From NCBI RefSeq assembly GCF_037040815.1, contig NZ_CP146232.1:4248001-4312000 (forward strand): 64,000 bases of DNA, in the 5' to 3' direction. Source of the stretch: Pararoseomonas sp. SCSIO 73927 (GTDB lineage: Bacteria; Pseudomonadota; Alphaproteobacteria; Acetobacterales; Acetobacteraceae). Shown piece by piece: positions 1 through 64,000 of this stretch; position 1 is the stretch's first letter; each line of letters begins with the position of its first letter. The position numbers and the translations under genes were made by a program. The notes below the pieces were generated by a model that was not told where the DNA came from, did not search any database, and was given only the letters and a program-made list of their open reading frames with translations.

Positions 1-260
1 CAGTGTTCACGGTGGGTGCCCAGATGGGCGCGGCCTCTTTGGCGTCGAGGGCCGGCGACAACAGGAAATCGCAGCCCCCATCGAGACCTCGTCGCCTCGG
101 TTGCTGCGGTGTCGGCGTTCGGTTCCAGCTGAGCGGCCTCGAAGTCGCGCTGATAGTCTCCGTTCCGGCGCAGCCATTCCCAGGCGAGTTCGGGCGAGAC
201 GAGGCCTTCGACGTATTCGTAGCGCTCGGATGATCGCCAGTGCGAGATGTCGGGGGTCAT
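1..260 (-). pseudogene. DUF6499-type transcriptional regulator domain protein, frameshifted and cut by the window edge
   Basis: Reading leftward from an ATG at 260, with a GGAGG ribosome site five bases upstream, the product begins MTPDISHWRSSERYEYVEGL and continues through LAWEWLRRNGDYQRDF and SRWGLRFP. This matches my memory of the DUF6499 regulator domain found beside DUF2285 in alphaproteobacterial conjugative elements. After RFP the frame turns into arginine-rich sequence. Skipping one base near position 62 restores LSPALDAKEAAPIWAP, the expected continuation. I therefore see a one-base frameshift, either a real mutation or a sequencing error. The gene runs off the left edge, so its end and any fused DUF2285 domain are unseen. 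In the element it follows the DUF2285 gene on the same strand. Confidence 0.6.
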
Positions 261-375
261 GCATCCTCCGCCAGCAAACCTGCAGCAGCTTCGCTGCGCA
301 GGATTCCGCCACGAAAGCGCCAGCGGAAGCCGGAGAAATGGAAACGGGCGATGCCGCCGCGGCATCACCCCCGCA

Positions 376-642
376 TCAACGACGCGGGTGCTCGTGTGCG
401 AGCTCGCGGTAGCCGTGCTGGGTCATCCATTTGGCACGATCGAGATGGCTGTCATGGATGCGGCGGGCCCGCTCCGGTTCGGCGGCCGGGTCAATGCCGA
501 ACAGGATTGACACGGCCTCTTCCCAAGCAGCGCCGTCCGACGCGGCATCAAGGAGACGGAGGTAGAGCGTCATGTGCGCCCGATCATAGTCGGTGATCGA
601 CGCGCTCTCCGGCGGCCGTTCGAGGAAGTCTGCCTTGGTCAC
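376..642 (-). CDS. DUF2285 domain protein (element-borne DNA-binding family)
   Basis: This 88-residue protein contains the DUF2285 pattern: TDYDRAHMTLYLRLLDA, a W about ten residues on, GIDPAAEP, then DSHLDRAKWMTQHGYREL. DUF2285 is annotated as a DNA-binding domain and is common in rhizobial and sphingomonad-type integrative elements next to DUF6499 proteins, as here. The start is a GTG at 642 with an AGGTGG-like site upstream; no better ATG is in frame. The 115 bases between its stop and the next minus-strand gene hold an 8-bp perfect inverted repeat at 350-366 without a T tract. The biological role is not established; regulation of element transfer genes is an inference from context. Confidence 0.7.
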   Translation of the reverse strand: MTKADFLERPPESASITDYDRAHMTLYLRLLDAASDGAAWEEAVSILFGIDPAAEPERARRIHDSHLDRAKWMTQHGYRELAHEHPRR

Positions 643-762
643 GACGCCCCACCTGGAATCACAGAGCCCCTGCGTGTCGGCATGGCGTTAACCAAGCCCG
701 ACTTCGACGGCAACTGGTATGGCTGCTGGCTCGCAACGCGGGTTGGCCGTCGTGGAACGGCG

Positions 763-1026
763 CTAGTTTCTCTTCCGCATGTCACTGGCGGCTTTTCGGC
801 CATGGACGAGCATCACCCCTTCACCTTGGTCGGACTGCAAGAGGACGATGCCATGCGCTTCGAATGCCCGGCGCACCTGATCGCGCGTACTCTCGTAGAC
901 CTTCAAGTCGCTCTCCGACTCGAGGCGCTTGAGCGCGGTCAGTGATACACGGGCTTCGTCAGCGAGCGTCTCCTGTGTCCAACCCAGTAGCGCGCGTGCG
1001 GCCCGCGACAGTCGGGCGGTGATCAT
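763..1026 (-). CDS. Small XRE-family helix-turn-helix regulator
   Basis: This 87-residue protein has an N-terminal Cro/CI-type helix-turn-helix: ARALLGWTQETLADEARVS followed by LTALKRLES, the usual recognition-helix layout at about residues 10-40. The rest is a short tail with FEAHGIVLLQ, a common ending in single-domain XRE proteins of this length. The ATG at 1026 lies inside a perfect 20-bp palindrome, which suggests that the protein represses its own gene and perhaps neighbours. A second short palindrome with a -10-like sequence lies about 45 bases upstream. Such repressors typically keep conjugative elements quiescent. The DNA-binding role is firm; the targets are not known. Confidence 0.8.
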   Translation of the reverse strand: MITARLSRAARALLGWTQETLADEARVSLTALKRLESESDLKVYESTRDQVRRAFEAHGIVLLQSDQGEGVMLVHGRKAASDMRKRN

Positions 1027-1037
1027 GCATGATCACC
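1018..1037. promoter_or_regulatory. Perfect 20-bp palindrome over the XRE start codon (putative operator)
   Basis: The sequence GGTGATCATG followed directly by its exact reverse complement covers the ATG of the XRE gene (start at 1026). Perfect symmetry of this length at the start of a repressor gene is typical of an autoregulatory operator. Binding has not been shown. Confidence 0.5.
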
Positions 1038-1069
1038 TCCACTCGGACCTCAGCGCACGCCAGAACTAC

Positions 1070-1082
1070 GACTATAATAGTC
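1070..1082 (-). promoter_or_regulatory. Odd palindrome with -10-like sequence upstream of the XRE gene
   Basis: GACTAT, one central base, then ATAGTC form a perfect 13-base inverted repeat containing TATAAT on the plus strand and TATTAT on the minus strand. It lies about 45 bases upstream of the XRE start and may be part of its promoter or a second operator. I could not define a -35 box with confidence. Confidence 0.35.
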
Positions 1083-1176
1083 GCTCTTGGCCTCTCGGAC
1101 CAGACTGAAGAGCGTCTATTGCGGTCGCTCGAGTAGTTCAGGCCGCAACCTGATTCGGATGCTTTGGCTGACGAAG

Positions 1177-1203
1177 GCCCCGTCCGGATCGACCGGACGG
1201 GGC
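1177..1203 (-). terminator. Strong hairpin downstream of the DUF736 gene
   Basis: An 11-bp perfect stem (GCCCCGTCCGG and its complement) with a five-base loop lies 13 bases past the DUF736 stop on the minus strand. It lacks a run of T, so termination is likely but not certain. Confidence 0.45.
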
Positions 1204-1215
1204 GTCGCCGGAGCC

Positions 1216-1542
1216 TCAGTCGCCGTTGCGGCGGCTGGGGCGGGACCAGATGAGGCTGAAAGCTTCGCCGTCCTCGTCGTCGAACAGGTTGGCGTAGATC
1301 GGGGCGTTGAAGCTCGGGTCGTCCAGCTTGAGACCAAGATAGTCGCGGCCCTCGTTGGAGCGCTTGGACCAGGCGGCGCCGATCTCGGCGCGACCGACCA
1401 GGACGCGGTGGCTGGGGGCGTTCTCGCCGGTGGCCCGGGTCTCGGGGACGATGCGGACGTTCTTGGCCTGAACGCTCAGGGTGACGATCTCGCCGGTGAA
1501 CTCGTTCGTGCCGGTCTTCTTGAAGGTGCCGATGGTGGCCAT
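1216..1542 (-). CDS. DUF736 family protein
   Basis: This 108-residue protein begins MATIGTFKKTGTNEFTGEI and contains the family features VRIVPE, RVLVGRAEIGAAWSK, GRDYLGLKLDDPSF and PIYANLFDDEDG, spanning the full usual length of DUF736. The ATG at 1542 follows a GAGGAG ribosome site by eight bases. The family is a hallmark of alphaproteobacterial conjugative elements and plasmids; its biochemical role is unknown to me. The upstream 600 bases are gene-free and rich in inverted repeats, and a strong hairpin follows the stop, so it appears to be its own transcription unit. Confidence 0.85.
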   Translation of the reverse strand: MATIGTFKKTGTNEFTGEIVTLSVQAKNVRIVPETRATGENAPSHRVLVGRAEIGAAWSKRSNEGRDYLGLKLDDPSFNAPIYANLFDDEDGEAFSLIWSRPSRRNGD

Positions 1543-2152
1543 GTCATTTCTCCTCGATCTGAAGTCTCGAGCCCGCACCATTGCGGCCCCGATGGCGATC
1601 GACGGGCCGGAGACGCTCGACGGCGCACCCCAGCCTCGGGGCCCCAGTTCGCTGGGGTAGGCTTGGGGCCTGACAGCAAAGGAGAAACTTTCTTGTCCCG
1701 CGAGGAATGACGGCGCAGCCGGCAGGGGAAGAAAGTTGTGACGCCGCTGTTGCGCCATAGGCGAGCGAGGCGTGAGCCGGTCTTCGGCCAGATCAGGCCA
1801 TTGAAGAGGCCGCTCGGGTGCGCTCGATCTGGCTAGATCCCGAGGGGATGACGTGGCGGCGCAGGGCATCGGCCGAATTGGCACGCGCGGCTTACGCGAT
1901 CGGCGTTTCTGAGCGCGGAGCTGGCACGTCTCGTCCTGCTGATGAGGGGCGCCTGACCGGTGACGCCCGTCAGCCTGCGTTTGGTCGGTCGGCTAGTGAG
2001 CAGCCTGGGATCAGACGATCAGCGAGCCCTGCGCCATGACAGGTTGCGCGCTTACGTGCGCGCCCTTTCGCCCGATCCCACATCAGGTCGGTCGATGGTT
2101 GGTGCGTGGTGCGCGTCCGCTTTCTGGTCCGGCTCTGCGGTCAGTTCGACAC
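1543..2152. other. Gene-free stretch with inverted repeats upstream of DUF736
   Basis: No reading frame here has recognisable composition or a good ribosome site. The visible structure is CCCCAG-TTCG-CTGGGG at 1642-1657, a 6-bp stem on a TTCG tetraloop, inside a C/G-run region (1628-1670). A pair of arms, AACTTTCTT at 1686-1694 and AAGAAAGTT at 1729-1737, could close a larger hairpin. These lie 100-200 bases upstream of DUF736 and may belong to its promoter or leader. I see nothing else down to 2152. Confidence 0.4.
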
Positions 2153-2593
2153 TCAGGCATTGGCAACGCCCCGGCTGGTCGATCCTGGCGGGGTGAGTGA
2201 CGTCACGCGGATGAAGGTCGTGACCGCAACGGCAATCGCCCCGATGACCGAGAACACGAGCTGCCAGGCTTCCGACGGCATGGTGTGCTTCACGATGCCA
2301 TGCGTCGCGTGAAAGCCCGCGATGCCTGCGGGCGCGACGAATGCCAAGGCGACGAGGAGTTTCAGCCAGGCCGGCCGCAGGAGGGCGAGCAGAAGCTGGC
2401 CGACGCCGAGTGCGATACCGGCACCAACGGCGCCGATGACGATGGCACAGAGCAGGCCGGCGCCGGTCTCATGCGCCCAGATGCCCGCGCTGACGCCGAT
2501 GAAAGCTGGAAGCGCAAAGACGGCGAGCGTGAACAACAACCAGCAAAGTGCGCCGATGGCGACGAGCGAACCGAGAATGGCGAAGACGATCAT
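2153..2593 (-). CDS. Small integral membrane protein of unknown function
   Basis: From the ATG at 2593 (GGAGG site eight bases upstream) the product is 146 residues and almost wholly hydrophobic. It starts MIVFAILGSLVAIGALCWLL, and about four membrane-spanning segments can be drawn at roughly residues 1-20, 23-45, 47-75 and 78-125. Glycine- and alanine-rich segments and a short polar C-terminal tail are visible; no catalytic motif is. Similar unnamed membrane proteins occur in element backbones of this type. Its strand and position put it with the backbone genes. Function unknown. Confidence 0.6.
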   Translation of the reverse strand: MIVFAILGSLVAIGALCWLLFTLAVFALPAFIGVSAGIWAHETGAGLLCAIVIGAVGAGIALGVGQLLLALLRPAWLKLLVALAFVAPAGIAGFHATHGIVKHTMPSEAWQLVFSVIGAIAVAVTTFIRVTSLTPPGSTSRGVANA

Positions 2594-2734
2594 GGTGGTG
2601 GCCTCCGTGAGAATAGGTCTGACGGGTGCGCCAACCACCACCACCAAGGCGCATTGCAGAGTATAGCGAAATTCGACGTGCTTCGGGAGCGGAAATCGAA
2701 CCGATCTCCGCCCGCGAAGCTGTTCCGCCAGACG

Positions 2735-2899
2735 TCAGACGTCGAACGGATCGATCTCGGCCACGACCTCGGCATCGCCGTCGAACTCGTTGCAGGGAGT
2801 GACAGACAGCGTGCCGTCGCCCGCCCGGAAGATGATGATGGCGACCATCAGGGTGCCAGCGAGGCTGTTTGCGAAGGCATAAGCGGCGTCGAGGGACAT
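2735..2899 (-). CDS. Short conserved-looking protein, unknown function
   Basis: A 54-residue frame starts at an ATG (2899) with AGGAGC about ten bases upstream. It begins MSLDAAYAFANSLAGTLMVA, continues with a short hydrophobic strand and IFRAGDGTLSV, and ends in an acidic tail (DGDAEVVAEIDPFDV). The good ribosome site and protein-like composition favour a real gene, but the size makes this tentative. It lies upstream of the membrane protein gene on the same strand, about 140 bases away. The 256 bases from 2900 to 3155 show no further gene. Confidence 0.45.
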   Translation of the reverse strand: MSLDAAYAFANSLAGTLMVAIIIFRAGDGTLSVTPCNEFDGDAEVVAEIDPFDV

Positions 2900-3155
2900 C
2901 GGTCCGGCTCCTGTTCCGAGCGGAGGACCATCCCCCGCTGACAGGCGCCCGATGTGTCCGGCCGAGGGCCGCAATCACCGCGTAGGCGAAGACGAAGCGG
3001 CGGCACGCCAAGGCGTAGCCGACCCTTCACGGGTTGATGGCATCAGGCCCCCGGTTGGAACAAGGATCAGCGCATTTGAAGCGGGGGTCGCGAAGTTTCA
3101 GAATAGGAGCTACACCGATGGCCGGACCAAGATGCTGGTGCTGACGTAGCTCTTC

Positions 3156-3824
3156 ATGCTGACGACAGAACTTGACGCAGTCATCATGCGAAGGCTTGCT
3201 GCCGATATGTTTGCACCCTTCAACGCAGTTCAGATTCGTGTGTCAATCGACGATATTGACCCTCCTGCTTGGAGGCGTCTGATCGTACCGATCGACTGGA
3301 ATCTGGAGCAATTGCACCTGACGATCCAAGCGGCGTTTAACTGGTGGAATTACCACCTGCATGAGTTTCAGATTGGCGGACTGCGCTTTAGCGATGCGGC
3401 TGCTGCTTACGAAAGCTCCAGCAGGGATGATCCCAAGGTCTTTGAGCAGACGGACGTTCGCTTGCGTGACTTCACGAGATCTGGTGCGAGGTTCAACTAC
3501 CTGTACGATTTCGGCGACGGCTGGTCGCATACCGTTGAATTGGAACAATGGCTTTCCCTCGACGTCGCACCAAAGAAGGCTCAATGCATCGATGGTGCAC
3601 GGGCTCGCCCTCCCGAAGATATCGGCGGGATACCCGGCTATCAGCGGTTTCTTGAAATCTTGGCGGACCCGAGCGACCTGGAACACGATGAAACCAAGCA
3701 ATGGTGCGGAGGATATTTCGATCCTGACTGGTTCGACCTCGCGACTGTCAACAAGGACGTGAGCAATGCGCTGAAGCCCAATGTGAAGCGGCGTCTTCAC
3801 CAGCCGAAACCGCGAAAGGCTTGA
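3156..3824 (+). CDS. Plasmid pRiA4b ORF-3-like family protein
   Basis: The 222-residue product carries the pRiA4b ORF-3 family signature: QIRVSIDDIDPPAWRRLIVP near residue 25, then LEQLHLTIQAAFNWWNYHLHEF, and FNYLYDFGDGWSHTVELE near residue 120. The C-terminal part has the usual IPGYQRFLEILADP and WFDLATVN pieces. Function is unknown; members occur on plasmids and islands. It is the only plus-strand gene in the first 15 kb, and it faces the DUF2493 gene across a perfect palindrome. Its start is uncertain: ATGs at 3156, 3186 and 3207 are all in frame and none has a strong ribosome site. Base composition is lower in GC than its neighbours, suggesting separate acquisition. Confidence 0.75.
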   Translation: MLTTELDAVIMRRLAADMFAPFNAVQIRVSIDDIDPPAWRRLIVPIDWNLEQLHLTIQAAFNWWNYHLHEFQIGGLRFSDAAAAYESSSRDDPKVFEQTDVRLRDFTRSGARFNYLYDFGDGWSHTVELEQWLSLDVAPKKAQCIDGARARPPEDIGGIPGYQRFLEILADPSDLEHDETKQWCGGYFDPDWFDLATVNKDVSNALKPNVKRRLHQPKPRKA

Positions 3825-3831
3825 GTGCATC

Positions 3832-3851
3832 GGTGGCGCCTAGGCGCCACC
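3832..3851. terminator. Perfect 20-bp palindrome between convergent genes
   Basis: GGTGGCGCCT is followed at once by its reverse complement, between the stop of the plus-strand gene (3824) and the stop of DUF2493 (3840, inside the palindrome). It would form a hairpin in either transcript. It has no T run, so it is a bidirectional terminator candidate. Confidence 0.4.
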
Positions 3852-4769
3852 TGAGCCGAATTTCCAGACCGGGATGCCGAGCTTCTTCGCCTTGTCGGCG
3901 AGATTGTCCTGGATGCCGGTGCCGGGGAACACGATGACCCCGATCGGCAGCACGTCCAGCATCTGATCGTTGCGTTTGAACGGGGCGGAGCGGCCGTGTT
4001 TGGTCCAATCGGGGGCAAAGCCGATCTGCGTAACGCCGCGGTGGTCGGCCCAGCGGGCCGCGATCTTCTCGGCGCCTTTTGGAGATTTGCCGTGCATCAG
4101 CACCATGTCGGGATGCTTCGCGCGGACCTGGTCGAGCTTGGCCCAGATCAGTTGATGGTCGTTGAAGTCGAGCCCGCCGGTCAGCGCGATCTTCGGTCCG
4201 GCGGGCAGCAGCACCTCGCGATCGGCGCGTTTGCGCGCGGCGATGAAGTCGCGGCTGTCGATCATCGCAGAGGTGAGCTGGCGATGGTTGACGCGTGAGC
4301 CGTGGCGGGGAGACCAGTTCGAGCCGGTCGTTTTCCGGTAAAGGTCGGCGCCGGTGTCACGAAAGAGTTCGAGGGCGTCTCGGCGTTCGATGAGCCGCTG
4401 TCCGGTGGCGATCAGCGCCTCGAGCTGCACGGCCTTCACCTCGGAGCCATCCTGTTCGCGCTGCCCCTGCTTCTGCGCCAGCTCGTTGTCGTCGAGTGTG
4501 CGTTCGACCCGTTCGACGGCGCGGTGGAAGGTGTTGACCGTTGACCACAGCAGGTCGTCGAGATCTGCGTCGAGGCCGGTATCGGCCATGGTCGCAATCA
4601 GCGCGTCGAAGATGTCGGCGACGGCGCCGGCGATCACGCGATCTTCCGGAATTGGTCGAGGATCGGGTTCATCGTCGCGGGGATGGAAGCCGTAGAGCTG
4701 AAGCTCGGTCAGAACGTGGTCGGTGGGAGAAGAGATGTGGTCGGGCTCAAATTCGTCGTGCTCGCTCAT
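3840..4769 (-). CDS. DUF2493 (YspA/SLOG-like) domain protein
   Basis: The 309-residue product starts MSEHDEFEPDHIS at an ATG with a GGAG site six bases upstream. The N-terminal half is helical and acidic. The C-terminal half is the DUF2493 domain: KIALTGGLDFNDHQLIWAKL, MVLMHGKSPKGAEKIAARWA, GVTQIGFAPDW, then RNDQMLD and GVIVFPGTGIQDNLADKAKK. This is a Rossmann-like SLOG fold thought to bind nucleotides or nucleotide-derived ligands. The GKSPKGAE loop is the likely phosphate-binding element. Homologues are standard in this type of conjugative element. An upstream ATG at 4811 is possible but lacks a ribosome site. Confidence 0.8.
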   Translation of the reverse strand: MSEHDEFEPDHISSPTDHVLTELQLYGFHPRDDEPDPRPIPEDRVIAGAVADIFDALIATMADTGLDADLDDLLWSTVNTFHRAVERVERTLDDNELAQKQGQREQDGSEVKAVQLEALIATGQRLIERRDALELFRDTGADLYRKTTGSNWSPRHGSRVNHRQLTSAMIDSRDFIAARKRADREVLLPAGPKIALTGGLDFNDHQLIWAKLDQVRAKHPDMVLMHGKSPKGAEKIAARWADHRGVTQIGFAPDWTKHGRSAPFKRNDQMLDVLPIGVIVFPGTGIQDNLADKAKKLGIPVWKFGSGGA

Positions 4770-5123
4770 GGGAAGCTCCGTTCGCTGGACCGCGACCGCC
4801 GCGGCCTTCATGGCGACGAAGCCGTCGGACGGGCTGGACTGGCACCCGGAGCGAAGCGAGGGGCCGCAGCGTGAGCGAAGGACCGCAGGGGCCGGCTATT
4901 TTGTCTCGCGATGGAAAGGCCCGAGCCGGGGTCCCCGCGCGGCTTGACCGCGTGGGGTGGAGCGGGCCGCCGGAAAATAGTCGGCCACAAGGTTGCCTGG
5001 ATAGACCGTCTGATGGCCGATCGCCCTCTGGAAGGCCGGGGCGCGGTCCTCTGGCGAAACGGTCATCCCGGATGCGAGCGTTGATCGAAGTGCTCGACCG
5101 GCAGCCGCCTGCCTCCATCCCGG
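4770..5123. other. Intergenic stretch between DUF2493 and Toprim genes
   Basis: These 354 bases hold no convincing gene on either strand. Frames through it are arginine- and proline-rich, as expected for non-coding high-GC DNA. I see no clear promoter or leader of the type found before the helicase, parB and ardC genes. Confidence 0.4.
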
Positions 5124-6185
5124 TTAGGCTGCGTGCTCCATGAAGCGTGCGACGTCCTGGGGCGCGATCTGGACCCGGATGGCCGCCCGGAGCGCCGCGA
5201 GCCCTACCAGCCGGAGGTCTTCATTGAAGTCGCCAAGCGTCGGAGACAGGGTGACTGCCTCGATGCCCGCTTCCTCCGCGCGGGTCATCAAGGTCCTCAC
5301 CGCTGCATCGCCGGCGGGATCGTCATCACGCGCGACATACAGCCGGTGCAGGGTGTCGGGGAACTGGATGGCAGCCAGATGTGCCGCCGACAGCGCAGCC
5401 GCCATCGGCATGGTTGGCAGGACGCAGCGCAGCGACAGCATGGTCTCGACGCCTTCGCCGGCCGCCATCACCGAGCCCGGCAGTCCGAAGCGCACGGCAG
5501 ACCCGAGGAGATTGCCCATCGCCCGTCTCGGTGTCTCGACGGGCGCCTTGCCTAAGGTCGCTTCGTTGAAGCCGTCGGGGTCCAGCCAGGTGCGGTGTGC
5601 GCCGGTGAGCTCGCCATTGAGGTCCGTGACGGCGGCGATGATCGCCGGCCAGATCTCGGTCGGGGAATGCTCATCGGGGCGGAAGAAGCAGCGGGGATGG
5701 AAGCGCAGCGATCCGGTTTCGTGCAAAGACGTAATGCCGCGTGCGCGCAGATACGTCTCGGCGAGTGTACGGCTGATAGGCTGTGCCATCGCGAAGAGAC
5801 GCCTCGCGGCGTCTGGCGAGCCCATTGGCGCCGCGAACGTCCTAGCCCGCCTCGACTCTCGTGCGGGTTCTGGATGCGGGAGGCTCAAGAAGCGCCGCGC
5901 TTCCTCGGCGACCTGCTTGAAGTCGGGAAGGTCGCAGGTTTCGCGAATGACATCGAGCAGATCGCCATGCTCGCCAGTCGCGGCGTCGGTCCACTTGCCG
6001 GCGGCGCCCTTGCCGGTCTGCGGCCCCTTGAGCCGCACGAACATTGAGCGGCCCGGCGTGTTGCGAACGTCGCCGACCAGCCAGTAGCCTCCCTGCCTTG
6101 TGCCGTTGGACAGATAGTGCCGGCACACGGCTTCGGCTTGGCCGGCGAGGCGGGCCGCGAGATCGGATGCGTCAAGGCTGGCCAT
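5124..6185 (-). CDS. Toprim-domain primase-like protein (DUF7146-type)
   Basis: The 353-residue protein has a Toprim catalytic core: VMAAGEGVETMLSLR near residue 240 supplies the conserved Glu, and LYVARDDDPAGDAAV near 285 the Asp-x-Asp metal site. The N-terminal region (CRHYLSNGTRQGGYWLVGDV, WTDAATGEHGDLLDVI) resembles the CHC2/zinc-ribbon-replacing region of element primases. ARTYLRARGI-type sequence (AETYLRARGITSLHETGSLR) is also typical. It probably primes or processes DNA during element transfer. The ATG at 6185 shares its A with the TGA of the upstream helicase gene (TGATG), so the two are translationally coupled. A GTG at 6188 is an alternative start. Confidence 0.82.
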   Translation of the reverse strand: MASLDASDLAARLAGQAEAVCRHYLSNGTRQGGYWLVGDVRNTPGRSMFVRLKGPQTGKGAAGKWTDAATGEHGDLLDVIRETCDLPDFKQVAEEARRFLSLPHPEPARESRRARTFAAPMGSPDAARRLFAMAQPISRTLAETYLRARGITSLHETGSLRFHPRCFFRPDEHSPTEIWPAIIAAVTDLNGELTGAHRTWLDPDGFNEATLGKAPVETPRRAMGNLLGSAVRFGLPGSVMAAGEGVETMLSLRCVLPTMPMAAALSAAHLAAIQFPDTLHRLYVARDDDPAGDAAVRTLMTRAEEAGIEAVTLSPTLGDFNEDLRLVGLAALRAAIRVQIAPQDVARFMEHAA

Positions 6186-9100
6186 CACGCTGCCTCCCGT
6201 TCAGAGATCCGCGTGACTGGATAGCGCTCCATCACCTTGGCAAGGACGCCCACGCCGGTCGCGTCGGTGGGAACGAACATCCGGAGCTTCCAGGAGATGA
6301 TCTCGTGGAACAGGCCGTAGGACCGGAGGAGATCGCGCATCGTGTCGGAGAAGCCCGATAGCTCGATGCGGTGGACGCCCATAACCCGCGCGCGATGAAG
6401 CTGGAGGCCCTCAGTGAGATCGAGGACGGTGCTGCCTGCCACCAAGGCTGCAAAGGCATCGGCAGCCGTCAGCGTGGGCGCTCCGATCGCGAGCGCGTTG
6501 GCCGCCCAGGCTGGAGACACGCGTCGCCCGATGATGCGTTCCCCGTCGTCCGTCTGGAGGCGATAGACACGTGTGCACTCATCCGGGAGACGCTTCCAGA
6601 TCGGGAGCAGGAGCCCGGCGACGACATGGATCGTGCTGTCGGTGAACTCGGGGATCTGCCCCAGTTCGCGCTGCCACGCCGCAGCGAAGACCTCGCGATC
6701 GGCCACCCGCCAATGGCTTTCCGCCATCCACGCCAGCGATGCATGGTGATGTTCCATCGGGCGGAGCAAGCGCACCCGGCGTTCGATTTCGCCGTCATCC
6801 AGCATGATGCTCGGGGCAGGCACCTGAACCGCCGCCCTGGCGGATCGGTCGTTGATCAGCAGAGCTGCACGTGGATCGGCGAGAAGCTCGAAGGCTTGTT
6901 CGAGCGACAGGGGCCTGTTGCGCTCGCGCTGGGTGATCGTCAGCAAGCGGGTTTCCGCGCCAGTGGCGGGATGCGTGTAGATGGTGTGCCGGTCGGTGAC
7001 GACGAAGCTTTCGGCTTTCAGCGTTTCCAGCCCGATGTCATAGGTGCCGCTGGCCAGTGCTCCGGCAATACGGGCATTGAGAAGCTGCTCGAAGGCGCTG
7101 AACAATATGCCCTGCAGGTCGATCGTCAGCGCCAGCAAGCGATTGAGAAAGGTCGTGATCGGCGGTAGCTCGTCGCGGATGCCTGTGTCGTCCATCAGGC
7201 TGAGGCCGGTGGCGCTCTCGAAGATTTGGAGCGGGCAGCCATCGACCTTGCCGCGGACGATCAGCAGGTAAAGTTGGCGGAGCGCGTCGCGCGCGTGGGG
7301 GCTTTCGAGATTGTCCTCGGGTCTGAAGAGGCCCTGTCCGCCGGTCTGGCGCTGGCCGCGGGTGATTGCCCCGAGCGTGTCGAGCCGGCGGGCAATGGTC
7401 GACAGGAAGCGCTTCTCGGCTTTCACGTCGGTTGCGATCGGACGAAAAAGCGGCGGCTGCGCCTGGTTGGTGCGATTGGTGCGACCAAGGCCCTGAATGG
7501 CGGCGTCGGCTTTCCAGCCCGGTTCGAGGAGATAGTGGACACGAAGGCGCTGGTTCCGCGCCGCGAGGTCAGCGTGATAGCTGCGCCCGGTGCCGCCAGC
7601 ATCACTGAACACGAGGATGCGCTTGGCATCATCCATGAAGGCGGCGGTCTCGGCGAGGTTGGCGGAGCCCGGACGGTTCTCGACCATGAGCCGATCACCT
7701 TTGCGGATGATGCGCCGCGATCGCCCGGTCACCTCGGCTACCAGGTCGGTTCCGAAGCGCTGGACGATCTGATCGAGCGCGCCAGGCACCGGCGGCAGGC
7801 TTGCGAGTTTCTCGATCAGCCGGTCACGCCGGGCGAGCGCTTCACGGCTTTTGACGGGCTGGCCGTCGCGGGTGACAGGTCGCGAAGAGAGATTGCCATC
7901 CGCGTCGGTGAACGGCTCGTAGAGCTGCACCGGGAAGGAGTTTTGAAGGTAAGACAGCACATACTCGCGCGGCGTAATGTCGACGCGCACGTCGTTCCAT
8001 TCCTCGGTCGGCACCTCGGCCAGTCGCCGCTCCATCAGTGCCTCGCCGGTGGAGACGATCTGGACGACAGCCGCGTGCCCGTCATCGAGATCGCGCTGGA
8101 TCGAGCGGATCAGCGTTGGGGTCTTCATCGAGGTCAGCAGGTGCCCGAAGAAGCGCTGCTTTGTGCTTTCGAAGGCCGAACGGGCGGCAGATTTGGCGCG
8201 CGGGTTGAGCGTGCCGGTCTCGCTGGTGATGTTCGCGGCGCGCATCGCGGCATCGAGGTTGTTGTGGATGATCGAGAACGCGCCAGCATAGGCGTCATAG
8301 ATGCGGCGTTGCTCGTCGGTGAGCGCGTGCTCAACCAGCTCGTACTCGACCCCGTCATAGGACAGGGATCTGGCGGTATAGAGGCCGAGGGCGCGAAGAT
8401 CGCGGGCCAGCACCTCCATCGCTGCGATACCGCCGGCCTCGATGGCAGCGACGAATTCGGCCCTAGTGGCGAACGGGAAATCCTCGCCGCCCCACAGGCC
8501 GAGACGCTGGGCATAGGCGAGATTGTGGACAGTGGTGGCGCCTGTCGCCGAGACGTAGACGATTCGGGCACCGGGGAGGGCGTGCTGGAGCCGCAAGCCG
8601 GCACGGCCCTGCTGCGACTGAGCGACATCGCCTCGTTCTCCCTTTCCGCCGCCGGCGTTCTGCATTGCATGGCTCTCGTCGAAGATGATCACCCCGTCGA
8701 AATCGGAGCCCAACCAATCGACGATCTGGCGGACGCGCGAAACCTTGTCGGCCTTCTCATCGGACCGCAGCGTGGCATAGGTGGTGAATAGGACGCCTTC
8801 CGGCAGTGTGATCGGCCGCCCCTGCGGGAAGCGGGAGAGCGGCGTCACCAGCAGGCGTTCCATGTCCAGGGCCGACCAGTCGCGCTGCGCATCCTCGATC
8901 AGCTTGTCCGACTTCGAGATCCAGACGGCCTTGCGCCGACCGTGCAGCCAGTTGTCGAGGATGATGGCGGCGGACTGGCGGCCCTTGCCCGCGCCCGTGC
9001 CGTCGCCGAGCATGAAACCGCGCCGGAATCGGACGGCGGATGCCGCGTCGTCAGGTGCAGCAGAGACGACATCGAACGTCGCGTCGATGGTCCAGGCGCC

Positions 9101-10519
9101 GCTGAGGAAGCCCGTATGGGCCTCGCCGGCATAGATCACGGTTTCGAGCTGCGCGTCCGACAGTACGCCCTCGGTGATGAGCCGTTCGGGCAGGCGTGGA
9201 CGATAGCTCGGCTTGGGCGGTGCGACCGACGCCATGGCCGCCGATTGCACGAGCTTGGTCGGATGGGCTTGAGAGCCAGGAATGCGGATCGTCTGAAGTC
9301 CGTATTCCTCGTAGATGGCGTCGGTCAGCCGACCATGTTCGGCCAGCTTCCAGTCGAGGGTCTCATAGGCGAGGTCCAGGTAAAACGGCTCCTCGAGTGA
9401 TGACCTCTGCGGCGCGTTCGCGGTGCCGCGCGCAATCGGACAGGCAACTTGCTTCAGCGCCATCGCCGACGGCGCCGGCAGGGCGACCGAACCCGCCACT
9501 GTGAGCCGTGGGGGAACGTGTTCCGTGACCCAGCCCATAAGCGTCTGCGTGTCGACTGCTTGACCCTGTGATGCGGGAAACCGGGCCGGATCGTCTGCCG
9601 GCAGCTTGTCGAAGACGGTGAGCCGCGTCTCGATAGTGGTGCCGTGCCTGGCGTAGACGGCGCCCTCGATGCTCGCGGTGAATACGACGCGGCCGCGCTC
9701 CTGCAGTCGGATGAACGCCTCGCGCCAGGCTGGATGCTCCGGGCTGACATTGGCGCCGGTGATGGCCACCAAGCGCCCGCCCTCGGCGAGGCGGGCGAGC
9801 GCGGATGCGATGTGTCTCAGAGCGGCGTCGGCCATGCGACCGGAGACGTTCGCCATCGCCGAGAATGGCGGGTTCATCAGCACGACCGACGGGACCATAG
9901 CCGGGTGCAGATGATCGTCGATCTGCGCTGCGTCGAAGCGCGTGACTGCGACCGCCGGGAAGAGGGAGGAGAGGAGGCTGGCGCGGGTTTCCGCCAGTTC
10001 GTTGAGGATCAAAGTAGCGCCCGCAATCTCGGACAGAATGGCGAGCAAACCGGTCCCGGCGGACGGTTCGAGCACACGGTCGGCAGGTGTAATAGCGGCC
10101 GCGCGCGACGCTATGAAGCCGAGCGGGATGGGCGTCGAGAATTGCTGGAACGTCTCGCTTTCGAGGGAGCGGCGGGTGTGCGTGGGAAGCAGACCGGCGA
10201 CTCTGGCGACCAGCGGCAGGGCAGCGGCCGGAGAGCCGGCTTTGTGCAAAAGCGCTTTGCCGTATTTGCGGAGGAAGAGAACGGTCGCTGCCTCGCAGGC
10301 GTCGTAGGCCAGCTTCCAGTCCCAGGCTCCGGCAGCGTCGCTCGCGTTGAAGCTCGCTTCCATCGCGTCACGAAGCAGGGTGGCGTCGACACGTCGGCCG
10401 GCTTCGAGATGGACGAGGATGGATCGGGCGGCATCGAGCAGGGCCGCCATTCTGTCGACGCGTGGCAGATGAGACGCCGGCCTATGTTCTTGCGCGCATG
10501 GCGCGGAACGATCGTGCAT
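6185..10519 (-). CDS. Methyltransferase-Strawberry notch-like helicase fusion
   Basis: This 1444-residue protein joins two parts. Residues about 130-330 form a Rossmann methyltransferase with RVLEPSAGTGLLAIL (motif I, near 150) and VVLMNPPFSAM (NPPF near 216). Residues about 430-1250 form a superfamily 2 helicase of the Strawberry-notch type. Its Walker A is LGDGTGAGKGRQSAA near 505, its Walker B is IIFDESHAM near 610, and QGLGRTNRTNQ near 1010-1020 is motif VI. Such fusions are characteristic of large alphaproteobacterial conjugative elements, where they are probably involved in DNA maintenance or protection; the exact activity is unproven. The NPPF motif suggests N6-adenine or N4-cytosine methylation. 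The gene is preceded by one copy of the repeated leader (10520-10615). An internal ATG at 10450 is an alternative start. Confidence 0.85.
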   Translation of the reverse strand: MHDRSAPCAQEHRPASHLPRVDRMAALLDAARSILVHLEAGRRVDATLLRDAMEASFNASDAAGAWDWKLAYDACEAATVLFLRKYGKALLHKAGSPAAALPLVARVAGLLPTHTRRSLESETFQQFSTPIPLGFIASRAAAITPADRVLEPSAGTGLLAILSEIAGATLILNELAETRASLLSSLFPAVAVTRFDAAQIDDHLHPAMVPSVVLMNPPFSAMANVSGRMADAALRHIASALARLAEGGRLVAITGANVSPEHPAWREAFIRLQERGRVVFTASIEGAVYARHGTTIETRLTVFDKLPADDPARFPASQGQAVDTQTLMGWVTEHVPPRLTVAGSVALPAPSAMALKQVACPIARGTANAPQRSSLEEPFYLDLAYETLDWKLAEHGRLTDAIYEEYGLQTIRIPGSQAHPTKLVQSAAMASVAPPKPSYRPRLPERLITEGVLSDAQLETVIYAGEAHTGFLSGAWTIDATFDVVSAAPDDAASAVRFRRGFMLGDGTGAGKGRQSAAIILDNWLHGRRKAVWISKSDKLIEDAQRDWSALDMERLLVTPLSRFPQGRPITLPEGVLFTTYATLRSDEKADKVSRVRQIVDWLGSDFDGVIIFDESHAMQNAGGGKGERGDVAQSQQGRAGLRLQHALPGARIVYVSATGATTVHNLAYAQRLGLWGGEDFPFATRAEFVAAIEAGGIAAMEVLARDLRALGLYTARSLSYDGVEYELVEHALTDEQRRIYDAYAGAFSIIHNNLDAAMRAANITSETGTLNPRAKSAARSAFESTKQRFFGHLLTSMKTPTLIRSIQRDLDDGHAAVVQIVSTGEALMERRLAEVPTEEWNDVRVDITPREYVLSYLQNSFPVQLYEPFTDADGNLSSRPVTRDGQPVKSREALARRDRLIEKLASLPPVPGALDQIVQRFGTDLVAEVTGRSRRIIRKGDRLMVENRPGSANLAETAAFMDDAKRILVFSDAGGTGRSYHADLAARNQRLRVHYLLEPGWKADAAIQGLGRTNRTNQAQPPLFRPIATDVKAEKRFLSTIARRLDTLGAITRGQRQTGGQGLFRPEDNLESPHARDALRQLYLLIVRGKVDGCPLQIFESATGLSLMDDTGIRDELPPITTFLNRLLALTIDLQGILFSAFEQLLNARIAGALASGTYDIGLETLKAESFVVTDRHTIYTHPATGAETRLLTITQRERNRPLSLEQAFELLADPRAALLINDRSARAAVQVPAPSIMLDDGEIERRVRLLRPMEHHHASLAWMAESHWRVADREVFAAAWQRELGQIPEFTDSTIHVVAGLLLPIWKRLPDECTRVYRLQTDDGERIIGRRVSPAWAANALAIGAPTLTAADAFAALVAGSTVLDLTEGLQLHRARVMGVHRIELSGFSDTMRDLLRSYGLFHEIISWKLRMFVPTDATGVGVLAKVMERYPVTRISEREAA

Positions 10520-10615
10520 GGGGAAGACCTCGAGGAGAGCGGGAACAGGGCGAGCCCTCGGCCGCTCTCTCTCGACCGTCCGGGCTCAAACCCGTCACGG
10601 CCCCCTCTGCCTCTC
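10520..10615 (-). promoter_or_regulatory. Repeated structured 5' leader, copy 1 (before the helicase gene)
   Basis: On the minus strand this leader contains GAGAGGCAGAG (10605-10615), CGTGACGGGTT (from 10599), a GAGAGAGAG loop closed by CGGTCG/CGGCCG, and an outer GAGCCC/GGGCTC stem, then the start codon region. The first two blocks recur before parB and ardC. This copy is about 24 bases longer than the others and its final CCCGTC arm is degenerate. Confidence 0.5.
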
Positions 10616-10637
10616 GACGTGCGAGTGGCAGGCTGAA

Positions 10638-11282
10638 TCAACCGAAGCGCCGGCCCGCTTCGGTGAAGGTGTAGCCGTTCGCCGCAATCGCCTCGTCGAC
10701 CTCCTCGTCCGAGGTCAGATGCTCGTATTCCCTTTCGAGCTGGCGGTAGAGCCAGCGGGCCAGATCACGGAGCGCTTCCGATACGGCATCTTCTGCATCG
10801 GCGGTCATGTCCTGACCTACGGGACTGTCGCGATCAACCATGATGGCCATGCACTGCTCGTGATAGTAGCGCCCCCGCTGAGTCATCGTGGCTCGGAGCT
10901 GGTAGAAGTTGCGCCGCTGAACGGCCTGGAGGGTATCGGCGATCCGGTGAAGCGCGGTATCCGTCGGTGCATAGGCCCGGATGCGGCCGGCGGCGGATCT
11001 CGCGTGTCGGTAGTCGCCCTCGAAGCAGGCTCCGTCGCCCTGGCTCCAGAAGCCCGAAAACCAGATGCAGGGTTTCAAGCGGGTGCTACCGCCGAACAGT
11101 CGGACAGGGCGCCTCCTGAGACTGATGCCCAGGATCATGCAAATGCGTTCGAAGTCGTCATAGACGAACTCGAACCAGTCATAATCGAAGCCACCCTCGC
11201 GGTACCATCCGCGCGCGGCGTCCTTCGCCGCAGTGGAGAGTTCGTCGAGGCGATAGACGATGGTTTCGATGATCTCAGGCAT
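10638..11282 (-). CDS. Element-conserved protein often annotated as an antitoxin of a stability system
   Basis: The 214-residue product starts MPEIIETIVYRLDELSTAAK at an ATG with GGAGGT eight bases upstream. Conserved stretches are ARGWYREGGFDYDWFEFVYDDF, CIWFSGFWSQGDGACFEGDY, RGRYYHEQCMAI and the C-terminal YEHLTSDEEVDEAI. I recognise this as a widespread element protein that databases label antitoxin of toxin-antitoxin stability system; I know of no experimental basis for that label, and no toxin-like partner is obvious next to it. Its start overlaps the end of the upstream gene by eight bases, so the two are co-translated. Confidence 0.7.
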   Translation of the reverse strand: MPEIIETIVYRLDELSTAAKDAARGWYREGGFDYDWFEFVYDDFERICMILGISLRRRPVRLFGGSTRLKPCIWFSGFWSQGDGACFEGDYRHARSAAGRIRAYAPTDTALHRIADTLQAVQRRNFYQLRATMTQRGRYYHEQCMAIMVDRDSPVGQDMTADAEDAVSEALRDLARWLYRQLEREYEHLTSDEEVDEAIAANGYTFTEAGRRFG

Positions 11283-11691
11283 CGGGATTACCTCCATCCA
11301 CCGCGGCGGCGAGCCAGCCATCGGTGTCGATCCATCCGAGGGTCTCACCCGTGCCGAGGTCGAGGACGTGCGCACCGCCACCGAACGCATTGAGCCGGGG
11401 CCGCGAGCAGGTATTGGCGTATTGGAAGCCCCAACGGCCCTTGAGGCTAAACTCCGTCGCGCAGAGTTTCACGAACTGGATCAGCCGTTCTGGATCGCCG
11501 GAGACGTCATCCCGTAGCCAGAGCTGCGAGCCGCCGTGCTCCGGCTGGATGGAGACAAGGAAGCCCTCCGACGGCGGTTCTTCCGACGCGCCGGCTTCGG
11601 ACAGGGCATTGTAGAGATCGAGTGCGCGCGCGGCGTTCTGAGGTGTGCCGACGTCGAGCAGGCACGAGAAGTGCGTGAAAAAGTCTGCCAT
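11275..11691 (-). CDS. Conserved element protein, unknown function
   Basis: A 138-residue soluble protein: MADFFTHFSCLLDVGTPQNA at the N-terminus, GFLVSIQPEHGGSQLWLRDD in the middle and GRWGFQYANTCSRPRLNAFG later. A GGGAG ribosome site precedes the ATG at 11691. I know no function for it. The composition, start signal and eight-base overlap with the following antitoxin-annotated gene support a real gene in a two-gene unit. A terminator lies immediately upstream (11706-11737), so this pair is separated from parB, with its promoter presumably within or just after the terminator region. Confidence 0.65.
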   Translation of the reverse strand: MADFFTHFSCLLDVGTPQNAARALDLYNALSEAGASEEPPSEGFLVSIQPEHGGSQLWLRDDVSGDPERLIQFVKLCATEFSLKGRWGFQYANTCSRPRLNAFGGGAHVLDLGTGETLGWIDTDGWLAAAVDGGNPDA

Positions 11692-11705
11692 GACAGTCTC
11701 CCACG

Positions 11706-11737
11706 AAAATAAAAAGGCCCGGCGTGGCGACCGGGCT
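11706..11737 (-). terminator. Rho-independent terminator after parB
   Basis: On the minus strand GCCCGG, an eight-base loop, CCGGGC and then TTTTTATTTT form a classic intrinsic terminator, about 60 bases beyond the parB stop and 15 bases before the next gene's start. Confidence 0.75.
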
Positions 11738-11796
11738 GATGGAAGGGGCGTGTGAGGAAAGATGCGGGACCACCGGAGCGGTCCCGCCTGGATCGG

Positions 11797-13941
11797 CTAC
11801 TCGGCTGCGATGGCCGGGAGCGGCTCGGTATCTTCGTCCGAAGCTTCCTCGTCGGCTGATAGGAACGCCGGCAGATCCACGGAGCTTGCCTCAGCTTCGG
11901 GTTCGGCCGTTTCGGAGGATGTGTCCGTGTCGGCGAGCCGCAGCGGCTCGGGCAGCCACCGGGCGTCGGCGAGAAGTCGTTCGGCTTCCTTGGCCATTTC
12001 AGCTTTCTTCAGATGCTCTATGAGCTGCGCCGCCCGATCTCCCGCGCCCTCACGCACGGCCTCGACGATGCGTCGCTTCGGCACCCGGCCGAGATAATTG
12101 TCGACCGAAGGACGCCATCCGGCCTCCACCATGTCGAGACCAGTCGCCCGCGCGAGCCGGTCGGCCTGGGTGAGACGGCGTTCGAGCCCGTCCTGGGACA
12201 CGCCGTTCCCGCCGTAGGGGTTCGGCTTCTCGTAAAGCGCGTTGACGCCGAAGCTCACGCAATGAGCGAGCAGCGCGAGTCGGCTCGCATCGTCGAGTGC
12301 CGACAGCCAGTCCCAGAGCGCCTCATCGTCCTGCGGAAGATCGGCCTTCCAGGCGTCCTGACGCTCCGCGATCGCGCATGCGGAGGGGCTGTCCTTGAGG
12401 TCGGCGGCCTGCGCGGGGAAGAAGACGTGTCGCACGGACGCTTCGAGGCATCCGCCGCCGGTGCTGGTGCGCTGGAATGTGTCGATGACGAGCTTGTGCA
12501 GCAGCGCCGTCAGCGCGATCTGTGGGTTACTCGCCACGGCGTCGCGCAGCGCGAGCGTGCGATGGGCGGTCAGTTCGATCACCAGGCGCTCGGGCAACGG
12601 CTTGATAACGTCGTCCTCGTCGTCCTCGCTTTCGATCGGCTGCCCGCCGACCGTGATGACGGTGCGGGACGTGCCGCTCGGTCCGGGTTCGCCGGCTTGA
12701 GCGCCGGTCGCCGCCGTAGCGCCACCGGTCTCGTCGTCGGGCAGAACGAGGGGCGCCTCGTCGTCCGGGCGAACATAGCCGCGGTCGGCCACGAGCCTGC
12801 CGTCCGCGCCGATGCTCACGAAGACGCCAGCACGCGTGATATCACAGGGATCAAAGATCACCGACCGGGTGTCGAGCTCATCCAGCTGGGCCTCGATTTC
12901 GCCGAGCCGCGCATCGACCTCGTCTGGCAATTCGTCCGCACCTTCACACTCTGCTTCGAGCCGCTGATACTCAGCGTTGAGCGCGTCGATCGTCGCCTGT
13001 TCGTCAGCCGATCGTTCGGCGGCGACACCGTCGATCTGGCGCAGACCGTGGGTGTGACCGTAGGGGAAGTCGGCAGCGACCTCGATCCACTTCCAACCTT
13101 CGGCCGCGATGGCCTCAGCCTCTGTCTTCAGCTTGGCGGCAACCAGGGTATCGAGCAGGGCGACATCGGCGAGCCAGCCGCCATCGTCCTGTTGGAAGAG
13201 ATCGCGCAGGACCGTGCCGCCAGCGGCTTCATAGGCATCGAGCCCGACGAACATGGCGCGGCGGTCCGACGCGCGCACCGTCTTCTCGGTCAGCATGCGG
13301 CGGATCTGATAGGGCTCCTTGGACCAGGAGCTTGCGATCGTCTCCCAGACCTGTTCCTGCCTCGGATGGTCGGCGCTGACCGTGAAGGCCATCAGCTGCT
13401 CCAGCGTCATGCCGTCCTCGGCATAGATGTCGAGAAGCTTCGGCGAGACGCCGGCAAGACGCAGACGCTGCTTCACCACATGAGCGGAGGTGAAGAAGGC
13501 CGCGGCAATTTCTTCCTCGGACTGGCCCTTGTCGCGCAGCGCCTGGAACGCCCGGAACTGATCGAGCGGGTGGAGCGGGGCACGCTGAAGGTTCTCTGCC
13601 AGGGAGTCGTCTTCGGCCAGAATCGGCGTGGCGGGATCGCGCACCACGCACGGCACTGCGGCTGTCTTGGCGAGGCGCTTCTGCTTCACCAGACGCTCGA
13701 GCGCCCGGTAGCGACGCCCACCGGCCGGGATCTCGTACAGGCCGGTCTCTGCGCCATCGGCATCGATGATAGGACGGACGTTGAGGCTCTGCAGGAGACC
13801 GCGGCGGGCGATGTCCTCGGCGAGTTCCTCGATCGAAATGCCGGCTTTGATGCGCCGGACGTTCGCCTGCGAGAGCGTGAGCTTGTTGAAGGGGATGTCG
13901 CGCGATGGCGAGAGGATGATCTTCTGAATGGCAGTGGCCAT
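11797..13941 (-). CDS. ParB/RepB/Spo0J-family protein, long element form
   Basis: The 714-residue product starts MATAIQKIILSPSRDIPFNK. The ParB N-terminal domain is clear: LTLSQANVRRIKAGISIEEL, GLLQSLNVRPI, YEIPAGGRRYRALERL (box I, near residue 82) and SLAENLQRAPLHPLDQFRAF (box II, near 127). A helix-turn-helix follows (EEEIAAAFFTSAHVVKQRLR). The remaining 450 residues include an acidic segment near 420-470 and helical sequence typical of element ParB proteins, about twice the length of chromosomal ParB. It may aid element maintenance or act as a regulator; no ParA partner is in the window. A copy of the repeated leader precedes it and an intrinsic terminator follows, so it is a single-gene unit. 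Confidence 0.87.
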   Translation of the reverse strand: MATAIQKIILSPSRDIPFNKLTLSQANVRRIKAGISIEELAEDIARRGLLQSLNVRPIIDADGAETGLYEIPAGGRRYRALERLVKQKRLAKTAAVPCVVRDPATPILAEDDSLAENLQRAPLHPLDQFRAFQALRDKGQSEEEIAAAFFTSAHVVKQRLRLAGVSPKLLDIYAEDGMTLEQLMAFTVSADHPRQEQVWETIASSWSKEPYQIRRMLTEKTVRASDRRAMFVGLDAYEAAGGTVLRDLFQQDDGGWLADVALLDTLVAAKLKTEAEAIAAEGWKWIEVAADFPYGHTHGLRQIDGVAAERSADEQATIDALNAEYQRLEAECEGADELPDEVDARLGEIEAQLDELDTRSVIFDPCDITRAGVFVSIGADGRLVADRGYVRPDDEAPLVLPDDETGGATAATGAQAGEPGPSGTSRTVITVGGQPIESEDDEDDVIKPLPERLVIELTAHRTLALRDAVASNPQIALTALLHKLVIDTFQRTSTGGGCLEASVRHVFFPAQAADLKDSPSACAIAERQDAWKADLPQDDEALWDWLSALDDASRLALLAHCVSFGVNALYEKPNPYGGNGVSQDGLERRLTQADRLARATGLDMVEAGWRPSVDNYLGRVPKRRIVEAVREGAGDRAAQLIEHLKKAEMAKEAERLLADARWLPEPLRLADTDTSSETAEPEAEASSVDLPAFLSADEEASDEDTEPLPAIAAE

Positions 13942-14024
13942 GACAGGTCTCCGCGACGGGCGGCCGGGAGCCTCTCTCCCGACCTCCAACCCGTCACGAA
14001 AATCGGCGCAGCCCTCTTCCTCTC
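13942..14024 (-). promoter_or_regulatory. Repeated structured 5' leader, copy 2 (before parB)
   Basis: Reading the minus strand: GAGAGGAAGAG (14014-14024), CGTGACGGGTT, a CGGGAG-AGAGG-CTCCCG hairpin, then CCCGTC, which can pair with the earlier GACGGG, and GCGGAGACC leading to the ATG. The copy before ardC has the same layout to within one base of length. Confidence 0.6.
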
Positions 14025-14079
14025 ATTGCTTCCGGAAAGCCGGAACGCCGTAGAGCCGGAAAGACGGGACTGCGCCGAT
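14002..14079 (-). terminator. Long inverted repeat downstream of ardC
   Basis: ATCGGCGCAG at 14002-14011 is the exact complement of 14070-14079, and a further CCC/GGG pairing (14012-14014 with 14066-14068) extends it past one bulged base. In the ardC transcript the second arm is followed by TTTTC. The loop is long (about 50 bases, with its own CCGGA-type repeats), so this could be a terminator or a regulatory site. It overlaps the parB leader. Confidence 0.4.
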
Positions 14080-14101
14080 GCTTGGAGTGGAAGCGAGTGG
14101 G

Positions 14102-15070
14102 TCAGGCTGCCTGGCGTTCGGCCTCGGGAGTGGTGGCAATTGCCTGACCCGGTTCGCCCGCATGTGGGGCGAAGGCCAGCAACCAGTCCGCTGCCTTGCT
14201 CGCCTGACTGGCTGCACGGACGATGGCGCGATTGTCCTCGCGCAGGACCTCGGCCCAGGATCCGATGTAGTCGGCGTGGCGGACGGTCGGGGCGATGCCG
14301 AGGGCGGCGCAGCAGAAGGCCGAGGCGATTTCGGCCACCAGTTCCTCGAACGCGTATTTCTTGGAGCCGAACGATCCTGTGAGATCGCGTCCGAGCCGAT
14401 GGGCTGCGCCGCTGGCATGGGCGCATTCATGCAGCGCCGTGCGATGCCAGTTGATGGGCTCGAAGAAGGCCTGGGGCGGCGGCACCATCACATAGTCAGG
14501 TGCCGGCGCGTAGTAAGCCCGGTCGCCGCCGATGCGAAAGTCGATTCCGCTCGCCCGGATCAGCGCGTCGACCGTGGGCTCGATCAGCCCGGGTTCGGGC
14601 GCCGGCACAGCGGCCACGAGGTCCTCGGGCAGGCCGTCACACTGAGCGACGTTGAAGACCGTGAAGCGCTTCAGGAACGGGATCGCCTGTGCCTCGTCGC
14701 CGGTCTCTCGCGCACGACGGCGTTCATCGTCCGGCACGAAGCGGTCGGCATAGACGACGGTGGTGCCGCGCTCGCCCTTGCGGACATTGCCGCCAAGCGA
14801 CAGGGCCTGGCGGAAGGTCAGCCAGCCTTGGCTCGGGAAGCCGTGCGAGATCACCGCGCCCCAGAGGATCAGCACATTGACCCCCGAGTAGCCGCGCCCG
14901 GTTGCGGCGTTGGTCGGCATGGCGAGCGGCGCCTTGGCCGCGGCCGTCCCCCAGGGCTGGACCCAGGGCAACCGTCCGGCCTCCAGTTCGGCCAGAATCT
15001 TGCCGGTGATTTCGTCATACAGGCTCTTCCGGTCGGCGCTCGGCCGGCCGCGTGGATCAAGTTTCGACAT
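14102..15070 (-). CDS. ArdC-like antirestriction protein with zincin metallopeptidase domain
   Basis: The 322-residue product has the ArdC N-terminal ssDNA-binding domain (KSLYDEITGKILAELEAGRL, PWGTAAAKAPLAMPTNAATG, YSGVNVLILWGA) followed by a zincin-like domain. The metal-binding helix is WHRTALHECAHASGAAHRL near residue 210; HECAH is the HExxH motif, with a downstream Glu in FEELVAEIASAFCC. Related plasmid proteins bind single-stranded DNA and protect incoming elements from host restriction. That fits a conjugative element, especially one that carries its own restriction-like cargo. It is the last backbone gene before the cargo junction and has a copy of the repeated leader. Confidence 0.87.
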   Translation of the reverse strand: MSKLDPRGRPSADRKSLYDEITGKILAELEAGRLPWVQPWGTAAAKAPLAMPTNAATGRGYSGVNVLILWGAVISHGFPSQGWLTFRQALSLGGNVRKGERGTTVVYADRFVPDDERRRARETGDEAQAIPFLKRFTVFNVAQCDGLPEDLVAAVPAPEPGLIEPTVDALIRASGIDFRIGGDRAYYAPAPDYVMVPPPQAFFEPINWHRTALHECAHASGAAHRLGRDLTGSFGSKKYAFEELVAEIASAFCCAALGIAPTVRHADYIGSWAEVLREDNRAIVRAASQASKAADWLLAFAPHAGEPGQAIATTPEAERQAA

Positions 15071-15153
15071 CGCGGGTCTCCGCGACGGGTGCCGGAAGCC
15101 TCTCTCCCAGCCTTCAACCCGTCACGGCACAGCCGGCCTGCACTCTCACTCTC
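15071..15153 (-). promoter_or_regulatory. Repeated structured 5' leader, copy 3 (before ardC)
   Basis: The minus strand reads GAGAGTGAGAG (15143-15153), CGTGACGGGTT, a GGGAG-AGAGG-CTTCC hairpin, ACCCGTC pairing back to GACGGG, and GCGGAGACC before the ATG. Compared with the parB copy, one stem base pair changes from G-C to G-U, which keeps pairing. Confidence 0.6.
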
Positions 15154-15325
15154 GGGGGGCGTTGCGGGGGCTCCCCGCTAGACACGGGTCGGCAGAGACA
15201 AAGTTCAGCCGCAGGGGAAGGCTTTCCCCTCAGATCCTGGGAATGCTCACGATACCAATCAGCGGACCATTGACTACAAATCTGCCGAGGCTGATGATGC
15301 CAATCAGCCGGTAGTCGGAGATGTC
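15154..15325 (+). promoter_or_regulatory. Backbone/cargo junction with a candidate promoter
   Basis: This is the divergent space between ardC and the cargo. TTGACT at 15270-15275 and GATGAT at 15293-15298, 17 bases apart, make a plausible sigma-70-type promoter for the plus-strand defence block. A 7-bp inverted repeat (GGCTGAT at 15289-15295, ATCAGCC at 15303-15309) overlaps the -10 and could be an operator. Confidence 0.4.
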
Positions 15326-16546
15326 ATGTTCCAGCGATTCGTTGAGCGGAGGGCGGAGGAGGCGCTTGCAGACACGCCGGTCGTCCTCATCGTCGGACCG
15401 CGCCGGGCCGGCAAGACGACGCTGGTGCGAAAGATGGGAGAAACCGGCTGGACCTATAGCACACTCGACGACCAGACCGTCCTCGAGGCCGCCCAGTCCG
15501 ACCCGGCCGGGTTCATCCGAGGTCTGGATCGCGCCATCATCGACGAGATCCAGCGCGCGCCCAATCTGTTGCTGGCGATCAAGAAGACGGTCGACGAAGA
15601 TTATCGCCCGGGCCGTTTCCTGCTGACCGGCTCGGCCAATGTGCTGACCTTGCCGCGCGTCGCTGACAGCCTCGCTGGCCGGATGGAAACCATTCGGATG
15701 CTGCCCTTGGCTCGGGCGGAAATCGAAAGCCGAGCACCGACCTTTCTGGAACGCCTGTTCGAGGGGACTTTGGAGAGTCAAAGCGCCGCCATTGTCGGCG
15801 ACGAGTTGGTCCAGCTTGCGTTGCGCGGCGGCTTTCCTGAGGCGATTAGTCGTGACAGCGAACGCCGGCGACAAGACTGGGCGCGTGCGTATCTCACCTC
15901 GATCCTGACCCGTGATCTGCGCGATATCGCTGAAGTTGAGAAGCTCACCGAACTCCCCAAGTTCGTGCGTCTTCTCGCCGAACATTCCGGGCAGCTCGTC
16001 AACTATTCCCAGCTTGCGAGCGGCATCAACGTCAACCACAGGACCGGTCAGCGCTATGTCGGTCTGCTCGAACAGGTGTTCCTGATCGCGACCCTGCAGC
16101 CATGGTTCACCAATGCGCTCAAGCGCATCGTTAAGACGCCCAAGCTGCATTTCCTTGATTCCGGCCTGCTGGCTGCCGCGCGCGGGCTGACTTTCGATCG
16201 GATCAAGGCGGATCGGGGGGCATTTGGCGCGCTGCTCGAGAGCTTTGTGTTCTCCGAAGTGCTGAAGCTGATGACGGCCTCAGACCTGCGTCTGACGCCA
16301 CATCATTTCCGCGATCGGGACATGCGCGAGGTCGACATCGTGCTCGAGCGCGATGACGGCATGATTGCCGCCATCGAGGTGAAGGCGAGCGCAACGGTCA
16401 AGGCCAGCGACTTTTCGGGCCTGCGCGCATTGGCCGAGGCTTGTGGGGACCGCTTCGCGTTTGGCGTCGTCCTCTACGACAGCACGGATGTCGTGCCGTT
16501 CGGAGACCGCCTGGCGGCCGCGCCACTATCGTGTCTGTGGGCGTGA
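15326..16546 (+). CDS. AAA+ ATPase with DUF4143 C-terminal domain
   Basis: The 406-residue protein has an AAA-type N-terminal domain: VVLIVGPRRAGKTTLVRKM (Walker A near residue 25), AIIDEIQRAPNLL (Walker B near 71) and FLLTGSANVL (sensor region near 97). The C-terminal DUF4143 region shows LDSGLLAAARG, FGALLESFVFSEVLK and REVDIVLERDDGMIAAIEVK. The last stretch (D...E-x-K) resembles a PD-(D/E)XK core, so DNA binding or cleavage is possible but unproven. The start has a GGAG site. The helicase gene begins ten bases after the stop, with its ribosome site in the gap, so this gene heads the cargo operon. Genes of this family are widespread and also occur outside defence loci. Confidence 0.8.
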   Translation: MFQRFVERRAEEALADTPVVLIVGPRRAGKTTLVRKMGETGWTYSTLDDQTVLEAAQSDPAGFIRGLDRAIIDEIQRAPNLLLAIKKTVDEDYRPGRFLLTGSANVLTLPRVADSLAGRMETIRMLPLARAEIESRAPTFLERLFEGTLESQSAAIVGDELVQLALRGGFPEAISRDSERRRQDWARAYLTSILTRDLRDIAEVEKLTELPKFVRLLAEHSGQLVNYSQLASGINVNHRTGQRYVGLLEQVFLIATLQPWFTNALKRIVKTPKLHFLDSGLLAAARGLTFDRIKADRGAFGALLESFVFSEVLKLMTASDLRLTPHHFRDRDMREVDIVLERDDGMIAAIEVKASATVKASDFSGLRALAEACGDRFAFGVVLYDSTDVVPFGDRLAAAPLSCLWA

Positions 16547-16556
16547 GGAAAAGCCG

Positions 16557-19500
16557 ATGAAGATAATCGACAACACCTCACTGCTTCTCGGCGATGACCT
16601 AAAGGCGACGTTGGGGCGTGGCGCTCGGATCAAAATCGCAGCGTCCTGCTTCTCGATCTATGCGTTCGAGGCCCTGAAGGCGGAGTTTTCGAAGGTCGAA
16701 AGCCTACAGTTCATTTTCACAGCCCCGACCTTCGTCGCGACGGATGTGACTGACCGCCTCCGCAAGGAGCGGCGAGAGTTCTTCATCCCAAAGACGACGC
16801 GAGAGCGGGGGCTCTACGGCACCGAGTTCGAGATTCAGCTTCGCAACAAGCTCACGCAGCGCGCAGTCGCGCGCGAGTGCGCCGAATGGATACGAAAGAA
16901 GGCTCGCTTCAAGTCGAACAAGACTAAGGCACCGATGCAGCAGTTCATTCACGCAGGATCGGAAGCCGGCGACGTCGCCTACATGCCGATTAGCGGGTTC
17001 ACGGCCGTTGACCTGGGCTATCAGAAGGGCGACGCCGTCTCGAATCTCGTTACGCGCATCGACGATGCGGCGCACACACAGGTCTATCTGCAACTGTTCA
17101 ATCAGATCTGGAACGATGAGGACAAGGTCAGCGACGTCACCGCCGCCATCTGCGACCACATCGAGTCCGTCTACCAGGAAAATTCACCTGAACGGATCTA
17201 CTTCCACATCCTCTACAACCTCTTCCAGGATTTCCTCGAAGAGATTGATCAGGATGCGCTGCCAAACGATCTGACCGGCTACAAGGACAGCCTCGTCTGG
17301 AACAAGCTGTTCAACTACCAGAGGGATGCTGCCACTGGTATCATCAACAAGCTGGAGATGCACAACGGGTGCATTCTGGCGGACAGCGTCGGCCTCGGGA
17401 AAACCTTCACCGCGCTCGCGGTCATCAAATATTACGAACTGCGCAATCGGTCGGTGCTCGTCCTGTGCCCGAAGAAGCTTGCGGACAATTGGCGCAACTA
17501 CAACACCAATCTGACCACGAACATCTTCGCCAAGGACCGCTTCAACTACGACGTACTGAGCCATACCGATCTCTCCCGCACCTCAGGAGAGGCGTTCGGG
17601 ATTCCGCTGAACCGCGTGAACTGGGGTAACTACGATCTCGTCGTCATCGATGAGTCGCACAATTTCCGGAACAACGATGTCTTTAAGGATCGGGAGACCC
17701 GCTACCAGAAACTGATGAACAAGGTCATCCGCGCCGGCGTGAAGACCAAGGTTCTGATGCTGTCGGCGACGCCGGTGAACAACCGGTTCAACGACCTGCG
17801 CAATCAGCTCGCGCTGGCCTATGAAGGGGATTCAGAAAACCTCAGCCGCAAGCTGAAAACCAAGACCGGGATCGAAGAGATTTTCCGGCGCGCCCAAAAG
17901 GCGTTCAATGCCTGGTCGGATCTGCCGCCGCACGAGCGAACCGCAGCCGCAATCCTGAAGGCCCTGGACTTCGATTTCTTCGAGATGCTCGATGCCGTGA
18001 CGATCGCCCGGTCGCGCAAGCATATCGAGACTTTCTACGACACCAAGGATATCGGAAAATTCCCCCAGCGCCGAAAGCCGCTGTCGTACCAATGCCCGAT
18101 CACTCATCGCTCCGACGTGCTCGGCCTCAACGACATCTTCGGCAGCCTGTCGGTGCTCAAGCTCGCTGTTTATGCCCCGATCAGCTACATTCTGCCGAGC
18201 CGGCTGCGGAAGTACGAAGAAATCTACGACACCCAGGTGGAGGGTGGTCGCGGCAAGCTGCGCCAGGCTGACCGCGAGCGTAGCCTTCAGGCGCTTATGA
18301 CCACCAACCTGCTCAAGCGGTTGGAGAGTTCGGTCGAAGCCTTCCGCCTCACCCTGCGGGCGCTCAGCGGCAACATCGCGCAGACCCTTAAGGCGATCGA
18401 GACCTTTGAGCGCACGGGCGCCGCCGCGAGTGTGACCGACCATCTCGGCGATCCCGGTTTCGATCCCGACGATGATGATCTGAATGGTCTGGATGAGTTC
18501 ACGGTCGGCAAGAAGATTCAGATCAGTCTGTCGGACATGGACCTTCCATCGTGGAAGCACGACCTCACCGCGGATCTCACGCTGATCGGTGACCTGATCG
18601 CCTCGATGGACAAGGTGGTTCCGGAGGATGATGCCAAGCTGCAGCATCTGAAGGACGTCATCACCCGCAAGGTCGCTGACCCGCTCAACCCCGGCAACCG
18701 CAAGGTTCTGATCTTCACCGCCTTCGCAGACACGGCGAAGTACCTCTACGCCAATTTGGCGCCGGCCTTTCTTCAGTCGCACGGCCTGCACTGCGGCATG
18801 GTCACCGGCTCCGACGCGCCGAAGAGCACGCTGAAGAAAAGCTATGACTTCCAGTCCCTGCTGACCCTGTTCTCGCCGCGCGCAAAGGAGAAGCATCTGG
18901 TCCTGCCGCACGAAACCGGCGAGATCGACATCCTTATCGGAACGGATTGCATCTCCGAGGGCCAGAACCTCCAGGATTGCGACTATCTGATCAACTACGA
19001 CATTCATTGGAACCCGGTGCGGATCATCCAGCGGTTTGGCCGCATCGACCGTATCGGGTCTCCCAATGCGCAAATCCAGCTCGTCAACTATTGGCCGGAA
19101 ATCTCGCTGGACGAGTACATCAATCTCAAGGAGCGCGTCGAAAACCGCATGATGATCGCCGACGTCACGGCGACCGGCGACGACAACGTGCTGACGGCCA
19201 AGAGCAGCGACATTGCCTACCGGAAGGAGCAGCTCAAGCGGCTCCAGGAAGAGGTGATCGAGCTGGAGGACGTGCGGACCGGGATTTCCATCACGGATCT
19301 CGGCCTCAACGATTTCCGTATGGACCTTCTGAACCACATCAAGGAGCACGGCGATCTCGAGCATCTGCCCAACGGCATGCACGCGGTTGTGCCGGCACAG
19401 CCGGCGCTCGGGCTGAAGCCCGGTGTGATCTTCGCGCTGAAGAACATCCATGACAGCGTGAACATCAACCAGCAGAACCGGCTGCACCCTTATTACCTCG

Positions 19501-19829
19501 TCTATGTCGGTCACGGCGGTGGGGTCATCATCGACCATACCGAGGTGAAGTGCTTGCTCGATCTGATCCGCACGAGCTGCAAGGGCCAGGCAGAGCCGAT
19601 CCGGGCGGTCTGCCAGCTGTTCAACGAGCGGACGCAGGACGGCCGGAAGATGGAGCATTGCTCCGCCCTTCTGAGTGCGGCGATCCGCTCGATGATAGAG
19701 GTCAAGGAAGAGAAGGACATTGACAGCCTGTTCAGCGGTGGGCGGACCACGGCGCTGGTCCACACCATCGCCGGGCTCGACGATTTCGAGCTGATCGCCT
19801 TCCTCGTGATCGAGGAGGGGGCCACATGA
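16557..19829 (+). CDS. SNF2-type helicase with phospholipase D-like N-terminal region
   Basis: This 1090-residue protein starts MKIIDNTSLLLGDDLKATLG. The N-terminal 200 residues resemble the PLD-like part of restriction-associated helicases (ARIKIAASCFSIYAFEALK), but I do not see an intact HKD motif. The helicase core has ILADSVGLGKTFTALAVIKY (Walker A near residue 275), LVVIDESHNFRN (DESH near 364), LMLSATPVNNR and IIQRFGRIDRIGSPN (motif VI near 828). Such proteins translocate on double-stranded DNA. The stop overlaps the DUF4391 start by four bases (ATGA). With DUF4391, Mod and Res it makes a gene set I have seen beside type III-like restriction genes; the helicase may act in target scanning or DNA destruction, which is inference. 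Confidence 0.85.
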   Translation: MKIIDNTSLLLGDDLKATLGRGARIKIAASCFSIYAFEALKAEFSKVESLQFIFTAPTFVATDVTDRLRKERREFFIPKTTRERGLYGTEFEIQLRNKLTQRAVARECAEWIRKKARFKSNKTKAPMQQFIHAGSEAGDVAYMPISGFTAVDLGYQKGDAVSNLVTRIDDAAHTQVYLQLFNQIWNDEDKVSDVTAAICDHIESVYQENSPERIYFHILYNLFQDFLEEIDQDALPNDLTGYKDSLVWNKLFNYQRDAATGIINKLEMHNGCILADSVGLGKTFTALAVIKYYELRNRSVLVLCPKKLADNWRNYNTNLTTNIFAKDRFNYDVLSHTDLSRTSGEAFGIPLNRVNWGNYDLVVIDESHNFRNNDVFKDRETRYQKLMNKVIRAGVKTKVLMLSATPVNNRFNDLRNQLALAYEGDSENLSRKLKTKTGIEEIFRRAQKAFNAWSDLPPHERTAAAILKALDFDFFEMLDAVTIARSRKHIETFYDTKDIGKFPQRRKPLSYQCPITHRSDVLGLNDIFGSLSVLKLAVYAPISYILPSRLRKYEEIYDTQVEGGRGKLRQADRERSLQALMTTNLLKRLESSVEAFRLTLRALSGNIAQTLKAIETFERTGAAASVTDHLGDPGFDPDDDDLNGLDEFTVGKKIQISLSDMDLPSWKHDLTADLTLIGDLIASMDKVVPEDDAKLQHLKDVITRKVADPLNPGNRKVLIFTAFADTAKYLYANLAPAFLQSHGLHCGMVTGSDAPKSTLKKSYDFQSLLTLFSPRAKEKHLVLPHETGEIDILIGTDCISEGQNLQDCDYLINYDIHWNPVRIIQRFGRIDRIGSPNAQIQLVNYWPEISLDEYINLKERVENRMMIADVTATGDDNVLTAKSSDIAYRKEQLKRLQEEVIELEDVRTGISITDLGLNDFRMDLLNHIKEHGDLEHLPNGMHAVVPAQPALGLKPGVIFALKNIHDSVNINQQNRLHPYYLVYVGHGGGVIIDHTEVKCLLDLIRTSCKGQAEPIRAVCQLFNERTQDGRKMEHCSALLSAAIRSMIEVKEEKDIDSLFSGGRTTALVHTIAGLDDFELIAFLVIEEGAT

Positions 19830-20530
19830 CGGCAGCGTTCTTCGATTATCCCAAGGCTGCAGCATTCGGCCGGGTTGTCCCCAAAAGCCGCATATACGAG
19901 CACGCTGGTGCCAGCACGGCGCTCCGGGATCTGTTCGTCACCCAGGTCGATCAGATCGTCTGGAAGTACAAGCTGGCGCCGGAAACGACCAACCTCGCGG
20001 CGACGAAGGCCGTCAGCGAGATTCAGGTGTTCGGCATCAGCATGCGCTCCAGCAAGCTCGACGAAGATGTGTTGCGCGCGATCGACCGCGCGATCCCGTT
20101 CCCGCTGATCTTCGAGCTCACATGGTCCGGAAAGCGCAAGGCGGTGGCCGCTTTCAAGCGGCCGAGTGATGCCGATTCCACGAAGTGGGTTGTCAGCGGC
20201 TATTTCGCGACCGATTGGGCACCTGACGACACGGCGCGTCGGCCGTTGCCGGTCGCCCTCAATCTCGGCGGTCTCTACGACTCCCTCATCACGGCGCTGA
20301 TGCCGAAGTCCGCCGCCGAAGCGGAGCAAGCCGGTGAGGACATCCAGGCGCGTGTGGCGCGGATGGAGGCGATCCGGGCCAAGGCGCGGGAGGTGGACCG
20401 GATCAGGGCCCGCCTGGCCCGCGAGAAGCAGTTCAACAAGCGCGTGGCGATCAATGCCGAGTTGCGCGCCGCACGGCAGGAACTGGAGCGCCTTTCTAGC
20501 GGCGCTCCCGTCACTGCTGCGACGAACTAG
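19826..20530 (+). CDS. DUF4391 domain protein
   Basis: A 234-residue protein beginning MTAAFFDYPKAAAFGRVVPK. Features of DUF4391 are the N-terminal FVTQVDQIVWKYKLAPETTN, VSEIQVFGISM, PFPLIFEL and RKAVAAFKR, followed by a charged C-terminal coiled coil (about residues 165-230, rich in R, E, A and K). Function is unknown. The family is nearly always found between an SNF2-type helicase and a type III-like methylase, as here, so it is probably a subunit or adaptor of that complex. Its start lies within the helicase stop (ATGA overlap), and 13 bases separate its stop from the Mod start. Confidence 0.8.
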   Translation: MTAAFFDYPKAAAFGRVVPKSRIYEHAGASTALRDLFVTQVDQIVWKYKLAPETTNLAATKAVSEIQVFGISMRSSKLDEDVLRAIDRAIPFPLIFELTWSGKRKAVAAFKRPSDADSTKWVVSGYFATDWAPDDTARRPLPVALNLGGLYDSLITALMPKSAAEAEQAGEDIQARVARMEAIRAKAREVDRIRARLAREKQFNKRVAINAELRAARQELERLSSGAPVTAATN

Positions 20531-20543
20531 TAAGGGAATGACG

Positions 20544-22646
20544 ATGGAAAAGCTGAAGATGCACAGCCCTGACCTGAGCCAGGAGAACATCGCGAAGATC
20601 CGCGACCTGTTCCCCAGCTGTGTGACCGAGGCACGCGACGAGGTGACGGGGGTAGTGCGTCTAGCGGTAGACTTCGATCAGCTGCGCCAGGAGCTGAGCG
20701 ACAACATCGTCGAAGGGCCACAGGAGCGGTACCGGTTGGATTGGCCCGGAAAACGCGAGGCGTTGATCACTGCGAACTCCCCCCTCTCAAAAACCTTACG
20801 ACCTGCACAGGACGAAAGCGTCAACTTCGACACGACGAAGAACCTATTCATCGAAGGCGACAACCTTGAGACCCTGAAACTGCTACAGGAAACCTATCTC
20901 GGTCAGGTGAAGCTGATCTACATCGACCCTCCCTATAATACTGGTAAGGACTTCATCTATCGGGACAACTTCACCGCAGCCAAAGAGCAGTTCGAGATAG
21001 ACGCGGGGGAGAAAACTGCCGAAGGCGGGCGTCTGGTGGCGAACCCGGATACGCGCGGTCGATATCACTCGGACTGGATGTCGATGATCTATGCGCGTCT
21101 GACGGTCGCGAAGAGGCTCTTGAAGGATGATGGGATTATCCTCGTCAGCATCGACGACTACGAACAGGCTGCGCTCCGAAAGTTGATGGACCAGGTCTTC
21201 GGCGAGACAAACTTCGTGGCTCAACTGGTCTGGGAGAAAGGCCGAAAGAACGATGCAAAGTTCTTTTCCGTTGGTCACGAATACATGATGGTCTTCGCTA
21301 AGAACGTGACGCGGCTACGCGAGAAGCAAGAAATTTGGCGGGAAGAGAAGCCCGGTGCGCGCGATATATGGGCCGAATTCGTCAGGCTACGCGAAGTTCA
21401 TGGTGATAACTTCAAGGCGATCGAGGCTGATCTTTCTCAATGGTACTCCGACCTGCCGAAGGGCCATCCTGCAAAGAAGTGGGCGCGGTACAAGCGGGTC
21501 GATGAAAACGGTCCCTGGCGAGACCGCGATATCTCTTGGCCCGGTGGAGATGGGCCGCGATATGATGTGATCCACCCCAAGACTGGGCAACCCTGTGAAG
21601 TGCCGGAGCGCGGCTGGATCTACGCAAACTCAAATGAAATGCAGAGACAGATCAAGCTCGGACTGGTTGAGTTTCGCGACGACCATACACAACCACCTTT
21701 CAGGAAGGCCCATATTCGACCGATCCCCGAAGAGGCGGATGGAAGCCAAGTCGACTCGAATGATGTTGATGACGATAGCGAAGAGGAAGCGGATTTCGCC
21801 ACGCAGGTTCGTGGGTCGTATTTCTATAAGCAATCACAAGTCTCGGTAAGATACCTGCGCAAGCTCATGGGGGCGAAGGTCTTCACGAACCCCAAGGATC
21901 ACGATGAGTTGGCAAAACTGATCGAATATATGACGCCGAATGACCGTGCCGCCCTCGTGATGGACTTCTTTGCTGGATCGGCCAGTACCGCCGAAGCTGT
22001 CTTCCGGGCTAATGCCACCTTTGGAACCAACCATCGTTTCATCATGGTTCAGCTCCCCGAGAATTTGCAGGAGGCAGAAGCCTCGACCACAGGGACTGCG
22101 AAGAAGACGGTGCAGGCCGCAATCAAGCTCATGAAGAAGAATGGTCGACCGCTGGTCTTGTCTGAAGTGTCTAAAGAACGCGTGAGACAGGCCGGGGCAG
22201 CGGTGGTGTCGGAGACTTGCGATCCGGGTTGGAACCGCGATGTCGGCTTCCGGGTCCTGAAGGTCGATACGTCCAACATGCAGGACGTGTACTACCGCCC
22301 TGACGAGATCGATCAGAAGGACCTCCTCGCTGCCGTCGACAACATCAAGTCCGACCGCACCCCTGAGGACCTGCTGTTCCAGGTGCTCGTCGACTGGGGC
22401 GTGGACCTGACGCTGCCGATCCAGCGCGAGACCATACAGGGCAAGACCGTGTTCTTCGTGGACGGAAATGCGCTGGTCGCCTGCTTCGAGACCGGCGTGA
22501 CGGAGGAGCTGGTGAAGGAACTTGCCGGCCGCGAGCCGCTGCGCGTGGTTTTCCGCGACAACGGCTTCGTGTCCGATGCGGTGAAGATCAACGTCGAACA
22601 GGTCTTCCGCCAAGTCTCGCCTGGCACCGACGTCAAGTCGATATAA
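20544..22646 (+). CDS. Type III-like site-specific DNA methyltransferase (Mod)
   Basis: The 700-residue product has the beta-class order of amino-methyltransferase motifs: [14 protein letters not shown] (DPPY near residue 129) precedes [15 protein letters not shown] (motif I near 475). [15 protein letters not shown] and [15 protein letters not shown] are typical of type III Mod proteins. Between them (about residues 215-455) lies the target recognition region, visibly lower in GC than the rest. Expected reaction: N6-methylation of adenine using S-adenosylmethionine. The ATG at 20544 is better spaced from AAGGGA than the ATG at 20538. The acidic run near 21,760 (DDDSEEEAD) is unusual. It is co-transcribed with Res, whose start follows eleven bases later. 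Confidence 0.88.
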
Positions 22647-22656
22647 GGGAGTGGCC

Positions 22657-25600
22657 ATGAAGCTTAAATTCAAGGTCCAACCCTATCAGACGCAGGCCGT
22701 GACTGCGGTCGTGGACTGCTTCGCCGGACAGCCGATGTCGAACGGGATTACCTACCGGATCGATCCCGGCCGGAAGGCTCAGACGAGCGCCTTCGAGGAG
22801 GGGTTCAAGAACCCCGATCTCGCGCTGACCGAGCTTCAGGTGCTGGCCAACATCAAGGACGTCCAGCGCCGCCAGAACCTGCCTCTTTCCGACAAGCTGG
22901 TCGCCAGCGCCGGATGCCGGATCAACCTCGACATCGAGATGGAGACGGGGACCGGCAAGACCTATTGCTACATCAAGACGATCTTCGAGATGAACAAGCG
23001 CTACGGCTGGTCGAAGTTCATCATCATGGTGCCGTCGATTGCCATCCGGGAGGGCGTCCACAAGTCGCTGCAGATCACCGCCGACCACTTCACCGAGAGC
23101 TACGGAAAGAAGGCGCGCTTCTTCATCTACAATTCCAAGCGGCTGCACGAGCTGGAGAGCTTCTCGTCGGACGCCGGCATCAACGTGATGATCATCAACA
23201 TCCAGGCGTTCGCGGCGCGCGGCGCTGACAACCGCCGCATCTATGAGGAGCTGGACGACTTCCAATCACGCAAGCCCATCGACGTCATCGCCAGCAATCG
23301 GCCGATCCTGATCCTCGACGAGCCGCAGAAGATGGAAGGCGCAGCCACGATGGAGGCGCTGCCGAAGTTCAAGCCGCTCATGATCCTGCGCTACTCGGCG
23401 ACCCATAAGACGCAGCACAACCGTGTTCACCGGCTGGATGCGCTCGACGCCTATAACCAGAAGCTGGTGAAAAAGATCGCCGTCCGGGGCATCCAGACGC
23501 GGGGGCTCGCCGGCACCAACGCCTACCTCTACCTCGAGGGGATCGAGATATCGAAAAAGGCGCCGGTAGCCCGGCTTGAAATCGAGGTGAAGCTCGCGAG
23601 CGGCGAGATCAAGCGTCAGCTCAAGCGACTGGAGTTCCGAGACGACCTATTCGCCGAGTCCGGCGAGCTGGACCAGTACCGCGACGGCTTCACGATCTCC
23701 CAGATCGACGCGCGCAACGACACGGTCGAGTTCACCAACGGCGTAGTGCTCCGCGCCGGGGAGGCGACCGGCGATGTGTCCGAGCGCGACATCCGGCGCA
23801 TCCAAATCCGCGAGACGATCAAGGCGCATCTCGACAAGGAGAAGCAGCTCTTCGCCCAGGGCATCAAGGTGCTGTCGCTGTTCTTCATCGACGAGGTCGT
23901 GAAGTACCGCGATTACGCACAGCCGGATGAGAAGGGCGAGTACGCCCGCGTCTTCGAGGAGGAGTACGAGCTTCTCAAGGCAGAATATCTGGCTGAGCTG
24001 GCGATTGATAACGACGCCTACCGGAAGCACCTGGCGGGCATCGATGCAGCCAAGACGCACAACGGCTATTTCGCGATCGACAAGAAGACCAACCGGCTGA
24101 AGGACCCCGCCGTCGGGGCGCGATCGGTCGATTCAGACGATGTCGACGCCTACGACCTGATCCTGAAGGACAAGGAACGGCTGCTGTCCTTCGCAGAACC
24201 CACGCGGTTCATCTTCTCGCATTCCGCACTCCGCGAAGGGTGGGACAATCCCAACGTCTTCGTCATGTGCATGCTCAAGCACAGCGACAACACCGTCTCA
24301 CGGCGCCAGGAAGTGGGCCGGGGACTCCGGCTGTCGGTCGATCAGAATGGCGACCGGATGGACAACCCCGCAGTCGTCCATGACATCAACGTCCTCACGG
24401 TCGTCGCCAGCGAGAGTTACAATAACTTCGTGGCCGGCCTCCAGAAGGAGATCGCCGACACGCTGACGTCGCGCCCGCGGAAGGCGACGGAGGCCTATTT
24501 CACCGGGAAGACCATCACGACCGATGCTGGCCCGATCGAGATCACGCCGGCCATGGCGAAGCAGATTTACCGCTACCTCGTGAAGAACGATTATTCCGAC
24601 GACGCAGACCAGATCACCAGCGCCTACCACCAGGCGAAGGAGGCCGGAACCCTGGCGGCCTTGCCGGATGAGCTGAAGGTGCATGCCGATCAGATTTTCC
24701 AGATCATCGACAGTGTGTTCAGCGATGCGCAGCTCCCGAAGGTCGAGGACGGCCGCAAGCCAAAGACAAATCCGCTCAATGAGAATTTCGAGAAAAAGGA
24801 GTTCCAGGAGCTCTGGCGGCGTATCAATCAGAAGGCTGTTTATCGGGTCGAGTTCGACTCCGATGAATTGGTCCGAAAGTGCGTAAGCGCCCTTGATAGC
24901 CAGCTTCGCGTGACGCCGCTCCAGTACACGGTTCAGACCGGCATACAGGGTGACGGGTTAACGGACGAACAGCTGAAGGCAGGTGATGGTTTTGCCCTGA
25001 CACGCTCAACGACCGAACGCGGCGGATCTGTCCATTCGCTTGTGAAGTACGACCTCCTCGGGAAGGTCGCCGAAAATACTGAGCTCACTCGCAAGAGTGC
25101 AGCCGAAATCCTGACCAGCATCCAGGCCAGCGTGTTCGGGCAGTTCAAGGAGAATCCAGAGCACTTCATCGCCGAGGCGTCGCGGATCATTGCCGAGCAG
25201 AAGGCCACGATGGTGATCGAGCGGCTTGCTTATGACGGGCTCGCTGAGCGCTACGACGTCGACATCTTCACTGCGAACCAGACTGGCCAGGACTTCTCCA
25301 AGGCATCGGCCAAGCTCAAGCGGCACGTGTACGATTACGTGGTCACCGACTCCGAGATCGAACGAAAGTTTGCCGACGAGCTGGATACTGCGAGCGAGGT
25401 GGTGGTCTACGCCAAGCTGCCACGCGGCTTCCTGATCCCGACGCCGGTGGGCGACTACAACCCCGATTGGGCGATCTCCTTCAAGGAGGGAAGCGTCAAG
25501 CACATCTACTTCGTTGCCGAGACCAAGGGCACCATGTCCTCGATGAAGCTCCGCGAGATCGAGAACACCAAGATCGCTTGCGCGCGGAAATTCTTCGACG

Positions 25601-25695
25601 AGATCGGTCAGCGCGTGTCCGAGGATCGGGTCAAGTATGACGTGGTGACGAGTTACGAGAAGCTCATGGATATCGTGGGGCGAGCTGCTGCATAG
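22657..25695 (+). CDS. Type III-like restriction enzyme Res subunit (helicase-nuclease)
   Basis: The 1012-residue protein starts [20 protein letters not shown]. The helicase core shows [20 protein letters not shown] (Walker A near residue 98), [11 protein letters not shown] (DEPQ variant of the DEAD box near 221), [10 protein letters not shown] and a C-terminal [16 protein letters not shown] with [14 protein letters not shown] (motif VI near 550). The final 100 residues hold a PD-(D/E)XK nuclease: [10 protein letters not shown] near 936 and [12 protein letters not shown] near 955. With Mod it should cleave unmethylated invading DNA in an ATP-dependent way. An ATG at 22657 preceded by AAGGGA is preferred over a GTG at 22651. 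A 43-base gap with a short hairpin separates it from the SIR2 gene. Confidence 0.88.
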
Positions 25696-25738
25696 AGTTG
25701 AGGCGGTTACCTGATGCAGTGAGCGCAGGGGAGATTCA

Positions 25739-27061
25739 ATGGACGAAGACGCCAGAGAAGCCAGATTTCATTTTCTGCGGGATGGCAATTCTGAACCGAA
25801 TAGCCTCGACTGGAACAAGGGGATCGAGAGTGCCCGCCAGGCGATTTCCGAGGCTATGAATGCCAAGAACATCGCGTTCTTGCTCGGCGCCGGATGTTCC
25901 TCCCTGATGAAGGGCAAAAAGGAACTCGGCATTGCAACCATGGCGCCCCTGGCCAAGGAGTTTTGCGGAGAAACCCTCGATGCGCGCGCGGCGGGCTTCT
26001 ACGCCGATCCGCCGGTGGTCGGCGCTGCCCCGGCGCCATGGCGACTGACCAAGGACGAACTCGAATATCTCGATGCACTCGGGATCGATCTGGCGAAGGA
26101 TTACAGCCGCAACCTGGAACGCCTGATGGAGGTGCTGTTCGCGCAGCGGTTCGTGCTGCGCCAGAGCGAGAATGCCGCTCTTCACCCCTACCGCGCTGTT
26201 CTCGACGGCATTATCAAGAAGGTCCAGGATTTCCTCTGGACACGTGTCACCCAAGGGGCCTTCGCCACGGACGGCGACACCACCGTGCGCGACCTCTACG
26301 AGCGGTTCTACAAAAAGCTGGTCCTGCGCGATCGGTCCTTGCCCCGACCGTGGGTGTTCACGACCAACTATGATCATTTCAGCGAATTGGCGATGGATCG
26401 GCTTGGCATTCCCTATGCCAACGGCTTTTCCGGCGTCGTGGAACGTCGCTTCAATCCGGCGATCTTCCGCTATGCCCTGGCCGAACAGCTCGACGTCGCC
26501 AGCCGCAAGTGGACCGCCGTCGACGCCTTCGTCTATCTCTGCAAATTGCATGGCTCGGTCACTTGGACCGAAGACGATCATGGCCTGTTCCCGATCAAGG
26601 AAGTCTGGCCGCCGGAATCCACGAACCAGATGCTGATCTATCCGACGCCGGCGAAACAGAACTCTTCGCTCGGCTCGCCCTATGCAGACATGTTTCGGGA
26701 ATTTCAGTCCCGGATCGTGCGCGAGCAGAGCGTTCTCATCACGGCCGGCTACGCCTTCGGCGATGAGCACCTGAACAACATTATCTACCAGGCGCTAACG
26801 ATCCCGACGTTCCGTCTGGTGATCTTCGCGGCGCCGGATACGGGCGGCGAGATCGCCAAGCTGCGAGCGCTGCGAGACCCGCGCATCTGGATCATCGGGG
26901 GCGACGGTCCTGCCGAGGGAACCAGGGCTCACTACTTCGACATGATCGTCGAGCATTTCATGCCACAGCGCCCCAGCGACAGGATCGATGACGCCGTTCG
27001 CAAGGTGTTGTCCGAACTGGCGCCGAAGAGGGATGACGAGACTAAGGTTGGCGGGGCATGA
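25739..27061 (+). CDS. SIR2-family defence protein (partner of HerA)
   Basis: The 440-residue product carries SIR2 NAD-binding features: NIAFLLGAGCSSLMKGKKEL (GAG motif at residues 50-52), WVFTTNYDHFSELAMDRLGI near 207 and KLHGSVTW near 270 with the catalytic-type histidine. Near 330 comes SVLITAGYAFGDEHLNN, the usual late SIR2 motif. Bacterial SIR2 proteins of this type deplete NAD when phage is sensed. The immediate HerA partner (four-base ATGA overlap) matches the known SIR2-HerA anti-phage pair, in which the two form a large complex. GGGGAG lies eight bases before the ATG. The gene appears to be transcribed together with the upstream restriction-like block. Confidence 0.85.
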   Translation: MDEDAREARFHFLRDGNSEPNSLDWNKGIESARQAISEAMNAKNIAFLLGAGCSSLMKGKKELGIATMAPLAKEFCGETLDARAAGFYADPPVVGAAPAPWRLTKDELEYLDALGIDLAKDYSRNLERLMEVLFAQRFVLRQSENAALHPYRAVLDGIIKKVQDFLWTRVTQGAFATDGDTTVRDLYERFYKKLVLRDRSLPRPWVFTTNYDHFSELAMDRLGIPYANGFSGVVERRFNPAIFRYALAEQLDVASRKWTAVDAFVYLCKLHGSVTWTEDDHGLFPIKEVWPPESTNQMLIYPTPAKQNSSLGSPYADMFREFQSRIVREQSVLITAGYAFGDEHLNNIIYQALTIPTFRLVIFAAPDTGGEIAKLRALRDPRIWIIGGDGPAEGTRAHYFDMIVEHFMPQRPSDRIDDAVRKVLSELAPKRDDETKVGGA

Positions 27062-29103
27062 GCCACGATGATCGCAAGCGCGCGATCGGCAAGGTGGTGT
27101 CGGTCGCGGCCGACCGTTTCGTCGTCGAGATGCACGCCGGCACCGACAATTTCACGGTCGTTGGCTTCGACGGCGTGCATTATGTGGCGCGGCTGGGATC
27201 GTTCCTGATGATCCCGTCGCAGTCGGAATATGTCGTGGTCGAGGTTGTCGGCCTGCGTGAGCGCGACGCGAGCACGCCGTCCGAGCGCGGCGATTTCGAC
27301 AGGGCCGGCTCCTCGAAGTATCTGGACGTGGTGCCGGTCGGCATGTTGCCGATGCATGGCGGCGCGTTCCGTTTCGGTGTGTCCGTTTTCCCGTCTTTAT
27401 ATGCGGACGCACTCTATGCGCTGGACGGCGAACTCGATCGCATCTTCGAGACCGAGGCGGCCGTCGAGCCGTCAGTCGGCCCGGATGGCGGCGCCGGCGA
27501 ACCCGAAGGGGCCACGCGCTATCGGGTTCTGCCCATAGGCAAGTCGGTAGTGTTCGAGAACTACGACATCAAGGTTCGATTGAACGAGTTCTTCGGCGGT
27601 CATGTTGCCATCCTGGGCAATACCGGCAGCGGTAAGTCCTGCACGGTTGCCTCGGTCTTGCAGTCCCTTTTCAGCAAGCCGGAGGAGCATCACGCCCGCG
27701 GCGCGACCTTCGTCGTCTTCGACGTCAATGGCGAGTATCACGCCGCGCTGGCCGCTTCCGCGAAGGAGGGAGCCATCGGGGTCGAGCGCGTCATCCTCGA
27801 CGGCACGGCGGCTGGCTTCCGTATGCCGCATTGGTTCCTGGAGATGGCAGAATGGGAACTGCTCTTGCAGGCCAGCGAGCGAACACAGCTGCCGGTCCTT
27901 CGGACAGCGTTAGGTCTGACAAGTCTTTTTCATGCCAATACGCCAGAAGCTCTGGCGCTGCGCGAGCACTTTGTCGCCACCTGCATCATAGAGTGTTTTC
28001 GAGGGGCAGATGGCGACTCCCCTGTATCAAAATTTCAGCGCGTTGTCTCCCTTCTCCAGAAGTATCCGACAACCGACCTAAATATGGCGCTTCTGAACCG
28101 CTTTAATCCCAATTTTCAGTATGGAAATTTTTCGGGAAACAACCAATCGGCGTTCCTGGACGAAGTGAGAAAAAAGCTCCGGGAGGACGCGCCCTTACCA
28201 GCCTATAATCGGACACCATTCTCTTTTGATGAGCTGCACGAGTGTCTCGACTTCGCGATCCTCTATGAGGAGGCTCACGGCAATCGCCAAATCCGAGACT
28301 ACTGCTCGTCCATGGTTACGCGCCTCAGATCCCTCCAGGAGAGAACAGAATATGCCTTTCTGCGTCACGAAGGAACCGACGTTGCCGCAGCCGTGAGCGA
28401 TCTGGAATTTTTGACCAACATCGTCGGCCTGCAAAGGGCGGCCGGAGAATCTTTCACCAAACGCAATCAAGTCATTATTATTGATCTCAATTCTGTCGAA
28501 GATGAAATCGTTGAGCTGGTCAGTGCGGTCATCGCACGCATGCTTTTTCGGTTTCTTCGCCATGCGGAACCGAGAAACCGCTTCCCGATACACCTATTGC
28601 TCGAAGAGGCTCATAGATATATCGCATCTGCGCCGTCCCGCTTTTCCATCGACGCCACCAAGATTTTCGAGCGCATCGCCAAGGAAGGACGCAAATACGG
28701 CATGTTCGTGCTGCTGGCGTCTCAGCGCCCGAGCGAGCTGTCCAAGACGGTTCTCAGCCAGTGCTCCAACTTCCTGGTTCACCGAATCCAGAATCCCGAC
28801 GATCTCTCCCAGATCCGCCAGATGACGCCGTTCATCTCAGAATCGGTCCTGAAGCGGTTGCCGTCATTGCCTCGGCAGCACGCGCTGGTATTTGGAACGT
28901 CGGTTAATTTGCCAACGACCTTCAAGGTCAGGGAGGCATCGCCGCGGCCGCGCAGTGATGATACCGCCGTGGTCGATCTGTGGTTTCACGAGGAAGGTCG
29001 AGCCGCTGACATCCGCCTAGCGCTCCGTCCGGCCGATGCCGCTGTGGCGGCTGAGGGCGAGGCGCTGATAGTAAACGCAGCGTCGGACGATGACATTTTG
29101 TGA
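27058..29103 (+). CDS. herA: HerA-type ATPase of a SIR2-HerA system
   Basis: The 681-residue product begins with a small beta-barrel HAS-like region (AIGKVVSVAADRFVVEMHAG). The RecA-like core follows: VAILGNTGSGKSCTVASVLQ (Walker A at about residues 187-194), TFVVFDVNGEYHAALA, IHLLLEEAHRYIAS (Walker B near 515) and FVLLASQRPSELSKTVLSQC. HerA proteins are hexameric DNA translocases; in SIR2-HerA they assemble with the SIR2 effector. The middle of the gene (about 27,900-28,660) is noticeably richer in A and T than both ends, suggesting recombination within the gene. It is the last gene of the plus-strand block and faces nucC across 107 bases. Confidence 0.87.
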   Translation: MSHDDRKRAIGKVVSVAADRFVVEMHAGTDNFTVVGFDGVHYVARLGSFLMIPSQSEYVVVEVVGLRERDASTPSERGDFDRAGSSKYLDVVPVGMLPMHGGAFRFGVSVFPSLYADALYALDGELDRIFETEAAVEPSVGPDGGAGEPEGATRYRVLPIGKSVVFENYDIKVRLNEFFGGHVAILGNTGSGKSCTVASVLQSLFSKPEEHHARGATFVVFDVNGEYHAALAASAKEGAIGVERVILDGTAAGFRMPHWFLEMAEWELLLQASERTQLPVLRTALGLTSLFHANTPEALALREHFVATCIIECFRGADGDSPVSKFQRVVSLLQKYPTTDLNMALLNRFNPNFQYGNFSGNNQSAFLDEVRKKLREDAPLPAYNRTPFSFDELHECLDFAILYEEAHGNRQIRDYCSSMVTRLRSLQERTEYAFLRHEGTDVAAAVSDLEFLTNIVGLQRAAGESFTKRNQVIIIDLNSVEDEIVELVSAVIARMLFRFLRHAEPRNRFPIHLLLEEAHRYIASAPSRFSIDATKIFERIAKEGRKYGMFVLLASQRPSELSKTVLSQCSNFLVHRIQNPDDLSQIRQMTPFISESVLKRLPSLPRQHALVFGTSVNLPTTFKVREASPRPRSDDTAVVDLWFHEEGRAADIRLALRPADAAVAAEGEALIVNAASDDDIL

Positions 29104-29210
29104 CCAGCTGGAGACGCTGGAGGCCGCAGGGACTCCCGGGTCATCCAGCTTCCTCAGCTGCGCGAATAGATATTTCACTTTTTCGATGTGCTGGACGGAC
29201 AGCCGATCAC

Positions 29211-29936
29211 CTATTTGGTTAGCCACTGTCCGTAGGCTTCCACATCGATCATCGGAACGGTTCCGCTGAATTGCAGTTGAGAAATCAGCTTGAACAGGAA
29301 TGCTGTCGCAGGCTTATTTTCGTTGACGAAGCTGATGCTCGCGGTCGGCTGATCGAAGAAAAAGTGGCCATGTGAGGCGACACAGCCGATATCGAGCCGC
29401 CCGTCACCAACGTCGGCGGCCAGGGCCTTCTCAAATGAGGCTCCGAGAGCAGGACTCCATTCGCTTTCAAAAGTCAGGAGGCCGCCCAAGATCGGGATCA
29501 ACGGTTTCGCGGGATAGACGCCCTTGGCATATGGAATCGGTAGGCTCGTGCGGTGAAGGCACCTGACACTTGCAACTTTCTGCTGCGCGTATGCCACTAG
29601 GCCGGCATTCGCCGTCTGCTTTGCCTCGAAGACGGCGTAGACGCTCTCGGCCGGGATGATCGTCTCGTTCTCATATGTGAAAATGAAGGGTGAATACTGG
29701 CGATCGAAAATCACAACATCGATCTGTTGGCTGAAGTTGCCCAGGCTATCGACAACATGCGCCTTGGAAGCCTGATAGCGCTTCGGCAAATATGTCTCCA
29801 GCATGCTGATCCAAACATTCTCGCTGGCATCGCCCTTCGTCCCCGGGTGGCTGAACGACTTTCGGACGGTTGCGAGACGCTGCTGAATGTCTTCATGCAA
29901 CGAGGAAAGAAGCTGGGACAAGGACCATTCCGACAT
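29211..29936 (-). CDS. nucC: NucC endonuclease, CBASS effector
   Basis: The 241-residue length and sequence fit NucC (MSEWSLSQLLSSLHEDIQQR at the start). The restriction-fold active site is intact: D73 in QIDVVIFDRQ, E104 and K106 in YAVFEAKQ, at the positions I recall for E. coli NucC. LHRTSLPIPYAKGVYPAKPL and CVASHGHFFF are further family features. NucC is a trimer that pairs into a hexamer on binding cyclic tri-AMP and then cuts double-stranded DNA without strict sequence choice, killing the infected cell. It is the last gene of the CBASS operon, 32 bases after the CD-NTase stop, with GGAG eight bases before its ATG. Confidence 0.9.
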   Translation of the reverse strand: MSEWSLSQLLSSLHEDIQQRLATVRKSFSHPGTKGDASENVWISMLETYLPKRYQASKAHVVDSLGNFSQQIDVVIFDRQYSPFIFTYENETIIPAESVYAVFEAKQTANAGLVAYAQQKVASVRCLHRTSLPIPYAKGVYPAKPLIPILGGLLTFESEWSPALGASFEKALAADVGDGRLDIGCVASHGHFFFDQPTASISFVNENKPATAFLFKLISQLQFSGTVPMIDVEAYGQWLTK

Positions 29937-29968
29937 CGAAAAACTCCGTGGGATTTTGATGGCTGTCG

Positions 29969-30865
29969 TTAAGACAGCGGAAATTTCGGGCCGAACAATT
30001 CCCGCCAGGCGCGCAACGCCTCTCCGTTACGGCCGTGGCGGACATGGTCGATTGCAACGGTTGCTTCACGCTCCGCTGCACGCAGAAGGTCGCGCGCCCG
30101 CGTCTTGCGGGCCGTGTCCATGCTGTTGCTGATCGGCGGACCGAGGCCGGCGGGATCAGGCCACTCGTCGAAAACCCGGGCCGCGAGCGTTGCAAAGAAC
30201 CCCTGAATCTCGCGGTCAAAGCTGCCACCCCAGCCGCCATAAAGACATTGCATTGCCATGACTTCGATGAGGAACGAGGGCTTCACCGGCTTCTCGCCGT
30301 GCTTGGGGTTGTTGTTCCAGTATTTCAACATCCGCACGAGACCCTTCCATTCGTTTGAATAGGCCTGATGTGCGGTCGTTGCCTCTGCGGCATGGGTCTG
30401 AGGGTTGGTCCCGATCCACTTGCCGATTTCGTTATCAGGAATCTCGAAATTTTCATCTTTGTCGAAAGCAGGAACGACATCGACACTGATGACTCGGTAA
30501 TCGGTGTTATCCTCGGCATCCGCCCTCACGCCAAAATCGACGTTGATCGAGCGGTTCTGCTTCTTGGCCTTGTCGCCGTACTTCTCGACCAAGGCGTTGT
30601 GAAAATCAGTCAGCACAACCGATGGCGCTTTGGAACGATAGTGATCTTCCGACGGTTTCAAGACGAAGAAGATGTCGACGTCTTTCAATGGCTTTGTCTT
30701 GGTCCAGCGCGCATAGGATCCGGTCAGGAAGCTCCGGTCGATCTTGAACTTGGTGTCCAGATAATCCCGGACTTCCTTCTGGCGCGCGGAGGCGTTTGCC
30801 TGCTCACGATCGTTCAATTCCAATCGACTTTTGAATTTCCGGAACGCTTCGTCGATCGTGAGCAT
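29969..30865 (-). CDS. CBASS nucleotidyltransferase (CD-NTase, probable cyclic tri-AMP synthase)
   Basis: The 298-residue enzyme has the CD-NTase active site: [20 protein letters not shown] gives GS at residues 49-50 and metal-binding D62 and D64; the third Asp is D129 in [10 protein letters not shown]. The rest is the helical OAS-like C-terminal region. It should make a cyclic oligonucleotide messenger. Because the effector is NucC, cyclic tri-AMP is the likely product, and the partner genes suggest clade C or D; both points are inference. Its ATG (30865) overlaps the HORMA TGA by one base (TGATG); a TTG at 30868 is less likely. Activation should require the closed HORMA protein encoded just upstream. 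Confidence 0.9.
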
Positions 30866-31365
30866 CAAGCTCTCCTAAGATAAGAGGTGCTGGCGCCAAG
30901 GCCGCTGTGTTCGACAGTCGTCCCGAGGCTTTGACGAACCATGCCCTCCGTCGAACGGCCGCTCGCCTTGCTCCACCCAGCCACGTCGGGACGTCCCGGC
31001 TTGCTTTGAAGAAGGAGTCGATACCGCGCCTCGCTCGGAACCAGCCCCGCCTTTCTGATGGCGTATTTGAGCTGCTCGGTATCCGTCCAAAAACCGCCAT
31101 CGCCTCCGGACCAGCCATAGGCGATGTCGATGTCCCACCGGACAATCAGCGCGTCCGTTCTCGGGTTGTAGATTTCCAGCTTTACGGTTTCGAGATCGCC
31201 AGTGTTCAACCAGGTCTGCACACCGCGCATGTGCAGTTCCCAGTCGCCGACAAACTCGGTTGGATCGAGGCCCACAAGGCGGATGATGTCCTTCAAGCTT
31301 TTGAGGATGTTGTCAGCCACATAGGTGACAGAGTGGGTATAGGTGTTGACAGCGACGCTGGTCAT
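30865..31365 (-). CDS. Bacterial HORMA-domain protein (Cap7-like CBASS activator)
   Basis: The 166-residue protein starts [20 protein letters not shown] and continues [37 protein letters not shown] and [17 protein letters not shown], ending with the conserved [17 protein letters not shown]. This matches bacterial HORMA proteins of type III CBASS. They switch between open and closed forms, bind a short closure-motif peptide and then activate the CD-NTase. The C-terminal third would form the safety belt. It overlaps the previous gene by four bases and the CD-NTase gene by one, so the products are likely made together. TRIP13-like ATPase would reset it. Confidence 0.85.
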
Positions 31366-31838
31366 GAGCCCAGAAACCCTTTCGGATCGAATATAAGGGT
31401 CTGTGATTTCGTGGTCGCCGACTCGTCTGCGCTGGAGACAGCCGCATCAAGATCGCGCGCCGTGATGCGTGTGCTGTGCTTTTTGAGCGCAGCCTGGACC
31501 CATGCGAGATCGTCCGCCAGGCAAGGCAGCGATACCCGCCAATCCCCTTTCAGCGGGTCAAAGCCAAGGGAGTCTTCATTCGCACCGGAACCGTCGATGG
31601 CGTCATCGTCATAGAGGCAATAGATGCGCGTGCGCGGACCATCGCAGGTGACTGTGATCGCGGCGTCCTTGGGCGCCTGATCAGCGATCACACTGGCGGC
31701 GACACCGGTGACGGCAAGAAGCTCCGTCCGTGCATCTCCTGCCTTGCCCTGAGTCAAGAGATCAACGATCGCCGTCCAGGTCCGTGAGGCGTCGCGCTCG
31801 GGCGTACTCTTGAATGTGCGGCTGGCAACGGTGCTCAT
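31362..31838 (-). CDS. Second HORMA-like or accessory CBASS protein (Cap8-like)
   Basis: A 158-residue protein starting [20 protein letters not shown]. It has an N-terminal helix ([20 protein letters not shown]), a central beta region ([20 protein letters not shown]) and a conserved-looking tail ending [14 protein letters not shown]. Its place between the TRIP13-like gene and the HORMA gene matches five-gene CBASS operons such as that of Pseudomonas aeruginosa, in which a divergent second HORMA protein is present. I could not confirm the fold from sequence alone. The C-terminal LIFDP resembles a hydrophobic-x-F-(D/N)-P closure peptide. Both gene borders are ATGA-type four-base overlaps. Confidence 0.65.
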
Positions 31839-32758
31839 GACGCCTTGCCTCCCGACATACGGCCCGCCTTGGCAGCGCGCGCCGCGCCTAACAGATCCTC
31901 GAGCGTGACGCGTTCGGGATTCATGGCCGTTTGCGGGCTGCTGGCCAAGGCGTTGGCCACCATCTTGCGGATGGCGCGTCCGTCGAGCCCGACGCATTCG
32001 GCCGCGCAGCGGTCGAAACCCGAGGTCGTCGGCAGCTTCGCGATGGCTGGATAGGTCTTGCCGAGACCAGTCAGGCAATCCTTCAGGATAAGCCCGCACG
32101 CTTCACGATCGGGCAGCGGCACATGGACGACCAGGTCACAGCGCGAGGTGAAGGCCGCGTCGACCGCCTCGGGAAAGTTGCTGGTGGCAAGGAACAGCAG
32201 GTTCGGATGCCGTTCGGCCAGAGCGTCAAGTTGAACGAGCACGGCATCGGTTGCGCGGTGGATATCGATCGGATTGGCCTCCAGGCTCATTTTCGACCGG
32301 TCCGCGGCAAGCGTCTCGACTTCATCGAGGAGCACAATCGTCGGTCCTGCGGCGGCCGCTTCGGCGATCGACTGTGAGAACAGCTCCGAGACCGCACGCT
32401 GGGTCTTGCCCATCGCCGAACTGGTTAGCGCGTGGGGCTCGACTTCGAGCAGGCGGAACCCGCCGCCAGGAAATGTCTCGGCGGTACGATGTGCCAATCC
32501 GCGAGCGAGAGATGTCTTGCCGGTCCCTGGTGGTCCGACAAGCATAATGACGCCGTGGAGCGGAATAACACTACGGTCGACCTTACCGCGCATCGTGAAG
32601 TTCAGCATCGCCTGCGAGAGGAGCTGGGCCTTCAGGCGCTCGTCCAGGATGATCGAATTCCAGAGTGCTCCGAGCGCGGGATCGGGAAGCCGGCGTGCGC
32701 GCTGGATGCCCTTGGGTTGATTGAAGTCCTCGTTCTGCACCGCCGTCAGCTTCTGCAT
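31835..32758 (-). CDS. TRIP13/Pch2-like AAA+ ATPase (Cap6-like)
   Basis: The 307-residue protein has GVIMLVGPPGTGKTSLARGL (Walker A at residues 75-82), TIVLLDEVETLAADRSKM (Walker B near 141-150), FLATSNFPEAVDAAFTSRCD (sensor 1 and arginine-finger region) and GLDGRAIRKMVANAL (sensor 2). These features and the HORMA gene two places downstream identify a bacterial Pch2/TRIP13 remodeller. It unfolds the HORMA N-terminus and so keeps the CD-NTase silent until phage triggers the system. It is the first gene of the operon; the promoter should lie in 32,759-32,841, where I see no clear boxes. Confidence 0.88.
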   Translation of the reverse strand: MQKLTAVQNEDFNQPKGIQRARRLPDPALGALWNSIILDERLKAQLLSQAMLNFTMRGKVDRSVIPLHGVIMLVGPPGTGKTSLARGLAHRTAETFPGGGFRLLEVEPHALTSSAMGKTQRAVSELFSQSIAEAAAAGPTIVLLDEVETLAADRSKMSLEANPIDIHRATDAVLVQLDALAERHPNLLFLATSNFPEAVDAAFTSRCDLVVHVPLPDREACGLILKDCLTGLGKTYPAIAKLPTTSGFDRCAAECVGLDGRAIRKMVANALASSPQTAMNPERVTLEDLLGAARAAKAGRMSGGKAS

Positions 32759-32841
32759 CGTGATCGTCCTCGCGTCGCCTGCCTGGCGGGTTGAATGCGA
32801 AAGTTGGAAAAACTGAGCCCAAGCGGCTGCGGCCGCTGGGC

Positions 32842-33063
32842 TTACCCCTTCGGAGGGAAGGGATCGTTGCCGTAGGAGTTGGCGTCCCGGATGCGACCGT
32901 CGGGACGGTGTATCACCACCTCGCCGCGCTCGCGGATCGCGGTGTTGCGCGCTGCTTCGGTTGCCTGCGCCTGGGTGCTGTGTGTCGTTCCCACGCGGGA
33001 AGCTCCCTCACGGCGCGTCGCCCAACCGGAATCGTGGGGAACGACATGGATGCGTTTTGACAT
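32842..33063 (-). CDS. DUF2188 domain protein
   Basis: This 73-residue protein matches DUF2188 over its whole length: MSKRIHVVPHDSGWATRREG, ASRVGTTHSTQAQATEAARN, then RGEVVIHRPDGRIRDANSYG. The family is small, soluble and of unknown function. A GGAAGG site lies eight bases before the ATG. The gene is transcribed divergently from the XRE-ImmA-exonuclease operon across an AT-rich control region and may belong to the same regulatory circuit. Confidence 0.8.
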   Translation of the reverse strand: MSKRIHVVPHDSGWATRREGASRVGTTHSTQAQATEAARNTAIRERGEVVIHRPDGRIRDANSYGNDPFPPKG

Positions 33064-33227
33064 TCTGACTTCCTTCCTGCTCGCCGCTGCCCGAATCGGA
33101 CATTCACCGACGCCTAACCAATTTCAGGACGCTGGATTGTTGTCAATACACACATTTTAAATGACAATATTAAGCACATTGTGTTTGTGACATTGACATC
33201 GTGCGGTGTGGAACGCAAACATTGGGA
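33064..33227. promoter_or_regulatory. AT-rich divergent control region with several palindromes
   Basis: The 33,140-33,200 part is far richer in A and T than its surroundings. CATTTTAAATG (33153-33163) and CACATTGTG (33175-33183) are perfect odd palindromes. TTGACA on the plus strand near 33,192 and TTGACA on the minus strand near 33,145 give candidate -35 boxes for the two divergent genes. The layout suggests operators for the XRE protein encoded at 33228. Confidence 0.45.
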
Positions 33228-33581
33228 ATGCCAGATGAGTCGATCTATGTAGCGTTCGGGAAGCTTGTCGCTTCGAGGCGAAAGACACTTGAACTCACCC
33301 AAGCCGAGCTGGCAGCCAAAGTGGGTATGTCGCGTGCGTCAGTGGCAAATATCGAGAGCGGCCGGCAGAACGTGTTGTTGCATCACGTCTACAGTCTCGC
33401 GTCGGCGCTGGAATTTTCAAAGCCCGCCGATTTGCTACCCGCCGTGCCAAAACCACAGCCCCGTGAGGATATGCAGATGATCTTGTCAGACGAAACAGTG
33501 ACCGCTCGCGGCAAGGCGCAGATCAATGATCTGATCGCGGATGCGCTTGCGCGCCATAGTTCCGGAAGAGCCGGGTCGTGA
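33228..33581 (+). CDS. XRE-family transcriptional regulator
   Basis: From the ATG at 33228 the product is 117 residues. The helix-turn-helix is canonical: GKLVASRRKTLELTQAELAA then KVGMSRASVANIESGRQNVL, at about residues 10-50. The remainder (LASALEFSKPADLLPAVP and a helical tail) is short. The stop codon overlaps the GTG of the ImmA/IrrE protease gene (GTGA), the standard arrangement for a repressor removed by its own protease. It lies next to palindromes in the divergent region and probably represses both directions. A GTG at 33201 is possible but lacks a ribosome site. Confidence 0.85.
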   Translation: MPDESIYVAFGKLVASRRKTLELTQAELAAKVGMSRASVANIESGRQNVLLHHVYSLASALEFSKPADLLPAVPKPQPREDMQMILSDETVTARGKAQINDLIADALARHSSGRAGS

Positions 33582-34099
33582 CCGCCAACCCCGAAATGGC
33601 GCGGGAAGCTGCGCGCAGGATGTTGCGGGAGTTCGGAGTGAAGGGAGCCCCAGTTCCCATTGAGCGCATTATCAAGGCTAGGAACGTTGTACTTCAGTAT
33701 GCGCCTCTGGAGGACGATCTCTCCGGCATGGCCTTCATAAAGGACGGCATCGGTATCATCGGCGTGAACGCCTTGCATCACCCGAACCGGCAACGGTTTA
33801 CGGCCGCACATGAGCTTGGGCATCATGTGTTGCATGCCGCGAATATCCAGAAGGCCGTGCATGTCGACAAAGGGTTTCGGGTTCTGTTGCGCGATGACGT
33901 CTCGTCACAGGGAATCGACCCTCTGGAAATCGAGGCCAACGCATTTGCGTCTGAGCTACTTATGCCTCGAGAATTCCTTGCGAATGCCCTGGACGCTAGT
34001 GGACTGGACATGGAGGATGACGTCGGGATTGAGGTGCTTGCAAAAAAGTTCCGGGTGAGTGCATCCGCGATGCGGTTCCGCCTAGCGAGTCATTTCTAG
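33578..34099 (+). CDS. ImmA/IrrE-family metallopeptidase
   Basis: The 173-residue protein has the zinc-binding motif RFTAAHELGHHVLHA (HELGH near residue 84) and the downstream EIEANAFASELLMPREFL that supplies the third ligand. GIGIIGVNALHHPNRQRF just before is also typical. ImmA-type proteases cleave the partner XRE repressor when DNA is damaged, releasing transfer or defence genes. The GTG start shares bases with the repressor stop. The exonuclease gene starts 14 bases after its stop. Lower GC than the backbone suggests acquisition as a unit. Confidence 0.87.
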   Translation: MTANPEMAREAARRMLREFGVKGAPVPIERIIKARNVVLQYAPLEDDLSGMAFIKDGIGIIGVNALHHPNRQRFTAAHELGHHVLHAANIQKAVHVDKGFRVLLRDDVSSQGIDPLEIEANAFASELLMPREFLANALDASGLDMEDDVGIEVLAKKFRVSASAMRFRLASHF

Positions 34100-34113
34100 G
34101 CGAGGGGGTGTGT

Positions 34114-35535
34114 ATGGGCTTCGTATTCTTCGACACGGAGACAACGGGGCTCAGGCATGGTTTCGATCAGATCGTGCATTTCGCGGCAATACGGACTGAC
34201 AACGATCTCAACGAGGTCGATCGGTTCGAGGCGCGCTCACGTCTTTTGCCGCATGTCGTTCCCCACCCGAGCGCACTTCTGACAAACGGGCTGCCAATTG
34301 AACGCCTCACCGATGAGGGGTTGCCGTCGCACTATCAGATGGTCCTCCTTATCCGAGAAAAGCTCCTGTGCTGGTCTCCGTCGATTTTTGTGGGCTACAA
34401 CTCCATCCGGTTCGACGAGGAAATGCTCAGGCACGCATTTTTTCAGACGCTGCAGCCAGCTTATCTCACCAGCAGCCACGGTAATTCCCGCGCCGATGTT
34501 CTGGGCCTTGTAATGGCGGCGGCGGGTCTATCACCGGCCAGCCTGTCTGTTCCCTACGGGCCAGAAGGGCGCCCGATTTTTCGTCTGGAACAGCTTGCAT
34601 CGGCAAATGACGTTGCTCACACAGACGCGCACGACGCTATGGGTGATGTGGTTGCCACGCTCGGTCTTTGCCGCCGCGTCCATGAACGATCGCCCGAACT
34701 CTGGCATCGCTTCGTGCGCTTTTCGAAGAAAGCGACTGTTGGAGATTTCGTCGACACCGAAGACGGGTTTTTCCTCACCGAGTTTTTTGGCAATGCGCCC
34801 TATCACACGCCGGTTGTGTGTATCGGCGCAGATCCGGATCAGCCCAATGGTAGGTTCTGCTTACGTTTGGACGTCGCCCGCGAAGAGCTTGCTGTGATGA
34901 CGGAAGAGGCGTTCCAGAGCTACTTGTCAGCAAAACCAAGTCCTGTCCGAAGGCTCCGAATCAATGCTGCCCCTACATTGACAGCTTTCTACGATGCGCC
35001 CGACGCCATGCTCGACGGCGCCGACATTGATGATCTGGAGAGACGTGCCCGGAGCATCAAGGAAGATACGGCGCTGCGCTCTCGGATCATTGAGGCCTTC
35101 GTGGCGACGCGAGCACGTCGTTCGCCGTCTAGCCATGTGGAAGGGCGGATCTACGAGGGCTTTCCTGGTCGAGATGACGAGGATCGCATGGCAAAATTCC
35201 ATACCGTGGGTTGGGGGGAGGCGGCGGCCATCGTTCAAGAATTTGACGATGAACGGCTCCGGGTTTTTGGTCGGCGATTGATCTACTACGGCGGCCGGTC
35301 GGCCTTGTCGGATGACGTGAAGCTTGGTGTGGAGTGTGACTTGACCGACCGTCTGATAGACCATGCCGCTGGGGGCTTTACGCTGCGTCAGGCACTTGAC
35401 GAGACGGAGCGGCTGTTGGCTGAAAATGGTGCTGACGCCAACGGGATCTTGTCCAGCTATCGCGAATACCTCACTCATCGTATCAAACGTGTAACGGAGT
35501 TCCGCGCCCGGCGGTTTGTCGTCGAGCCGCGTTAG
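34114..35535 (+). CDS. DEDD-family exonuclease, SbcB (exonuclease I)-like
   Basis: The 473-residue protein begins MGFVFFDTETTGLRHGFDQI, giving the first acidic pair (D8, E10). FVGYNSIRFDEEMLRHAFF near residue 92 supplies the second acidic motif, and VAHTDAHDAMGDVVATLGL near 170 the His/Asp motif of DEDDh exonucleases. The order and the NSIRFDEEMLR wording resemble exonuclease I, which degrades single-stranded DNA 3' to 5'. The C-terminal 200 residues are not clearly similar to SbcB in my reading. The ATG at 34114 with GAGGGG upstream is preferred to the GTG at 34108. It follows the ImmA gene by 14 bases, an unusual partner for a repressor-protease pair. Confidence 0.75.
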   Translation: MGFVFFDTETTGLRHGFDQIVHFAAIRTDNDLNEVDRFEARSRLLPHVVPHPSALLTNGLPIERLTDEGLPSHYQMVLLIREKLLCWSPSIFVGYNSIRFDEEMLRHAFFQTLQPAYLTSSHGNSRADVLGLVMAAAGLSPASLSVPYGPEGRPIFRLEQLASANDVAHTDAHDAMGDVVATLGLCRRVHERSPELWHRFVRFSKKATVGDFVDTEDGFFLTEFFGNAPYHTPVVCIGADPDQPNGRFCLRLDVAREELAVMTEEAFQSYLSAKPSPVRRLRINAAPTLTAFYDAPDAMLDGADIDDLERRARSIKEDTALRSRIIEAFVATRARRSPSSHVEGRIYEGFPGRDDEDRMAKFHTVGWGEAAAIVQEFDDERLRVFGRRLIYYGGRSALSDDVKLGVECDLTDRLIDHAAGGFTLRQALDETERLLAENGADANGILSSYREYLTHRIKRVTEFRARRFVVEPR

Positions 35536-35959
35536 CGCGCCCAAGCGCCGTCGATGGGGGTGGAGCAATCAGGCTTCAGCACTCACTCGATTCAAGGTAC
35601 GTATGCTGCTAAATGACGTTGATGTTCCTTTCGGGCAGTCCTCTGAGTAACGCTCGGCAGGCAAAAGAACGGGCTCTGAGCGGCGATTGACCTCGATAGA
35701 TGCCGGACCCGCGAAAATATTTTTCTGGCAGTTTTCCCAATGAAATCAAAAGCGTACAATTTTGACGGCCATGCAATCGGAAAATGGCCGTCGAAATGGG
35801 GTGTTATCCTATAGTTTTCAAAGCCTTATAGGCTATCTGAACAATCGAGTGGGAGTGAGGGGCTAGGGGGGGCCACCGCGCCCGCCCCCTGGGAAGCGGG
35901 GCGGGAAGGGGACAGAATGGGCGCCCGCCCGGCGAAACCGGGGAATGGAGGAAACGCCC
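35536..35959. other. Gene-free stretch near the presumed right edge of the element
   Basis: No gene is seen. A 9-bp perfect inverted repeat (GACGGCCAT at 35764-35772, ATGGCCGTC at 35784-35792) and a 6-bp one (CCTATA at 35808-35813, TATAGG at 35827-35832) lie in an AT-rich segment (about 35,580-35,860). After about 35,860 the sequence becomes the very GC-rich chromosomal type. I found no tRNA or obvious attachment repeat, so the boundary is an estimate. Confidence 0.4.
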
Positions 35960-36973
35960 ATGCTCAAGACAATCCTGGCCGCCGGGGTGGCGGCGCTCCT
36001 CGCCCTGCCGGCGCTCGCCCAGCCCGCGCCGGACACCGTGGCCGCCATTCGGGCGCGCGGCTCCCTAATCTGCGGCGTCACCCCGAACTCGCCGGGCTTC
36101 GGCACGCCGGACAGCCGCGGCGAGTGGCACGGGATCGACGTGGATTCCTGCCGCGCCATCGCGGTGGCCGTGCTCGGGGATGCCCGCAAGGTGCGCTTCG
36201 TGCCGGCCAGCACGGCGCAGCGCTTCACCATGCTGCAATCCGGCGAGATCGACGTCCTCGCCCGCGTGACGACCTGGAGCATGGCGCGCGAGGGCTCGCT
36301 GGGCCTGGCCTTTGCCAGCATCAACGTCTTCGACGGCCAGGGCTTCCTGGTGAAGTCCGATTCCGGGATCACCAGCGCCCGCCAGCTGGACGGCGCGACG
36401 ATCTGCCTGCTGCCCGGCACCACGAACGAGCTGAACGTGGCCGACTACTTCCGCACCCACAACATGCGCTTCACCCCCGTGGTGATGGACAGCATCGAGG
36501 AGCTGCGCGCCGCCTTCCTTGCCGGCCGCTGCGATAGCTACTCCACCGACGCCTCGGCCCTCGCCTCCTACCGCGCCAGCCACGGGGCGAACGCCACCCG
36601 CTTCGTCGTGCTGCCCGACATCATCTCGAAGGAGCCGCTCGGCGTCGCGGTTCGCAAGGGCGACTGGCGGTTCTTCGACATGGCCCGCTGGGCGCACTTC
36701 GCCATGGTGACGGCGGAGGAGCTGGGCATCGACAGCCGCAACATCGGCAGCTTCGCGAACAGCACGAACCCGGACATCCAGCGCTTCCTCGGCCGCTCGG
36801 GCGAGCTCGGGCAGGGGATGGGCATGAGCAACGACTGGGCGGCGCAGATCGTTCGGCAGGTCGGCAACTTCGCCGAGGTCTGGGATCGCAACATGACGCC
36901 CCTCGGCATCCAGCGCGGCATCAACGCCCTCTGGACCAAGGGCGGTCTGCAGTACGCGCCCCCGCTGCGCTGA
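35960..36973 (+). CDS. Amino-acid-type ABC transporter substrate-binding protein (AapJ-like)
   Basis: The 337-residue protein has a Sec signal peptide (MLKTILAAGVAALLALPALA, then cleavage near AQP) and a periplasmic binding domain of the polar amino acid family: ARGSLICGVTPNSPGFGTPD, WHGIDVDSCRAIAVAVLGD, RVTTWSMAREGSLGLAFA, DGATICLLPGTTNELNVADY and CDSYSTDASALASYRA. It should capture an L-amino acid in the periplasm for an Aap-type transporter. No permease or ATPase gene is adjacent, so it is a solitary receptor. An ATG with GGAGG nine bases upstream sets the start; an upstream ATG at 35945 would add five residues. Confidence 0.87.
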   Translation: MLKTILAAGVAALLALPALAQPAPDTVAAIRARGSLICGVTPNSPGFGTPDSRGEWHGIDVDSCRAIAVAVLGDARKVRFVPASTAQRFTMLQSGEIDVLARVTTWSMAREGSLGLAFASINVFDGQGFLVKSDSGITSARQLDGATICLLPGTTNELNVADYFRTHNMRFTPVVMDSIEELRAAFLAGRCDSYSTDASALASYRASHGANATRFVVLPDIISKEPLGVAVRKGDWRFFDMARWAHFAMVTAEELGIDSRNIGSFANSTNPDIQRFLGRSGELGQGMGMSNDWAAQIVRQVGNFAEVWDRNMTPLGIQRGINALWTKGGLQYAPPLR

Positions 36974-36984
36974 GGCCTGCATTC

Positions 36985-37007
36985 AGCCCCGCGCATGGCG
37001 CGGGGCT
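36985..37007 (+). terminator. Hairpin after the amino-acid receptor gene
   Basis: A perfect 10-bp stem (AGCCCCGCGC and complement) with a three-base loop starts 12 bases after the stop. No T run follows, so termination may be partial or Rho-assisted. Confidence 0.5.
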
Positions 37008-37152
37008 GTGGATTGCGGGGATCACGGGGAGGCTTCAGCCTCACAAAAATGTTCTCCTTTGATGACAGCCGGAGGAACGCTGTGCGACTCGCTGAAAAGA
37101 TGCGAGTCGTTCGGCGCAACCTGTCCGGCCGTGTCGAAAACGCCACGGCAAC

Positions 37153-37198
37153 TCACCACATATAGCGCTCGTTCTCCCCGGGCCACGCGATATCTTGT
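37153..37198 (+). promoter_or_regulatory. Possible tandem NrdR boxes upstream of nrdA
   Basis: Two 16-base segments starting at 37153 and 37183, exactly 30 bases apart, each resemble the NrdR operator (ACAC-W-ATAT-W-GTGT style). The first contains CACCACATATAG and the second CCACGCGATATCTTGTG. Each matches about 10-11 of 16 positions. They lie 55-100 bases before the nrdA start, the expected place. Confidence 0.4.
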
Positions 37199-37252
37199 GC
37201 GGGTAGCGTCCCAGAGGCATCCTCCGCCGCGGGGGAATTCAGGGGTTTCGAG

Positions 37253-39106
37253 ATGTTTGATGCCATCCAGCTTGAGGGCCATGGCCAGGTTCAGGTCGAT
37301 CGTTCGCGCGACGCCCTGCTGACGGCGTTTGGCAAGGACACGCTGAGCGATCGCTATCTGATGCCTGGCGAATCGTACCAGGACCTCTTTGCCCGCGTCG
37401 CCAGCGCCTATGGTGACGACGCGGCGCATGCCCAGCGCATCTACGACTACATCTCGAAGCTCTGGTTCATGCCGGCCACCCCGGTGCTGTCCAACGGCGG
37501 CACCAAGCGCGGCCTGCCCATCTCCTGCTTCCTAAACGAGGCGGATGACAGCCTCGACGACATCGTGGGGCTGTGGAACGAGAACGTGGCGCTCGCCTCC
37601 AAGGGCGGCGGCATCGGTTCCTACTGGGGCAATCTGCGCTCGATCGGCGAGAAGGTCGGGCAGAACGGCAAGACCTCCGGCATCATCCCCTTCATCCGGG
37701 TGATGGACAGCCTGACGCTCGCCATCTCCCAGGGCTCGCTCCGCCGCGGCTCGGCCGCCGTGTACCTGCCGATCTCCCACCCGGAGATCGAGGAGTTCAT
37801 CGACATCCGCCGTCCGACCGGCGGCGACCCGAACCGCAAGGCGCTGAACCTCCACCACGGCATCCTCATCCCCGACGCCTTCATGCGCGCGGTGGAGGCC
37901 GACGAGGAGTGGGCGCTGACCTCGCCGAAGGACGGCGCGGTGATCCGCAAGATCTCCGCCCGCGGCCTCTGGATCCGCCTGCTGACGGCGCGGATGGAGC
38001 AGGGCGAGCCCTACATCATCTACTCGGACCACGTGAACCGGGCGATGCCGGAGCATCACAAGCTTGCCGGGCTCGAGGTGAAGACCTCCAACCTCTGCTC
38101 CGAGATCACGCTGCCGACCGGGCGCGACCACCACGGTCGCAACCGCACCGCCGTGTGCTGCCTCTCTTCCCTGAACTGCGAGACCTGGTTTGAGTGGAAG
38201 GACGAGCCGCGCTTCATCCCGGACGTGATGCGCTTCCTCGACAACGTGCTGCAGTCCTTCATCGAGAGCGCGCCGGACAGCATGGCGAAGGCGAAGTACA
38301 GCGCCATGCGCGAGCGCTCCGTCGGCCTCGGCGTTATGGGCTTCCACTCATTCCTGCAGGCTCAGAACGTTCCGTTCGAGAGCGTGGTGGCGAAGGTCTG
38401 GAACATCCGGATGTTCAAGCACATCCGCGCCGGTGCCGACGCCGCCAGCCGCGAGCTGGCCGCCGAGCGCGGGCCCTGCCCGGACGCGGCCGAGTACGGC
38501 ATCATGGAGCGGTTCTCCAACAAGATCGCCATCGCCCCGACGGCCAGCATCAGCATCATCTGCGGCGGCGCCTCCCCGGGGATCGAGCCGATCGCGGCGA
38601 ACGTCTACAACCACAAGACGCTCTCCGGCTCCTTCATCGTGCGGAACCCCTACCTTCAGAAGGTTCTGGCGAAGCACGGGCGCGACGACGAGGAGACCTG
38701 GACCTCCGTGACGGTCACCAAGGGCTCCGTGCAGCACCTGGACTTCCTGACCCAGCAGGAGAAGGACGTGTTCAAGACGGCCTTCGAGCTGGACCAGCGC
38801 TGGGTGGTGGAGCACGCGGCGGACCGCACGCCCTATATCTGCCAGAGCCAGTCGCTGAACGTCTTCCTGCCCGCCGACATTCACAAGCGGGACCTGCACC
38901 AGATCCACTACACGGCCTGGAAGAAGGGCGTGAAGTCGCTCTACTACTGCCGCTCCCTCTCCATCCAGCGCGCGGACACGATCAGCGAAAAGGTGGCCGT
39001 GCAGCCGAAGCTCGGCTACGCCGTGAACGACGTGGAAGCGCTGCCGCTGGTGGCCGCCGCGCCGGCCGAGACGACGAACTACGAGGAATGCCTCGCCTGC
39101 CAGTGA
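37253..39106 (+). CDS. nrdA: Class I ribonucleoside-diphosphate reductase, large (alpha) subunit
   Basis: The 617-residue protein makes deoxyribonucleotides from ribonucleoside diphosphates with NrdB. Visible features are PATPVLSNGGTKRGLPISCF (substrate-site Cys), GGGIGSYWGNLRSIG, GSLRRGSAAVYLPISHPEIE, KTSNLCSEITLP (active-site NLC motif), IAPTASISIICGGASPGIEP and the C-terminal CLACQ with the paired cysteines that re-reduce the enzyme. At 617 residues it is shorter than the roughly 760-residue enteric form and begins directly in the catalytic barrel (MFDAIQLEGHGQVQVDRSRD), so the N-terminal ATP-cone is absent or reduced. nrdB follows 150 bases later with a strong hairpin between them. Confidence 0.92.
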   Translation: MFDAIQLEGHGQVQVDRSRDALLTAFGKDTLSDRYLMPGESYQDLFARVASAYGDDAAHAQRIYDYISKLWFMPATPVLSNGGTKRGLPISCFLNEADDSLDDIVGLWNENVALASKGGGIGSYWGNLRSIGEKVGQNGKTSGIIPFIRVMDSLTLAISQGSLRRGSAAVYLPISHPEIEEFIDIRRPTGGDPNRKALNLHHGILIPDAFMRAVEADEEWALTSPKDGAVIRKISARGLWIRLLTARMEQGEPYIIYSDHVNRAMPEHHKLAGLEVKTSNLCSEITLPTGRDHHGRNRTAVCCLSSLNCETWFEWKDEPRFIPDVMRFLDNVLQSFIESAPDSMAKAKYSAMRERSVGLGVMGFHSFLQAQNVPFESVVAKVWNIRMFKHIRAGADAASRELAAERGPCPDAAEYGIMERFSNKIAIAPTASISIICGGASPGIEPIAANVYNHKTLSGSFIVRNPYLQKVLAKHGRDDEETWTSVTVTKGSVQHLDFLTQQEKDVFKTAFELDQRWVVEHAADRTPYICQSQSLNVFLPADIHKRDLHQIHYTAWKKGVKSLYYCRSLSIQRADTISEKVAVQPKLGYAVNDVEALPLVAAAPAETTNYEECLACQ

Positions 39107-39154
39107 GTCCTCGGCTTCGTCGGCCCGCGTGATCTGACGTAACCAGTCGTGATT

Positions 39155-39177
39155 GGACCGCCGGCCTCCGGCGGTCC
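39155..39177 (+). other. Strong hairpin in the nrdA-nrdB spacer
   Basis: GGACCGCCGG and its perfect complement with a three-base loop lie about midway between the nrdA stop and the nrdB start. It could end some transcripts, set the NrdA:NrdB ratio or protect the mRNA from decay. No T run follows. Confidence 0.5.
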
Positions 39178-39256
39178 CACGCTGCTGCCATTCCGGCGGG
39201 GGGCCAGCCCGGCCGGGAACCCCTTCAGTTCTCCATCGCCCATCAGGAAGCCCACC

Positions 39257-40324
39257 ATGCCCGACGGCGCCATCACCCGCGACGAGCTGCCCGTGCGGTT
39301 CGACCTCCTCACGGCTAACCCCGTGTACAAGCCCTTCCGCTACCCCTGGGCCTACGAGGCGTGGCTGACCCAGCAGCGCGTCCACTGGCTGCCGGAAGAG
39401 GTGCCGATGGCCGATGACGTGAAGGACTGGCAGAAGACCCTGACGCCCGGCGAGCGCAACCTGCTCACCCAGATTTTCCGCTTCTTCACCCAGGCGGATG
39501 TCGAGGTGAACAACTGCTACATGAAGCATTACAGCCAGGTCTTTAAGCCGACCGAGGTGCTGATGATGCTCTCGGCCTTCTCAAACATCGAGACGATCCA
39601 CATCGCGGCCTATAGCCACCTGCTCGACACCATCGGCATGCCGGAGCTCGAGTACTCGGCCTTCCTCAAGTACAAGGAGATGAAGGACAAGTACGACTAC
39701 ATGCAGAACTTCTCCGTCGAGAACAAGACGGAGATCGCCAAGACCCTCGCCGCCTTCGGGGCCTTCACGGAGGGGCTGCAGCTCTTCGCCTCCTTCGCCA
39801 TCCTCATGAACTTCCCGCGCCACAACAAGATGAAGGGGATGGGCCAGATCGTCTCCTGGTCCGTGCGCGACGAGACGCTGCACTGCCTGTCCGTCATCCG
39901 CCTCTTCCGCACCTTCGTGCAGGAGAATCCGGAGATCTGGACGGAGGAGCTGCGCCGCGACCTCTATCTCATCTGCGCCACCATCGTGGACCACGAGGAC
40001 GCCTTCATCGACCTCGCCTTCAGCATGGGCGCGGTGGAAGGGCTGAACGCGGAGGAGACCAAGACCTACATCCGCTTCATCGCGGACCGCCGCCTGCAGC
40101 AGCTCGGCCTCGAGCCGCTCTACCACATCGAGAAGAACCCGCTGCCCTGGCTGGACGAGATGCTGAACGCCGTGGAGCACACCAACTTCTTCGAGAACCG
40201 GGCGACGGAGTACTCCCGCGCCTCGACCCAGGGCACCTGGGAGGAGGCCTTCGCGGACCACGCCTTCAACGGCTCCCCCCAGCCCAGCGGCGAGATCGCG
40301 TTCGGCGAGCCGTCCCGGCACTGA
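39257..40324 (+). CDS. nrdB: Class I ribonucleotide reductase, small (beta) subunit
   Basis: The 355-residue protein carries every ligand of the di-iron/radical site with the correct spacing: D81, E112, H115, the radical Tyr Y119 (in IETIHIAAYSH), E172, E206 and H209 (in VRDETLHC). It generates the tyrosyl radical passed to NrdA. The start is the ATG at 39257 (MPDGAITRDELPVRF); an upstream in-frame extension is proline-rich and unlikely. It is transcribed after nrdA across a 150-base spacer that contains a strong hairpin. Confidence 0.93.
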   Translation: MPDGAITRDELPVRFDLLTANPVYKPFRYPWAYEAWLTQQRVHWLPEEVPMADDVKDWQKTLTPGERNLLTQIFRFFTQADVEVNNCYMKHYSQVFKPTEVLMMLSAFSNIETIHIAAYSHLLDTIGMPELEYSAFLKYKEMKDKYDYMQNFSVENKTEIAKTLAAFGAFTEGLQLFASFAILMNFPRHNKMKGMGQIVSWSVRDETLHCLSVIRLFRTFVQENPEIWTEELRRDLYLICATIVDHEDAFIDLAFSMGAVEGLNAEETKTYIRFIADRRLQQLGLEPLYHIEKNPLPWLDEMLNAVEHTNFFENRATEYSRASTQGTWEEAFADHAFNGSPQPSGEIAFGEPSRH

Positions 40325-40365
40325 GGGAGGGCGCGCCACCGGCGGAGGGCATCCTTCGCCGGCCG

Positions 40366-40392
40366 CGGGCTTTCGCGCCTCCCGCCCGTTTT
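40366..40392 (+). terminator. Candidate terminator after nrdB
   Basis: CGGGC and GCCCG, 13 bases apart, are followed by TTTT. A second weaker stem (GGCGGAGG with CCTTCGCC) lies just before. The short stem makes this tentative. Confidence 0.35.
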
Positions 40393-40487
40393 CGATCCTG
40401 CACCGGGCGGCTATGCTAACTCATCTCTCATGGGATTCGGCTGCCCGGTGTGGGCGCCGGCCTGTGGACTGGGAGGCTGTAACGGGC

Positions 40488-40763
40488 ATGGCTGCGGACG
40501 AGCCTGAAGGACCAAAGCCGGCGGGGCGGGCCCCGTCGGCCCCTCGGCATACCCGCCGCCTGACCGACAAGATCCTCATCGCCTTCCACCACGCCTGCGA
40601 CCAGGGCGACTACGAAGTGGCAGAGGAGATGCTCCGCATCCTCGAGATGATGATCCGCCGCCGAACCGTCTCGCCGGACGCGAACCGTCGCAAGAACATG
40701 GAAAGCCTGGTGGCCGCGCATGAGCGCCTCTGGCTGCTCCGCCACCCGGAGAAGGACGTCTAG
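40488..40763 (+). CDS. Conserved hypothetical protein with helical C-terminus
   Basis: A 91-residue protein: a proline-rich start (MAADEPEGPKPAGRAPSAPR), then a helical region TDKILIAFHHACDQGDYEVAEEMLRILEMM with the look of a tetratricopeptide-like helix pair, and NRRKNMESLVAAHERLWLLR at the end. I do not know its function. The ATG at 40488 follows GGGAGG at 12 bases; an upstream ATG at 40413 would add 25 residues of less plausible sequence. Its stop codon overlaps the stop of the convergent methyltransferase gene in the shared bases CTAG (40760-40763). Confidence 0.65.
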   Translation: MAADEPEGPKPAGRAPSAPRHTRRLTDKILIAFHHACDQGDYEVAEEMLRILEMMIRRRTVSPDANRRKNMESLVAAHERLWLLRHPEKDV

Positions 40764-41530
40764 GGGGCCAACTTCCCGCCGGGGCTCCATCCCAGGGCGC
40801 CCCCGCGCAGCACCGCCTCCGCCTCCGGCGTCCAGCCCGCGCCCTCATGCAGGACCAGCCCAGGCAGCAGAGTGGCGGGGGCGCGGGGGGCGCGCCGCGC
40901 CCGAAGCAGCACCCGCCCGGCCGCGTCTCCGGATCGAGGCCAGAGGGGCAGGATCTCCGTCCCGCCCAGTCCGGCGCCGCGCAGCGCGCCGATCCCGTCC
41001 TCCAGCCGCCCGGCGGGCAGGACGATCGTGGCCCGCCCGCCCCGCGCGAGGGATGCGCCGAGCAGCGCCGCCCAGTCTCGAAGCCCTACCCCGCCCGCAT
41101 GGGTGGCGCCGGCCCGGATCGCCACCGGTGGCACCGAGCCGCCGGGCCAGTAGGGGGGATTGCTCACCGCCGCGTCCGCGCGCGGCAGGCGGGCCCGGAG
41201 CGCGGGGTCGGACACGTCCGCCTCCACCACCTCCACCCGATCTGCCCACCCGTTCAGCGCCGCGTTCTCCCGCGCCAGGGCAGCGAGGACGGGGTCGCGC
41301 TCCACCGCCACCGCCCGGGCGCCGGGGATGCGGGCCAGCACGCAGAGGAAGACCCCGCCCGGCCCGCAGCCGGCATCCAGCACGACGCCACCCGGCCGCA
41401 TCTCCACGGAGGCAGCGAGCATGACCGCGTCCATTCCCGCCCGCAGCCCCTCCGCCGGCTGCTGCAGCCGCACGCGGCCGCCGAGCAGCGCGTGGACCGG
41501 GCCCGCGGCGGAAGGCGTCAGTCCCTCCAC
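40760..41530 (-). CDS. TrmN6-like tRNA (adenine-N6)-methyltransferase
   Basis: The 256-residue protein is a class I methyltransferase: VRLQQPAEGLRAGMDAVMLA (the RLxQPxxGYR..xD start typical of TrmN6), VVLDAGCGPGGVFLCVLARI (motif I near residue 50), AVERDPVLAALARENAALNG and ADAAVSNPPYWPGG (NPPY near 124). TrmN6 methylates A37 of tRNA-Val in enteric bacteria; the same target is assumed. The start is a GTG at 41530, overlapping the end of the DUF2007 gene by 13 bases, so the two are coupled. Sequence is extremely GC-rich, as in its neighbours. Confidence 0.82.
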   Translation of the reverse strand: MEGLTPSAAGPVHALLGGRVRLQQPAEGLRAGMDAVMLAASVEMRPGGVVLDAGCGPGGVFLCVLARIPGARAVAVERDPVLAALARENAALNGWADRVEVVEADVSDPALRARLPRADAAVSNPPYWPGGSVPPVAIRAGATHAGGVGLRDWAALLGASLARGGRATIVLPAGRLEDGIGALRGAGLGGTEILPLWPRSGDAAGRVLLRARRAPRAPATLLPGLVLHEGAGWTPEAEAVLRGGALGWSPGGKLAP

Positions 41531-41733
41531 TCGCCGGCCTCGCGCAGCAGCGCCTCCGCGGCCCGCGCCTGCTCCTCCGGCACCGCCAGGCGCTGGGGGA
41601 AGGCGCTGATCCGCCCCTCCACCGCGCTGACATGGCTGTCCAGCAACAGGGGGCGCAGCCCGCCGTCGCGCAGCAGGGCCTGTAGGAACCCCAGGCGCAC
41701 CGGATCGGATTCGGCCAGCAGCACGCGGATCAT
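41518..41733 (-). CDS. DUF2007 domain protein
   Basis: A 71-residue protein beginning MIRVLLAESDPVRLGFLQAL, with LRDGGLRPLLLDSHVSAVEG, a conserved RLAVPEEQARAAEALLREA end and an acidic stop region. This is the DUF2007 pattern, annotated as a putative signal-transducing protein; its role is unknown. It overlaps the TrmN6-like gene, a pairing common in alphaproteobacteria, and is divergent from the polyprenyl synthase gene. An in-frame ATG 13 codons upstream is less likely. Confidence 0.75.
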   Translation of the reverse strand: MIRVLLAESDPVRLGFLQALLRDGGLRPLLLDSHVSAVEGRISAFPQRLAVPEEQARAAEALLREAGEWRD

Positions 41734-41852
41734 GGGGACTGAACCTCTTGGAAAGGGGCGGGGAGGGGCCACCCTCTCTTGAGGGCGCGCCCGTTGCTGC
41801 CCCCGTGCCCCATCGGTATGGTGCCGCCCCCTATGGACAGGTCAATGCCCGC

Positions 41853-42884
41853 GTGAGCGTCCTTACCGCGCCCGTCACCTCCAGCGTGACCTCCGAGCGC
41901 GATCCCGAACTGGCCCTGGAGGCGCTGACCGACCTGGTGCGGCCGGACCTGGAGGCCTGCAACCGCCTGATCGTGGAGCGGATGCAGAGCCCGGTGGCCC
42001 TAATTCCGCAGCTCGCCGCGCATCTGGTGGCCGCCGGGGGCAAGCGTATCCGGCCGCTGCTCACGCTCGCCAGCGCGCGGCTCTGTGGCCACCGCGGCGA
42101 CCGGCACGTGGCGCTCGCCGCCTGCGTGGAGTTCATCCACACCGCCACCCTGCTGCACGACGACGTGGTGGACGAGAGCGCGCTGCGCCGCGGCGCGCCC
42201 AGCGCCAACGCCGTGTTCGGCAACAAGCCGAGCGTGCTGGTGGGCGACTTTCTCTTCGCCCGCGCCTTCCAGATCATGGTGGCCGACGGCTCGTTGCGGG
42301 TGCTGGATATCCTCGCCACCGCCTCGGCCACGATCGCGGAGGGCGAGGTCCTCCAGCTCGTCACGCAGAACGACACGGCCACAACGGAGGAGCAGTACCT
42401 CCAGGTGATCGAGGGCAAGACCGCCGCCCTCTTTGCCGCCGCCACCGAGGTGGGCGCGGTCGTGGCCGACCGGCCGCAGGCGGAGGCGGAGGCGCTACGC
42501 GAGTACGGCCGCAGCCTCGGCATCGCCTTCCAGCTCGTGGACGACGCGCTGGACTATTCCGCTAGCCAGGCCGCCCTCGGCAAGACGGTCGGCGACGACT
42601 TCCGGGAGGGCAAGATCACCCTTCCCGTGCTGCTCGCCTTCAACGCGGCGGGCGACGAGGAGAAGGTCTTCTGGCGGCGCGTCCTGGAGGAGCGGGACCA
42701 GGCGGAGGGGGACCTGGAGAGGGCGATCGAGCTGATGGGGTCCCGCGGCACGCTGGAGGCCACCATCCGCCGCGCGCGGGAGTATGGCGCGCGGGCGCTG
42801 GACTCCCTGTCCGTCTTCCCGGACGGCCCGGAGCGCCGGGCGCTCGCGGGCATCGTGGAGTTCTGCATCGCCCGCGCGCGCTAG
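41853..42884 (+). CDS. ispB: Polyprenyl (octaprenyl-type) diphosphate synthase
   Basis: The 343-residue enzyme has both Asp-rich motifs of trans-prenyltransferases: LLHDDVVDESALRRG (first, near residue 103) and FQLVDDALDYSAS (second, near 230). GGKRIRPLLTLASARL and FGNKPSVLVGDFLFARAF are further hallmarks. It extends farnesyl or geranylgeranyl diphosphate to the ubiquinone side chain. The length of the chain cannot be read with confidence. The start is chosen as a GTG at 41853 (VSVLTAPVTSS); a longer frame reaches 41748 but is not protein-like. A 10-bp hairpin covers the stop codon. Confidence 0.88.
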   Translation: MSVLTAPVTSSVTSERDPELALEALTDLVRPDLEACNRLIVERMQSPVALIPQLAAHLVAAGGKRIRPLLTLASARLCGHRGDRHVALAACVEFIHTATLLHDDVVDESALRRGAPSANAVFGNKPSVLVGDFLFARAFQIMVADGSLRVLDILATASATIAEGEVLQLVTQNDTATTEEQYLQVIEGKTAALFAAATEVGAVVADRPQAEAEALREYGRSLGIAFQLVDDALDYSASQAALGKTVGDDFREGKITLPVLLAFNAAGDEEKVFWRRVLEERDQAEGDLERAIELMGSRGTLEATIRRAREYGARALDSLSVFPDGPERRALAGIVEFCIARAR

Positions 42885-42894
42885 GCGCGCGGGC
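42870..42894. terminator. Hairpin over the ispB stop, between convergent genes
   Basis: A perfect 10-bp stem (GCCCGCGCGC and complement) with a five-base loop includes the ispB TAG and ends nine bases before the convergent SDR stop. It could serve both directions; no T run follows on the plus strand. Confidence 0.45.
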
Positions 42895-42902
42895 GGCAAA
42901 CC

Positions 42903-43643
42903 TCAGCCCCGGCCGAGCCAGGGCATCTTCGTGGCCATGATGGTCAGGAAGGGGATGTTCGCGTCCAGCGGCATGGAGGCCATGTGGGCGACGGTGCGCC
43001 CGACATGCGCCACGTCCATGCGCGGCTCCACCATCATGGACCCGTCCGGCTGCATCACACCCTTCGTCATCCGCTCCGTCATCGGCGTGGCGGCGTTGCC
43101 GATGTCGATCTGGCTCGCGGTGATGTCGTGCTTGCGGCCGTCCAGCGCGATCTGCTTCGTCAACCCGGTCACCGCGTGCTTCGTGGCGGTGTAGGCAGCG
43201 GCGCCAGGGCGCGGGGCGTGGGCGCTGATGGAGCCGTTGTTGATGATCCGCCCGCCCTTGGGCGACTGGTTCTTCATGATGCGGTAGGCGGCCCGGGCGC
43301 AGAAGAAGGTGCCGTCCAGGTTGGCCGCCACAACGCCGCGCCAGTCCTCCAGCGGCAGCTCGTCGAAGTCCACCGCGGGGGCGCCGCGGCCGGCATTGTT
43401 GAATAGCAGGTCCAGCCGCCCGAAACGGGACTTCACCTCGGCGAAGGCGTCCTCCACTTGCACGTGGTCTCCCACGTCGCAGGTGATGGCGCTGCCCTTC
43501 GCCTGGCCGGCGATCGTCTCCTCTAGCGGCTGCGGGCGGCGGCCGAGTACGACCACCGTCCATCCCTCCGCCAGCAGCGCCTGCGCCGCGGCACGCCCGA
43601 TTCCCTGGCCCGCGCCGGTGACGACCGCGTAGCGTTCCGCCAT
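42903..43643 (-). CDS. Short-chain dehydrogenase/reductase (SDR)
   Basis: The 246-residue protein is a classical SDR: AVVTGAGQGIGRAAAQALLA (NAD(P)-binding TGxxxGIG at residues 9-15), LLFNNAGRGAPAVDF (NNAG), GRIINNGSISAHAPRPGAAA (catalytic Ser) and YTATKHAVTGLTK (YxxxK). The RR following strand 2 (VLGRRPQPL) favours NADP(H). The substrate is unknown. It is transcribed alone, convergent with ispB. Confidence 0.87.
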   Translation of the reverse strand: MAERYAVVTGAGQGIGRAAAQALLAEGWTVVVLGRRPQPLEETIAGQAKGSAITCDVGDHVQVEDAFAEVKSRFGRLDLLFNNAGRGAPAVDFDELPLEDWRGVVAANLDGTFFCARAAYRIMKNQSPKGGRIINNGSISAHAPRPGAAAYTATKHAVTGLTKQIALDGRKHDITASQIDIGNAATPMTERMTKGVMQPDGSMMVEPRMDVAHVGRTVAHMASMPLDANIPFLTIMATKMPWLGRG

Positions 43644-43749
43644 GTGCTTCCCCCCTGATCCGGTTCAGGGGCGGAGCCTGCGTCCCGCGCCGGCCCGTGG
43701 CAAGGCCGCGCGGCCACTGGCCGGCGCAGCCGCCCGGGCCGGCGGGAGC

Positions 43750-44760
43750 CTAGTTCGCCAGCGCCTTGACGAGCTCGGCGTGGAAACGCTGCGGCGCCTC
43801 GACCTGCGGCGAGTGGCCGAGATCCGGGAACTCGACGAGGCGCGAGCCGGGGATCGCGGCGGCGCTCCGGCGGCCCAGCTCCGCGTAGTGGCCGAGGGTG
43901 CGCGCGATCTCCGGCGCGGCCCGGTTCGCGCCGGGCGCGGTGCGGTCGGTGCCGCCGATCATCAGCACGGTCGGCACGCGGAGGCGGCCGAATTCATGCA
44001 CCACGGGCTGGCCGAACAGCATCTCGGCGGTCTGCGCCTGGTTCCAGGCCACGATCTCGCGCCCCGGCCCGGCATACATCCCGGCCTGCATCTCCACCCA
44101 GCGGTCGTAGCGCGGCTCCCAGCGGCCGTTGTAGTAGAAGCGGAGCTGGTAGGCCTTGATGCTCTCGGCGGTCGTCCGCAGCTCGCCCTGGTACAGCGCG
44201 TCGATCGTCGCGTAGGGCACGCCGGCCGCCTGCCAGTCCTCCAGGCCCAGCGGGTTCACCATTACCAGCCGCTCCACCAGCTCCGGGTGGTTCAGCGCGA
44301 AGCGCGCGGCCAGCATGCCGCCCATGGAATGGCCGATGACCGTGGCGCGCCCGATGCCGCGGGCCCGCAGCAGCTGCCGGGTGTTGTCCGCGAGCTGCGA
44401 GAAGGAGAACTGGTAGCCCCGCGGCTTGGTGGAGGCGCAGAAGCCGATCTGGTCCGGCACGATCACGCGGTAGCCCTCCCGCGCGAGGACCGTGATCGTC
44501 TCCTCCCAGGTGGCGCCGCAGAAGTTCTTGCCGTGGATCAGGACGACCGTGCGCCCGTTCGCCGCGCCCGTGGGGGCCACGTCCATGTACGACATGGACA
44601 TCGCCTGCCCCTGCGAGGTGAACTCGAACCGCTGCTGCGGGTGCGGGTAGGCGAAGCCTTCGAGCTGCGCGCCGTAGGTTGTTTGGGCCACGGCCCCGAA
44701 GGGCTGGACCACGGCAAGTCCGGCGGCCAGGGCCAGGGCCAGGATCGCGGAACGGTTCAT
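43750..44760 (-). CDS. Exported alpha/beta hydrolase
   Basis: The 336-residue product has a signal peptide (MNRSAILALALAAGLAVVQP, cleavage near AVAQ). The hydrolase core has VVLIHGKNFCGATW (oxyanion HG), ATVIGHSMGGMLAARFAL (nucleophile Ser in GHSMGG) and FPDLGHSPQVEAPQRF (catalytic His); the Asp is probably in MIGGTDRTAPG. The substrate cannot be read; esters or lactones are usual. GAGG lies seven bases before the ATG. It stands alone, with 106 bases to the SDR gene. Confidence 0.85.
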   Translation of the reverse strand: MNRSAILALALAAGLAVVQPFGAVAQTTYGAQLEGFAYPHPQQRFEFTSQGQAMSMSYMDVAPTGAANGRTVVLIHGKNFCGATWEETITVLAREGYRVIVPDQIGFCASTKPRGYQFSFSQLADNTRQLLRARGIGRATVIGHSMGGMLAARFALNHPELVERLVMVNPLGLEDWQAAGVPYATIDALYQGELRTTAESIKAYQLRFYYNGRWEPRYDRWVEMQAGMYAGPGREIVAWNQAQTAEMLFGQPVVHEFGRLRVPTVLMIGGTDRTAPGANRAAPEIARTLGHYAELGRRSAAAIPGSRLVEFPDLGHSPQVEAPQRFHAELVKALAN

Positions 44761-44930
44761 CGGGTCCTCATCTCGGTCGTCGGCCGGCCGGGAGCGCCGG
44801 GCCGCGTGGGGCGAGGTAGATGATGAACTTCCGGTCATAAAGGGCTTGCCGGGTCCGGCGCCGCTCCCGCTGCACTTCGCACGCCTCGGTCACGCCGGGT
44901 TACAAGGGGCGCAGCCATTCCCGGGCCGGC

Positions 44931-44970
44931 CAGCCGCCGCCTCACTCCGCCAGCCGCCGCCTCACTCCGC
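44931..44970. repeat. Two exact tandem copies of a 20-bp unit
   Basis: Bases 44931-44950 are repeated exactly at 44951-44970. The second copy contains the stop codon of the amidohydrolase gene, so the 3' end of the gene has been duplicated just beyond the stop. Confidence 0.9.
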
Positions 44971-46440
44971 CAGCAGCCGGCGCGCGCCGGTGAACCGCCC
45001 GGCCAGGGCGCGGCAGTGGCAGGCGACGTGCGGCGCCAGCGCCTCGCACCAGTCCCGCGTGCCCCTGTTCAGCCCGGCCAGGCGGTCCGCCGCCTCCTGC
45101 GCGTCCCGCGCCAGCTTCGCCTCGTCGACGCCGAGCACCCGCCCGTCCCGCAGCTTCCAGTCCCCGCCGACCATCACCTCGCGCAGCGCCGCGCCGTCCT
45201 CCGTGAAGACGAGCTGGTTCGCAGCATTGTTGAAGGGCGCCCAGTTGATGTGGGCAAGGTCAAGGAAGAGAAGGTCGGCCAGCTTCCCCGGCGCAATCAC
45301 GCCCGCATCCAGCCCCAGCAGTCTGGCGGAGCCCTCCGTCGCCAGCCGCACGGTCTCCGCAGTGCCCAGCCAGTCCTCCTCCGTCGCGTTCTCCCAGAGG
45401 CGGGAGGCGAAGGCGGCGAGGCGCATGGCCTCGAACATATTCTGGTTGTCGGAGGAGCCGGAGCCGTCCGTTCCCAATCCCACCGTGACCCCAGCCCGGA
45501 TCGCGGCCCGCGCGGGCGCGATGCCGGAGGCCAGGCGCATGTTGGAGCCGGGGTTGTGAGAGAGCCCCGCCCCCCGCCGCGCCAGCAGCTCCAGGTCCAC
45601 ATCGGTGAGCCAGACGCCATGGGCCACGCTGAAGCGCTCGTTCACCAGCCCCAGCCCGTCCATGTGCGCCAGCAGGGTGGAGCCGTAGCGGATCTCTCCG
45701 CCGCCCGCCTGATAGCGGGCCTCGGCCACATGGGTCTGCATCGGCATCCCGTGCTCGGCCGCCAGGTCGCGGCAGCCCGTCATGAAGTCGTCGGAGCAGT
45801 GCAGGGGGATGGTCGGCGCCACGCCCAGCCGCACCGTTGTGCTGCGCCAGGACCGGGCAGCCGCGTGGATGGCGGCCAGGATGTCGTCCGGCCGCGCCAT
45901 GCTCATTCCTGCGGCGCGCGCCCGGTGCTCCTCCGGCAGGGCCCCGATCAGCCCTGGGGTCGCCTGGAAGAAGGTGAGGTCCGCCACCATCGGGGCGAGC
46001 ACGGCGCGCAGGCCCACGGCCTCGTAGGCCTCGGCCATGACCTGCAGCCCCTCCACCGTGGGGCCGGGGAACTCGAAGGGCAGGTCGTAGCCGGCGGTGC
46101 AGCCCTTCCGCAGCATCTCCACCGCGGTGAGGGCGGTGGCGAGCCGCTTGTCCTCCAGCCCGCGATGCCCGCCGATCCAGGGGGCATGGGTCAGCAGCAG
46201 CGCCAGGTCCCACTTGTCGCCCATGCCCTTGGAGAGCCCGCCATGGCCGTGGGTGTGCCCGTTGACCAGGCCGGGCATGACGAGCCGCCCGGCGGCATCG
46301 TGCCGGGCAGCATCCTCCACCGCGGTGCCGGGCGGCAGGATGGCGGCGATCCGGTCCCCCTCAAGCAGGATCTCGGCGAAAGGGGCGGAGAGGGCATCGG
46401 GTGCCAGCACCCGGGCCCCCGTGATCAGCAGGCGTTCCAT
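44962..46440 (-). CDS. Amidohydrolase of the TRZ/ATZ/8-oxoguanine deaminase type
   Basis: The 492-residue enzyme has the metal-dependent amidohydrolase pattern: VMPGLVNGHTHGHGGLSKG (HxH), MPMQTHVAEARYQ (His), RFSVAHGVWLTDVDLELLAR (His) and VGLGTDGSGSSDNQNMFEAM (catalytic Asp). This order is that of cytosine deaminase-like members that deaminate or dechlorinate nitrogen heterocycles such as guanine derivatives or triazines. The substrate cannot be chosen from sequence. ATG at 46440 is taken as the start; GTG/ATG alternatives nearby add only three residues. It is divergent from the HerA-like ATPase gene, 82 bases away. Confidence 0.85.
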   Translation of the reverse strand: MERLLITGARVLAPDALSAPFAEILLEGDRIAAILPPGTAVEDAARHDAAGRLVMPGLVNGHTHGHGGLSKGMGDKWDLALLLTHAPWIGGHRGLEDKRLATALTAVEMLRKGCTAGYDLPFEFPGPTVEGLQVMAEAYEAVGLRAVLAPMVADLTFFQATPGLIGALPEEHRARAAGMSMARPDDILAAIHAAARSWRSTTVRLGVAPTIPLHCSDDFMTGCRDLAAEHGMPMQTHVAEARYQAGGGEIRYGSTLLAHMDGLGLVNERFSVAHGVWLTDVDLELLARRGAGLSHNPGSNMRLASGIAPARAAIRAGVTVGLGTDGSGSSDNQNMFEAMRLAAFASRLWENATEEDWLGTAETVRLATEGSARLLGLDAGVIAPGKLADLLFLDLAHINWAPFNNAANQLVFTEDGAALREVMVGGDWKLRDGRVLGVDEAKLARDAQEAADRLAGLNRGTRDWCEALAPHVACHCRALAGRFTGARRLLAE

Positions 46441-46522
46441 GCGCTGCACCCTGCAAGGGCCGCGCCGCGCTGCCTACCCCAATCCGCCTACCCGAGCCCT
46501 GGCGATCCGCTATATCCCCCCC

Positions 46523-48010
46523 ATGACCATCTCCATCGACATGGGGCGCACCACGAACGGCGCCGCGGGCACGCTCGACCTGGAGGAGCTTCTCGCCACC
46601 CGCCTGCTGGTCCAGGGCAATTCGGGCAGCGGCAAGTCCCACCTCCTGCGCCGGCTGATGGAGCAGTCCGCCCCCTGGGTGCAGCAGGCCGTGATCGACC
46701 CGGAGGGCGACTTCACCTCGCTCGCCGAGAAATTCGGCCACCTCGTCATCGATGCCGCCGCCCATGCGGAGGAGGCCATGGCCGCCGCGGGCGACCGTGT
46801 GCGCCGCCACCGCGTCTCCGTGGTGCTGAACCTCGAAGGGCTGGAGGTGGACAAGCAGCTTCGCCACTCCGCCGCCTTCCTGAACGGGTTGTTCGACGCG
46901 GAGCGGGACCACTGGACCCCGATGCTGGTGGTGGTGGACGAGGCCCAGCTCTTCGCCCCCGCCGCCGGCGGCGACGTATCGGATGACGCGCGCCGCGCCG
47001 CCCTGTCGGCCATGACGGATCTGATGTGCCGGGGACGCAAGCGCGGCCTGGCCGGGATCATCGCCACCCAGCGCCTGGCGAAGCTGGCGAAGAACGTGGC
47101 GGCCGAGGCGTCCAACTTCCTCATGGGCCGCACCTTCCTCGACATCGACATGGCCCGCGCCGCCGATCTCCTGGGCATGGAGCGCCGCCAGGCCGAGCAG
47201 TTCCGCGACCTGCAGCGCGGCCACTTCATCGGCCTCGGCCCGGCCATCGCCCGCCGCCCGCTGGCCATCCGCGTCGGGGCGGTGGAGACGGAGAGCCGCG
47301 GCTCCGGTCCCTCGCTCACTCCCCTGCCGCAGACGGCGCCGGAGGAGGCGCGGGAGCTGATCCTGGCCGCGACCGAGCCGGCCGCCACCCCGCGCCGGGA
47401 GCGCCGCCCGCCCCCGGCGCCGCCCCAGGACATCCTGGCGCAGCTCGCCCAGGCCTCCGGCACGCGCCCGGCCGCCGCCGCCCGCGCGCTAGAGCCGGAG
47501 CCGAGCCCGGAGGAGGCCGCGGAGCGCGAGACCCGCACCCGCGCCATCCTGCACGAGATGCTGGCGGAGGAGGACGCGGCCTTCCGCCCGATCGGCGTGC
47601 TCTACCAGGACCTGCTGGTGCGGCTGCGCATCCACGCCGTGGGCGGCAAGCCGCCGGAACTGCCGGCCTTCCGCCGCATGCTCGCCGTGGCCCGCGCCGG
47701 GGTGCCGCCGGAGGCCGCGAACGATCCCGGCTGGCCCGAGGCCGCCGCCCGCGCGGACACGCTGCCGGAGGACACCCAAGGCGTCTTCCTGCTGCTGGCC
47801 CACGCCGCCCGGCAGGGGCTGCCCTGCCCGTCGGACGCCGCGATCGCCCGCGCCTACGGAAGCCGCTCGGCGGGCCGGGCGCGGCGGCTGCTGACCTGGA
47901 TCGAGGAGCAGGGCCTGATCGTGCAGAAGCCCGCGGCCGGGGGGCGGCGGATCGTCGCGCTCGTCGGGCTGGCCTGGGAAACGGCACCGGGAGACCCGGG
48001 TGCGGCCTAG
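46523..48010 (+). CDS. HerA/DUF87-type ATP-binding protein
   Basis: The 495-residue protein starts MTISIDMGRTTNGAAGTLDL. ATRLLVQGNSGSGKSHLLRR near residue 30 is the Walker A loop, PMLVVVDEAQLFAPAAGG near 133 the Walker B, and AGIIATQRLAKLAKNVAAEA the sensor region. VIDPEGDFTSLAEKF is a DUF87 hallmark. A proline- and alanine-rich linker (about 265-330) leads to a helical C-terminal part that looks like a winged helix. It may act in DNA handling. It is chromosomal and unrelated to the defence HerA at 27,058 except in fold. Confidence 0.82.
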   Translation: MTISIDMGRTTNGAAGTLDLEELLATRLLVQGNSGSGKSHLLRRLMEQSAPWVQQAVIDPEGDFTSLAEKFGHLVIDAAAHAEEAMAAAGDRVRRHRVSVVLNLEGLEVDKQLRHSAAFLNGLFDAERDHWTPMLVVVDEAQLFAPAAGGDVSDDARRAALSAMTDLMCRGRKRGLAGIIATQRLAKLAKNVAAEASNFLMGRTFLDIDMARAADLLGMERRQAEQFRDLQRGHFIGLGPAIARRPLAIRVGAVETESRGSGPSLTPLPQTAPEEARELILAATEPAATPRRERRPPPAPPQDILAQLAQASGTRPAAAARALEPEPSPEEAAERETRTRAILHEMLAEEDAAFRPIGVLYQDLLVRLRIHAVGGKPPELPAFRRMLAVARAGVPPEAANDPGWPEAAARADTLPEDTQGVFLLLAHAARQGLPCPSDAAIARAYGSRSAGRARRLLTWIEEQGLIVQKPAAGGRRIVALVGLAWETAPGDPGAA

Positions 48011-48192
48011 GGCGATCGCGAGCAGGTCCACCGGAGGGGGGTTATCGATCGCAGGAGCGCGCGGGGAGGGCAGGCTCAACCTCCCCACGACCCCGCTCGC
48101 TCCGATCCCGGCCCTCATGACCCGTGGCCGCTCCGATCCGAGCAGCGGTTACCGATCCTTGGCGGGATCACATGAGGGATCGCTGCCCTGCG

Positions 48193-48843
48193 TCAGATCG
48201 TCCGAAGATCGGTGATGGAATAGTTGCTGGTCTGGCCCGGCACGCTTGCCTGGAGATAGAACCGCCAGCGATTCCCGTCGCAGCGCCCCATGACGGCAGC
48301 GAAGCCCGTGTATTCAGAGTTCCGGCGGAACTCGCCCTGCATCGCATGCATGCCGGTCTGCACCGCAGTGGACAGCGCCGCCGATCCGCCCGCGGCATTG
48401 GCGTTTGGCTGGACATGACTGACCAGCACAGCGCCGTTCGCGTCCGATCCTATGCCAACCGTGCAGCCAGACAGCTTGGAGGTGATCATCAGACTCCCCG
48501 CCGCAATCGGCAGAGTGTAGTGGCTGCTTCCGGCCGCAACATCGGCCGTCTGCACCATGGGGATGTAGTAGGCATTGAAGCAGTCGGCCGGTACGGGGTT
48601 CTGTGCGGGGCCGGGCTGCTTGATGAATTTCACGAAGGGCCGGTCTTTTTTCAGGCCTAGCAGGCCACTGAGGCCGGTGGTGAAGCCCATGGCGGTCTGA
48701 TGCCCGAACTCCACCTTGAAGGTGGCGAGGGCAGCTTGCCCATTCGCGGGCGCGGCACCGCTCCCGCCGTGAATATGGAGGTAGCACCGCCGCATCAGCT
48801 TTTCGGGGTCGGCCAGAAGGGCCAGGACGTCGTTCAGGGTCAT
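48193..48843 (-). CDS. Hypothetical protein with a CNF1-like Cys/His pair
   Basis: The 216-residue protein starts MTLNDVLALLADPEKLMRRC. It has no signal peptide. SKLSGCTVGIGSDANGAVLV places C127 in an S-G-C-T loop and H143 sixteen residues later. CNF1-type deamidases use a Cys and a His in a comparable SGC context about fifteen residues apart, so I suspect a related fold; this is a weak inference. FGHQTAMGFTTGLSGLLGLK and RWRFYLQASVPGQTSNYSIT are the other notable stretches. Base composition is less GC-rich than nearby genes. It is flanked by gene-free DNA on both sides. Confidence 0.6.
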   Translation of the reverse strand: MTLNDVLALLADPEKLMRRCYLHIHGGSGAAPANGQAALATFKVEFGHQTAMGFTTGLSGLLGLKKDRPFVKFIKQPGPAQNPVPADCFNAYYIPMVQTADVAAGSSHYTLPIAAGSLMITSKLSGCTVGIGSDANGAVLVSHVQPNANAAGGSAALSTAVQTGMHAMQGEFRRNSEYTGFAAVMGRCDGNRWRFYLQASVPGQTSNYSITDLRTI

Positions 48844-49180
48844 GCGAGGAACAATGTCATTGGCGCAATGACAGGTCGAGGCACCTGATCTCTGACATGT
48901 CTGTGACGCGCCTTGAGTGTTTCCGTCACCGTCCAGCCCGCCGCAGGATCGCCCGCACCGTAGCGGCCTGACTGGCCCACCCCGCTTCCCGGTCGCTGCT
49001 GTCCGGCCGCCTCGGGCGAAAGCGCTTGACCGGGCGCGGCAAACAACCGCTCCTCCCCGCCCGCGTTCACGGGATGGGATTACGGCAAGTTGTCGCAACC
49101 GTGCTCCCGATCCGGAAGGAAGCTCCGTCAACGACAGCCTCCAGCCCCGGGAGGGCACCTCCCCGGGGCCGGCGCCGCTG
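48844..49180. other. Intergenic stretch before the siderophore receptor gene end
   Basis: No convincing gene. The minus-strand frame continuing upstream of the 48193 gene is arginine-rich and unlikely to be translated. A possible promoter for that gene would lie here; I see no clear boxes. Confidence 0.35.
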
Positions 49181-51361
49181 CTACCAGCGGTACGAGACGC
49201 TCCCCAGCACGTTCAGCCGGTTGCCATAGAAGCAGGAGTCGTTCGTCGAGCAGCGGCTGACGTAGCGCGTGTCGCCGAGGTTGCTCGCGTTCACCGCAAG
49301 TGTCAGGCCGCGCAGGCGCGGGGAGGCCTTCTCGAGGTCGTAGCGCACCGTGGCGTCGAACAGGGTGGTGGAGGGCACCACGAAGTAGTTGCTGTTCGCG
49401 CTCGTCGTGTTGCCGAGGTAGCGCACGCCCGCGCCGAGCGTGAGGCCGGAGAGCGGCCCGGCGGCGTTGACGAAGGTGTACTCGCCGTAGAGCCCGGCCG
49501 TGTGGCGCGGCACGCCGTTCGGGCGGTTGCCGTCCTCGGCCGCCACCGTGGTGCGGGTAATCTCCGGGTCGAGATAGGTGTAGGATCCGGTGAGGGTGAT
49601 GCCGTTGCCCAGCTCCGCCACCGCCTCGAGCTCCAGCCCGCGCACGCGGATCTTGCCAACCGAGACTTGGTTGAACTGGCTGCTCGGATCGGCCGTGAGC
49701 GTGTTCTCCTGAGTCAGCTGGAAGGCGCTGGCCTGGATGAAGCTGCGCATCCCGTTCGGCTGGAATTTGATGCCCGCCTCGTACTGCTCGCCCTCAAGCG
49801 GATCGTAGGTGGCGCCGGTGACGGTGGTGCCGATCTGCGGTTGGAAGGACCGCGCGTAGGAGACGTAGGGCGCGAGGCCGTTCTCGAAGAGGTAGATCGC
49901 GCCGACGCGCCAGGTGAACTTGCCGTCGTACTGGTAGCTGTTGCTCTCGTTCAGGCGGCTGCGCGTGTCCGCATAGGCGAAATCCTGCCGGATGCCGCCC
50001 AGCAGCACCAGCTGGCCCCAGCGGATCTGGTCCTGCAGGTAGAGGCCGTACTGGCTCGTGTTCTGCCGGATGTCGCTGAAGCGGGAGGAAAGGTTCGGGA
50101 TGGGAAAGGCGCCGTAGACCGGGGCGAAGAGATCTAACCCGAAGCTCGGGTCGCTCGCGAAGGCCTGTCCGTTGCGATAGGCGACATAGTTATAATCGAA
50201 GCCGCCGAGGACGGTGTGCGTCAGCGGGCCGGTGGTGAAGTCGGCGCGCAATTGGTTGTCCACCTGGAAGGTGGAGACGCCGATATCGGCGCGATAGGCA
50301 ATGCGGTTCAGCGTGCGCTGATCGGCGGCCAGCCCGCCGCCATAGACCTGGTTCCAGGCAATGTCGGTGTGGGAGTAGCGCGCGTTCTGCTGGAAGGAGA
50401 ACACGTTGTTAAAGCGATGGCTGAACTCGTAGCCGATGCCGAGTTGCGTGCGCGCGTACTTGTCGAAGTCGGGCTCACCGGTGAAGCGGTCGCGGCTGAT
50501 ACGGCCGAAGGCAGTGGGCCGCCCCGTGCCGTTGAAAGGCAGGAATTGGTTCCCATTCGTGCTGTCCTGCTGGTAGTAGCCCAGCACCGTCAGCGAGGTG
50601 TTCGCGTCCGGCCGGAAGGTCAGGGCGGGGGCGATGAAGGCGCGGTCGTCCCGCGTGTGGTCCACGGTCGTCTCGCTCTTACGGCCGAGCGCTGTGAGGC
50701 TGTAGGACCAAACGCCGTCGGCCGTCAGCGGCCCGCTGCTCGTCGCCTGCGCCTGGGCGCGGCCGTAGCTGCCGGCCGTCAGACGTACCTCGCCCTGCGC
50801 CGTGTCCGTCGGGCGACGGGAGACCATGTTCACCAGCCCGCCCGGTGCGATCTGCCCGTAGAGGACGGAAGTGGGGCCGCGCAGGATCTCGTAGCGCTCC
50901 AGCCCGTAGGTCTCGTACACGTTGCCGGCAAAGCCGGTGTTGTAGCGGAGTCCGTTCAGGAAGATGCCGTTGTCCTGAGCGTTGAAACCGCGGATCTGGA
51001 ACCAATCCGTGCGGCTGTCCGTACCGTAGTTCTCCACCCGCACGCCGGCGGTATAGCGCAACGCCTCGCCGAGGGTCTGGGCCTGGCGCGCGTCGATCTG
51101 GTCACGCGGCACCACGGAAACGGATTGCGGGTTCTCGATCAGTGGCGTGTCGGTCTTGGTGCCGCTGATCTCCTGCCGCGCCACGAAGCCGCGCACCGGG
51201 TCCAGCGCCCGCTCAGCACTTCCGGCCACGTCCACCAGCGGAACGGAAACGGTCTCCCCGGCTTCCTGGGCGCGGGCGGCCGTGACGCCGACAGCTGTGA
51301 GCGCAGTGGCGCTCATCAGCCCGGCCAACAGGCGAGCGGGACGGGAAGGGGCGGGGCGCAT
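49181..51361 (-). CDS. TonB-dependent siderophore receptor
   Basis: The 726-residue outer-membrane receptor has a signal peptide (MRPAPSRPARLLAGLMSATA, cleavage near AARAQ) and a plug domain: PLIENPQSVSVVPRDQIDAR, TLGEALRYTAGVRVENYGTD, RGFNAQDNGIFLNGLRYNTG and RYEILRGPTSVLYGQIAPGG. The 22-strand barrel follows, ending with NLGDTRYVSRCSTNDSCFYG and an aromatic final residue (W). The CxxxxxxC near the end is typical of FhuA/ferrichrome- or hydroxamate-type receptors. It imports a ferric siderophore using TonB energy. Nothing resembling a clear Fur box was found upstream. It stands alone, divergent from a TctC gene. Confidence 0.9.
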   Translation of the reverse strand: MRPAPSRPARLLAGLMSATALTAVGVTAARAQEAGETVSVPLVDVAGSAERALDPVRGFVARQEISGTKTDTPLIENPQSVSVVPRDQIDARQAQTLGEALRYTAGVRVENYGTDSRTDWFQIRGFNAQDNGIFLNGLRYNTGFAGNVYETYGLERYEILRGPTSVLYGQIAPGGLVNMVSRRPTDTAQGEVRLTAGSYGRAQAQATSSGPLTADGVWSYSLTALGRKSETTVDHTRDDRAFIAPALTFRPDANTSLTVLGYYQQDSTNGNQFLPFNGTGRPTAFGRISRDRFTGEPDFDKYARTQLGIGYEFSHRFNNVFSFQQNARYSHTDIAWNQVYGGGLAADQRTLNRIAYRADIGVSTFQVDNQLRADFTTGPLTHTVLGGFDYNYVAYRNGQAFASDPSFGLDLFAPVYGAFPIPNLSSRFSDIRQNTSQYGLYLQDQIRWGQLVLLGGIRQDFAYADTRSRLNESNSYQYDGKFTWRVGAIYLFENGLAPYVSYARSFQPQIGTTVTGATYDPLEGEQYEAGIKFQPNGMRSFIQASAFQLTQENTLTADPSSQFNQVSVGKIRVRGLELEAVAELGNGITLTGSYTYLDPEITRTTVAAEDGNRPNGVPRHTAGLYGEYTFVNAAGPLSGLTLGAGVRYLGNTTSANSNYFVVPSTTLFDATVRYDLEKASPRLRGLTLAVNASNLGDTRYVSRCSTNDSCFYGNRLNVLGSVSYRW

Positions 51362-51549
51362 GGCGGTCTCCGATGCCGGTTGCAGAAGGTCAGTCGCGGC
51401 AAGTCTCTCATTTATGTGACGTGAGAACGCCTCGCAATCGCTCTTCAGCGTAATGTTCGTGTCATCCGGAGGGTGCGGCATTTCGGCAACGCTCGCCCCC
51501 GTGCCAGCCCCGTTTATGCTGACCGGACAAGTCCAGGAGAGAACGAGCC

Positions 51550-52512
51550 ATGCCCTTGTCCAGACGGGCCGCCCTCGCGGCGCTCGGGGCCGCAGCAGGC
51601 GCCCGCGGCGCCGCCGCCCAGTCCAACGCCATCACCCTCGTCGTGCCCACGGCCCCGGCCGGCACCACGGACTTCGCCGCCCGCCTGCTGGCTGAGCCGC
51701 TGTCCCGCCAGCTCGGCCAGCCCGTGGTGGTGGAGAACAAGGGCGGCGCCAACGGCGCCCTCGGCACGCAGGACGTGGCGCGTGCCCGGCCGGACGGCAC
51801 GCGCCTGCTGGTGCAGTACTCCGGCTACCATGTCGGTTCGCCAGCGCTCGTCCCGAACATCGGCTACGACGTGCGGCGGGACTTCGCGCCGGTGTCCCTG
51901 CTGCTGGACGCGCCGCAGGTGGTGTTCCTGCACCCCTCCGTTCCGGCCGCCAACATGGGGGAGCTGATCGCCTACGCGAAGGCCCGTCCGGGGGAGCTGA
52001 ACTACGCCTCCTCCGGCAACGGATCCCTCCAGCACCTCGGCACGGAGCTGCTGAAGCTGCGGACAGGAACGCAGATGACCCACGTCTCCTACCGCGGCAC
52101 CGGCCCGGCCACGCAGGACCTCGTGGCGGGGCGCGTGCAGATGATGATCACCACGCCGCCGCCGCTGATGCCTTTCGTGCGGGAGGGCCGGCTGAAGGCG
52201 ATCGCCATCACGGCGCCGCAGCGCCACCCCGCGCTGCCGGACGTGCCCACCCTGGCGGAGCAGGGCCTGCCGGACCTCGAGGTGATCGGCTGGTTCGCCG
52301 TGTTTGCCCCGGCGGGCACGCCGGACGCCACGCTGCGGCGCCTGACCGAGGCCTGCAACGCCGTGGTGGCCACCCCCGAGTTCCGCCGCCGGGCGGAAGA
52401 GCAGGGCGCGATCATCCGGGTGATGCAGCCCGTGGAAATCCAGGCCCGCGTGGTGCGCGAGCTGGACGAGTGGACCCGCGTGGTGCGGGAGGCGCGGATC
52501 CAGCCGGATTGA
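51550..52512 (+). CDS. TctC/Bug-family solute receptor
   Basis: The 320-residue protein has a twin-arginine-like start (MPLSRRAALAALGAAAGARG) and the Bug core: ITLVVPTAPAGTTDFAARLL, GQPVVVENKGGANGALGTQD, LNYASSGNGSLQHLGTELLK, YRGTGPATQDLVAGRVQMMI, PALPDVPTLAEQGLPDLEVI and FAVFAPAGTPDATLRRLTEA. Such proteins bind organic acids in the periplasm for tripartite tricarboxylate transporters; most in these bacteria are solitary, as here. The ligand is unknown. Confidence 0.9.
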   Translation: MPLSRRAALAALGAAAGARGAAAQSNAITLVVPTAPAGTTDFAARLLAEPLSRQLGQPVVVENKGGANGALGTQDVARARPDGTRLLVQYSGYHVGSPALVPNIGYDVRRDFAPVSLLLDAPQVVFLHPSVPAANMGELIAYAKARPGELNYASSGNGSLQHLGTELLKLRTGTQMTHVSYRGTGPATQDLVAGRVQMMITTPPPLMPFVREGRLKAIAITAPQRHPALPDVPTLAEQGLPDLEVIGWFAVFAPAGTPDATLRRLTEACNAVVATPEFRRRAEEQGAIIRVMQPVEIQARVVRELDEWTRVVREARIQPD

Positions 52513-52577
52513 GGGGAGGGGGCCCGCGCCCCCCCCCCGCCCTATCGCTGTTCCCCTTTCGCTCGATCCTCCTTCAC

Positions 52578-53921
52578 TCAGTCCTTGAAGGGATCGAACT
52601 CGTCCGCGCCGGCCATCGCCACGGCGAAGGGGCGCAGCCGGTGCAGCACGCGCACCGTGCCCGCGTGCTCCGCCACCACCTGGTCCAGGCGGCGATAGGC
52701 CATCGGGCTCTCGTCCAGGTCTCCGCCCGAGAGCGTCACGCCCTCCCGCTTCAGCCAGGACTCCATCTCCGCGCGGACGAAGCGGCGCTTCGCCTCGCGG
52801 CGGCCGACGGTGCGGCCCGCCCCGTGGACGGTGGAGTAGAGCGCCGCGGCCGAGGCCTGGCTCTCCACCCCCTCCAGGATCACGGCGGCGTCCGCCATGG
52901 AGCCGCCGACGAAGCCCTGCTGGCCCGGGAAGGCCGGCGTCGCGCCCTTGCGCACCACCCACAGGTCGCGCCCGCCATGGCACTCCTTCCAGGCGTAGTT
53001 GTGGTGGTTGTGCACGCTGTGCGTCACGGCCCCGCCGAGAATCCCGCGCACCCTCTCCACCACCCACTCGCGCCCGGCATAGGCGTAGCGCCCGGCCAGC
53101 TCCATCGCGGCCAGGTAGTCCTGGCCGAGCGGGCTGTCCTCCTCCACCACCGCCGGCGGGACGTGCATGCCGTCCTTGCCCCCCGCCGCCTTCAGGTAGC
53201 GCGTGGCGCTGCTGTGCCCCAGCCCGCGGCTGCCGAAGTGGACGCCGATCCAGACGAGGTCCGCCTCGTCACGGAACAGGTCCACGTAGTGGTTGCCGGA
53301 CCCCACCGTGCCGAGCTGCGCCGCCGCCTTCTGGCGGTAGTCGCTCATGCCGGAGGCGCGCCACGCGTCGTCGTCGTCGAGCAGCGGGTGCTCCACGCGC
53401 TCCGCGTTGGCGCGGCCGACGCCGAAGGACACGTGGCGGCGGATGTCCGCCAGCACCTCCGGGACGCGGTCCCGCACCTCCTCGAAAGGCAGGTCCAGCC
53501 GGACGGCCATGTTGCCGCAGCCGATGTCGAAGCCGACCCCGGAGATGCTCACCTGCCCCTCATAGGCGATGACGCCGCCCACGGGCTGCGCGTAGCCGAG
53601 ATGTCCGTCCGCGCAGATCACGCCCGCCACGGGGCGCCCGACGGCGAGGCAGTTGCGCATCTGCCCGATCGTGCCCTCGTCATGCGCGCCGAACACGGTG
53701 AGCGGCGCGTCGCGCCAGGCGGGCTCCTGCGCGCCCACGGCAACGCTCGCGACCTGGGCGGCGGTGCGCTCGGCGCGCGCGGCGTCGCGGAAGCCGCACC
53801 AGGCCGGCATGCCGCGCCCATCGAGCTCCTCGCCGGGCTTGGGAATACGGGAGTCGGGGTCGATGCCGGCGGCGAGCGCGAGCTCGCGGCAGCGGATCTC
53901 CAGGGAGTCGGGCTGTCTCAT
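52578..53921 (-). CDS. rtcB: RtcB-type RNA ligase
   Basis: The 447-residue enzyme seals RNA with 2',3'-cyclic-phosphate or 3'-phosphate and 5'-OH ends using GTP and manganese. Motifs: VFGAHDEGTIGQMRNCLAVG, GVICADGHLGYAQPVGGVIA, ISGVGFDIGCGNMAVRLDLP (metal-binding D and C), GTVGSGNHYVDLF, VHFGSRGLGHSSATR and STVHGAGRTVGRREAKRRF, whose His (near residue 363) is the guanylated residue. Length fits the short bacterial type. ATG at 53921 (MRQPDSLEIRC) with GGAG nine bases upstream; a much longer upstream frame is arginine-rich and not real. No rtcA, rtcR or archease gene is adjacent. Confidence 0.9.
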   Translation of the reverse strand: MRQPDSLEIRCRELALAAGIDPDSRIPKPGEELDGRGMPAWCGFRDAARAERTAAQVASVAVGAQEPAWRDAPLTVFGAHDEGTIGQMRNCLAVGRPVAGVICADGHLGYAQPVGGVIAYEGQVSISGVGFDIGCGNMAVRLDLPFEEVRDRVPEVLADIRRHVSFGVGRANAERVEHPLLDDDDAWRASGMSDYRQKAAAQLGTVGSGNHYVDLFRDEADLVWIGVHFGSRGLGHSSATRYLKAAGGKDGMHVPPAVVEEDSPLGQDYLAAMELAGRYAYAGREWVVERVRGILGGAVTHSVHNHHNYAWKECHGGRDLWVVRKGATPAFPGQQGFVGGSMADAAVILEGVESQASAAALYSTVHGAGRTVGRREAKRRFVRAEMESWLKREGVTLSGGDLDESPMAYRRLDQVVAEHAGTVRVLHRLRPFAVAMAGADEFDPFKD

Positions 53922-54460
53922 CGGAAGGTTCTCCACGTCGGGATGCGCGGCCGGGCCCCGCGCGCCGTTCTGCCCAGACGGCCCGGCAGGCACGACGTGC
54001 CCGCGCGGAACCGGTCCCGCCCCGCGCAAGCGTGCGGGGCGGGAAGGGGATGCGCGACGGCAGGCCGAAGGGCGGCACCGACGCGCGGGAAGGATGGGTT
54101 GACTGTCACGATGCCGTCCGCGGATGGGTGATCCGGCGGGCGGAGCGGGAGAGGGGCCGGAACCGCCCCTCAGGGCGGTGCCGGGCGCGTCACCCGGCGG
54201 CGGACCCCGGTCCCGGGCGCGCCGGAGAGGGGAGAGAGGTGCAGCGCCGTTCGGGCAGCATCGGCAGGATGGCCGCGCTCCGGACCGGATAGCCTGGGAA
54301 GGGCCGGTGGGCGTTCGGTGCGTCGTATCGATCCATGCCAACCTCCTCCTTCCCTGTGGTGCGGTGAACGCGGGCGGCGGTTCACGCCGTTTCGGGGCCG
54401 GGCGTATCGCGTGCCCGGCCGAAGCATGTCAAGCGGAAGTTGGCGAAGGGTGAAGCGCCG
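53922..54460. other. Long gene-free region upstream of rtcB
   Basis: These 539 bases between rtcB and the TauD-like gene end hold no convincing gene on either strand; all frames are rich in Arg, Pro, Gly and Ala. No sigma-54-type or other promoter was clear to me. It could hold the rtcB promoter and a long 5' untranslated region. Confidence 0.35.
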
Positions 54461-55537
54461 TCACGCCGCCAGAGCGGAGCGCCCGGGCATCGCCCCGCCC
54501 CGGATCGCGCCCGGCGCCGTGCTGCCCCACTGCACGGCGTGCCCCGCGGGCAGGGCCCGGCTGTTCGGCGCCGCAAGCCAGATCCGCAGCAGCACGCGCG
54601 ACGCACCGTGCGCCGCGTCGTCCGCGTAGGCCGTGCGGCCGTGGTAAGTGACGTGCTGGTTCATCAGCTGGATCTGGCCGGGCTCGAAGGGGATCTGGAG
54701 GCAGAGTTCGTCCGCGAGCGCGGCCAGCATGTCCATCGCCTCAACCTGTTCCGGCCGCAGCGGCGGCACGCCGGGCTCGGCATGCGCCATCTCCACGTAG
54801 GTGCGGGAGTACTGGCTGGTGAAGGCGCCGGTCGGCCCGCGCGAGAAGACGGGCATGGTGAAGACGCGGTCGGACACGTCGTCACCCTCCTCGTCGGCCG
54901 GGCGCATGCGGTGGAAGGGCTCGTAGAGCACGCGCAGCAGGTCCGGCCGCCGCTCCGCCATCGCGTCGTGCAGCGCGATGGTGGACACAATCCGGCTCTC
55001 CCCGCCCGCGATGCCGTTGGAGGCGCAGAGCAGGCAGAGCAGGTCGCACTTGTCGGTGTGGAAGCGCAGCGGGCCGGTGGAGCGCGACCGCGCGCGGGCG
55101 GAGGGCACGGCGCCGCCCGCGTCCGCCCCTGTCACCGCCGCGCCGGTTCCGGTCTCATCCTTCACCTCGGCCAGGATCTCGCCTTCCGTGTTCTGCGGCA
55201 GCTGCGTGCCGAGATGGGCACACAGGCCCCAGAACACCGCGTTCAGCTCCTCCGCCGTGTAGCGCCCGGGCGTCAGGCCGGCGATGCGGACCAGGCCGCG
55301 CCCGTTCTCCAGCTCCTCAGAAACGGCAGCCAGGGTCCTCCGCAGGCCGGGCAGGGGGAAGTCCGCGGCGCAGATGCGCGACAAGGGCAGGCCGCGCGCG
55401 CGGACGCCGGCCAGGGCCGCGTCGATCTCCGCCACCGCGGCCTCGTCCAGCCGAAAGACCCAGCTCTCGTCGCGCGTCAGCTCCGCGCCGGTCCAGGCGG
55501 CGCGGCCGCCAATGGGAAGAAGGTGTTCGGGCTGCAT
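54461..55537 (-). CDS. TauD/TfdA-family Fe(II)/2-oxoglutarate dioxygenase
   Basis: The 358-residue protein starts MQPEHLLPIGGRAAWTGAEL. The metal triad is visible: LRFHTDKCDLLCLLCASN (HxD near residue 157) and HVTYHGRTAYADDAAHGASR (distal His near 298, with the 2-oxoglutarate-binding Arg after). FVFTMPVFSRGPTGAFTSQY-type sequence lies between (VFTMPVFSRGPTGAF). It oxidises an unknown substrate; members use taurine, aryloxyacetates or gamma-butyrobetaine-like compounds. It is divergent from a TctC receptor 96 bases away, suggesting one substrate for both. A much longer upstream frame exists but is not protein-like. Confidence 0.87.
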   Translation of the reverse strand: MQPEHLLPIGGRAAWTGAELTRDESWVFRLDEAAVAEIDAALAGVRARGLPLSRICAADFPLPGLRRTLAAVSEELENGRGLVRIAGLTPGRYTAEELNAVFWGLCAHLGTQLPQNTEGEILAEVKDETGTGAAVTGADAGGAVPSARARSRSTGPLRFHTDKCDLLCLLCASNGIAGGESRIVSTIALHDAMAERRPDLLRVLYEPFHRMRPADEEGDDVSDRVFTMPVFSRGPTGAFTSQYSRTYVEMAHAEPGVPPLRPEQVEAMDMLAALADELCLQIPFEPGQIQLMNQHVTYHGRTAYADDAAHGASRVLLRIWLAAPNSRALPAGHAVQWGSTAPGAIRGGAMPGRSALAA

Positions 55538-55633
55538 AGGCGGACCCTCGCGCGGCGGCCCCTGGCGGGTCAAACCGATCCTGGCATGATCGCTGCATCG
55601 ACTGATCGCCCGTCCTCCAGGGATCGACCACCC

Positions 55634-56617
55634 ATGCCCAGCCCGCGCCGCCGCGACCTCGCCGCGCTCCTCGCCCTTCCCGGCGCGCTCTCCCTGGCCC
55701 GGCCGGCGCTCGCCCAATCCTGGCCAACGAAGCCCGTGCGCTTCATCATCCCCTGGCCGCCCGGCGGGCTGAATGACCTCATCGCGCGCGGCTACAACGA
55801 TCAGGTTTCCCGCCGTATCGGCCAACCGATCGTGAACGACTTCAAGGCGGGCGCGGGCGGCCGCATCGGGGTGGCGGAGATCGCGCGCGCGGTGCCGGAC
55901 GGCTACACGATCAGCATGGGCAACCTCGGCCCGCTGACCATCTTTCCGCACCTCTACCGGGACATGCCCTACGACGCGCGGCGCGACCTGGTGCCGGTGA
56001 CCATGTTCGCCGCCTCGCCGCTCGTCCTGGTGGTGAAGAAGGACCTGCCCGTGAACAGCGTGGCGGATCTCGTCGCGATGGTGAAGGAGCGGCCGGGGCG
56101 GATGAACGCCGCCTCCGTCGGCGTCGGCACCGCGCAGCACCTGATCTTCGAAATGCTGAAGGAGCGGGACGGCATCCAGATGGAGCACGTGCCCTACAAG
56201 GGCACGAACGAATCCCTGCCGGCCATGCTGCAAGGCGACGTGCACGCGATGTTCGACACGCTGCCCCTGATGCTGCCGCAGCTGAGGGCGGGCGCCATCA
56301 GGGCGCTGGCCGTCACCACGCCGCAGCGTATCCCGCAGCTGCCGGACGTGCCGACGATGGTGGAGGCCGGCTACCCGGACGCGGATGTCGTCACCTGGTA
56401 CGCCGTGATCACCCCCGCCGGCACGCCGCGCCCGGTGATCGACCGGCTCTACCAGGCCTACACGGAGGCCGCCGGCACGCCGGAGGTGAAGAAGCTGCTG
56501 GAGGATCAGGGGCTGATCTACCTGCCCAACACGCAGGACAGCTTCGCCCGCCGCATCGCTGCCGAGTCCGACCGCTGGTCCCGCATCATCCGCGAGCAGA
56601 GAATCAGCGTGCAGTAA
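55634..56617 (+). CDS. TctC/Bug-family solute receptor
   Basis: The 327-residue protein has a twin-arginine-like start (MPSPRRRDLAALLALPGALS, cleavage near ALAQ) and Bug motifs: VRFIIPWPPGGLNDLIARGY, GQPIVNDFKAGAGGRIGVAE, MNAASVGVGTAQHLIFEMLK, VPYKGTNESLPAMLQGDVHA, IPQLPDVPTMVEAGYPDADV and YAVITPAGTPRPVIDRLYQA. It should bind an organic acid. It is the divergent neighbour of the TauD-like dioxygenase gene; no transport membrane genes are near. The ATG at 55634 is chosen; an in-frame ATG 16 codons upstream gives a less typical signal peptide. Confidence 0.9.
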   Translation: MPSPRRRDLAALLALPGALSLARPALAQSWPTKPVRFIIPWPPGGLNDLIARGYNDQVSRRIGQPIVNDFKAGAGGRIGVAEIARAVPDGYTISMGNLGPLTIFPHLYRDMPYDARRDLVPVTMFAASPLVLVVKKDLPVNSVADLVAMVKERPGRMNAASVGVGTAQHLIFEMLKERDGIQMEHVPYKGTNESLPAMLQGDVHAMFDTLPLMLPQLRAGAIRALAVTTPQRIPQLPDVPTMVEAGYPDADVVTWYAVITPAGTPRPVIDRLYQAYTEAAGTPEVKKLLEDQGLIYLPNTQDSFARRIAAESDRWSRIIREQRISVQ

Positions 56618-56966
56618 CCTCCGCCAACGCCCCGGGCCTCGATGCTCCGGGGCGGGGCGGCAACGGATCGTCGGACGACTCACCTGCATGTCCAGCGGAA
56701 TTTCGCGGCCGCTGCCCGCCGCTGACAGGTCTGGCCCGGCCGCCGCCTGGATGTCCGCTGTTGCAGGAAGACACGGGCGGCCTGGAAGCCCACGGCCGTC
56801 GCCGCCGTTTCCGGCACCGTACGTGCTCACTGGAAGGTTAGCCCATGCCCATGCGCCGCGCGCGCTTCGGACAGCTTCGCCCGGCCATCGCGGCCGGCGC
56901 CGGAACGGGCGATCCCCGTCGGCAGGCCCTTCCTGCACGACCGGCGAAGCTCCGGGGGCGCGCTCG
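56618..56966. other. Intergenic stretch after the second TctC gene
   Basis: An open frame continues through here into the downstream membrane protein gene, but its translation is Arg-, Pro-, Ser- and Gly-rich and lacks a ribosome site, so I treat it as non-coding. No other feature was recognised. Confidence 0.35.
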
Positions 56967-57551
56967 GTGGCCAACCCGGCCGGGGAGGCGTCACCCTTGC
57001 CGCTGCTGACAAGGGACGACCTGCGGCGCCAGTCGCCCCTGGCCTGGGCGTCCATCCTCGCCCTTCTCGGCGTGGCCTTCTGGTTCTGGACCCTGGAGAA
57101 GGGCAATGCCGCCGGGGGCACGGCCCTGGCCGCCTTGGGCTGCCTTGGCCTGATCCTGCCGCCGCGGGAGCGGATGGGGGTCCTTCCCCGGCGCATCCGT
57201 GCCCTGCCACGAGGCCTGGACGCCGTGCCGGCCCTGGCCTCCCTTGTCTCAAGCCCCGGCTACGGGCTGAACTGGTTCTATGGGCAGAACCCCTATGACG
57301 AGGTCGTCCACCTCGTCAGCGGCGGGCTGTCCGGGGCGGTATTCCTGGCGCTGCTCGCGGCGGACGGGCGCCCGCGCGGCCGGCTCCGCCTCGTGCTCGC
57401 CGCAACCCTGTTCGGGCTGAACCTCGGCACGGTCTGGGAGGCCTTCGAGTACGCGACCGGGCTGATCGGGGACTGGACGGACACCTGGACCGACGTGGTC
57501 CTCACCACCCTCGGCGCCGCCCTGGCCGGGCTGCTCTGGCCCCGGCGCTGA
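56967..57551 (+). CDS. Membrane protein, YjdF/DUF2238-like
   Basis: From a GTG at 56967 the product is 194 residues. It has about five membrane segments: PLAWASILALLGVAFWFWTL, TALAALGCLGLILPP, LSGAVFLALLAADG, VLAATLFGLNLGTVWEAFEY and VLTTLGAALAGLLWP. The conserved polar pattern NPYDEVVHLVSGG, WEAFEYATG and DTWTDVVLTTLG (charged residues inside membrane helices) resembles the YjdF family. Role unknown. The start is uncertain because the frame is open far upstream; TTG and GTG alternatives exist. The next gene starts five bases after its stop, so they form a unit. Confidence 0.65.
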   Translation: MANPAGEASPLPLLTRDDLRRQSPLAWASILALLGVAFWFWTLEKGNAAGGTALAALGCLGLILPPRERMGVLPRRIRALPRGLDAVPALASLVSSPGYGLNWFYGQNPYDEVVHLVSGGLSGAVFLALLAADGRPRGRLRLVLAATLFGLNLGTVWEAFEYATGLIGDWTDTWTDVVLTTLGAALAGLLWPRR

Positions 57552-57555
57552 TCCC

Positions 57556-58257
57556 GTGCTCGTCGCCACCTACAACGCCCATCGCGGCCGCAGCACCGCC
57601 GGGATCTTCCGGCCCGCCCGCATCGCCCGGGTGATCGCGGAGACGGGGGCCGACCTCGTCGCGCTGCAGGAGGCCCAGCACTGGCTGCGCCCCGGGCGGG
57701 CCATGTTCGACGCTGCCTGGCTGGAGCGCGAGGCCGGGCTGCTGCCCCTCTCCGTCACGGATCGTGCGGGCGAGCAGGGGTGGCGCGGCAACGTGCTACT
57801 CGTCCGCCCGGGCGCGAGGGTGCTGCGGCCGCCGGTCGGCCTGCGGATCGGCGGCCTGGAGCCGCGCGGGGCGATCCTGGCGGAACTCGACCTGGGATGG
57901 GGCGCCTTCCGGGTGGTGGCGACCCATCTCAGCCTCGGCGCCGCGCGCCGGCACCACCAGGCCGAAGCGCTGCTTCAGGCAATCGGGCAGGGGCCGCCCA
58001 TGCCCACGCTGCTGATGGGCGACCTTAACGAGTGGCGCCCCAGGGCATCGGCACTCGGCGTGCTGGAGGCGGTATTCGGGCACCAGCCCCCGGTCCACAC
58101 CTTCCCGGCCTTCCGCCCCATGCTGGCGCTGGACCGGATCATGGGCCTGCCGCACGGGCTTGTGGTGGACCGCAGGGCGCACGACACGAAGCTGGCGCGC
58201 GGGGCGTCGGACCATCTTCCGCTCGTCGCGCGGATCGAGACGGGGATGCTGGCCTGA
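57556..58257 (+). CDS. Endonuclease/exonuclease/phosphatase (EEP) family protein
   Basis: The 233-residue protein has the EEP motifs in order: VATYNAHRGRS (Asn), LVALQEAQHWL (metal-binding Glu), VVATHLSLGAARRH (His), LLMGDLNEWRP (Asp/Asn), LALDRIMG (Asp) and ASDHLPLVARI (terminal Asp-His). The substrate could be a phosphodiester lipid or nucleic acid; with the upstream membrane protein, a lipid-linked substrate is plausible but unproven. The start is GTG at 57556 (VLVATYNAH, read as Met), directly after the upstream stop. It faces the receptor gene at 58533 across a cluster of hairpins. Confidence 0.85.
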   Translation: MLVATYNAHRGRSTAGIFRPARIARVIAETGADLVALQEAQHWLRPGRAMFDAAWLEREAGLLPLSVTDRAGEQGWRGNVLLVRPGARVLRPPVGLRIGGLEPRGAILAELDLGWGAFRVVATHLSLGAARRHHQAEALLQAIGQGPPMPTLLMGDLNEWRPRASALGVLEAVFGHQPPVHTFPAFRPMLALDRIMGLPHGLVVDRRAHDTKLARGASDHLPLVARIETGMLA

Positions 58258-58281
58258 TCCTCGGACGTCGGTCTGTGGCCA

Positions 58282-58514
58282 GGGAGAGGAAGAAGGAATT
58301 CTTCCTCTCCCCGGACCCCTCACCATCATCTTCTTCTAGGCTTTGGTCTCTCTCGGCTGACAGTGCGCCTCGGGTCGATGACCCGAGGCGACTTCTAGGG
58401 CAGGAGGAGGCCCGTCAGGTGGAGACCCCGTCTCAGGACGGCACGGCGGCAGCCAGACGGGGATCCAAGGGCCTCAGGCCCTTGGCGGGGGTTCCAGGGG
58501 GCGGCGCCCCCTGG
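58282..58514. repeat. Cluster of four perfect inverted repeats between convergent genes
   Basis: Four hairpins stand in a row: 58282-58311 (11-bp stem GGGAGAGGAAG), 58366-58390 (11-bp stem CGCCTCGGGTC, loop GAT), 58465-58485 (10-bp stem CCAAGGGCCT, one central base) and 58494-58514 (10-bp stem CCAGGGGGCG, one central base). The last two, joined by GCGGGGGTT, look like the dispersed palindromic elements common in Acetobacteraceae-type genomes. They probably also terminate both converging transcripts. Confidence 0.75.
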
Positions 58515-58532
58515 TCCCGGACAGGGCAGCAC

Positions 58533-59555
58533 TCAGCCGAGCATCCGCTCCGCCTGGGGTGGCAGGAACCGGTCGGTGAACAGGTCTGCGAACTTCGGCG
58601 GGTTGGACACGCCGTAGGCCTCTGCGTTCACCCGGATCAGCAGCTCGCCGCGCGCCTGATCCAGCACGCCCGTGCCGCCCGCCCGCACGTTCGGCGTCAG
58701 GATGGAGCGGTCGCGGGTCATGAACCAGCGGCGCTTCTCCAGCGCCTCGTCGAACAGCGCCTCGCGCTTCTTGAGGGAGGCCATGGCGGCGTCGGGCTCG
58801 GCCAGCAGCAGCTTCAGCCCGGCGATGGAGGACTTCACGAAGTTCGCGGCCATCTGCGGGTTCCTCTCCAGCCAGTCAGCGCGCGCGACGATGGCGGAGC
58901 CGTAGATGTCCAGCCCGTTCTCGGCATAGGGCCAGGCGACGATGTCCTCCTCCTTCGTGCCGAGGCCGACGAGGTTGAAGTAGGTGGTGAAGAGGAAGCC
59001 CGTCACGGCATCCACCTGGCCCTGGGCCAGCATCGTGTCGCGCAGGTTGGGCGCCATGCTCGTCCACCGCACGGCGGCGGCGTCGATCCCCGACACCTTC
59101 GCGAAGGCGGGGAAGAGCATGCGGCTGCCCTCGCCCTCCGGCGCGCCGAGGCGCTTTCCGGCCACGCCCGCCGGTGCGGCGATGCCGCTCCTCTTCAGCG
59201 TGATCAGCGCGGCCGCCGTGCGGTCCAGCACCTGGTAGATGCAGACCAGGCGCTTGTCCGGGTTCTCGGCGTTGAACTTCACCATGGTGGAAACGTCGGT
59301 GTAGCCGATGTCGTAGGCGCCGGAGGCGAGCTTCACCGTGGTGTCGCCGGAGCCGAAGCCGCGGTCCATCCGCAGGGCGATGCCGTTCTGGCGGAAGATG
59401 CCCCGGTCATCGGCGAGGGAGAACATCCCGTGGTTCCCCTGCAGCGCCCAGTCCAGGCAGAAGCGCAGCGGTGCCTGGGCCAGGGCGGGGCGGATGGCCG
59501 GCGCGGCCAGCCCGGCGGCACCGGCCGCGAGAAGGGATCGGCGGGAGAGGGTCAT
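58533..59555 (-). CDS. NMT1/THI5-like ABC transporter substrate-binding protein
   Basis: The 340-residue protein has a twin-arginine signal (MTLSRRSLLAAGAAGLAAPA, cleavage near ALAQ) and the NMT1-type core: LRFCLDWALQGNHGMFSLAD, GIFRQNGIALRMDRGFGSGD, KLASGAYDIGYTDVSTMVKF, GAPEGEGSRMLFPAFAKVSG and QGQVDAVTGFLFTTYFNLVG. Such receptors bind sulfonates, pyrimidine precursors or other small amine-like compounds. No permease or ATPase gene adjoins it, so the ligand cannot be guessed. It is convergent with the EEP gene. Confidence 0.87.
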   Translation of the reverse strand: MTLSRRSLLAAGAAGLAAPAIRPALAQAPLRFCLDWALQGNHGMFSLADDRGIFRQNGIALRMDRGFGSGDTTVKLASGAYDIGYTDVSTMVKFNAENPDKRLVCIYQVLDRTAAALITLKRSGIAAPAGVAGKRLGAPEGEGSRMLFPAFAKVSGIDAAAVRWTSMAPNLRDTMLAQGQVDAVTGFLFTTYFNLVGLGTKEEDIVAWPYAENGLDIYGSAIVARADWLERNPQMAANFVKSSIAGLKLLLAEPDAAMASLKKREALFDEALEKRRWFMTRDRSILTPNVRAGGTGVLDQARGELLIRVNAEAYGVSNPPKFADLFTDRFLPPQAERMLG

Positions 59556-59642
59556 GGTCGGCGTTCTCCGTGTGTCGTGGCACCCGGATCCCGGGGCGCA
59601 GGAGGCGCGCCCATGCAGGAACGGTGCCGCGGATACGCGGGA

Positions 59643-60518
59643 TCAGCCGGGAACCGGCTCCGCCTCCTCCATGTCCACGCCGACGTTCACGGAATGGCTG
59701 CCGCCGCCGAGGATGATGCCCAGCAAGGGGGAGACGTCGCCGAAGTCGCGCCCCCAACCCAGGACGACGTGCTCCTCCTCGACGAAAAGGCTGTTTGTCG
59801 GGTCCATCTCCACCCAGCCCGCCTCCTCCCCGAGCCATGCGGCCACCCAGGCGTGGGACTGGTCCGCGCCCACCCGGCGCACCCCGCCCGGCGGCGGGCG
59901 GGTGCGGATGTAGCCGGAGACGTAGCGCGCGGGGATGCCGAGCATCCGCAGCCCCGTGATCATCAGGTGCGCGAAGTCCTGGCACACCCCCGCCTTCCGC
60001 CGCAGCACCTCCTCCACGGGCGTGGAGACGGTGGTGACGCCGGAGCGGAAGGCCATGCTCTTCCGGAAGGCCGCGATCATCTCCACCGCCGCCTCCCCGG
60101 CCGACCGCCCCGGGGTGAAGTGCGAGGCGAAGAAGGCGCGGGCGCCCTCCACCGGCGGCAGGGCCGGGCTGGGGAAGAGGAACTCGGCCACGTCCGGCCG
60201 GCGCAGCGCGGCCTCGCGGAGGCTCTCCCAAGCCGGGGTGGAGGCGGGCAGGGGCGGAGGCGCCGTCACATCCACCATGAACTCCGCCGTCACGGTGAAG
60301 CGGGCGTGCGGCCGGTCCAGGTACAGCCAGGCGGTGGTGTTGCCGAAGTGGTCCAGCCCCTCCGCCCGCCGCGCCGGGGCGGGGTCGCTGGTCAGGGCGG
60401 CCCGCAGGACGCGCTGCCGCCCCTCCAGCGGACGCGGCAGCAGGTGGAGGAGGTGCGTCGCCATCTCCACCGGAGATTCATAGGCGTAGGCCGTGACGTG
60501 CCGGACCCGGTAGATCAC
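59643..60518 (-). CDS. Transglutaminase-like cysteine protease family protein
   Basis: The 291-residue protein begins (GTG, read as Met) IYRVRHVTAYAYESPVEMAT, the usual N-terminal beta domain of bacterial transglutaminase-like proteins, with HLLHLLPRPLEGRQRV. The catalytic triad is visible: RKAGVCQDFAHLMITGLRML (Cys), GADQSHAWVAAWLGEEAGWV (His) and EMDPTNSLFVEEEHVV (Asp). In bacteria these pair with ATP-grasp and alpha-E proteins, as here, probably in peptide or protein modification. Its start overlaps the stop of the upstream fusion gene by four bases (GTGA). Confidence 0.88.
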   Translation of the reverse strand: MIYRVRHVTAYAYESPVEMATHLLHLLPRPLEGRQRVLRAALTSDPAPARRAEGLDHFGNTTAWLYLDRPHARFTVTAEFMVDVTAPPPLPASTPAWESLREAALRRPDVAEFLFPSPALPPVEGARAFFASHFTPGRSAGEAAVEMIAAFRKSMAFRSGVTTVSTPVEEVLRRKAGVCQDFAHLMITGLRMLGIPARYVSGYIRTRPPPGGVRRVGADQSHAWVAAWLGEEAGWVEMDPTNSLFVEEEHVVLGWGRDFGDVSPLLGIILGGGSHSVNVGVDMEEAEPVPG

Positions 60519-62977
60519 GCCGCGCCCCTCTCCGCGGTGTCCACGCCGAGCAGGCGCGGGGCGGCGATCAGGGTGAAGTAGCGGCGCCCGATCACGTCGG
60601 ACAGGTCGCCGACCGCGTCCTTCAGCGCAAGCAGCCGGGGCGAGAGGCCGTTCGCGGCCTGGGCGGGCTCGGCGGCCTGCACCACCTCCGCCACCATCGC
60701 CTCCACATCCTGCCGCAGGCGGCGCGCGGCGGCAGAGAGGCTGGGATCGCCGCCGCCCTCCACCCCGGCGAGCAGGCGTTCCGCCGCGGAAAGCTGGAAG
60801 GACAGGCCGCGGGGATTGGCGGGGTCCGCCATCACCAGGTCCAGGGCCGGGGCGGGCTGCAGCACGTGCAGGTAGCGCGTGCGGTAGGTGATGACGGAAT
60901 CGCAGAGCTCTAGCGCGAGAACCAGGGCGCTCTCCATCCGCGCCGGCGGCTCCGCCAGGAGGTGCCCGAGCAGGGCCGAGACGCTCACCCCGCGCTCCAG
61001 CCGCCGCCCGAGGTCGAGGAAGCTGTGGGCGCCGCCGCGCACCATGTTCTCTGCCGCCACGCCAGCGACGCCGGAGGCGTAGCGCACCAGCCCGCCGAGC
61101 GCGGCGCCGAGCGCGGCCGGGTTGTCCGCGGCGAGGAGCGCGGCGCGGGAGTCCCGCAGCGGCACGGTGAAGGCGGCGTGCATGTCGCCCGTTAGCCGGT
61201 CCCGCGTGGCCTCCACCAGCCGCGCCACCTCGCCGGTCAGCCGGTGCAGCCGCCCGCCTTCCCGCCCGGCGCGGGCCAGGGCTCGGCGGAGGGCGGCGTC
61301 TTCGCCGGAGCTCGGCCGCTCCTCCTCCGTGATCAGGCGGGCGTCCTGCAGGCAGCGGGCGAGGGCCGCCACCTCCGCGACGTCGTGCGGCAGCATCGGC
61401 GCCCGGTCCAGCCGGGCGAGGGTGGCGCGCATCAGTCGGGCGGAATCGTCCAGCCGCTCGACGTAGCGCCCGAGCCAGAACAGGTTGTCCGCGACGCGGG
61501 AGGGCAGGTCCCCCGCCGCGCGGCGGATAGGCAGGGCCGGGAGGTTCAGCGGCCCCGGCCCGCGGATCTCCGCCCGGTCCTCCGACAGCACCCAGACATC
61601 CTTGCAGAGCGGCGTCGCCCTGCCCTCCGCATCCGCCACCCGGGCAAGACCGCCGGGCAGGGCGCGCCACTCCGCGCCGTCGTGCAGCAGGAACATGCGG
61701 AGCACGACAGGGCGCGGCTCAAGCCCCTCACCGCCCAGCTGAAGGGAAGGGGAGAGGGAAGGGGCCATGCGGGCCACGGCGCACCAGGCACGCGGATCCT
61801 TGTCGGGTCCCGGCCCCTCGGGCACACCGCGCGCGGCCGGGCGAAGGGTGAAGCCCTCCGGCGCCGCCGCCACGCGCGCGCGGGCCGCGGGGTCGCCGAG
61901 CCAGAGCGTCTCGCGGGAGGGCAGGGCAGGGACTTCCCCCAGCAGCGCCTCGCAGAGGGCGGGCAGGAAGGCGCGCAGCCCCGGCGCCTCCGCCAGCCCC
62001 GCCCCGGGGTGATTGTGCACGGCCAGCCCGCCGGCCCGCATCGCGTCCAGCAGCCCCGGCACGCCGAGCGAGGTGCGTCCGCCGAGCTCCAGCGGGTCCA
62101 GCAGCGCGCCGTCGATCCGGGAGAGCAGGACGCGCACGGGCTGGAGCCCGCGCAGCGTCTTCAGGTACAGGGCGCCGCCCCGCGCCGTCAGGTCTCCCGC
62201 CTCGGCCAGGGCGCAGGAGAGGTCGCGGGCGAGGGTGACGTGCTCCGCCCAGGCGCGGTGGCCGACGCCGGGCGTCAGCAGCGCCACGGCGGCGGGGCCG
62301 GAGGCATCGCCTCCAGCGGCGTGGTGCAGCATGTCCCGCCAGGCGTCCACGAAGGGGCGCAGCGGCCGCATCGGTACGGCGCGGGTGCATTCGGGCAGGG
62401 TTCGGGCCATGTGGGCGCGGTTTGTCAGCGCCTGGGCCACCCCCTCCATCGAGACCAGCCGGTCCGCCGCCACGTGCCAGCGCCCGTCCGGGCCGCGGAT
62501 CAGGTCCGCCGCATAGCCGTGCAGGAAGCGGGGCGGCGCGGCGCCGGGCCGGGGGTCGCGGCACGGGCGCAGGAAGCAGGGATTAGGAAAAACGAGCTCC
62601 GGCGGCACCATCCCCTCGGCCAGGAGCCGCTGGGGACCGTAGAGGTCGGCCAGCACCGCCTCCAGCAGCCGGGCGCGCTGGGCCAGCCCCGCCGCCAGCG
62701 CCTCAAAGCCCGTCGCGTCCAGCACCAACGGCACGGGGTCCAGGCGCCGGGCCCGGTCCCCCGGAGCCGCCGCCGGCAGCAGCCCGGCCGTCCCCTCCTC
62801 CTCGAAGGCCCGGTCCAGCCGCTGGGCGCGCAGGGCGAGCTCCCCTTCCGGCAGGCCGCAGAGGGCGCCGAGCAGGCCGCTCCAGTGCGGGCGCACGCGG
62901 CCGCGCCCGTCGACCATCTCGTCCGGCGCCGTCACTTTTGGGGAGGCGATGTCGGGAAGGGGTGCGGCGACGTCCAT
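60515..62977 (-). CDS. Circularly permuted ATP-grasp/alpha-E fusion protein
   Basis: The 820-residue protein fuses two domains that are usually separate. Residues about 60-480 are the circularly permuted type 2 ATP-grasp domain (DUF404/DUF407): RRLDPVPLVLDATGFEALAA, LYGPQRLLAEGMVPPELVFP, DLIRGPDGRWHVAADRLVSM, VALLTPGVGHRAWAEHVTLA and AVHNHPGAGLAEAPGLRAFL. Residues about 500-815 are the alpha-E domain (DUF403): SRVADNLFWLGRYVERLDDS, GGAHSFLDLGRRLERGVSVS and YRTRYLHVLQPAPALDLVMA. ATP-grasp and alpha-E proteins together are thought to form an amide- or peptide-ligase system with the transglutaminase that follows. The start at 62977 (MDVAAPLPDIA) is chosen over upstream arginine-rich codons. Confidence 0.87.
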   Translation of the reverse strand: MDVAAPLPDIASPKVTAPDEMVDGRGRVRPHWSGLLGALCGLPEGELALRAQRLDRAFEEEGTAGLLPAAAPGDRARRLDPVPLVLDATGFEALAAGLAQRARLLEAVLADLYGPQRLLAEGMVPPELVFPNPCFLRPCRDPRPGAAPPRFLHGYAADLIRGPDGRWHVAADRLVSMEGVAQALTNRAHMARTLPECTRAVPMRPLRPFVDAWRDMLHHAAGGDASGPAAVALLTPGVGHRAWAEHVTLARDLSCALAEAGDLTARGGALYLKTLRGLQPVRVLLSRIDGALLDPLELGGRTSLGVPGLLDAMRAGGLAVHNHPGAGLAEAPGLRAFLPALCEALLGEVPALPSRETLWLGDPAARARVAAAPEGFTLRPAARGVPEGPGPDKDPRAWCAVARMAPSLSPSLQLGGEGLEPRPVVLRMFLLHDGAEWRALPGGLARVADAEGRATPLCKDVWVLSEDRAEIRGPGPLNLPALPIRRAAGDLPSRVADNLFWLGRYVERLDDSARLMRATLARLDRAPMLPHDVAEVAALARCLQDARLITEEERPSSGEDAALRRALARAGREGGRLHRLTGEVARLVEATRDRLTGDMHAAFTVPLRDSRAALLAADNPAALGAALGGLVRYASGVAGVAAENMVRGGAHSFLDLGRRLERGVSVSALLGHLLAEPPARMESALVLALELCDSVITYRTRYLHVLQPAPALDLVMADPANPRGLSFQLSAAERLLAGVEGGGDPSLSAAARRLRQDVEAMVAEVVQAAEPAQAANGLSPRLLALKDAVGDLSDVIGRRYFTLIAAPRLLGVDTAERGAA

Positions 62978-63168
62978 GCCGGGCTGTTCGGCCTCATTCT
63001 GGCGGGGCGGGCGAGGGGGCGCAGCATAGCGGCCGGCGCGCGGGGGGCTAGCCCGGCGGCGGAACGGGCGCGCTTCCGCGACCGGCCCGCGCCGTGGCAT
63101 CAGGGGGCCGCGCGCATCGGCGCGGGCATCGGGCCCGCGGCCGGAACCGGCCTCCGAAGGGAACCACC

Positions 63169-64000
63169 ATGGGCACCAAGTACCGCATCGACCGCCGCAG
63201 CCTCCTCGCGGGCGGCTCCGCCCTGGTCCTCGTCCCCGGCGCGCGGGTCTCGGCCCAGACGCTCGACAAAGTGGTTTTCCAGACGGATTGGCGCGCCCAG
63301 GCCGAGCATGGCGGCTACTACCAGGCCGCCGCCGCTGGCATCTATCGCCGGTACGGGATCGAGTGCGACCTGCGCCAGGGCGGCCCGCAGCAGAACCCCG
63401 CGCAGATGCTCGTGGGCGGGCGCGCGGACATGATCATGTCCAACCCCTTTCAGGCGTTGAACTACGCGCGGGACGGGATGCCCTTCCTCTGCATCGCCGC
63501 AATCTTCCAGAAGGACCCGGTGATCCTCATGACGCATGAGGAGGCGGGGATCGACAGCTTCGAGAAGATGAAGGGCAGGCCGGTCAGCCTCAGCGCCGCC
63601 GGGCGCGTGACGCACTGGCCCTTCCTGCGCAGCCGCTTCGGGTTCGATGACGGGCAGATCCGCCCTAAGACGACGGGCCTGCAGGGCTACATGGCGAACC
63701 CCGACGCGATCTGGCAGGGCTTCGTCTCCTCAGAGCCCTACTCCGCCATGCAGGCCGGGGCGCGCCCGCGCGTCCACCTTCTCGCGGATGCGGGGTACGA
63801 GGCCTACAACACCACGATCGACGTCTCCGCCCGAATGGTCGCGGAGCGGCGCGACCTGGTGCAGCGCTTCATCGACGCCACGGTGGAGGGCTGGACGGAG
63901 TACATGAGGGGCACGGACGTGGCCGCCGCCAACGCCCTCATCAAGCAGCACAACCCGGAGATGCCGGACGACCTGCTGGCCTACGGGCTGCGCGCGATGA
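63169..64000 (+). CDS. NMT1-like ABC transporter substrate-binding protein, cut by the window end
   Basis: The first 277 residues are present with no stop. MGTKYRIDRRSLLAGGSALV is a twin-arginine-type signal, cleaved near RVSAQ. The binding domain shows VVFQTDWRAQAEHGGYYQAA, AAGIYRRYGIECDLRQGGPQ, MLVGGRADMIMSNPFQALNY, KMKGRPVSLSAAGRVTHWPF and DVSARMVAERRDLVQRFIDA, the NMT1/SsuA-like order. It should deliver a small compound to an ABC permease that may lie beyond the window. It is divergent from the ATP-grasp fusion gene across 191 bases. Confidence 0.85.
   Translation, partial: MGTKYRIDRRSLLAGGSALVLVPGARVSAQTLDKVVFQTDWRAQAEHGGYYQAAAAGIYRRYGIECDLRQGGPQQNPAQMLVGGRADMIMSNPFQALNYARDGMPFLCIAAIFQKDPVILMTHEEAGIDSFEKMKGRPVSLSAAGRVTHWPFLRSRFGFDDGQIRPKTTGLQGYMANPDAIWQGFVSSEPYSAMQAGARPRVHLLADAGYEAYNTTIDVSARMVAERRDLVQRFIDATVEGWTEYMRGTDVAAANALIKQHNPEMPDDLLAYGLRAM

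Follow-up and report, generated by a model that had tools for sequence, protein, structure and literature searches.

A putative structured mRNA leader at the ribosome sites of anti-defence and DNA-processing genes in alphaproteobacterial mobile elements

The radC RNA motif (RF01754) is a structured leader of Proteobacteria that occurs in several copies per replicon and precedes radC, antirestriction and integrase genes. It spans 149 nt and contains several hairpins. EGeRS1, from the Gram-positive pLS20 family of Bacillus, is described in the available part of its report as several branched structures of 420–751 bp that stand just ahead of the ribosome sites in ardC and further establishment operons (PMC8708921). 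STAXI (RF01728) consists, in the accessible portion of the source, of repeated pseudoknots in Enterobacteriales, close to genes for SSB, antirestriction proteins and integrases (PMC2864571). Finally, the Frpo/ssi hairpins, as far as the available text covers them, are built round −35/−10 elements, act as single-stranded DNA (ssDNA) and are found in several copies ahead of the anti-defence genes of leading regions (PMC11541004).

Here, we describe a leader that shares traits with each of these systems, starting from a 64,000-nt stretch of the Pararoseomonas sp. SCSIO 73927 genome (hereafter the window). A first-pass annotation had proposed that three genes in the window share one 5′ architecture, and every block it described was confirmed on the minus strand, at 10520–10615 (helicase), 13942–14024 (parB) and 15071–15153 (ardC). 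The window contains exactly three copies of CGTGACGGGTT, and the pattern GTGACGGGTT-N4-20-GAGAG is found there only at the three leader sites (seven overlapping matches; mean of 0 in 100 shuffles) and nowhere else in the genome. Like radC RNA, the leaders are structured, present in several copies and precede antirestriction genes and, in a weak variant, RadC. However, their sequence is unrelated, and neither radC RNA nor STAXI matches the window at gathering score, or 10400–15300 at E≤5. Of 20 genomes with leaders, one had over-threshold radC RNAs, located away from the leaders; genome G506 has four on contig C4 and its leaders on C1. Identity with radC RNA was rejected on these separate places and different sequences. 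The likeness to EGeRS1 is one of arrangement and working only: here too, several structured copies directly precede the ribosome sites of establishment genes, ardC among them, in leaders of ~85–100 nt. STAXI, in the accessible description, differs in its pseudoknots. Across all Rfam families, there were no gathering-score matches in the window and none at E≤5 in 10400–15300; among seven relatives, E≤1 gave three weak matches, all of them away from the leaders, and no family fits. The first-pass annotation suspected a published alphaproteobacterial leader motif, which did not turn up in Rfam, nor was a description of the leader family found among the literature matches listed.

In the alignments, the leader is a conserved fold that reaches up to each gene's ribosome site and comes in two related types (Table 1). 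Type P runs from a GAGNNAGAG box through a 15–17 nt linker (151 of 157 parsed matches), stem P1 (CGUGACGGG/CCCGUCRYG), a 5′ bulge and stem P2, topped by a GAGAG loop, to GGAG and the start codon. The box is nearly invariant in a 28-sequence alignment, and GAGAG lies within the hairpin part of 155 of the 182 matches in relatives. The GACGGG/CCCGTC pairing proposed earlier for parB and ardC corresponds to P1 and is backed by type P covariation. The helicase leader has the shared blocks but represents a distinct subtype, type H: its linker measures 6 nt (to GTGACGG), and its outer stem (CGTGACGGG/CCCTGTTCCCG, imperfect in the window copy) is closed by an arm at 10540–10550 that had previously gone unnamed. 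Inside it follow a middle stem (GAGCCC/GGGCTC), an inner stem (CGGTCG/CGGCCG) and a GAGAGAG loop. Type H linkers are ~10 nt shorter than those of type P, equal to one helical turn, and type H also occurs upstream of an ArdB antirestriction gene. Its CTCTC may possibly form a pseudoknot with the GAGAG loop, or pair with the 5′ box; whole-leader folds of six type H leaders disagree on CTCTC pairing, and covariation speaks neither for nor against the pseudoknot because the letters hardly vary.

Table 1. Leader parts and downstream genes in the window
Feature	Position	Strand	Basis
ardC leader, GAGAGTGAGAG box (GAGNNAGAG)	15143..15153	-	inspection; kept in 28-sequence alignment
ardC leader, P1 5′ arm CGTGACGGG	15118..15126	-	inspection, covariation
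ardC leader, P2 hairpin GCTGGGAG/CTTCCGGC, loop AGAGG	15091..15111	-	inspection, folding, covariation
ardC leader, P1 3′ arm CCCGTCGCG	15081..15089	-	inspection, covariation
ardC ribosome site GGAG (first G is last P1 base)	15078..15081	-	inspection, spacing statistics
ardC gene, ArdC antirestriction protein (PF08401 + PF18818)	14102..15070	-	
parB leader, GAGAGGAAGAG box	14014..14024	-	inspection
parB leader, P1 5′ arm CGTGACGGG	13990..13998	-	inspection, covariation
parB leader, P2 hairpin GGTCGGGAG/CTCCCGGCC, loop AGAGG	13962..13984	-	inspection, folding, covariation
parB leader, P1 3′ arm CCCGTCGCG	13952..13960	-	inspection, covariation
parB ribosome site GGAG	13949..13952	-	inspection, spacing statistics
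ParB-like gene (PF02195, 714 aa)	11797..13941	-	
Helicase leader (type H), GAGAGGCAGAG box	10605..10615	-	inspection
Helicase leader, core hairpin (type H)	10540..10599	-	core fold, type H alignment
Helicase leader, CTCTC	10535..10539	-	in 32/35 distinct rows of type H alignment
Helicase ribosome site GAGG	10528..10531	-	inspection
Strawberry-notch-type helicase gene (PF13872, PF13871)	6185..10519	-	

Further copies, on which the first-pass annotation had made its reading depend, were found in many related elements. The 182 model matches (two being fragments of others), drawn solely from alignments A2 and A3, lie upstream of genes for ParB (80), ArdC (46), DUF932 (28) and other proteins. A leader is present at 18/18 ParB matches outside the own genome with at least 50% identity over at least 232 residues, and the leader also occurs on a 6.5-kb plasmid. 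Leaders of RadC (PF04002; 21–22 bits) and DUF2958 (40 bits) are variants without the GAGAG loop. As to sampling, 30 loci (L008–L037) came from an order-level pattern search, 7 of which lack the closing arm and were omitted from A1 and A2; a truncated copy (L033:2967-3026) was omitted from A1 and own-genome duplicates (L041, L066) from A2. Another 40 loci (L151–L190) stand outside the 182 and A3, six of them being in the type H alignment. The leader had no matches outside Alphaproteobacteria (a phylum-level sample of unspecified composition does not count towards this), and none was found in E. coli. Among 15 viral-contig stretches with the pattern, strong model matches (at least 60 bits) occur only in L201, L202 and L212; a phage origin was rejected, with no BLAST match in phage records. 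Taken from sequence comparison, this looks like a widespread structured family across mobile elements of Alphaproteobacteria, seemingly undescribed.

The covariance-model check suggested in the first-pass annotation placed both types above all shuffles. In model-fitted alignments (A2, A3 and A5, hence biased towards their models), type P has 97.3% of cells paired versus 89.2% when shuffled, with double-sided changes at 13 of 19 pairs, and a second type P set has 96.6% versus 90.0%, with 13/19 pairs doubly changed; 0/500 shuffles were as good in either, and slid structures paired in at most 50.9%. The corresponding model-fitted values for type H are 86.2% versus 75.7%, 18 of 21 pairs and at most 63.8% (in A5, one type P leader, L083:168-271, is misplaced and a few of the matches are weak). 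With MAFFT alone, double changes appear at just 6 of 19 pairs in A1 and at 0 of 14 predicted pairs in type H. The type H inner helix pairs in 88.1% of cells of the fitted alignment (4/5 pairs doubly changed) and, together with the core fold, agrees with the CGGTCG/CGGCCG stem read earlier from the helicase copy. Furthermore, adjacent R and Y positions of P1 covary, one pair being Watson-Crick and the other G-U (GC 96, AT 43, GT 14, AC 6, TC 1). On a quick ParB tree, 5–6 of 7 independent pairs agree when paired by R (sign test median 0.031) and 4–6 of 7 when paired by Y (median 0.0625), with none disagreeing.

G-U pairs far outnumber A-C on the sense strand, both in type P (211 vs 15 in 1289 cells) and in type H (155 vs 16 in 710 cells), and therefore the mRNA strand is the folded strand. 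This bears on the idea that the transferred strand folds on entry as an ssDNA promoter or priming site. The leader genes are of the leading-region type, in which the available part of the Frpo/ssi report also places such sites upstream of anti-defence genes (PMC11541004), and in all eight elements where a relaxase was located (out of 14 examined), it lies downstream on the strand of the leader genes. However, with the genes predicted from relaxase order to read towards the origin, the strand that is transferred would be the template, and there the 211 G-U pairs would turn into A-C mismatches. AT-rich −35/−10-like hexamers are absent from the hairpin by inspection of the window copies and the 28-sequence alignment, and the fold stops at the ribosome site, unlike Frpo/ssi as portrayed in the available text. 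Folding of the window copies divides on this point: the parB copy retains P1 and P2 as DNA, but ardC, over the same 57 nt, forms both as RNA and loses them as DNA. As RNA (~95 nt), parB is unusually stable (z −4.7, 0/200 shuffles as stable), and ardC forms the predicted structure with ordinary stability (z −1.0, 33/200), as ordinary as that of the helicase copy (z −1.3, 23/200); trimmed to hairpin and start, parB (z −3.7) and ardC (z −3.3) each exceed all 200 shuffles. Overall, we regard an ssDNA element as very unlikely.

The position of the leader is likewise informative. The start codon follows GGAG by 7–9 nt in 169 of the 174 matches (out of 182) with measured spacing. At the 56 loci with at least two leaders, all are on one strand, and among 59 consecutive leader-gene pairs (ArdC-ParB in 21, DUF932-ParB in 20), the next leader begins −1 to 106 nt past the preceding stop in 35. 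Thus, a leader can sit inside a polycistronic mRNA, being often intercistronic rather than at the transcript start, which makes an action on translation start most likely. Against this reading, the gap is wider in 23 pairs and could hold a promoter, and the leader is not universal. The first-pass annotation had left open an RNA structure or a shared operator. The former is upheld by covariation and sense-strand G-U pairs, while a double-stranded operator or promoter for a common regulator, in which the box and the P1 arm would have the spacing of promoter elements, appears most unlikely: the constant type P linker and its shortening by one helical turn in type H would suit it, but compensatory changes, G-U pairs and the constant attachment to the ribosome site are left unexplained, and some leaders begin directly behind an upstream stop codon. 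Nor does the upstream sequence carry a positional promoter signal; a sigma-70 promoter was rejected on this basis in three gene groups. We also think it quite unlikely that the leader is a transcription attenuator or antiterminator, as inspection finds GGAG instead of a U run after the hairpin and no second, mutually exclusive terminator stem in type P, although the Bacillus EGeRS1 leader, in the portion of its report at hand, blocks read-through of upstream transcription (PMC8708921).

We therefore favour, with good though not full confidence, a structured RNA working in cis within mRNAs of alphaproteobacterial conjugative elements, where it would act at translation start and probably tune the translation strength of its downstream genes. 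The hairpin would display or gate each gene's ribosome site, in many cases inside a polycistronic message, giving one common setting to ParB, ArdC, DUF932, helicase, ArdB and certain other genes; we infer joint control of several genes. Simple repression by sequestration is not obvious because the ribosome site adjoins the stem rather than lying inside it. The GAGNNAGAG box and GAGAG loop are putative sites at which a common factor would bind, possibly a repressor encoded by the element, whose absence from a new recipient might allow a burst of leader-gene products just after transfer. A fuller version is offered tentatively, as something we would not bet on: an establishment regulon at the RNA level, in which one element-encoded RNA-binding regulator reads GAGAG in all leaders and keeps anti-defence and DNA-processing genes down in donor cells; a new recipient would lack it, giving a coordinated post-transcriptional burst after transfer. 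As partner, DUF736 is disfavoured: DUF736, ArdC and strawberry-notch helicase are all missing from the annotation of plasmid NZ_AP027146 (two leaders; gene table incomplete), so that none is a clear partner. Pairing of the loop with the 16S 3′ end is not favoured either because most loops retain G at positions where A would be the better partner (GAGAGAG in 112 and GAGAGGC in 25 of 182). A possible but rather doubtful alternative is a constitutive translation insulator, akin to the ribozyme-hairpin insulators of synthetic biology, where the hairpin alone shields the ribosome site from upstream sequence and a gene moved between elements would keep its expression. This is the favoured explanation minus the factor and otherwise overlaps with it. 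The structure does stop at the ribosome site, and leaders accompany genes in varied orders and on the small plasmid; yet an insulator would need no conserved unpaired letters such as the box and GAGAG.

With a covarying sense-strand structure and a fixed position at several gene starts, the leader is, judged by its sequence features, a new family within a known kind, the cis-regulatory RNA leaders. Whether a conjugative element survives entry depends in part on early expression of its anti-defence genes. In F-like plasmids, this early expression relies on single-stranded promoters, and we know of no mechanism described for alphaproteobacterial elements. An easily searched conserved RNA that marks such genes provides a way into their control, and searching for it offers a route to new establishment genes (5 of the 10 leader-gene proteins submitted had no Pfam match). 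The leader is also a target that can be tested in plasmids and ICEs of rhizobia, sphingomonads and rhodobacteria.

The first-pass annotation had described a three-copy architecture on the minus strand, ahead of the helicase, ParB and ArdC genes, and it lies precisely where it had been placed. The parB and ardC copies share one form (type P), consisting of a GAGNNAGAG box, a linker (15–17 nt long for 151 of the 157 matches parsed), stem P1 (CGUGACGGG paired to CCCGUCRYG), a 5′ asymmetric bulge, and a variable stem P2 with a GAGAG loop. The helicase copy belongs to a related form (type H) that shares the box and the loop, with a longer hairpin and CTCTC ahead of the ribosome site. Throughout the window and the rest of the genome, GTGACGGGTT-N4-20-GAGAG occurs at no site beyond these three, and shuffled sequence gives zero matches. 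In the host genome, a covariance model built from both type P copies and 26 relatives scores the parB copy at 93.9 bits and the ardC copy at 77.7 bits; up to E 1, only two further matches appear, of ~18 bits each.

Leader copies and defence-like cargo genes in the window
Feature	Window coordinates	Strand	Remark
Helicase leader (type H)	10520-10615	minus	before strawberry-notch helicase gene 6185-10519
parB leader (type P)	13942-14024	minus	before ParB gene 11797-13941
ardC leader (type P)	15071-15153	minus	before ArdC gene 14102-15070
Restriction-modification-like genes	16443-25695		part of defence-like cargo
SIR2-like + HerA-like pair	25739-29103		part of defence-like cargo
SMODS nucleotidyltransferase	29969-30868		part of defence-like cargo

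The earlier suggestion that pairing is kept while the stems change was borne out in model-fitted alignments of both forms, where compensatory pairing exceeds that of shuffles. In the two type P alignments, both fitted to the model, 97.3% of cells are paired among 70 distinct sequences and 96.6% among 114 from a separate search, with changes on both sides at 13 of 19 pairs in the former and at 13 pairs in the latter. None of 500 shuffles attained any of these measures, and slid structures reached at most 51%. A MAFFT alignment of type P has double changes at just 6 of 19 pairs. For type H, a model-fitted alignment of 35 distinct sequences, one misplaced type P row included, has 86.2% paired cells versus 75.7% when shuffled and double changes at 18 of 21 pairs; a plain MAFFT alignment of this form has no pairs with double changes. 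On the sense strand, G-U outnumbers A-C by 211 to 15 among 1289 type P cells and by 155 to 16 among 710 type H cells, an excess that would be expected to be absent if selection acted on double-stranded DNA or on the complementary strand. Identical 57–58-nt stretches formed P1 and P2 as RNA and not as DNA for the ardC copy, and as both for the parB copy.

Further copies are found in genomes and plasmids of relatives. A simple pattern matched 72 of 250 genomes in an order-level sample, part of them by chance; thirty loci were retrieved from its hits, 23 of them with the full motif. The covariance model R1 has matches in 20 of 289 class-level genomes (E<=0.001) and in 21 of 249 phylum-level genomes (E<=0.01), own genome counted in each; all 21 belong to the same class. 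Searching species genomes for GTGACGGG-N15-45-CCCGTCRYGGAG gave at least 120 matching stretches. Among the 120 listed, 111 have an R1 match, 107 of them in named Alphaproteobacteria (seven orders or order unstated) and four in unplaced records; of the nine without, eight lie outside Alphaproteobacteria and one (L136) inside. By BLAST, the parB, ardC and helicase leaders match 127, 128 and 14 plasmid records, respectively, and the parB leader has no match in phages or in E. coli genomes.

Across 182 type P matches, two of which are fragments of others, the downstream genes encode ParB (80), ArdC (46), DUF932 (28) or other or truncated products (20), with none found for eight. The others include an AlpA-like regulator (PF05930), DUF2958 (PF11171), families without a Pfam match, and RadC (PF04002), which follows a weak leader variant. 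An ArdB gene (PF03230) in locus L106 is preceded by a type H leader, with look-alikes in L132 and L178. One family of 182–185 aa behind type P leaders (L145:2480-3028, minus; L082, L098, L110, L073, L072), of which one member had no match when searched against Pfam, is a candidate new establishment gene. A leader is also present on a 6.5-kb plasmid from Sphingomonas, together with a 320-codon DUF932-like frame that lacks annotation (L038:3337-4390, frame at 3428-4390). Most of the compared ArdC and DUF932 leaders have an extra conserved block upstream (window 15155-15230, minus; L015, L043, L012, L037), in which GGGGAAAGCCTTCCCC is followed by a variable hairpin and GCGGGG-AGA-CCCCGC-AACGCCCC; this could be either another structured element or a terminator of the preceding gene. 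As an ascertainment control, ParB homologues were gathered irrespective of leader. The leader stands directly upstream in 18 of 18 non-own matches of >=50% identity over >=232 residues and in 1 of 11 other fetched loci, thereby marking one ParB clade; two of the ten loci without it are short fragments of 85 and 109 residues with 56–58% identity.

Leaders often appear to lie within a longer message, judging from the sequence. For 36 of the 59 pairs of leader genes that follow each other on a locus, the listed gap is <200 nt, one of them being an overlapping-call artefact; in the remaining 35, the second leader starts -1 to 106 nt past the stop of the first gene. By a looser count of mechanically called frames, 118 of 162 matches have an open frame (>=130 codons) on their own strand that ends <=300 nt upstream; in 45 of the 118 it ends <=60 nt upstream. 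These cases leave little space for an own promoter, and the sequence upstream of leaders showed no positional promoter signal. After parB (window 11714-11787, minus), a below-threshold Yfr1 match (E 0.24) coincides with two G+C hairpins and is more likely a terminator than Yfr1.

The window appears to be a segment of an integrative conjugative element. To its left, the same strand encodes an integrase, TrbI, VirB8, TrbL and TrbE-like proteins, TraG, a DUF3363 relaxase and a replication initiator. Transcription in the window runs towards the relaxase through ArdC, ParB, two small genes without a Pfam match (10638-11691, minus; 214 and 138 aa), helicase, Toprim, YspA-like (PF10686) and DUF736; defence-like cargo adjoins the anti-defence genes (16443-30868). 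All 56 loci with at least two type P matches carry them on a single strand. Over whole records, the exception is plasmid NZ_CP017782, with six of seven matches on one strand and the seventh opposite, 58 kb off; NZ_CP107561 also has a weak antisense echo. A relaxase, sought in the window element and 13 plasmids, was located in eight of these 14: in six plasmids through protein search, in a seventh through its annotation, and in the window element. Each of these eight relaxases is encoded on the same strand as the leaders and, taking the shorter route round, downstream of them; among the other six elements, some have a relaxase according to MOB typing. This order is as expected for leading-region genes read towards a putative origin of transfer.

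Leaders ahead of antirestriction and DNA-processing genes of mobile elements are of an already known kind, radC RNA being one. Our leader does not match radC RNA, and one genome (G506) carries both at different places; its four radC RNAs (RF01754, 86–143 bits; L191, L196, L197) share a strand of the 1.1-Mb contig C4 and span no more than 40 kb. STAXI (PMC2864571) and the EGeRS1 leaders of Bacillus (PMC8708921) likewise precede such genes; our leader does not match STAXI, and resembles EGeRS1 in its gene setting as described. A literature search, mainly outside subscription papers, found no description of the motif.

The distance from GGAG to the start codon, sought 3–25 nt downstream, is 7, 8 or 9 nt in 169 of the 174 type P matches with measured spacing. 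Among 160 parsed matches, the two P1 bases preceding GGAG read GC (96), AT (43), GT (14), AC (6) or TC (1). Since their partners, U and G, are almost invariant, 139 of the 160 have one Watson–Crick pair and one wobble. On a quick ParB tree, both bases co-change in most of seven independent pairs, and never oppositely. This pattern fits selection for a set stability next to the ribosome site, or possibly letters recognised by a putative factor. The main rival for the leader as a whole is an insulator that would work free of any factor. On the simplest reading, the hairpin ending at the ribosome site would control translation start, and the strongly conserved unpaired GAGAG elements would be the likely contacts of a putative factor.
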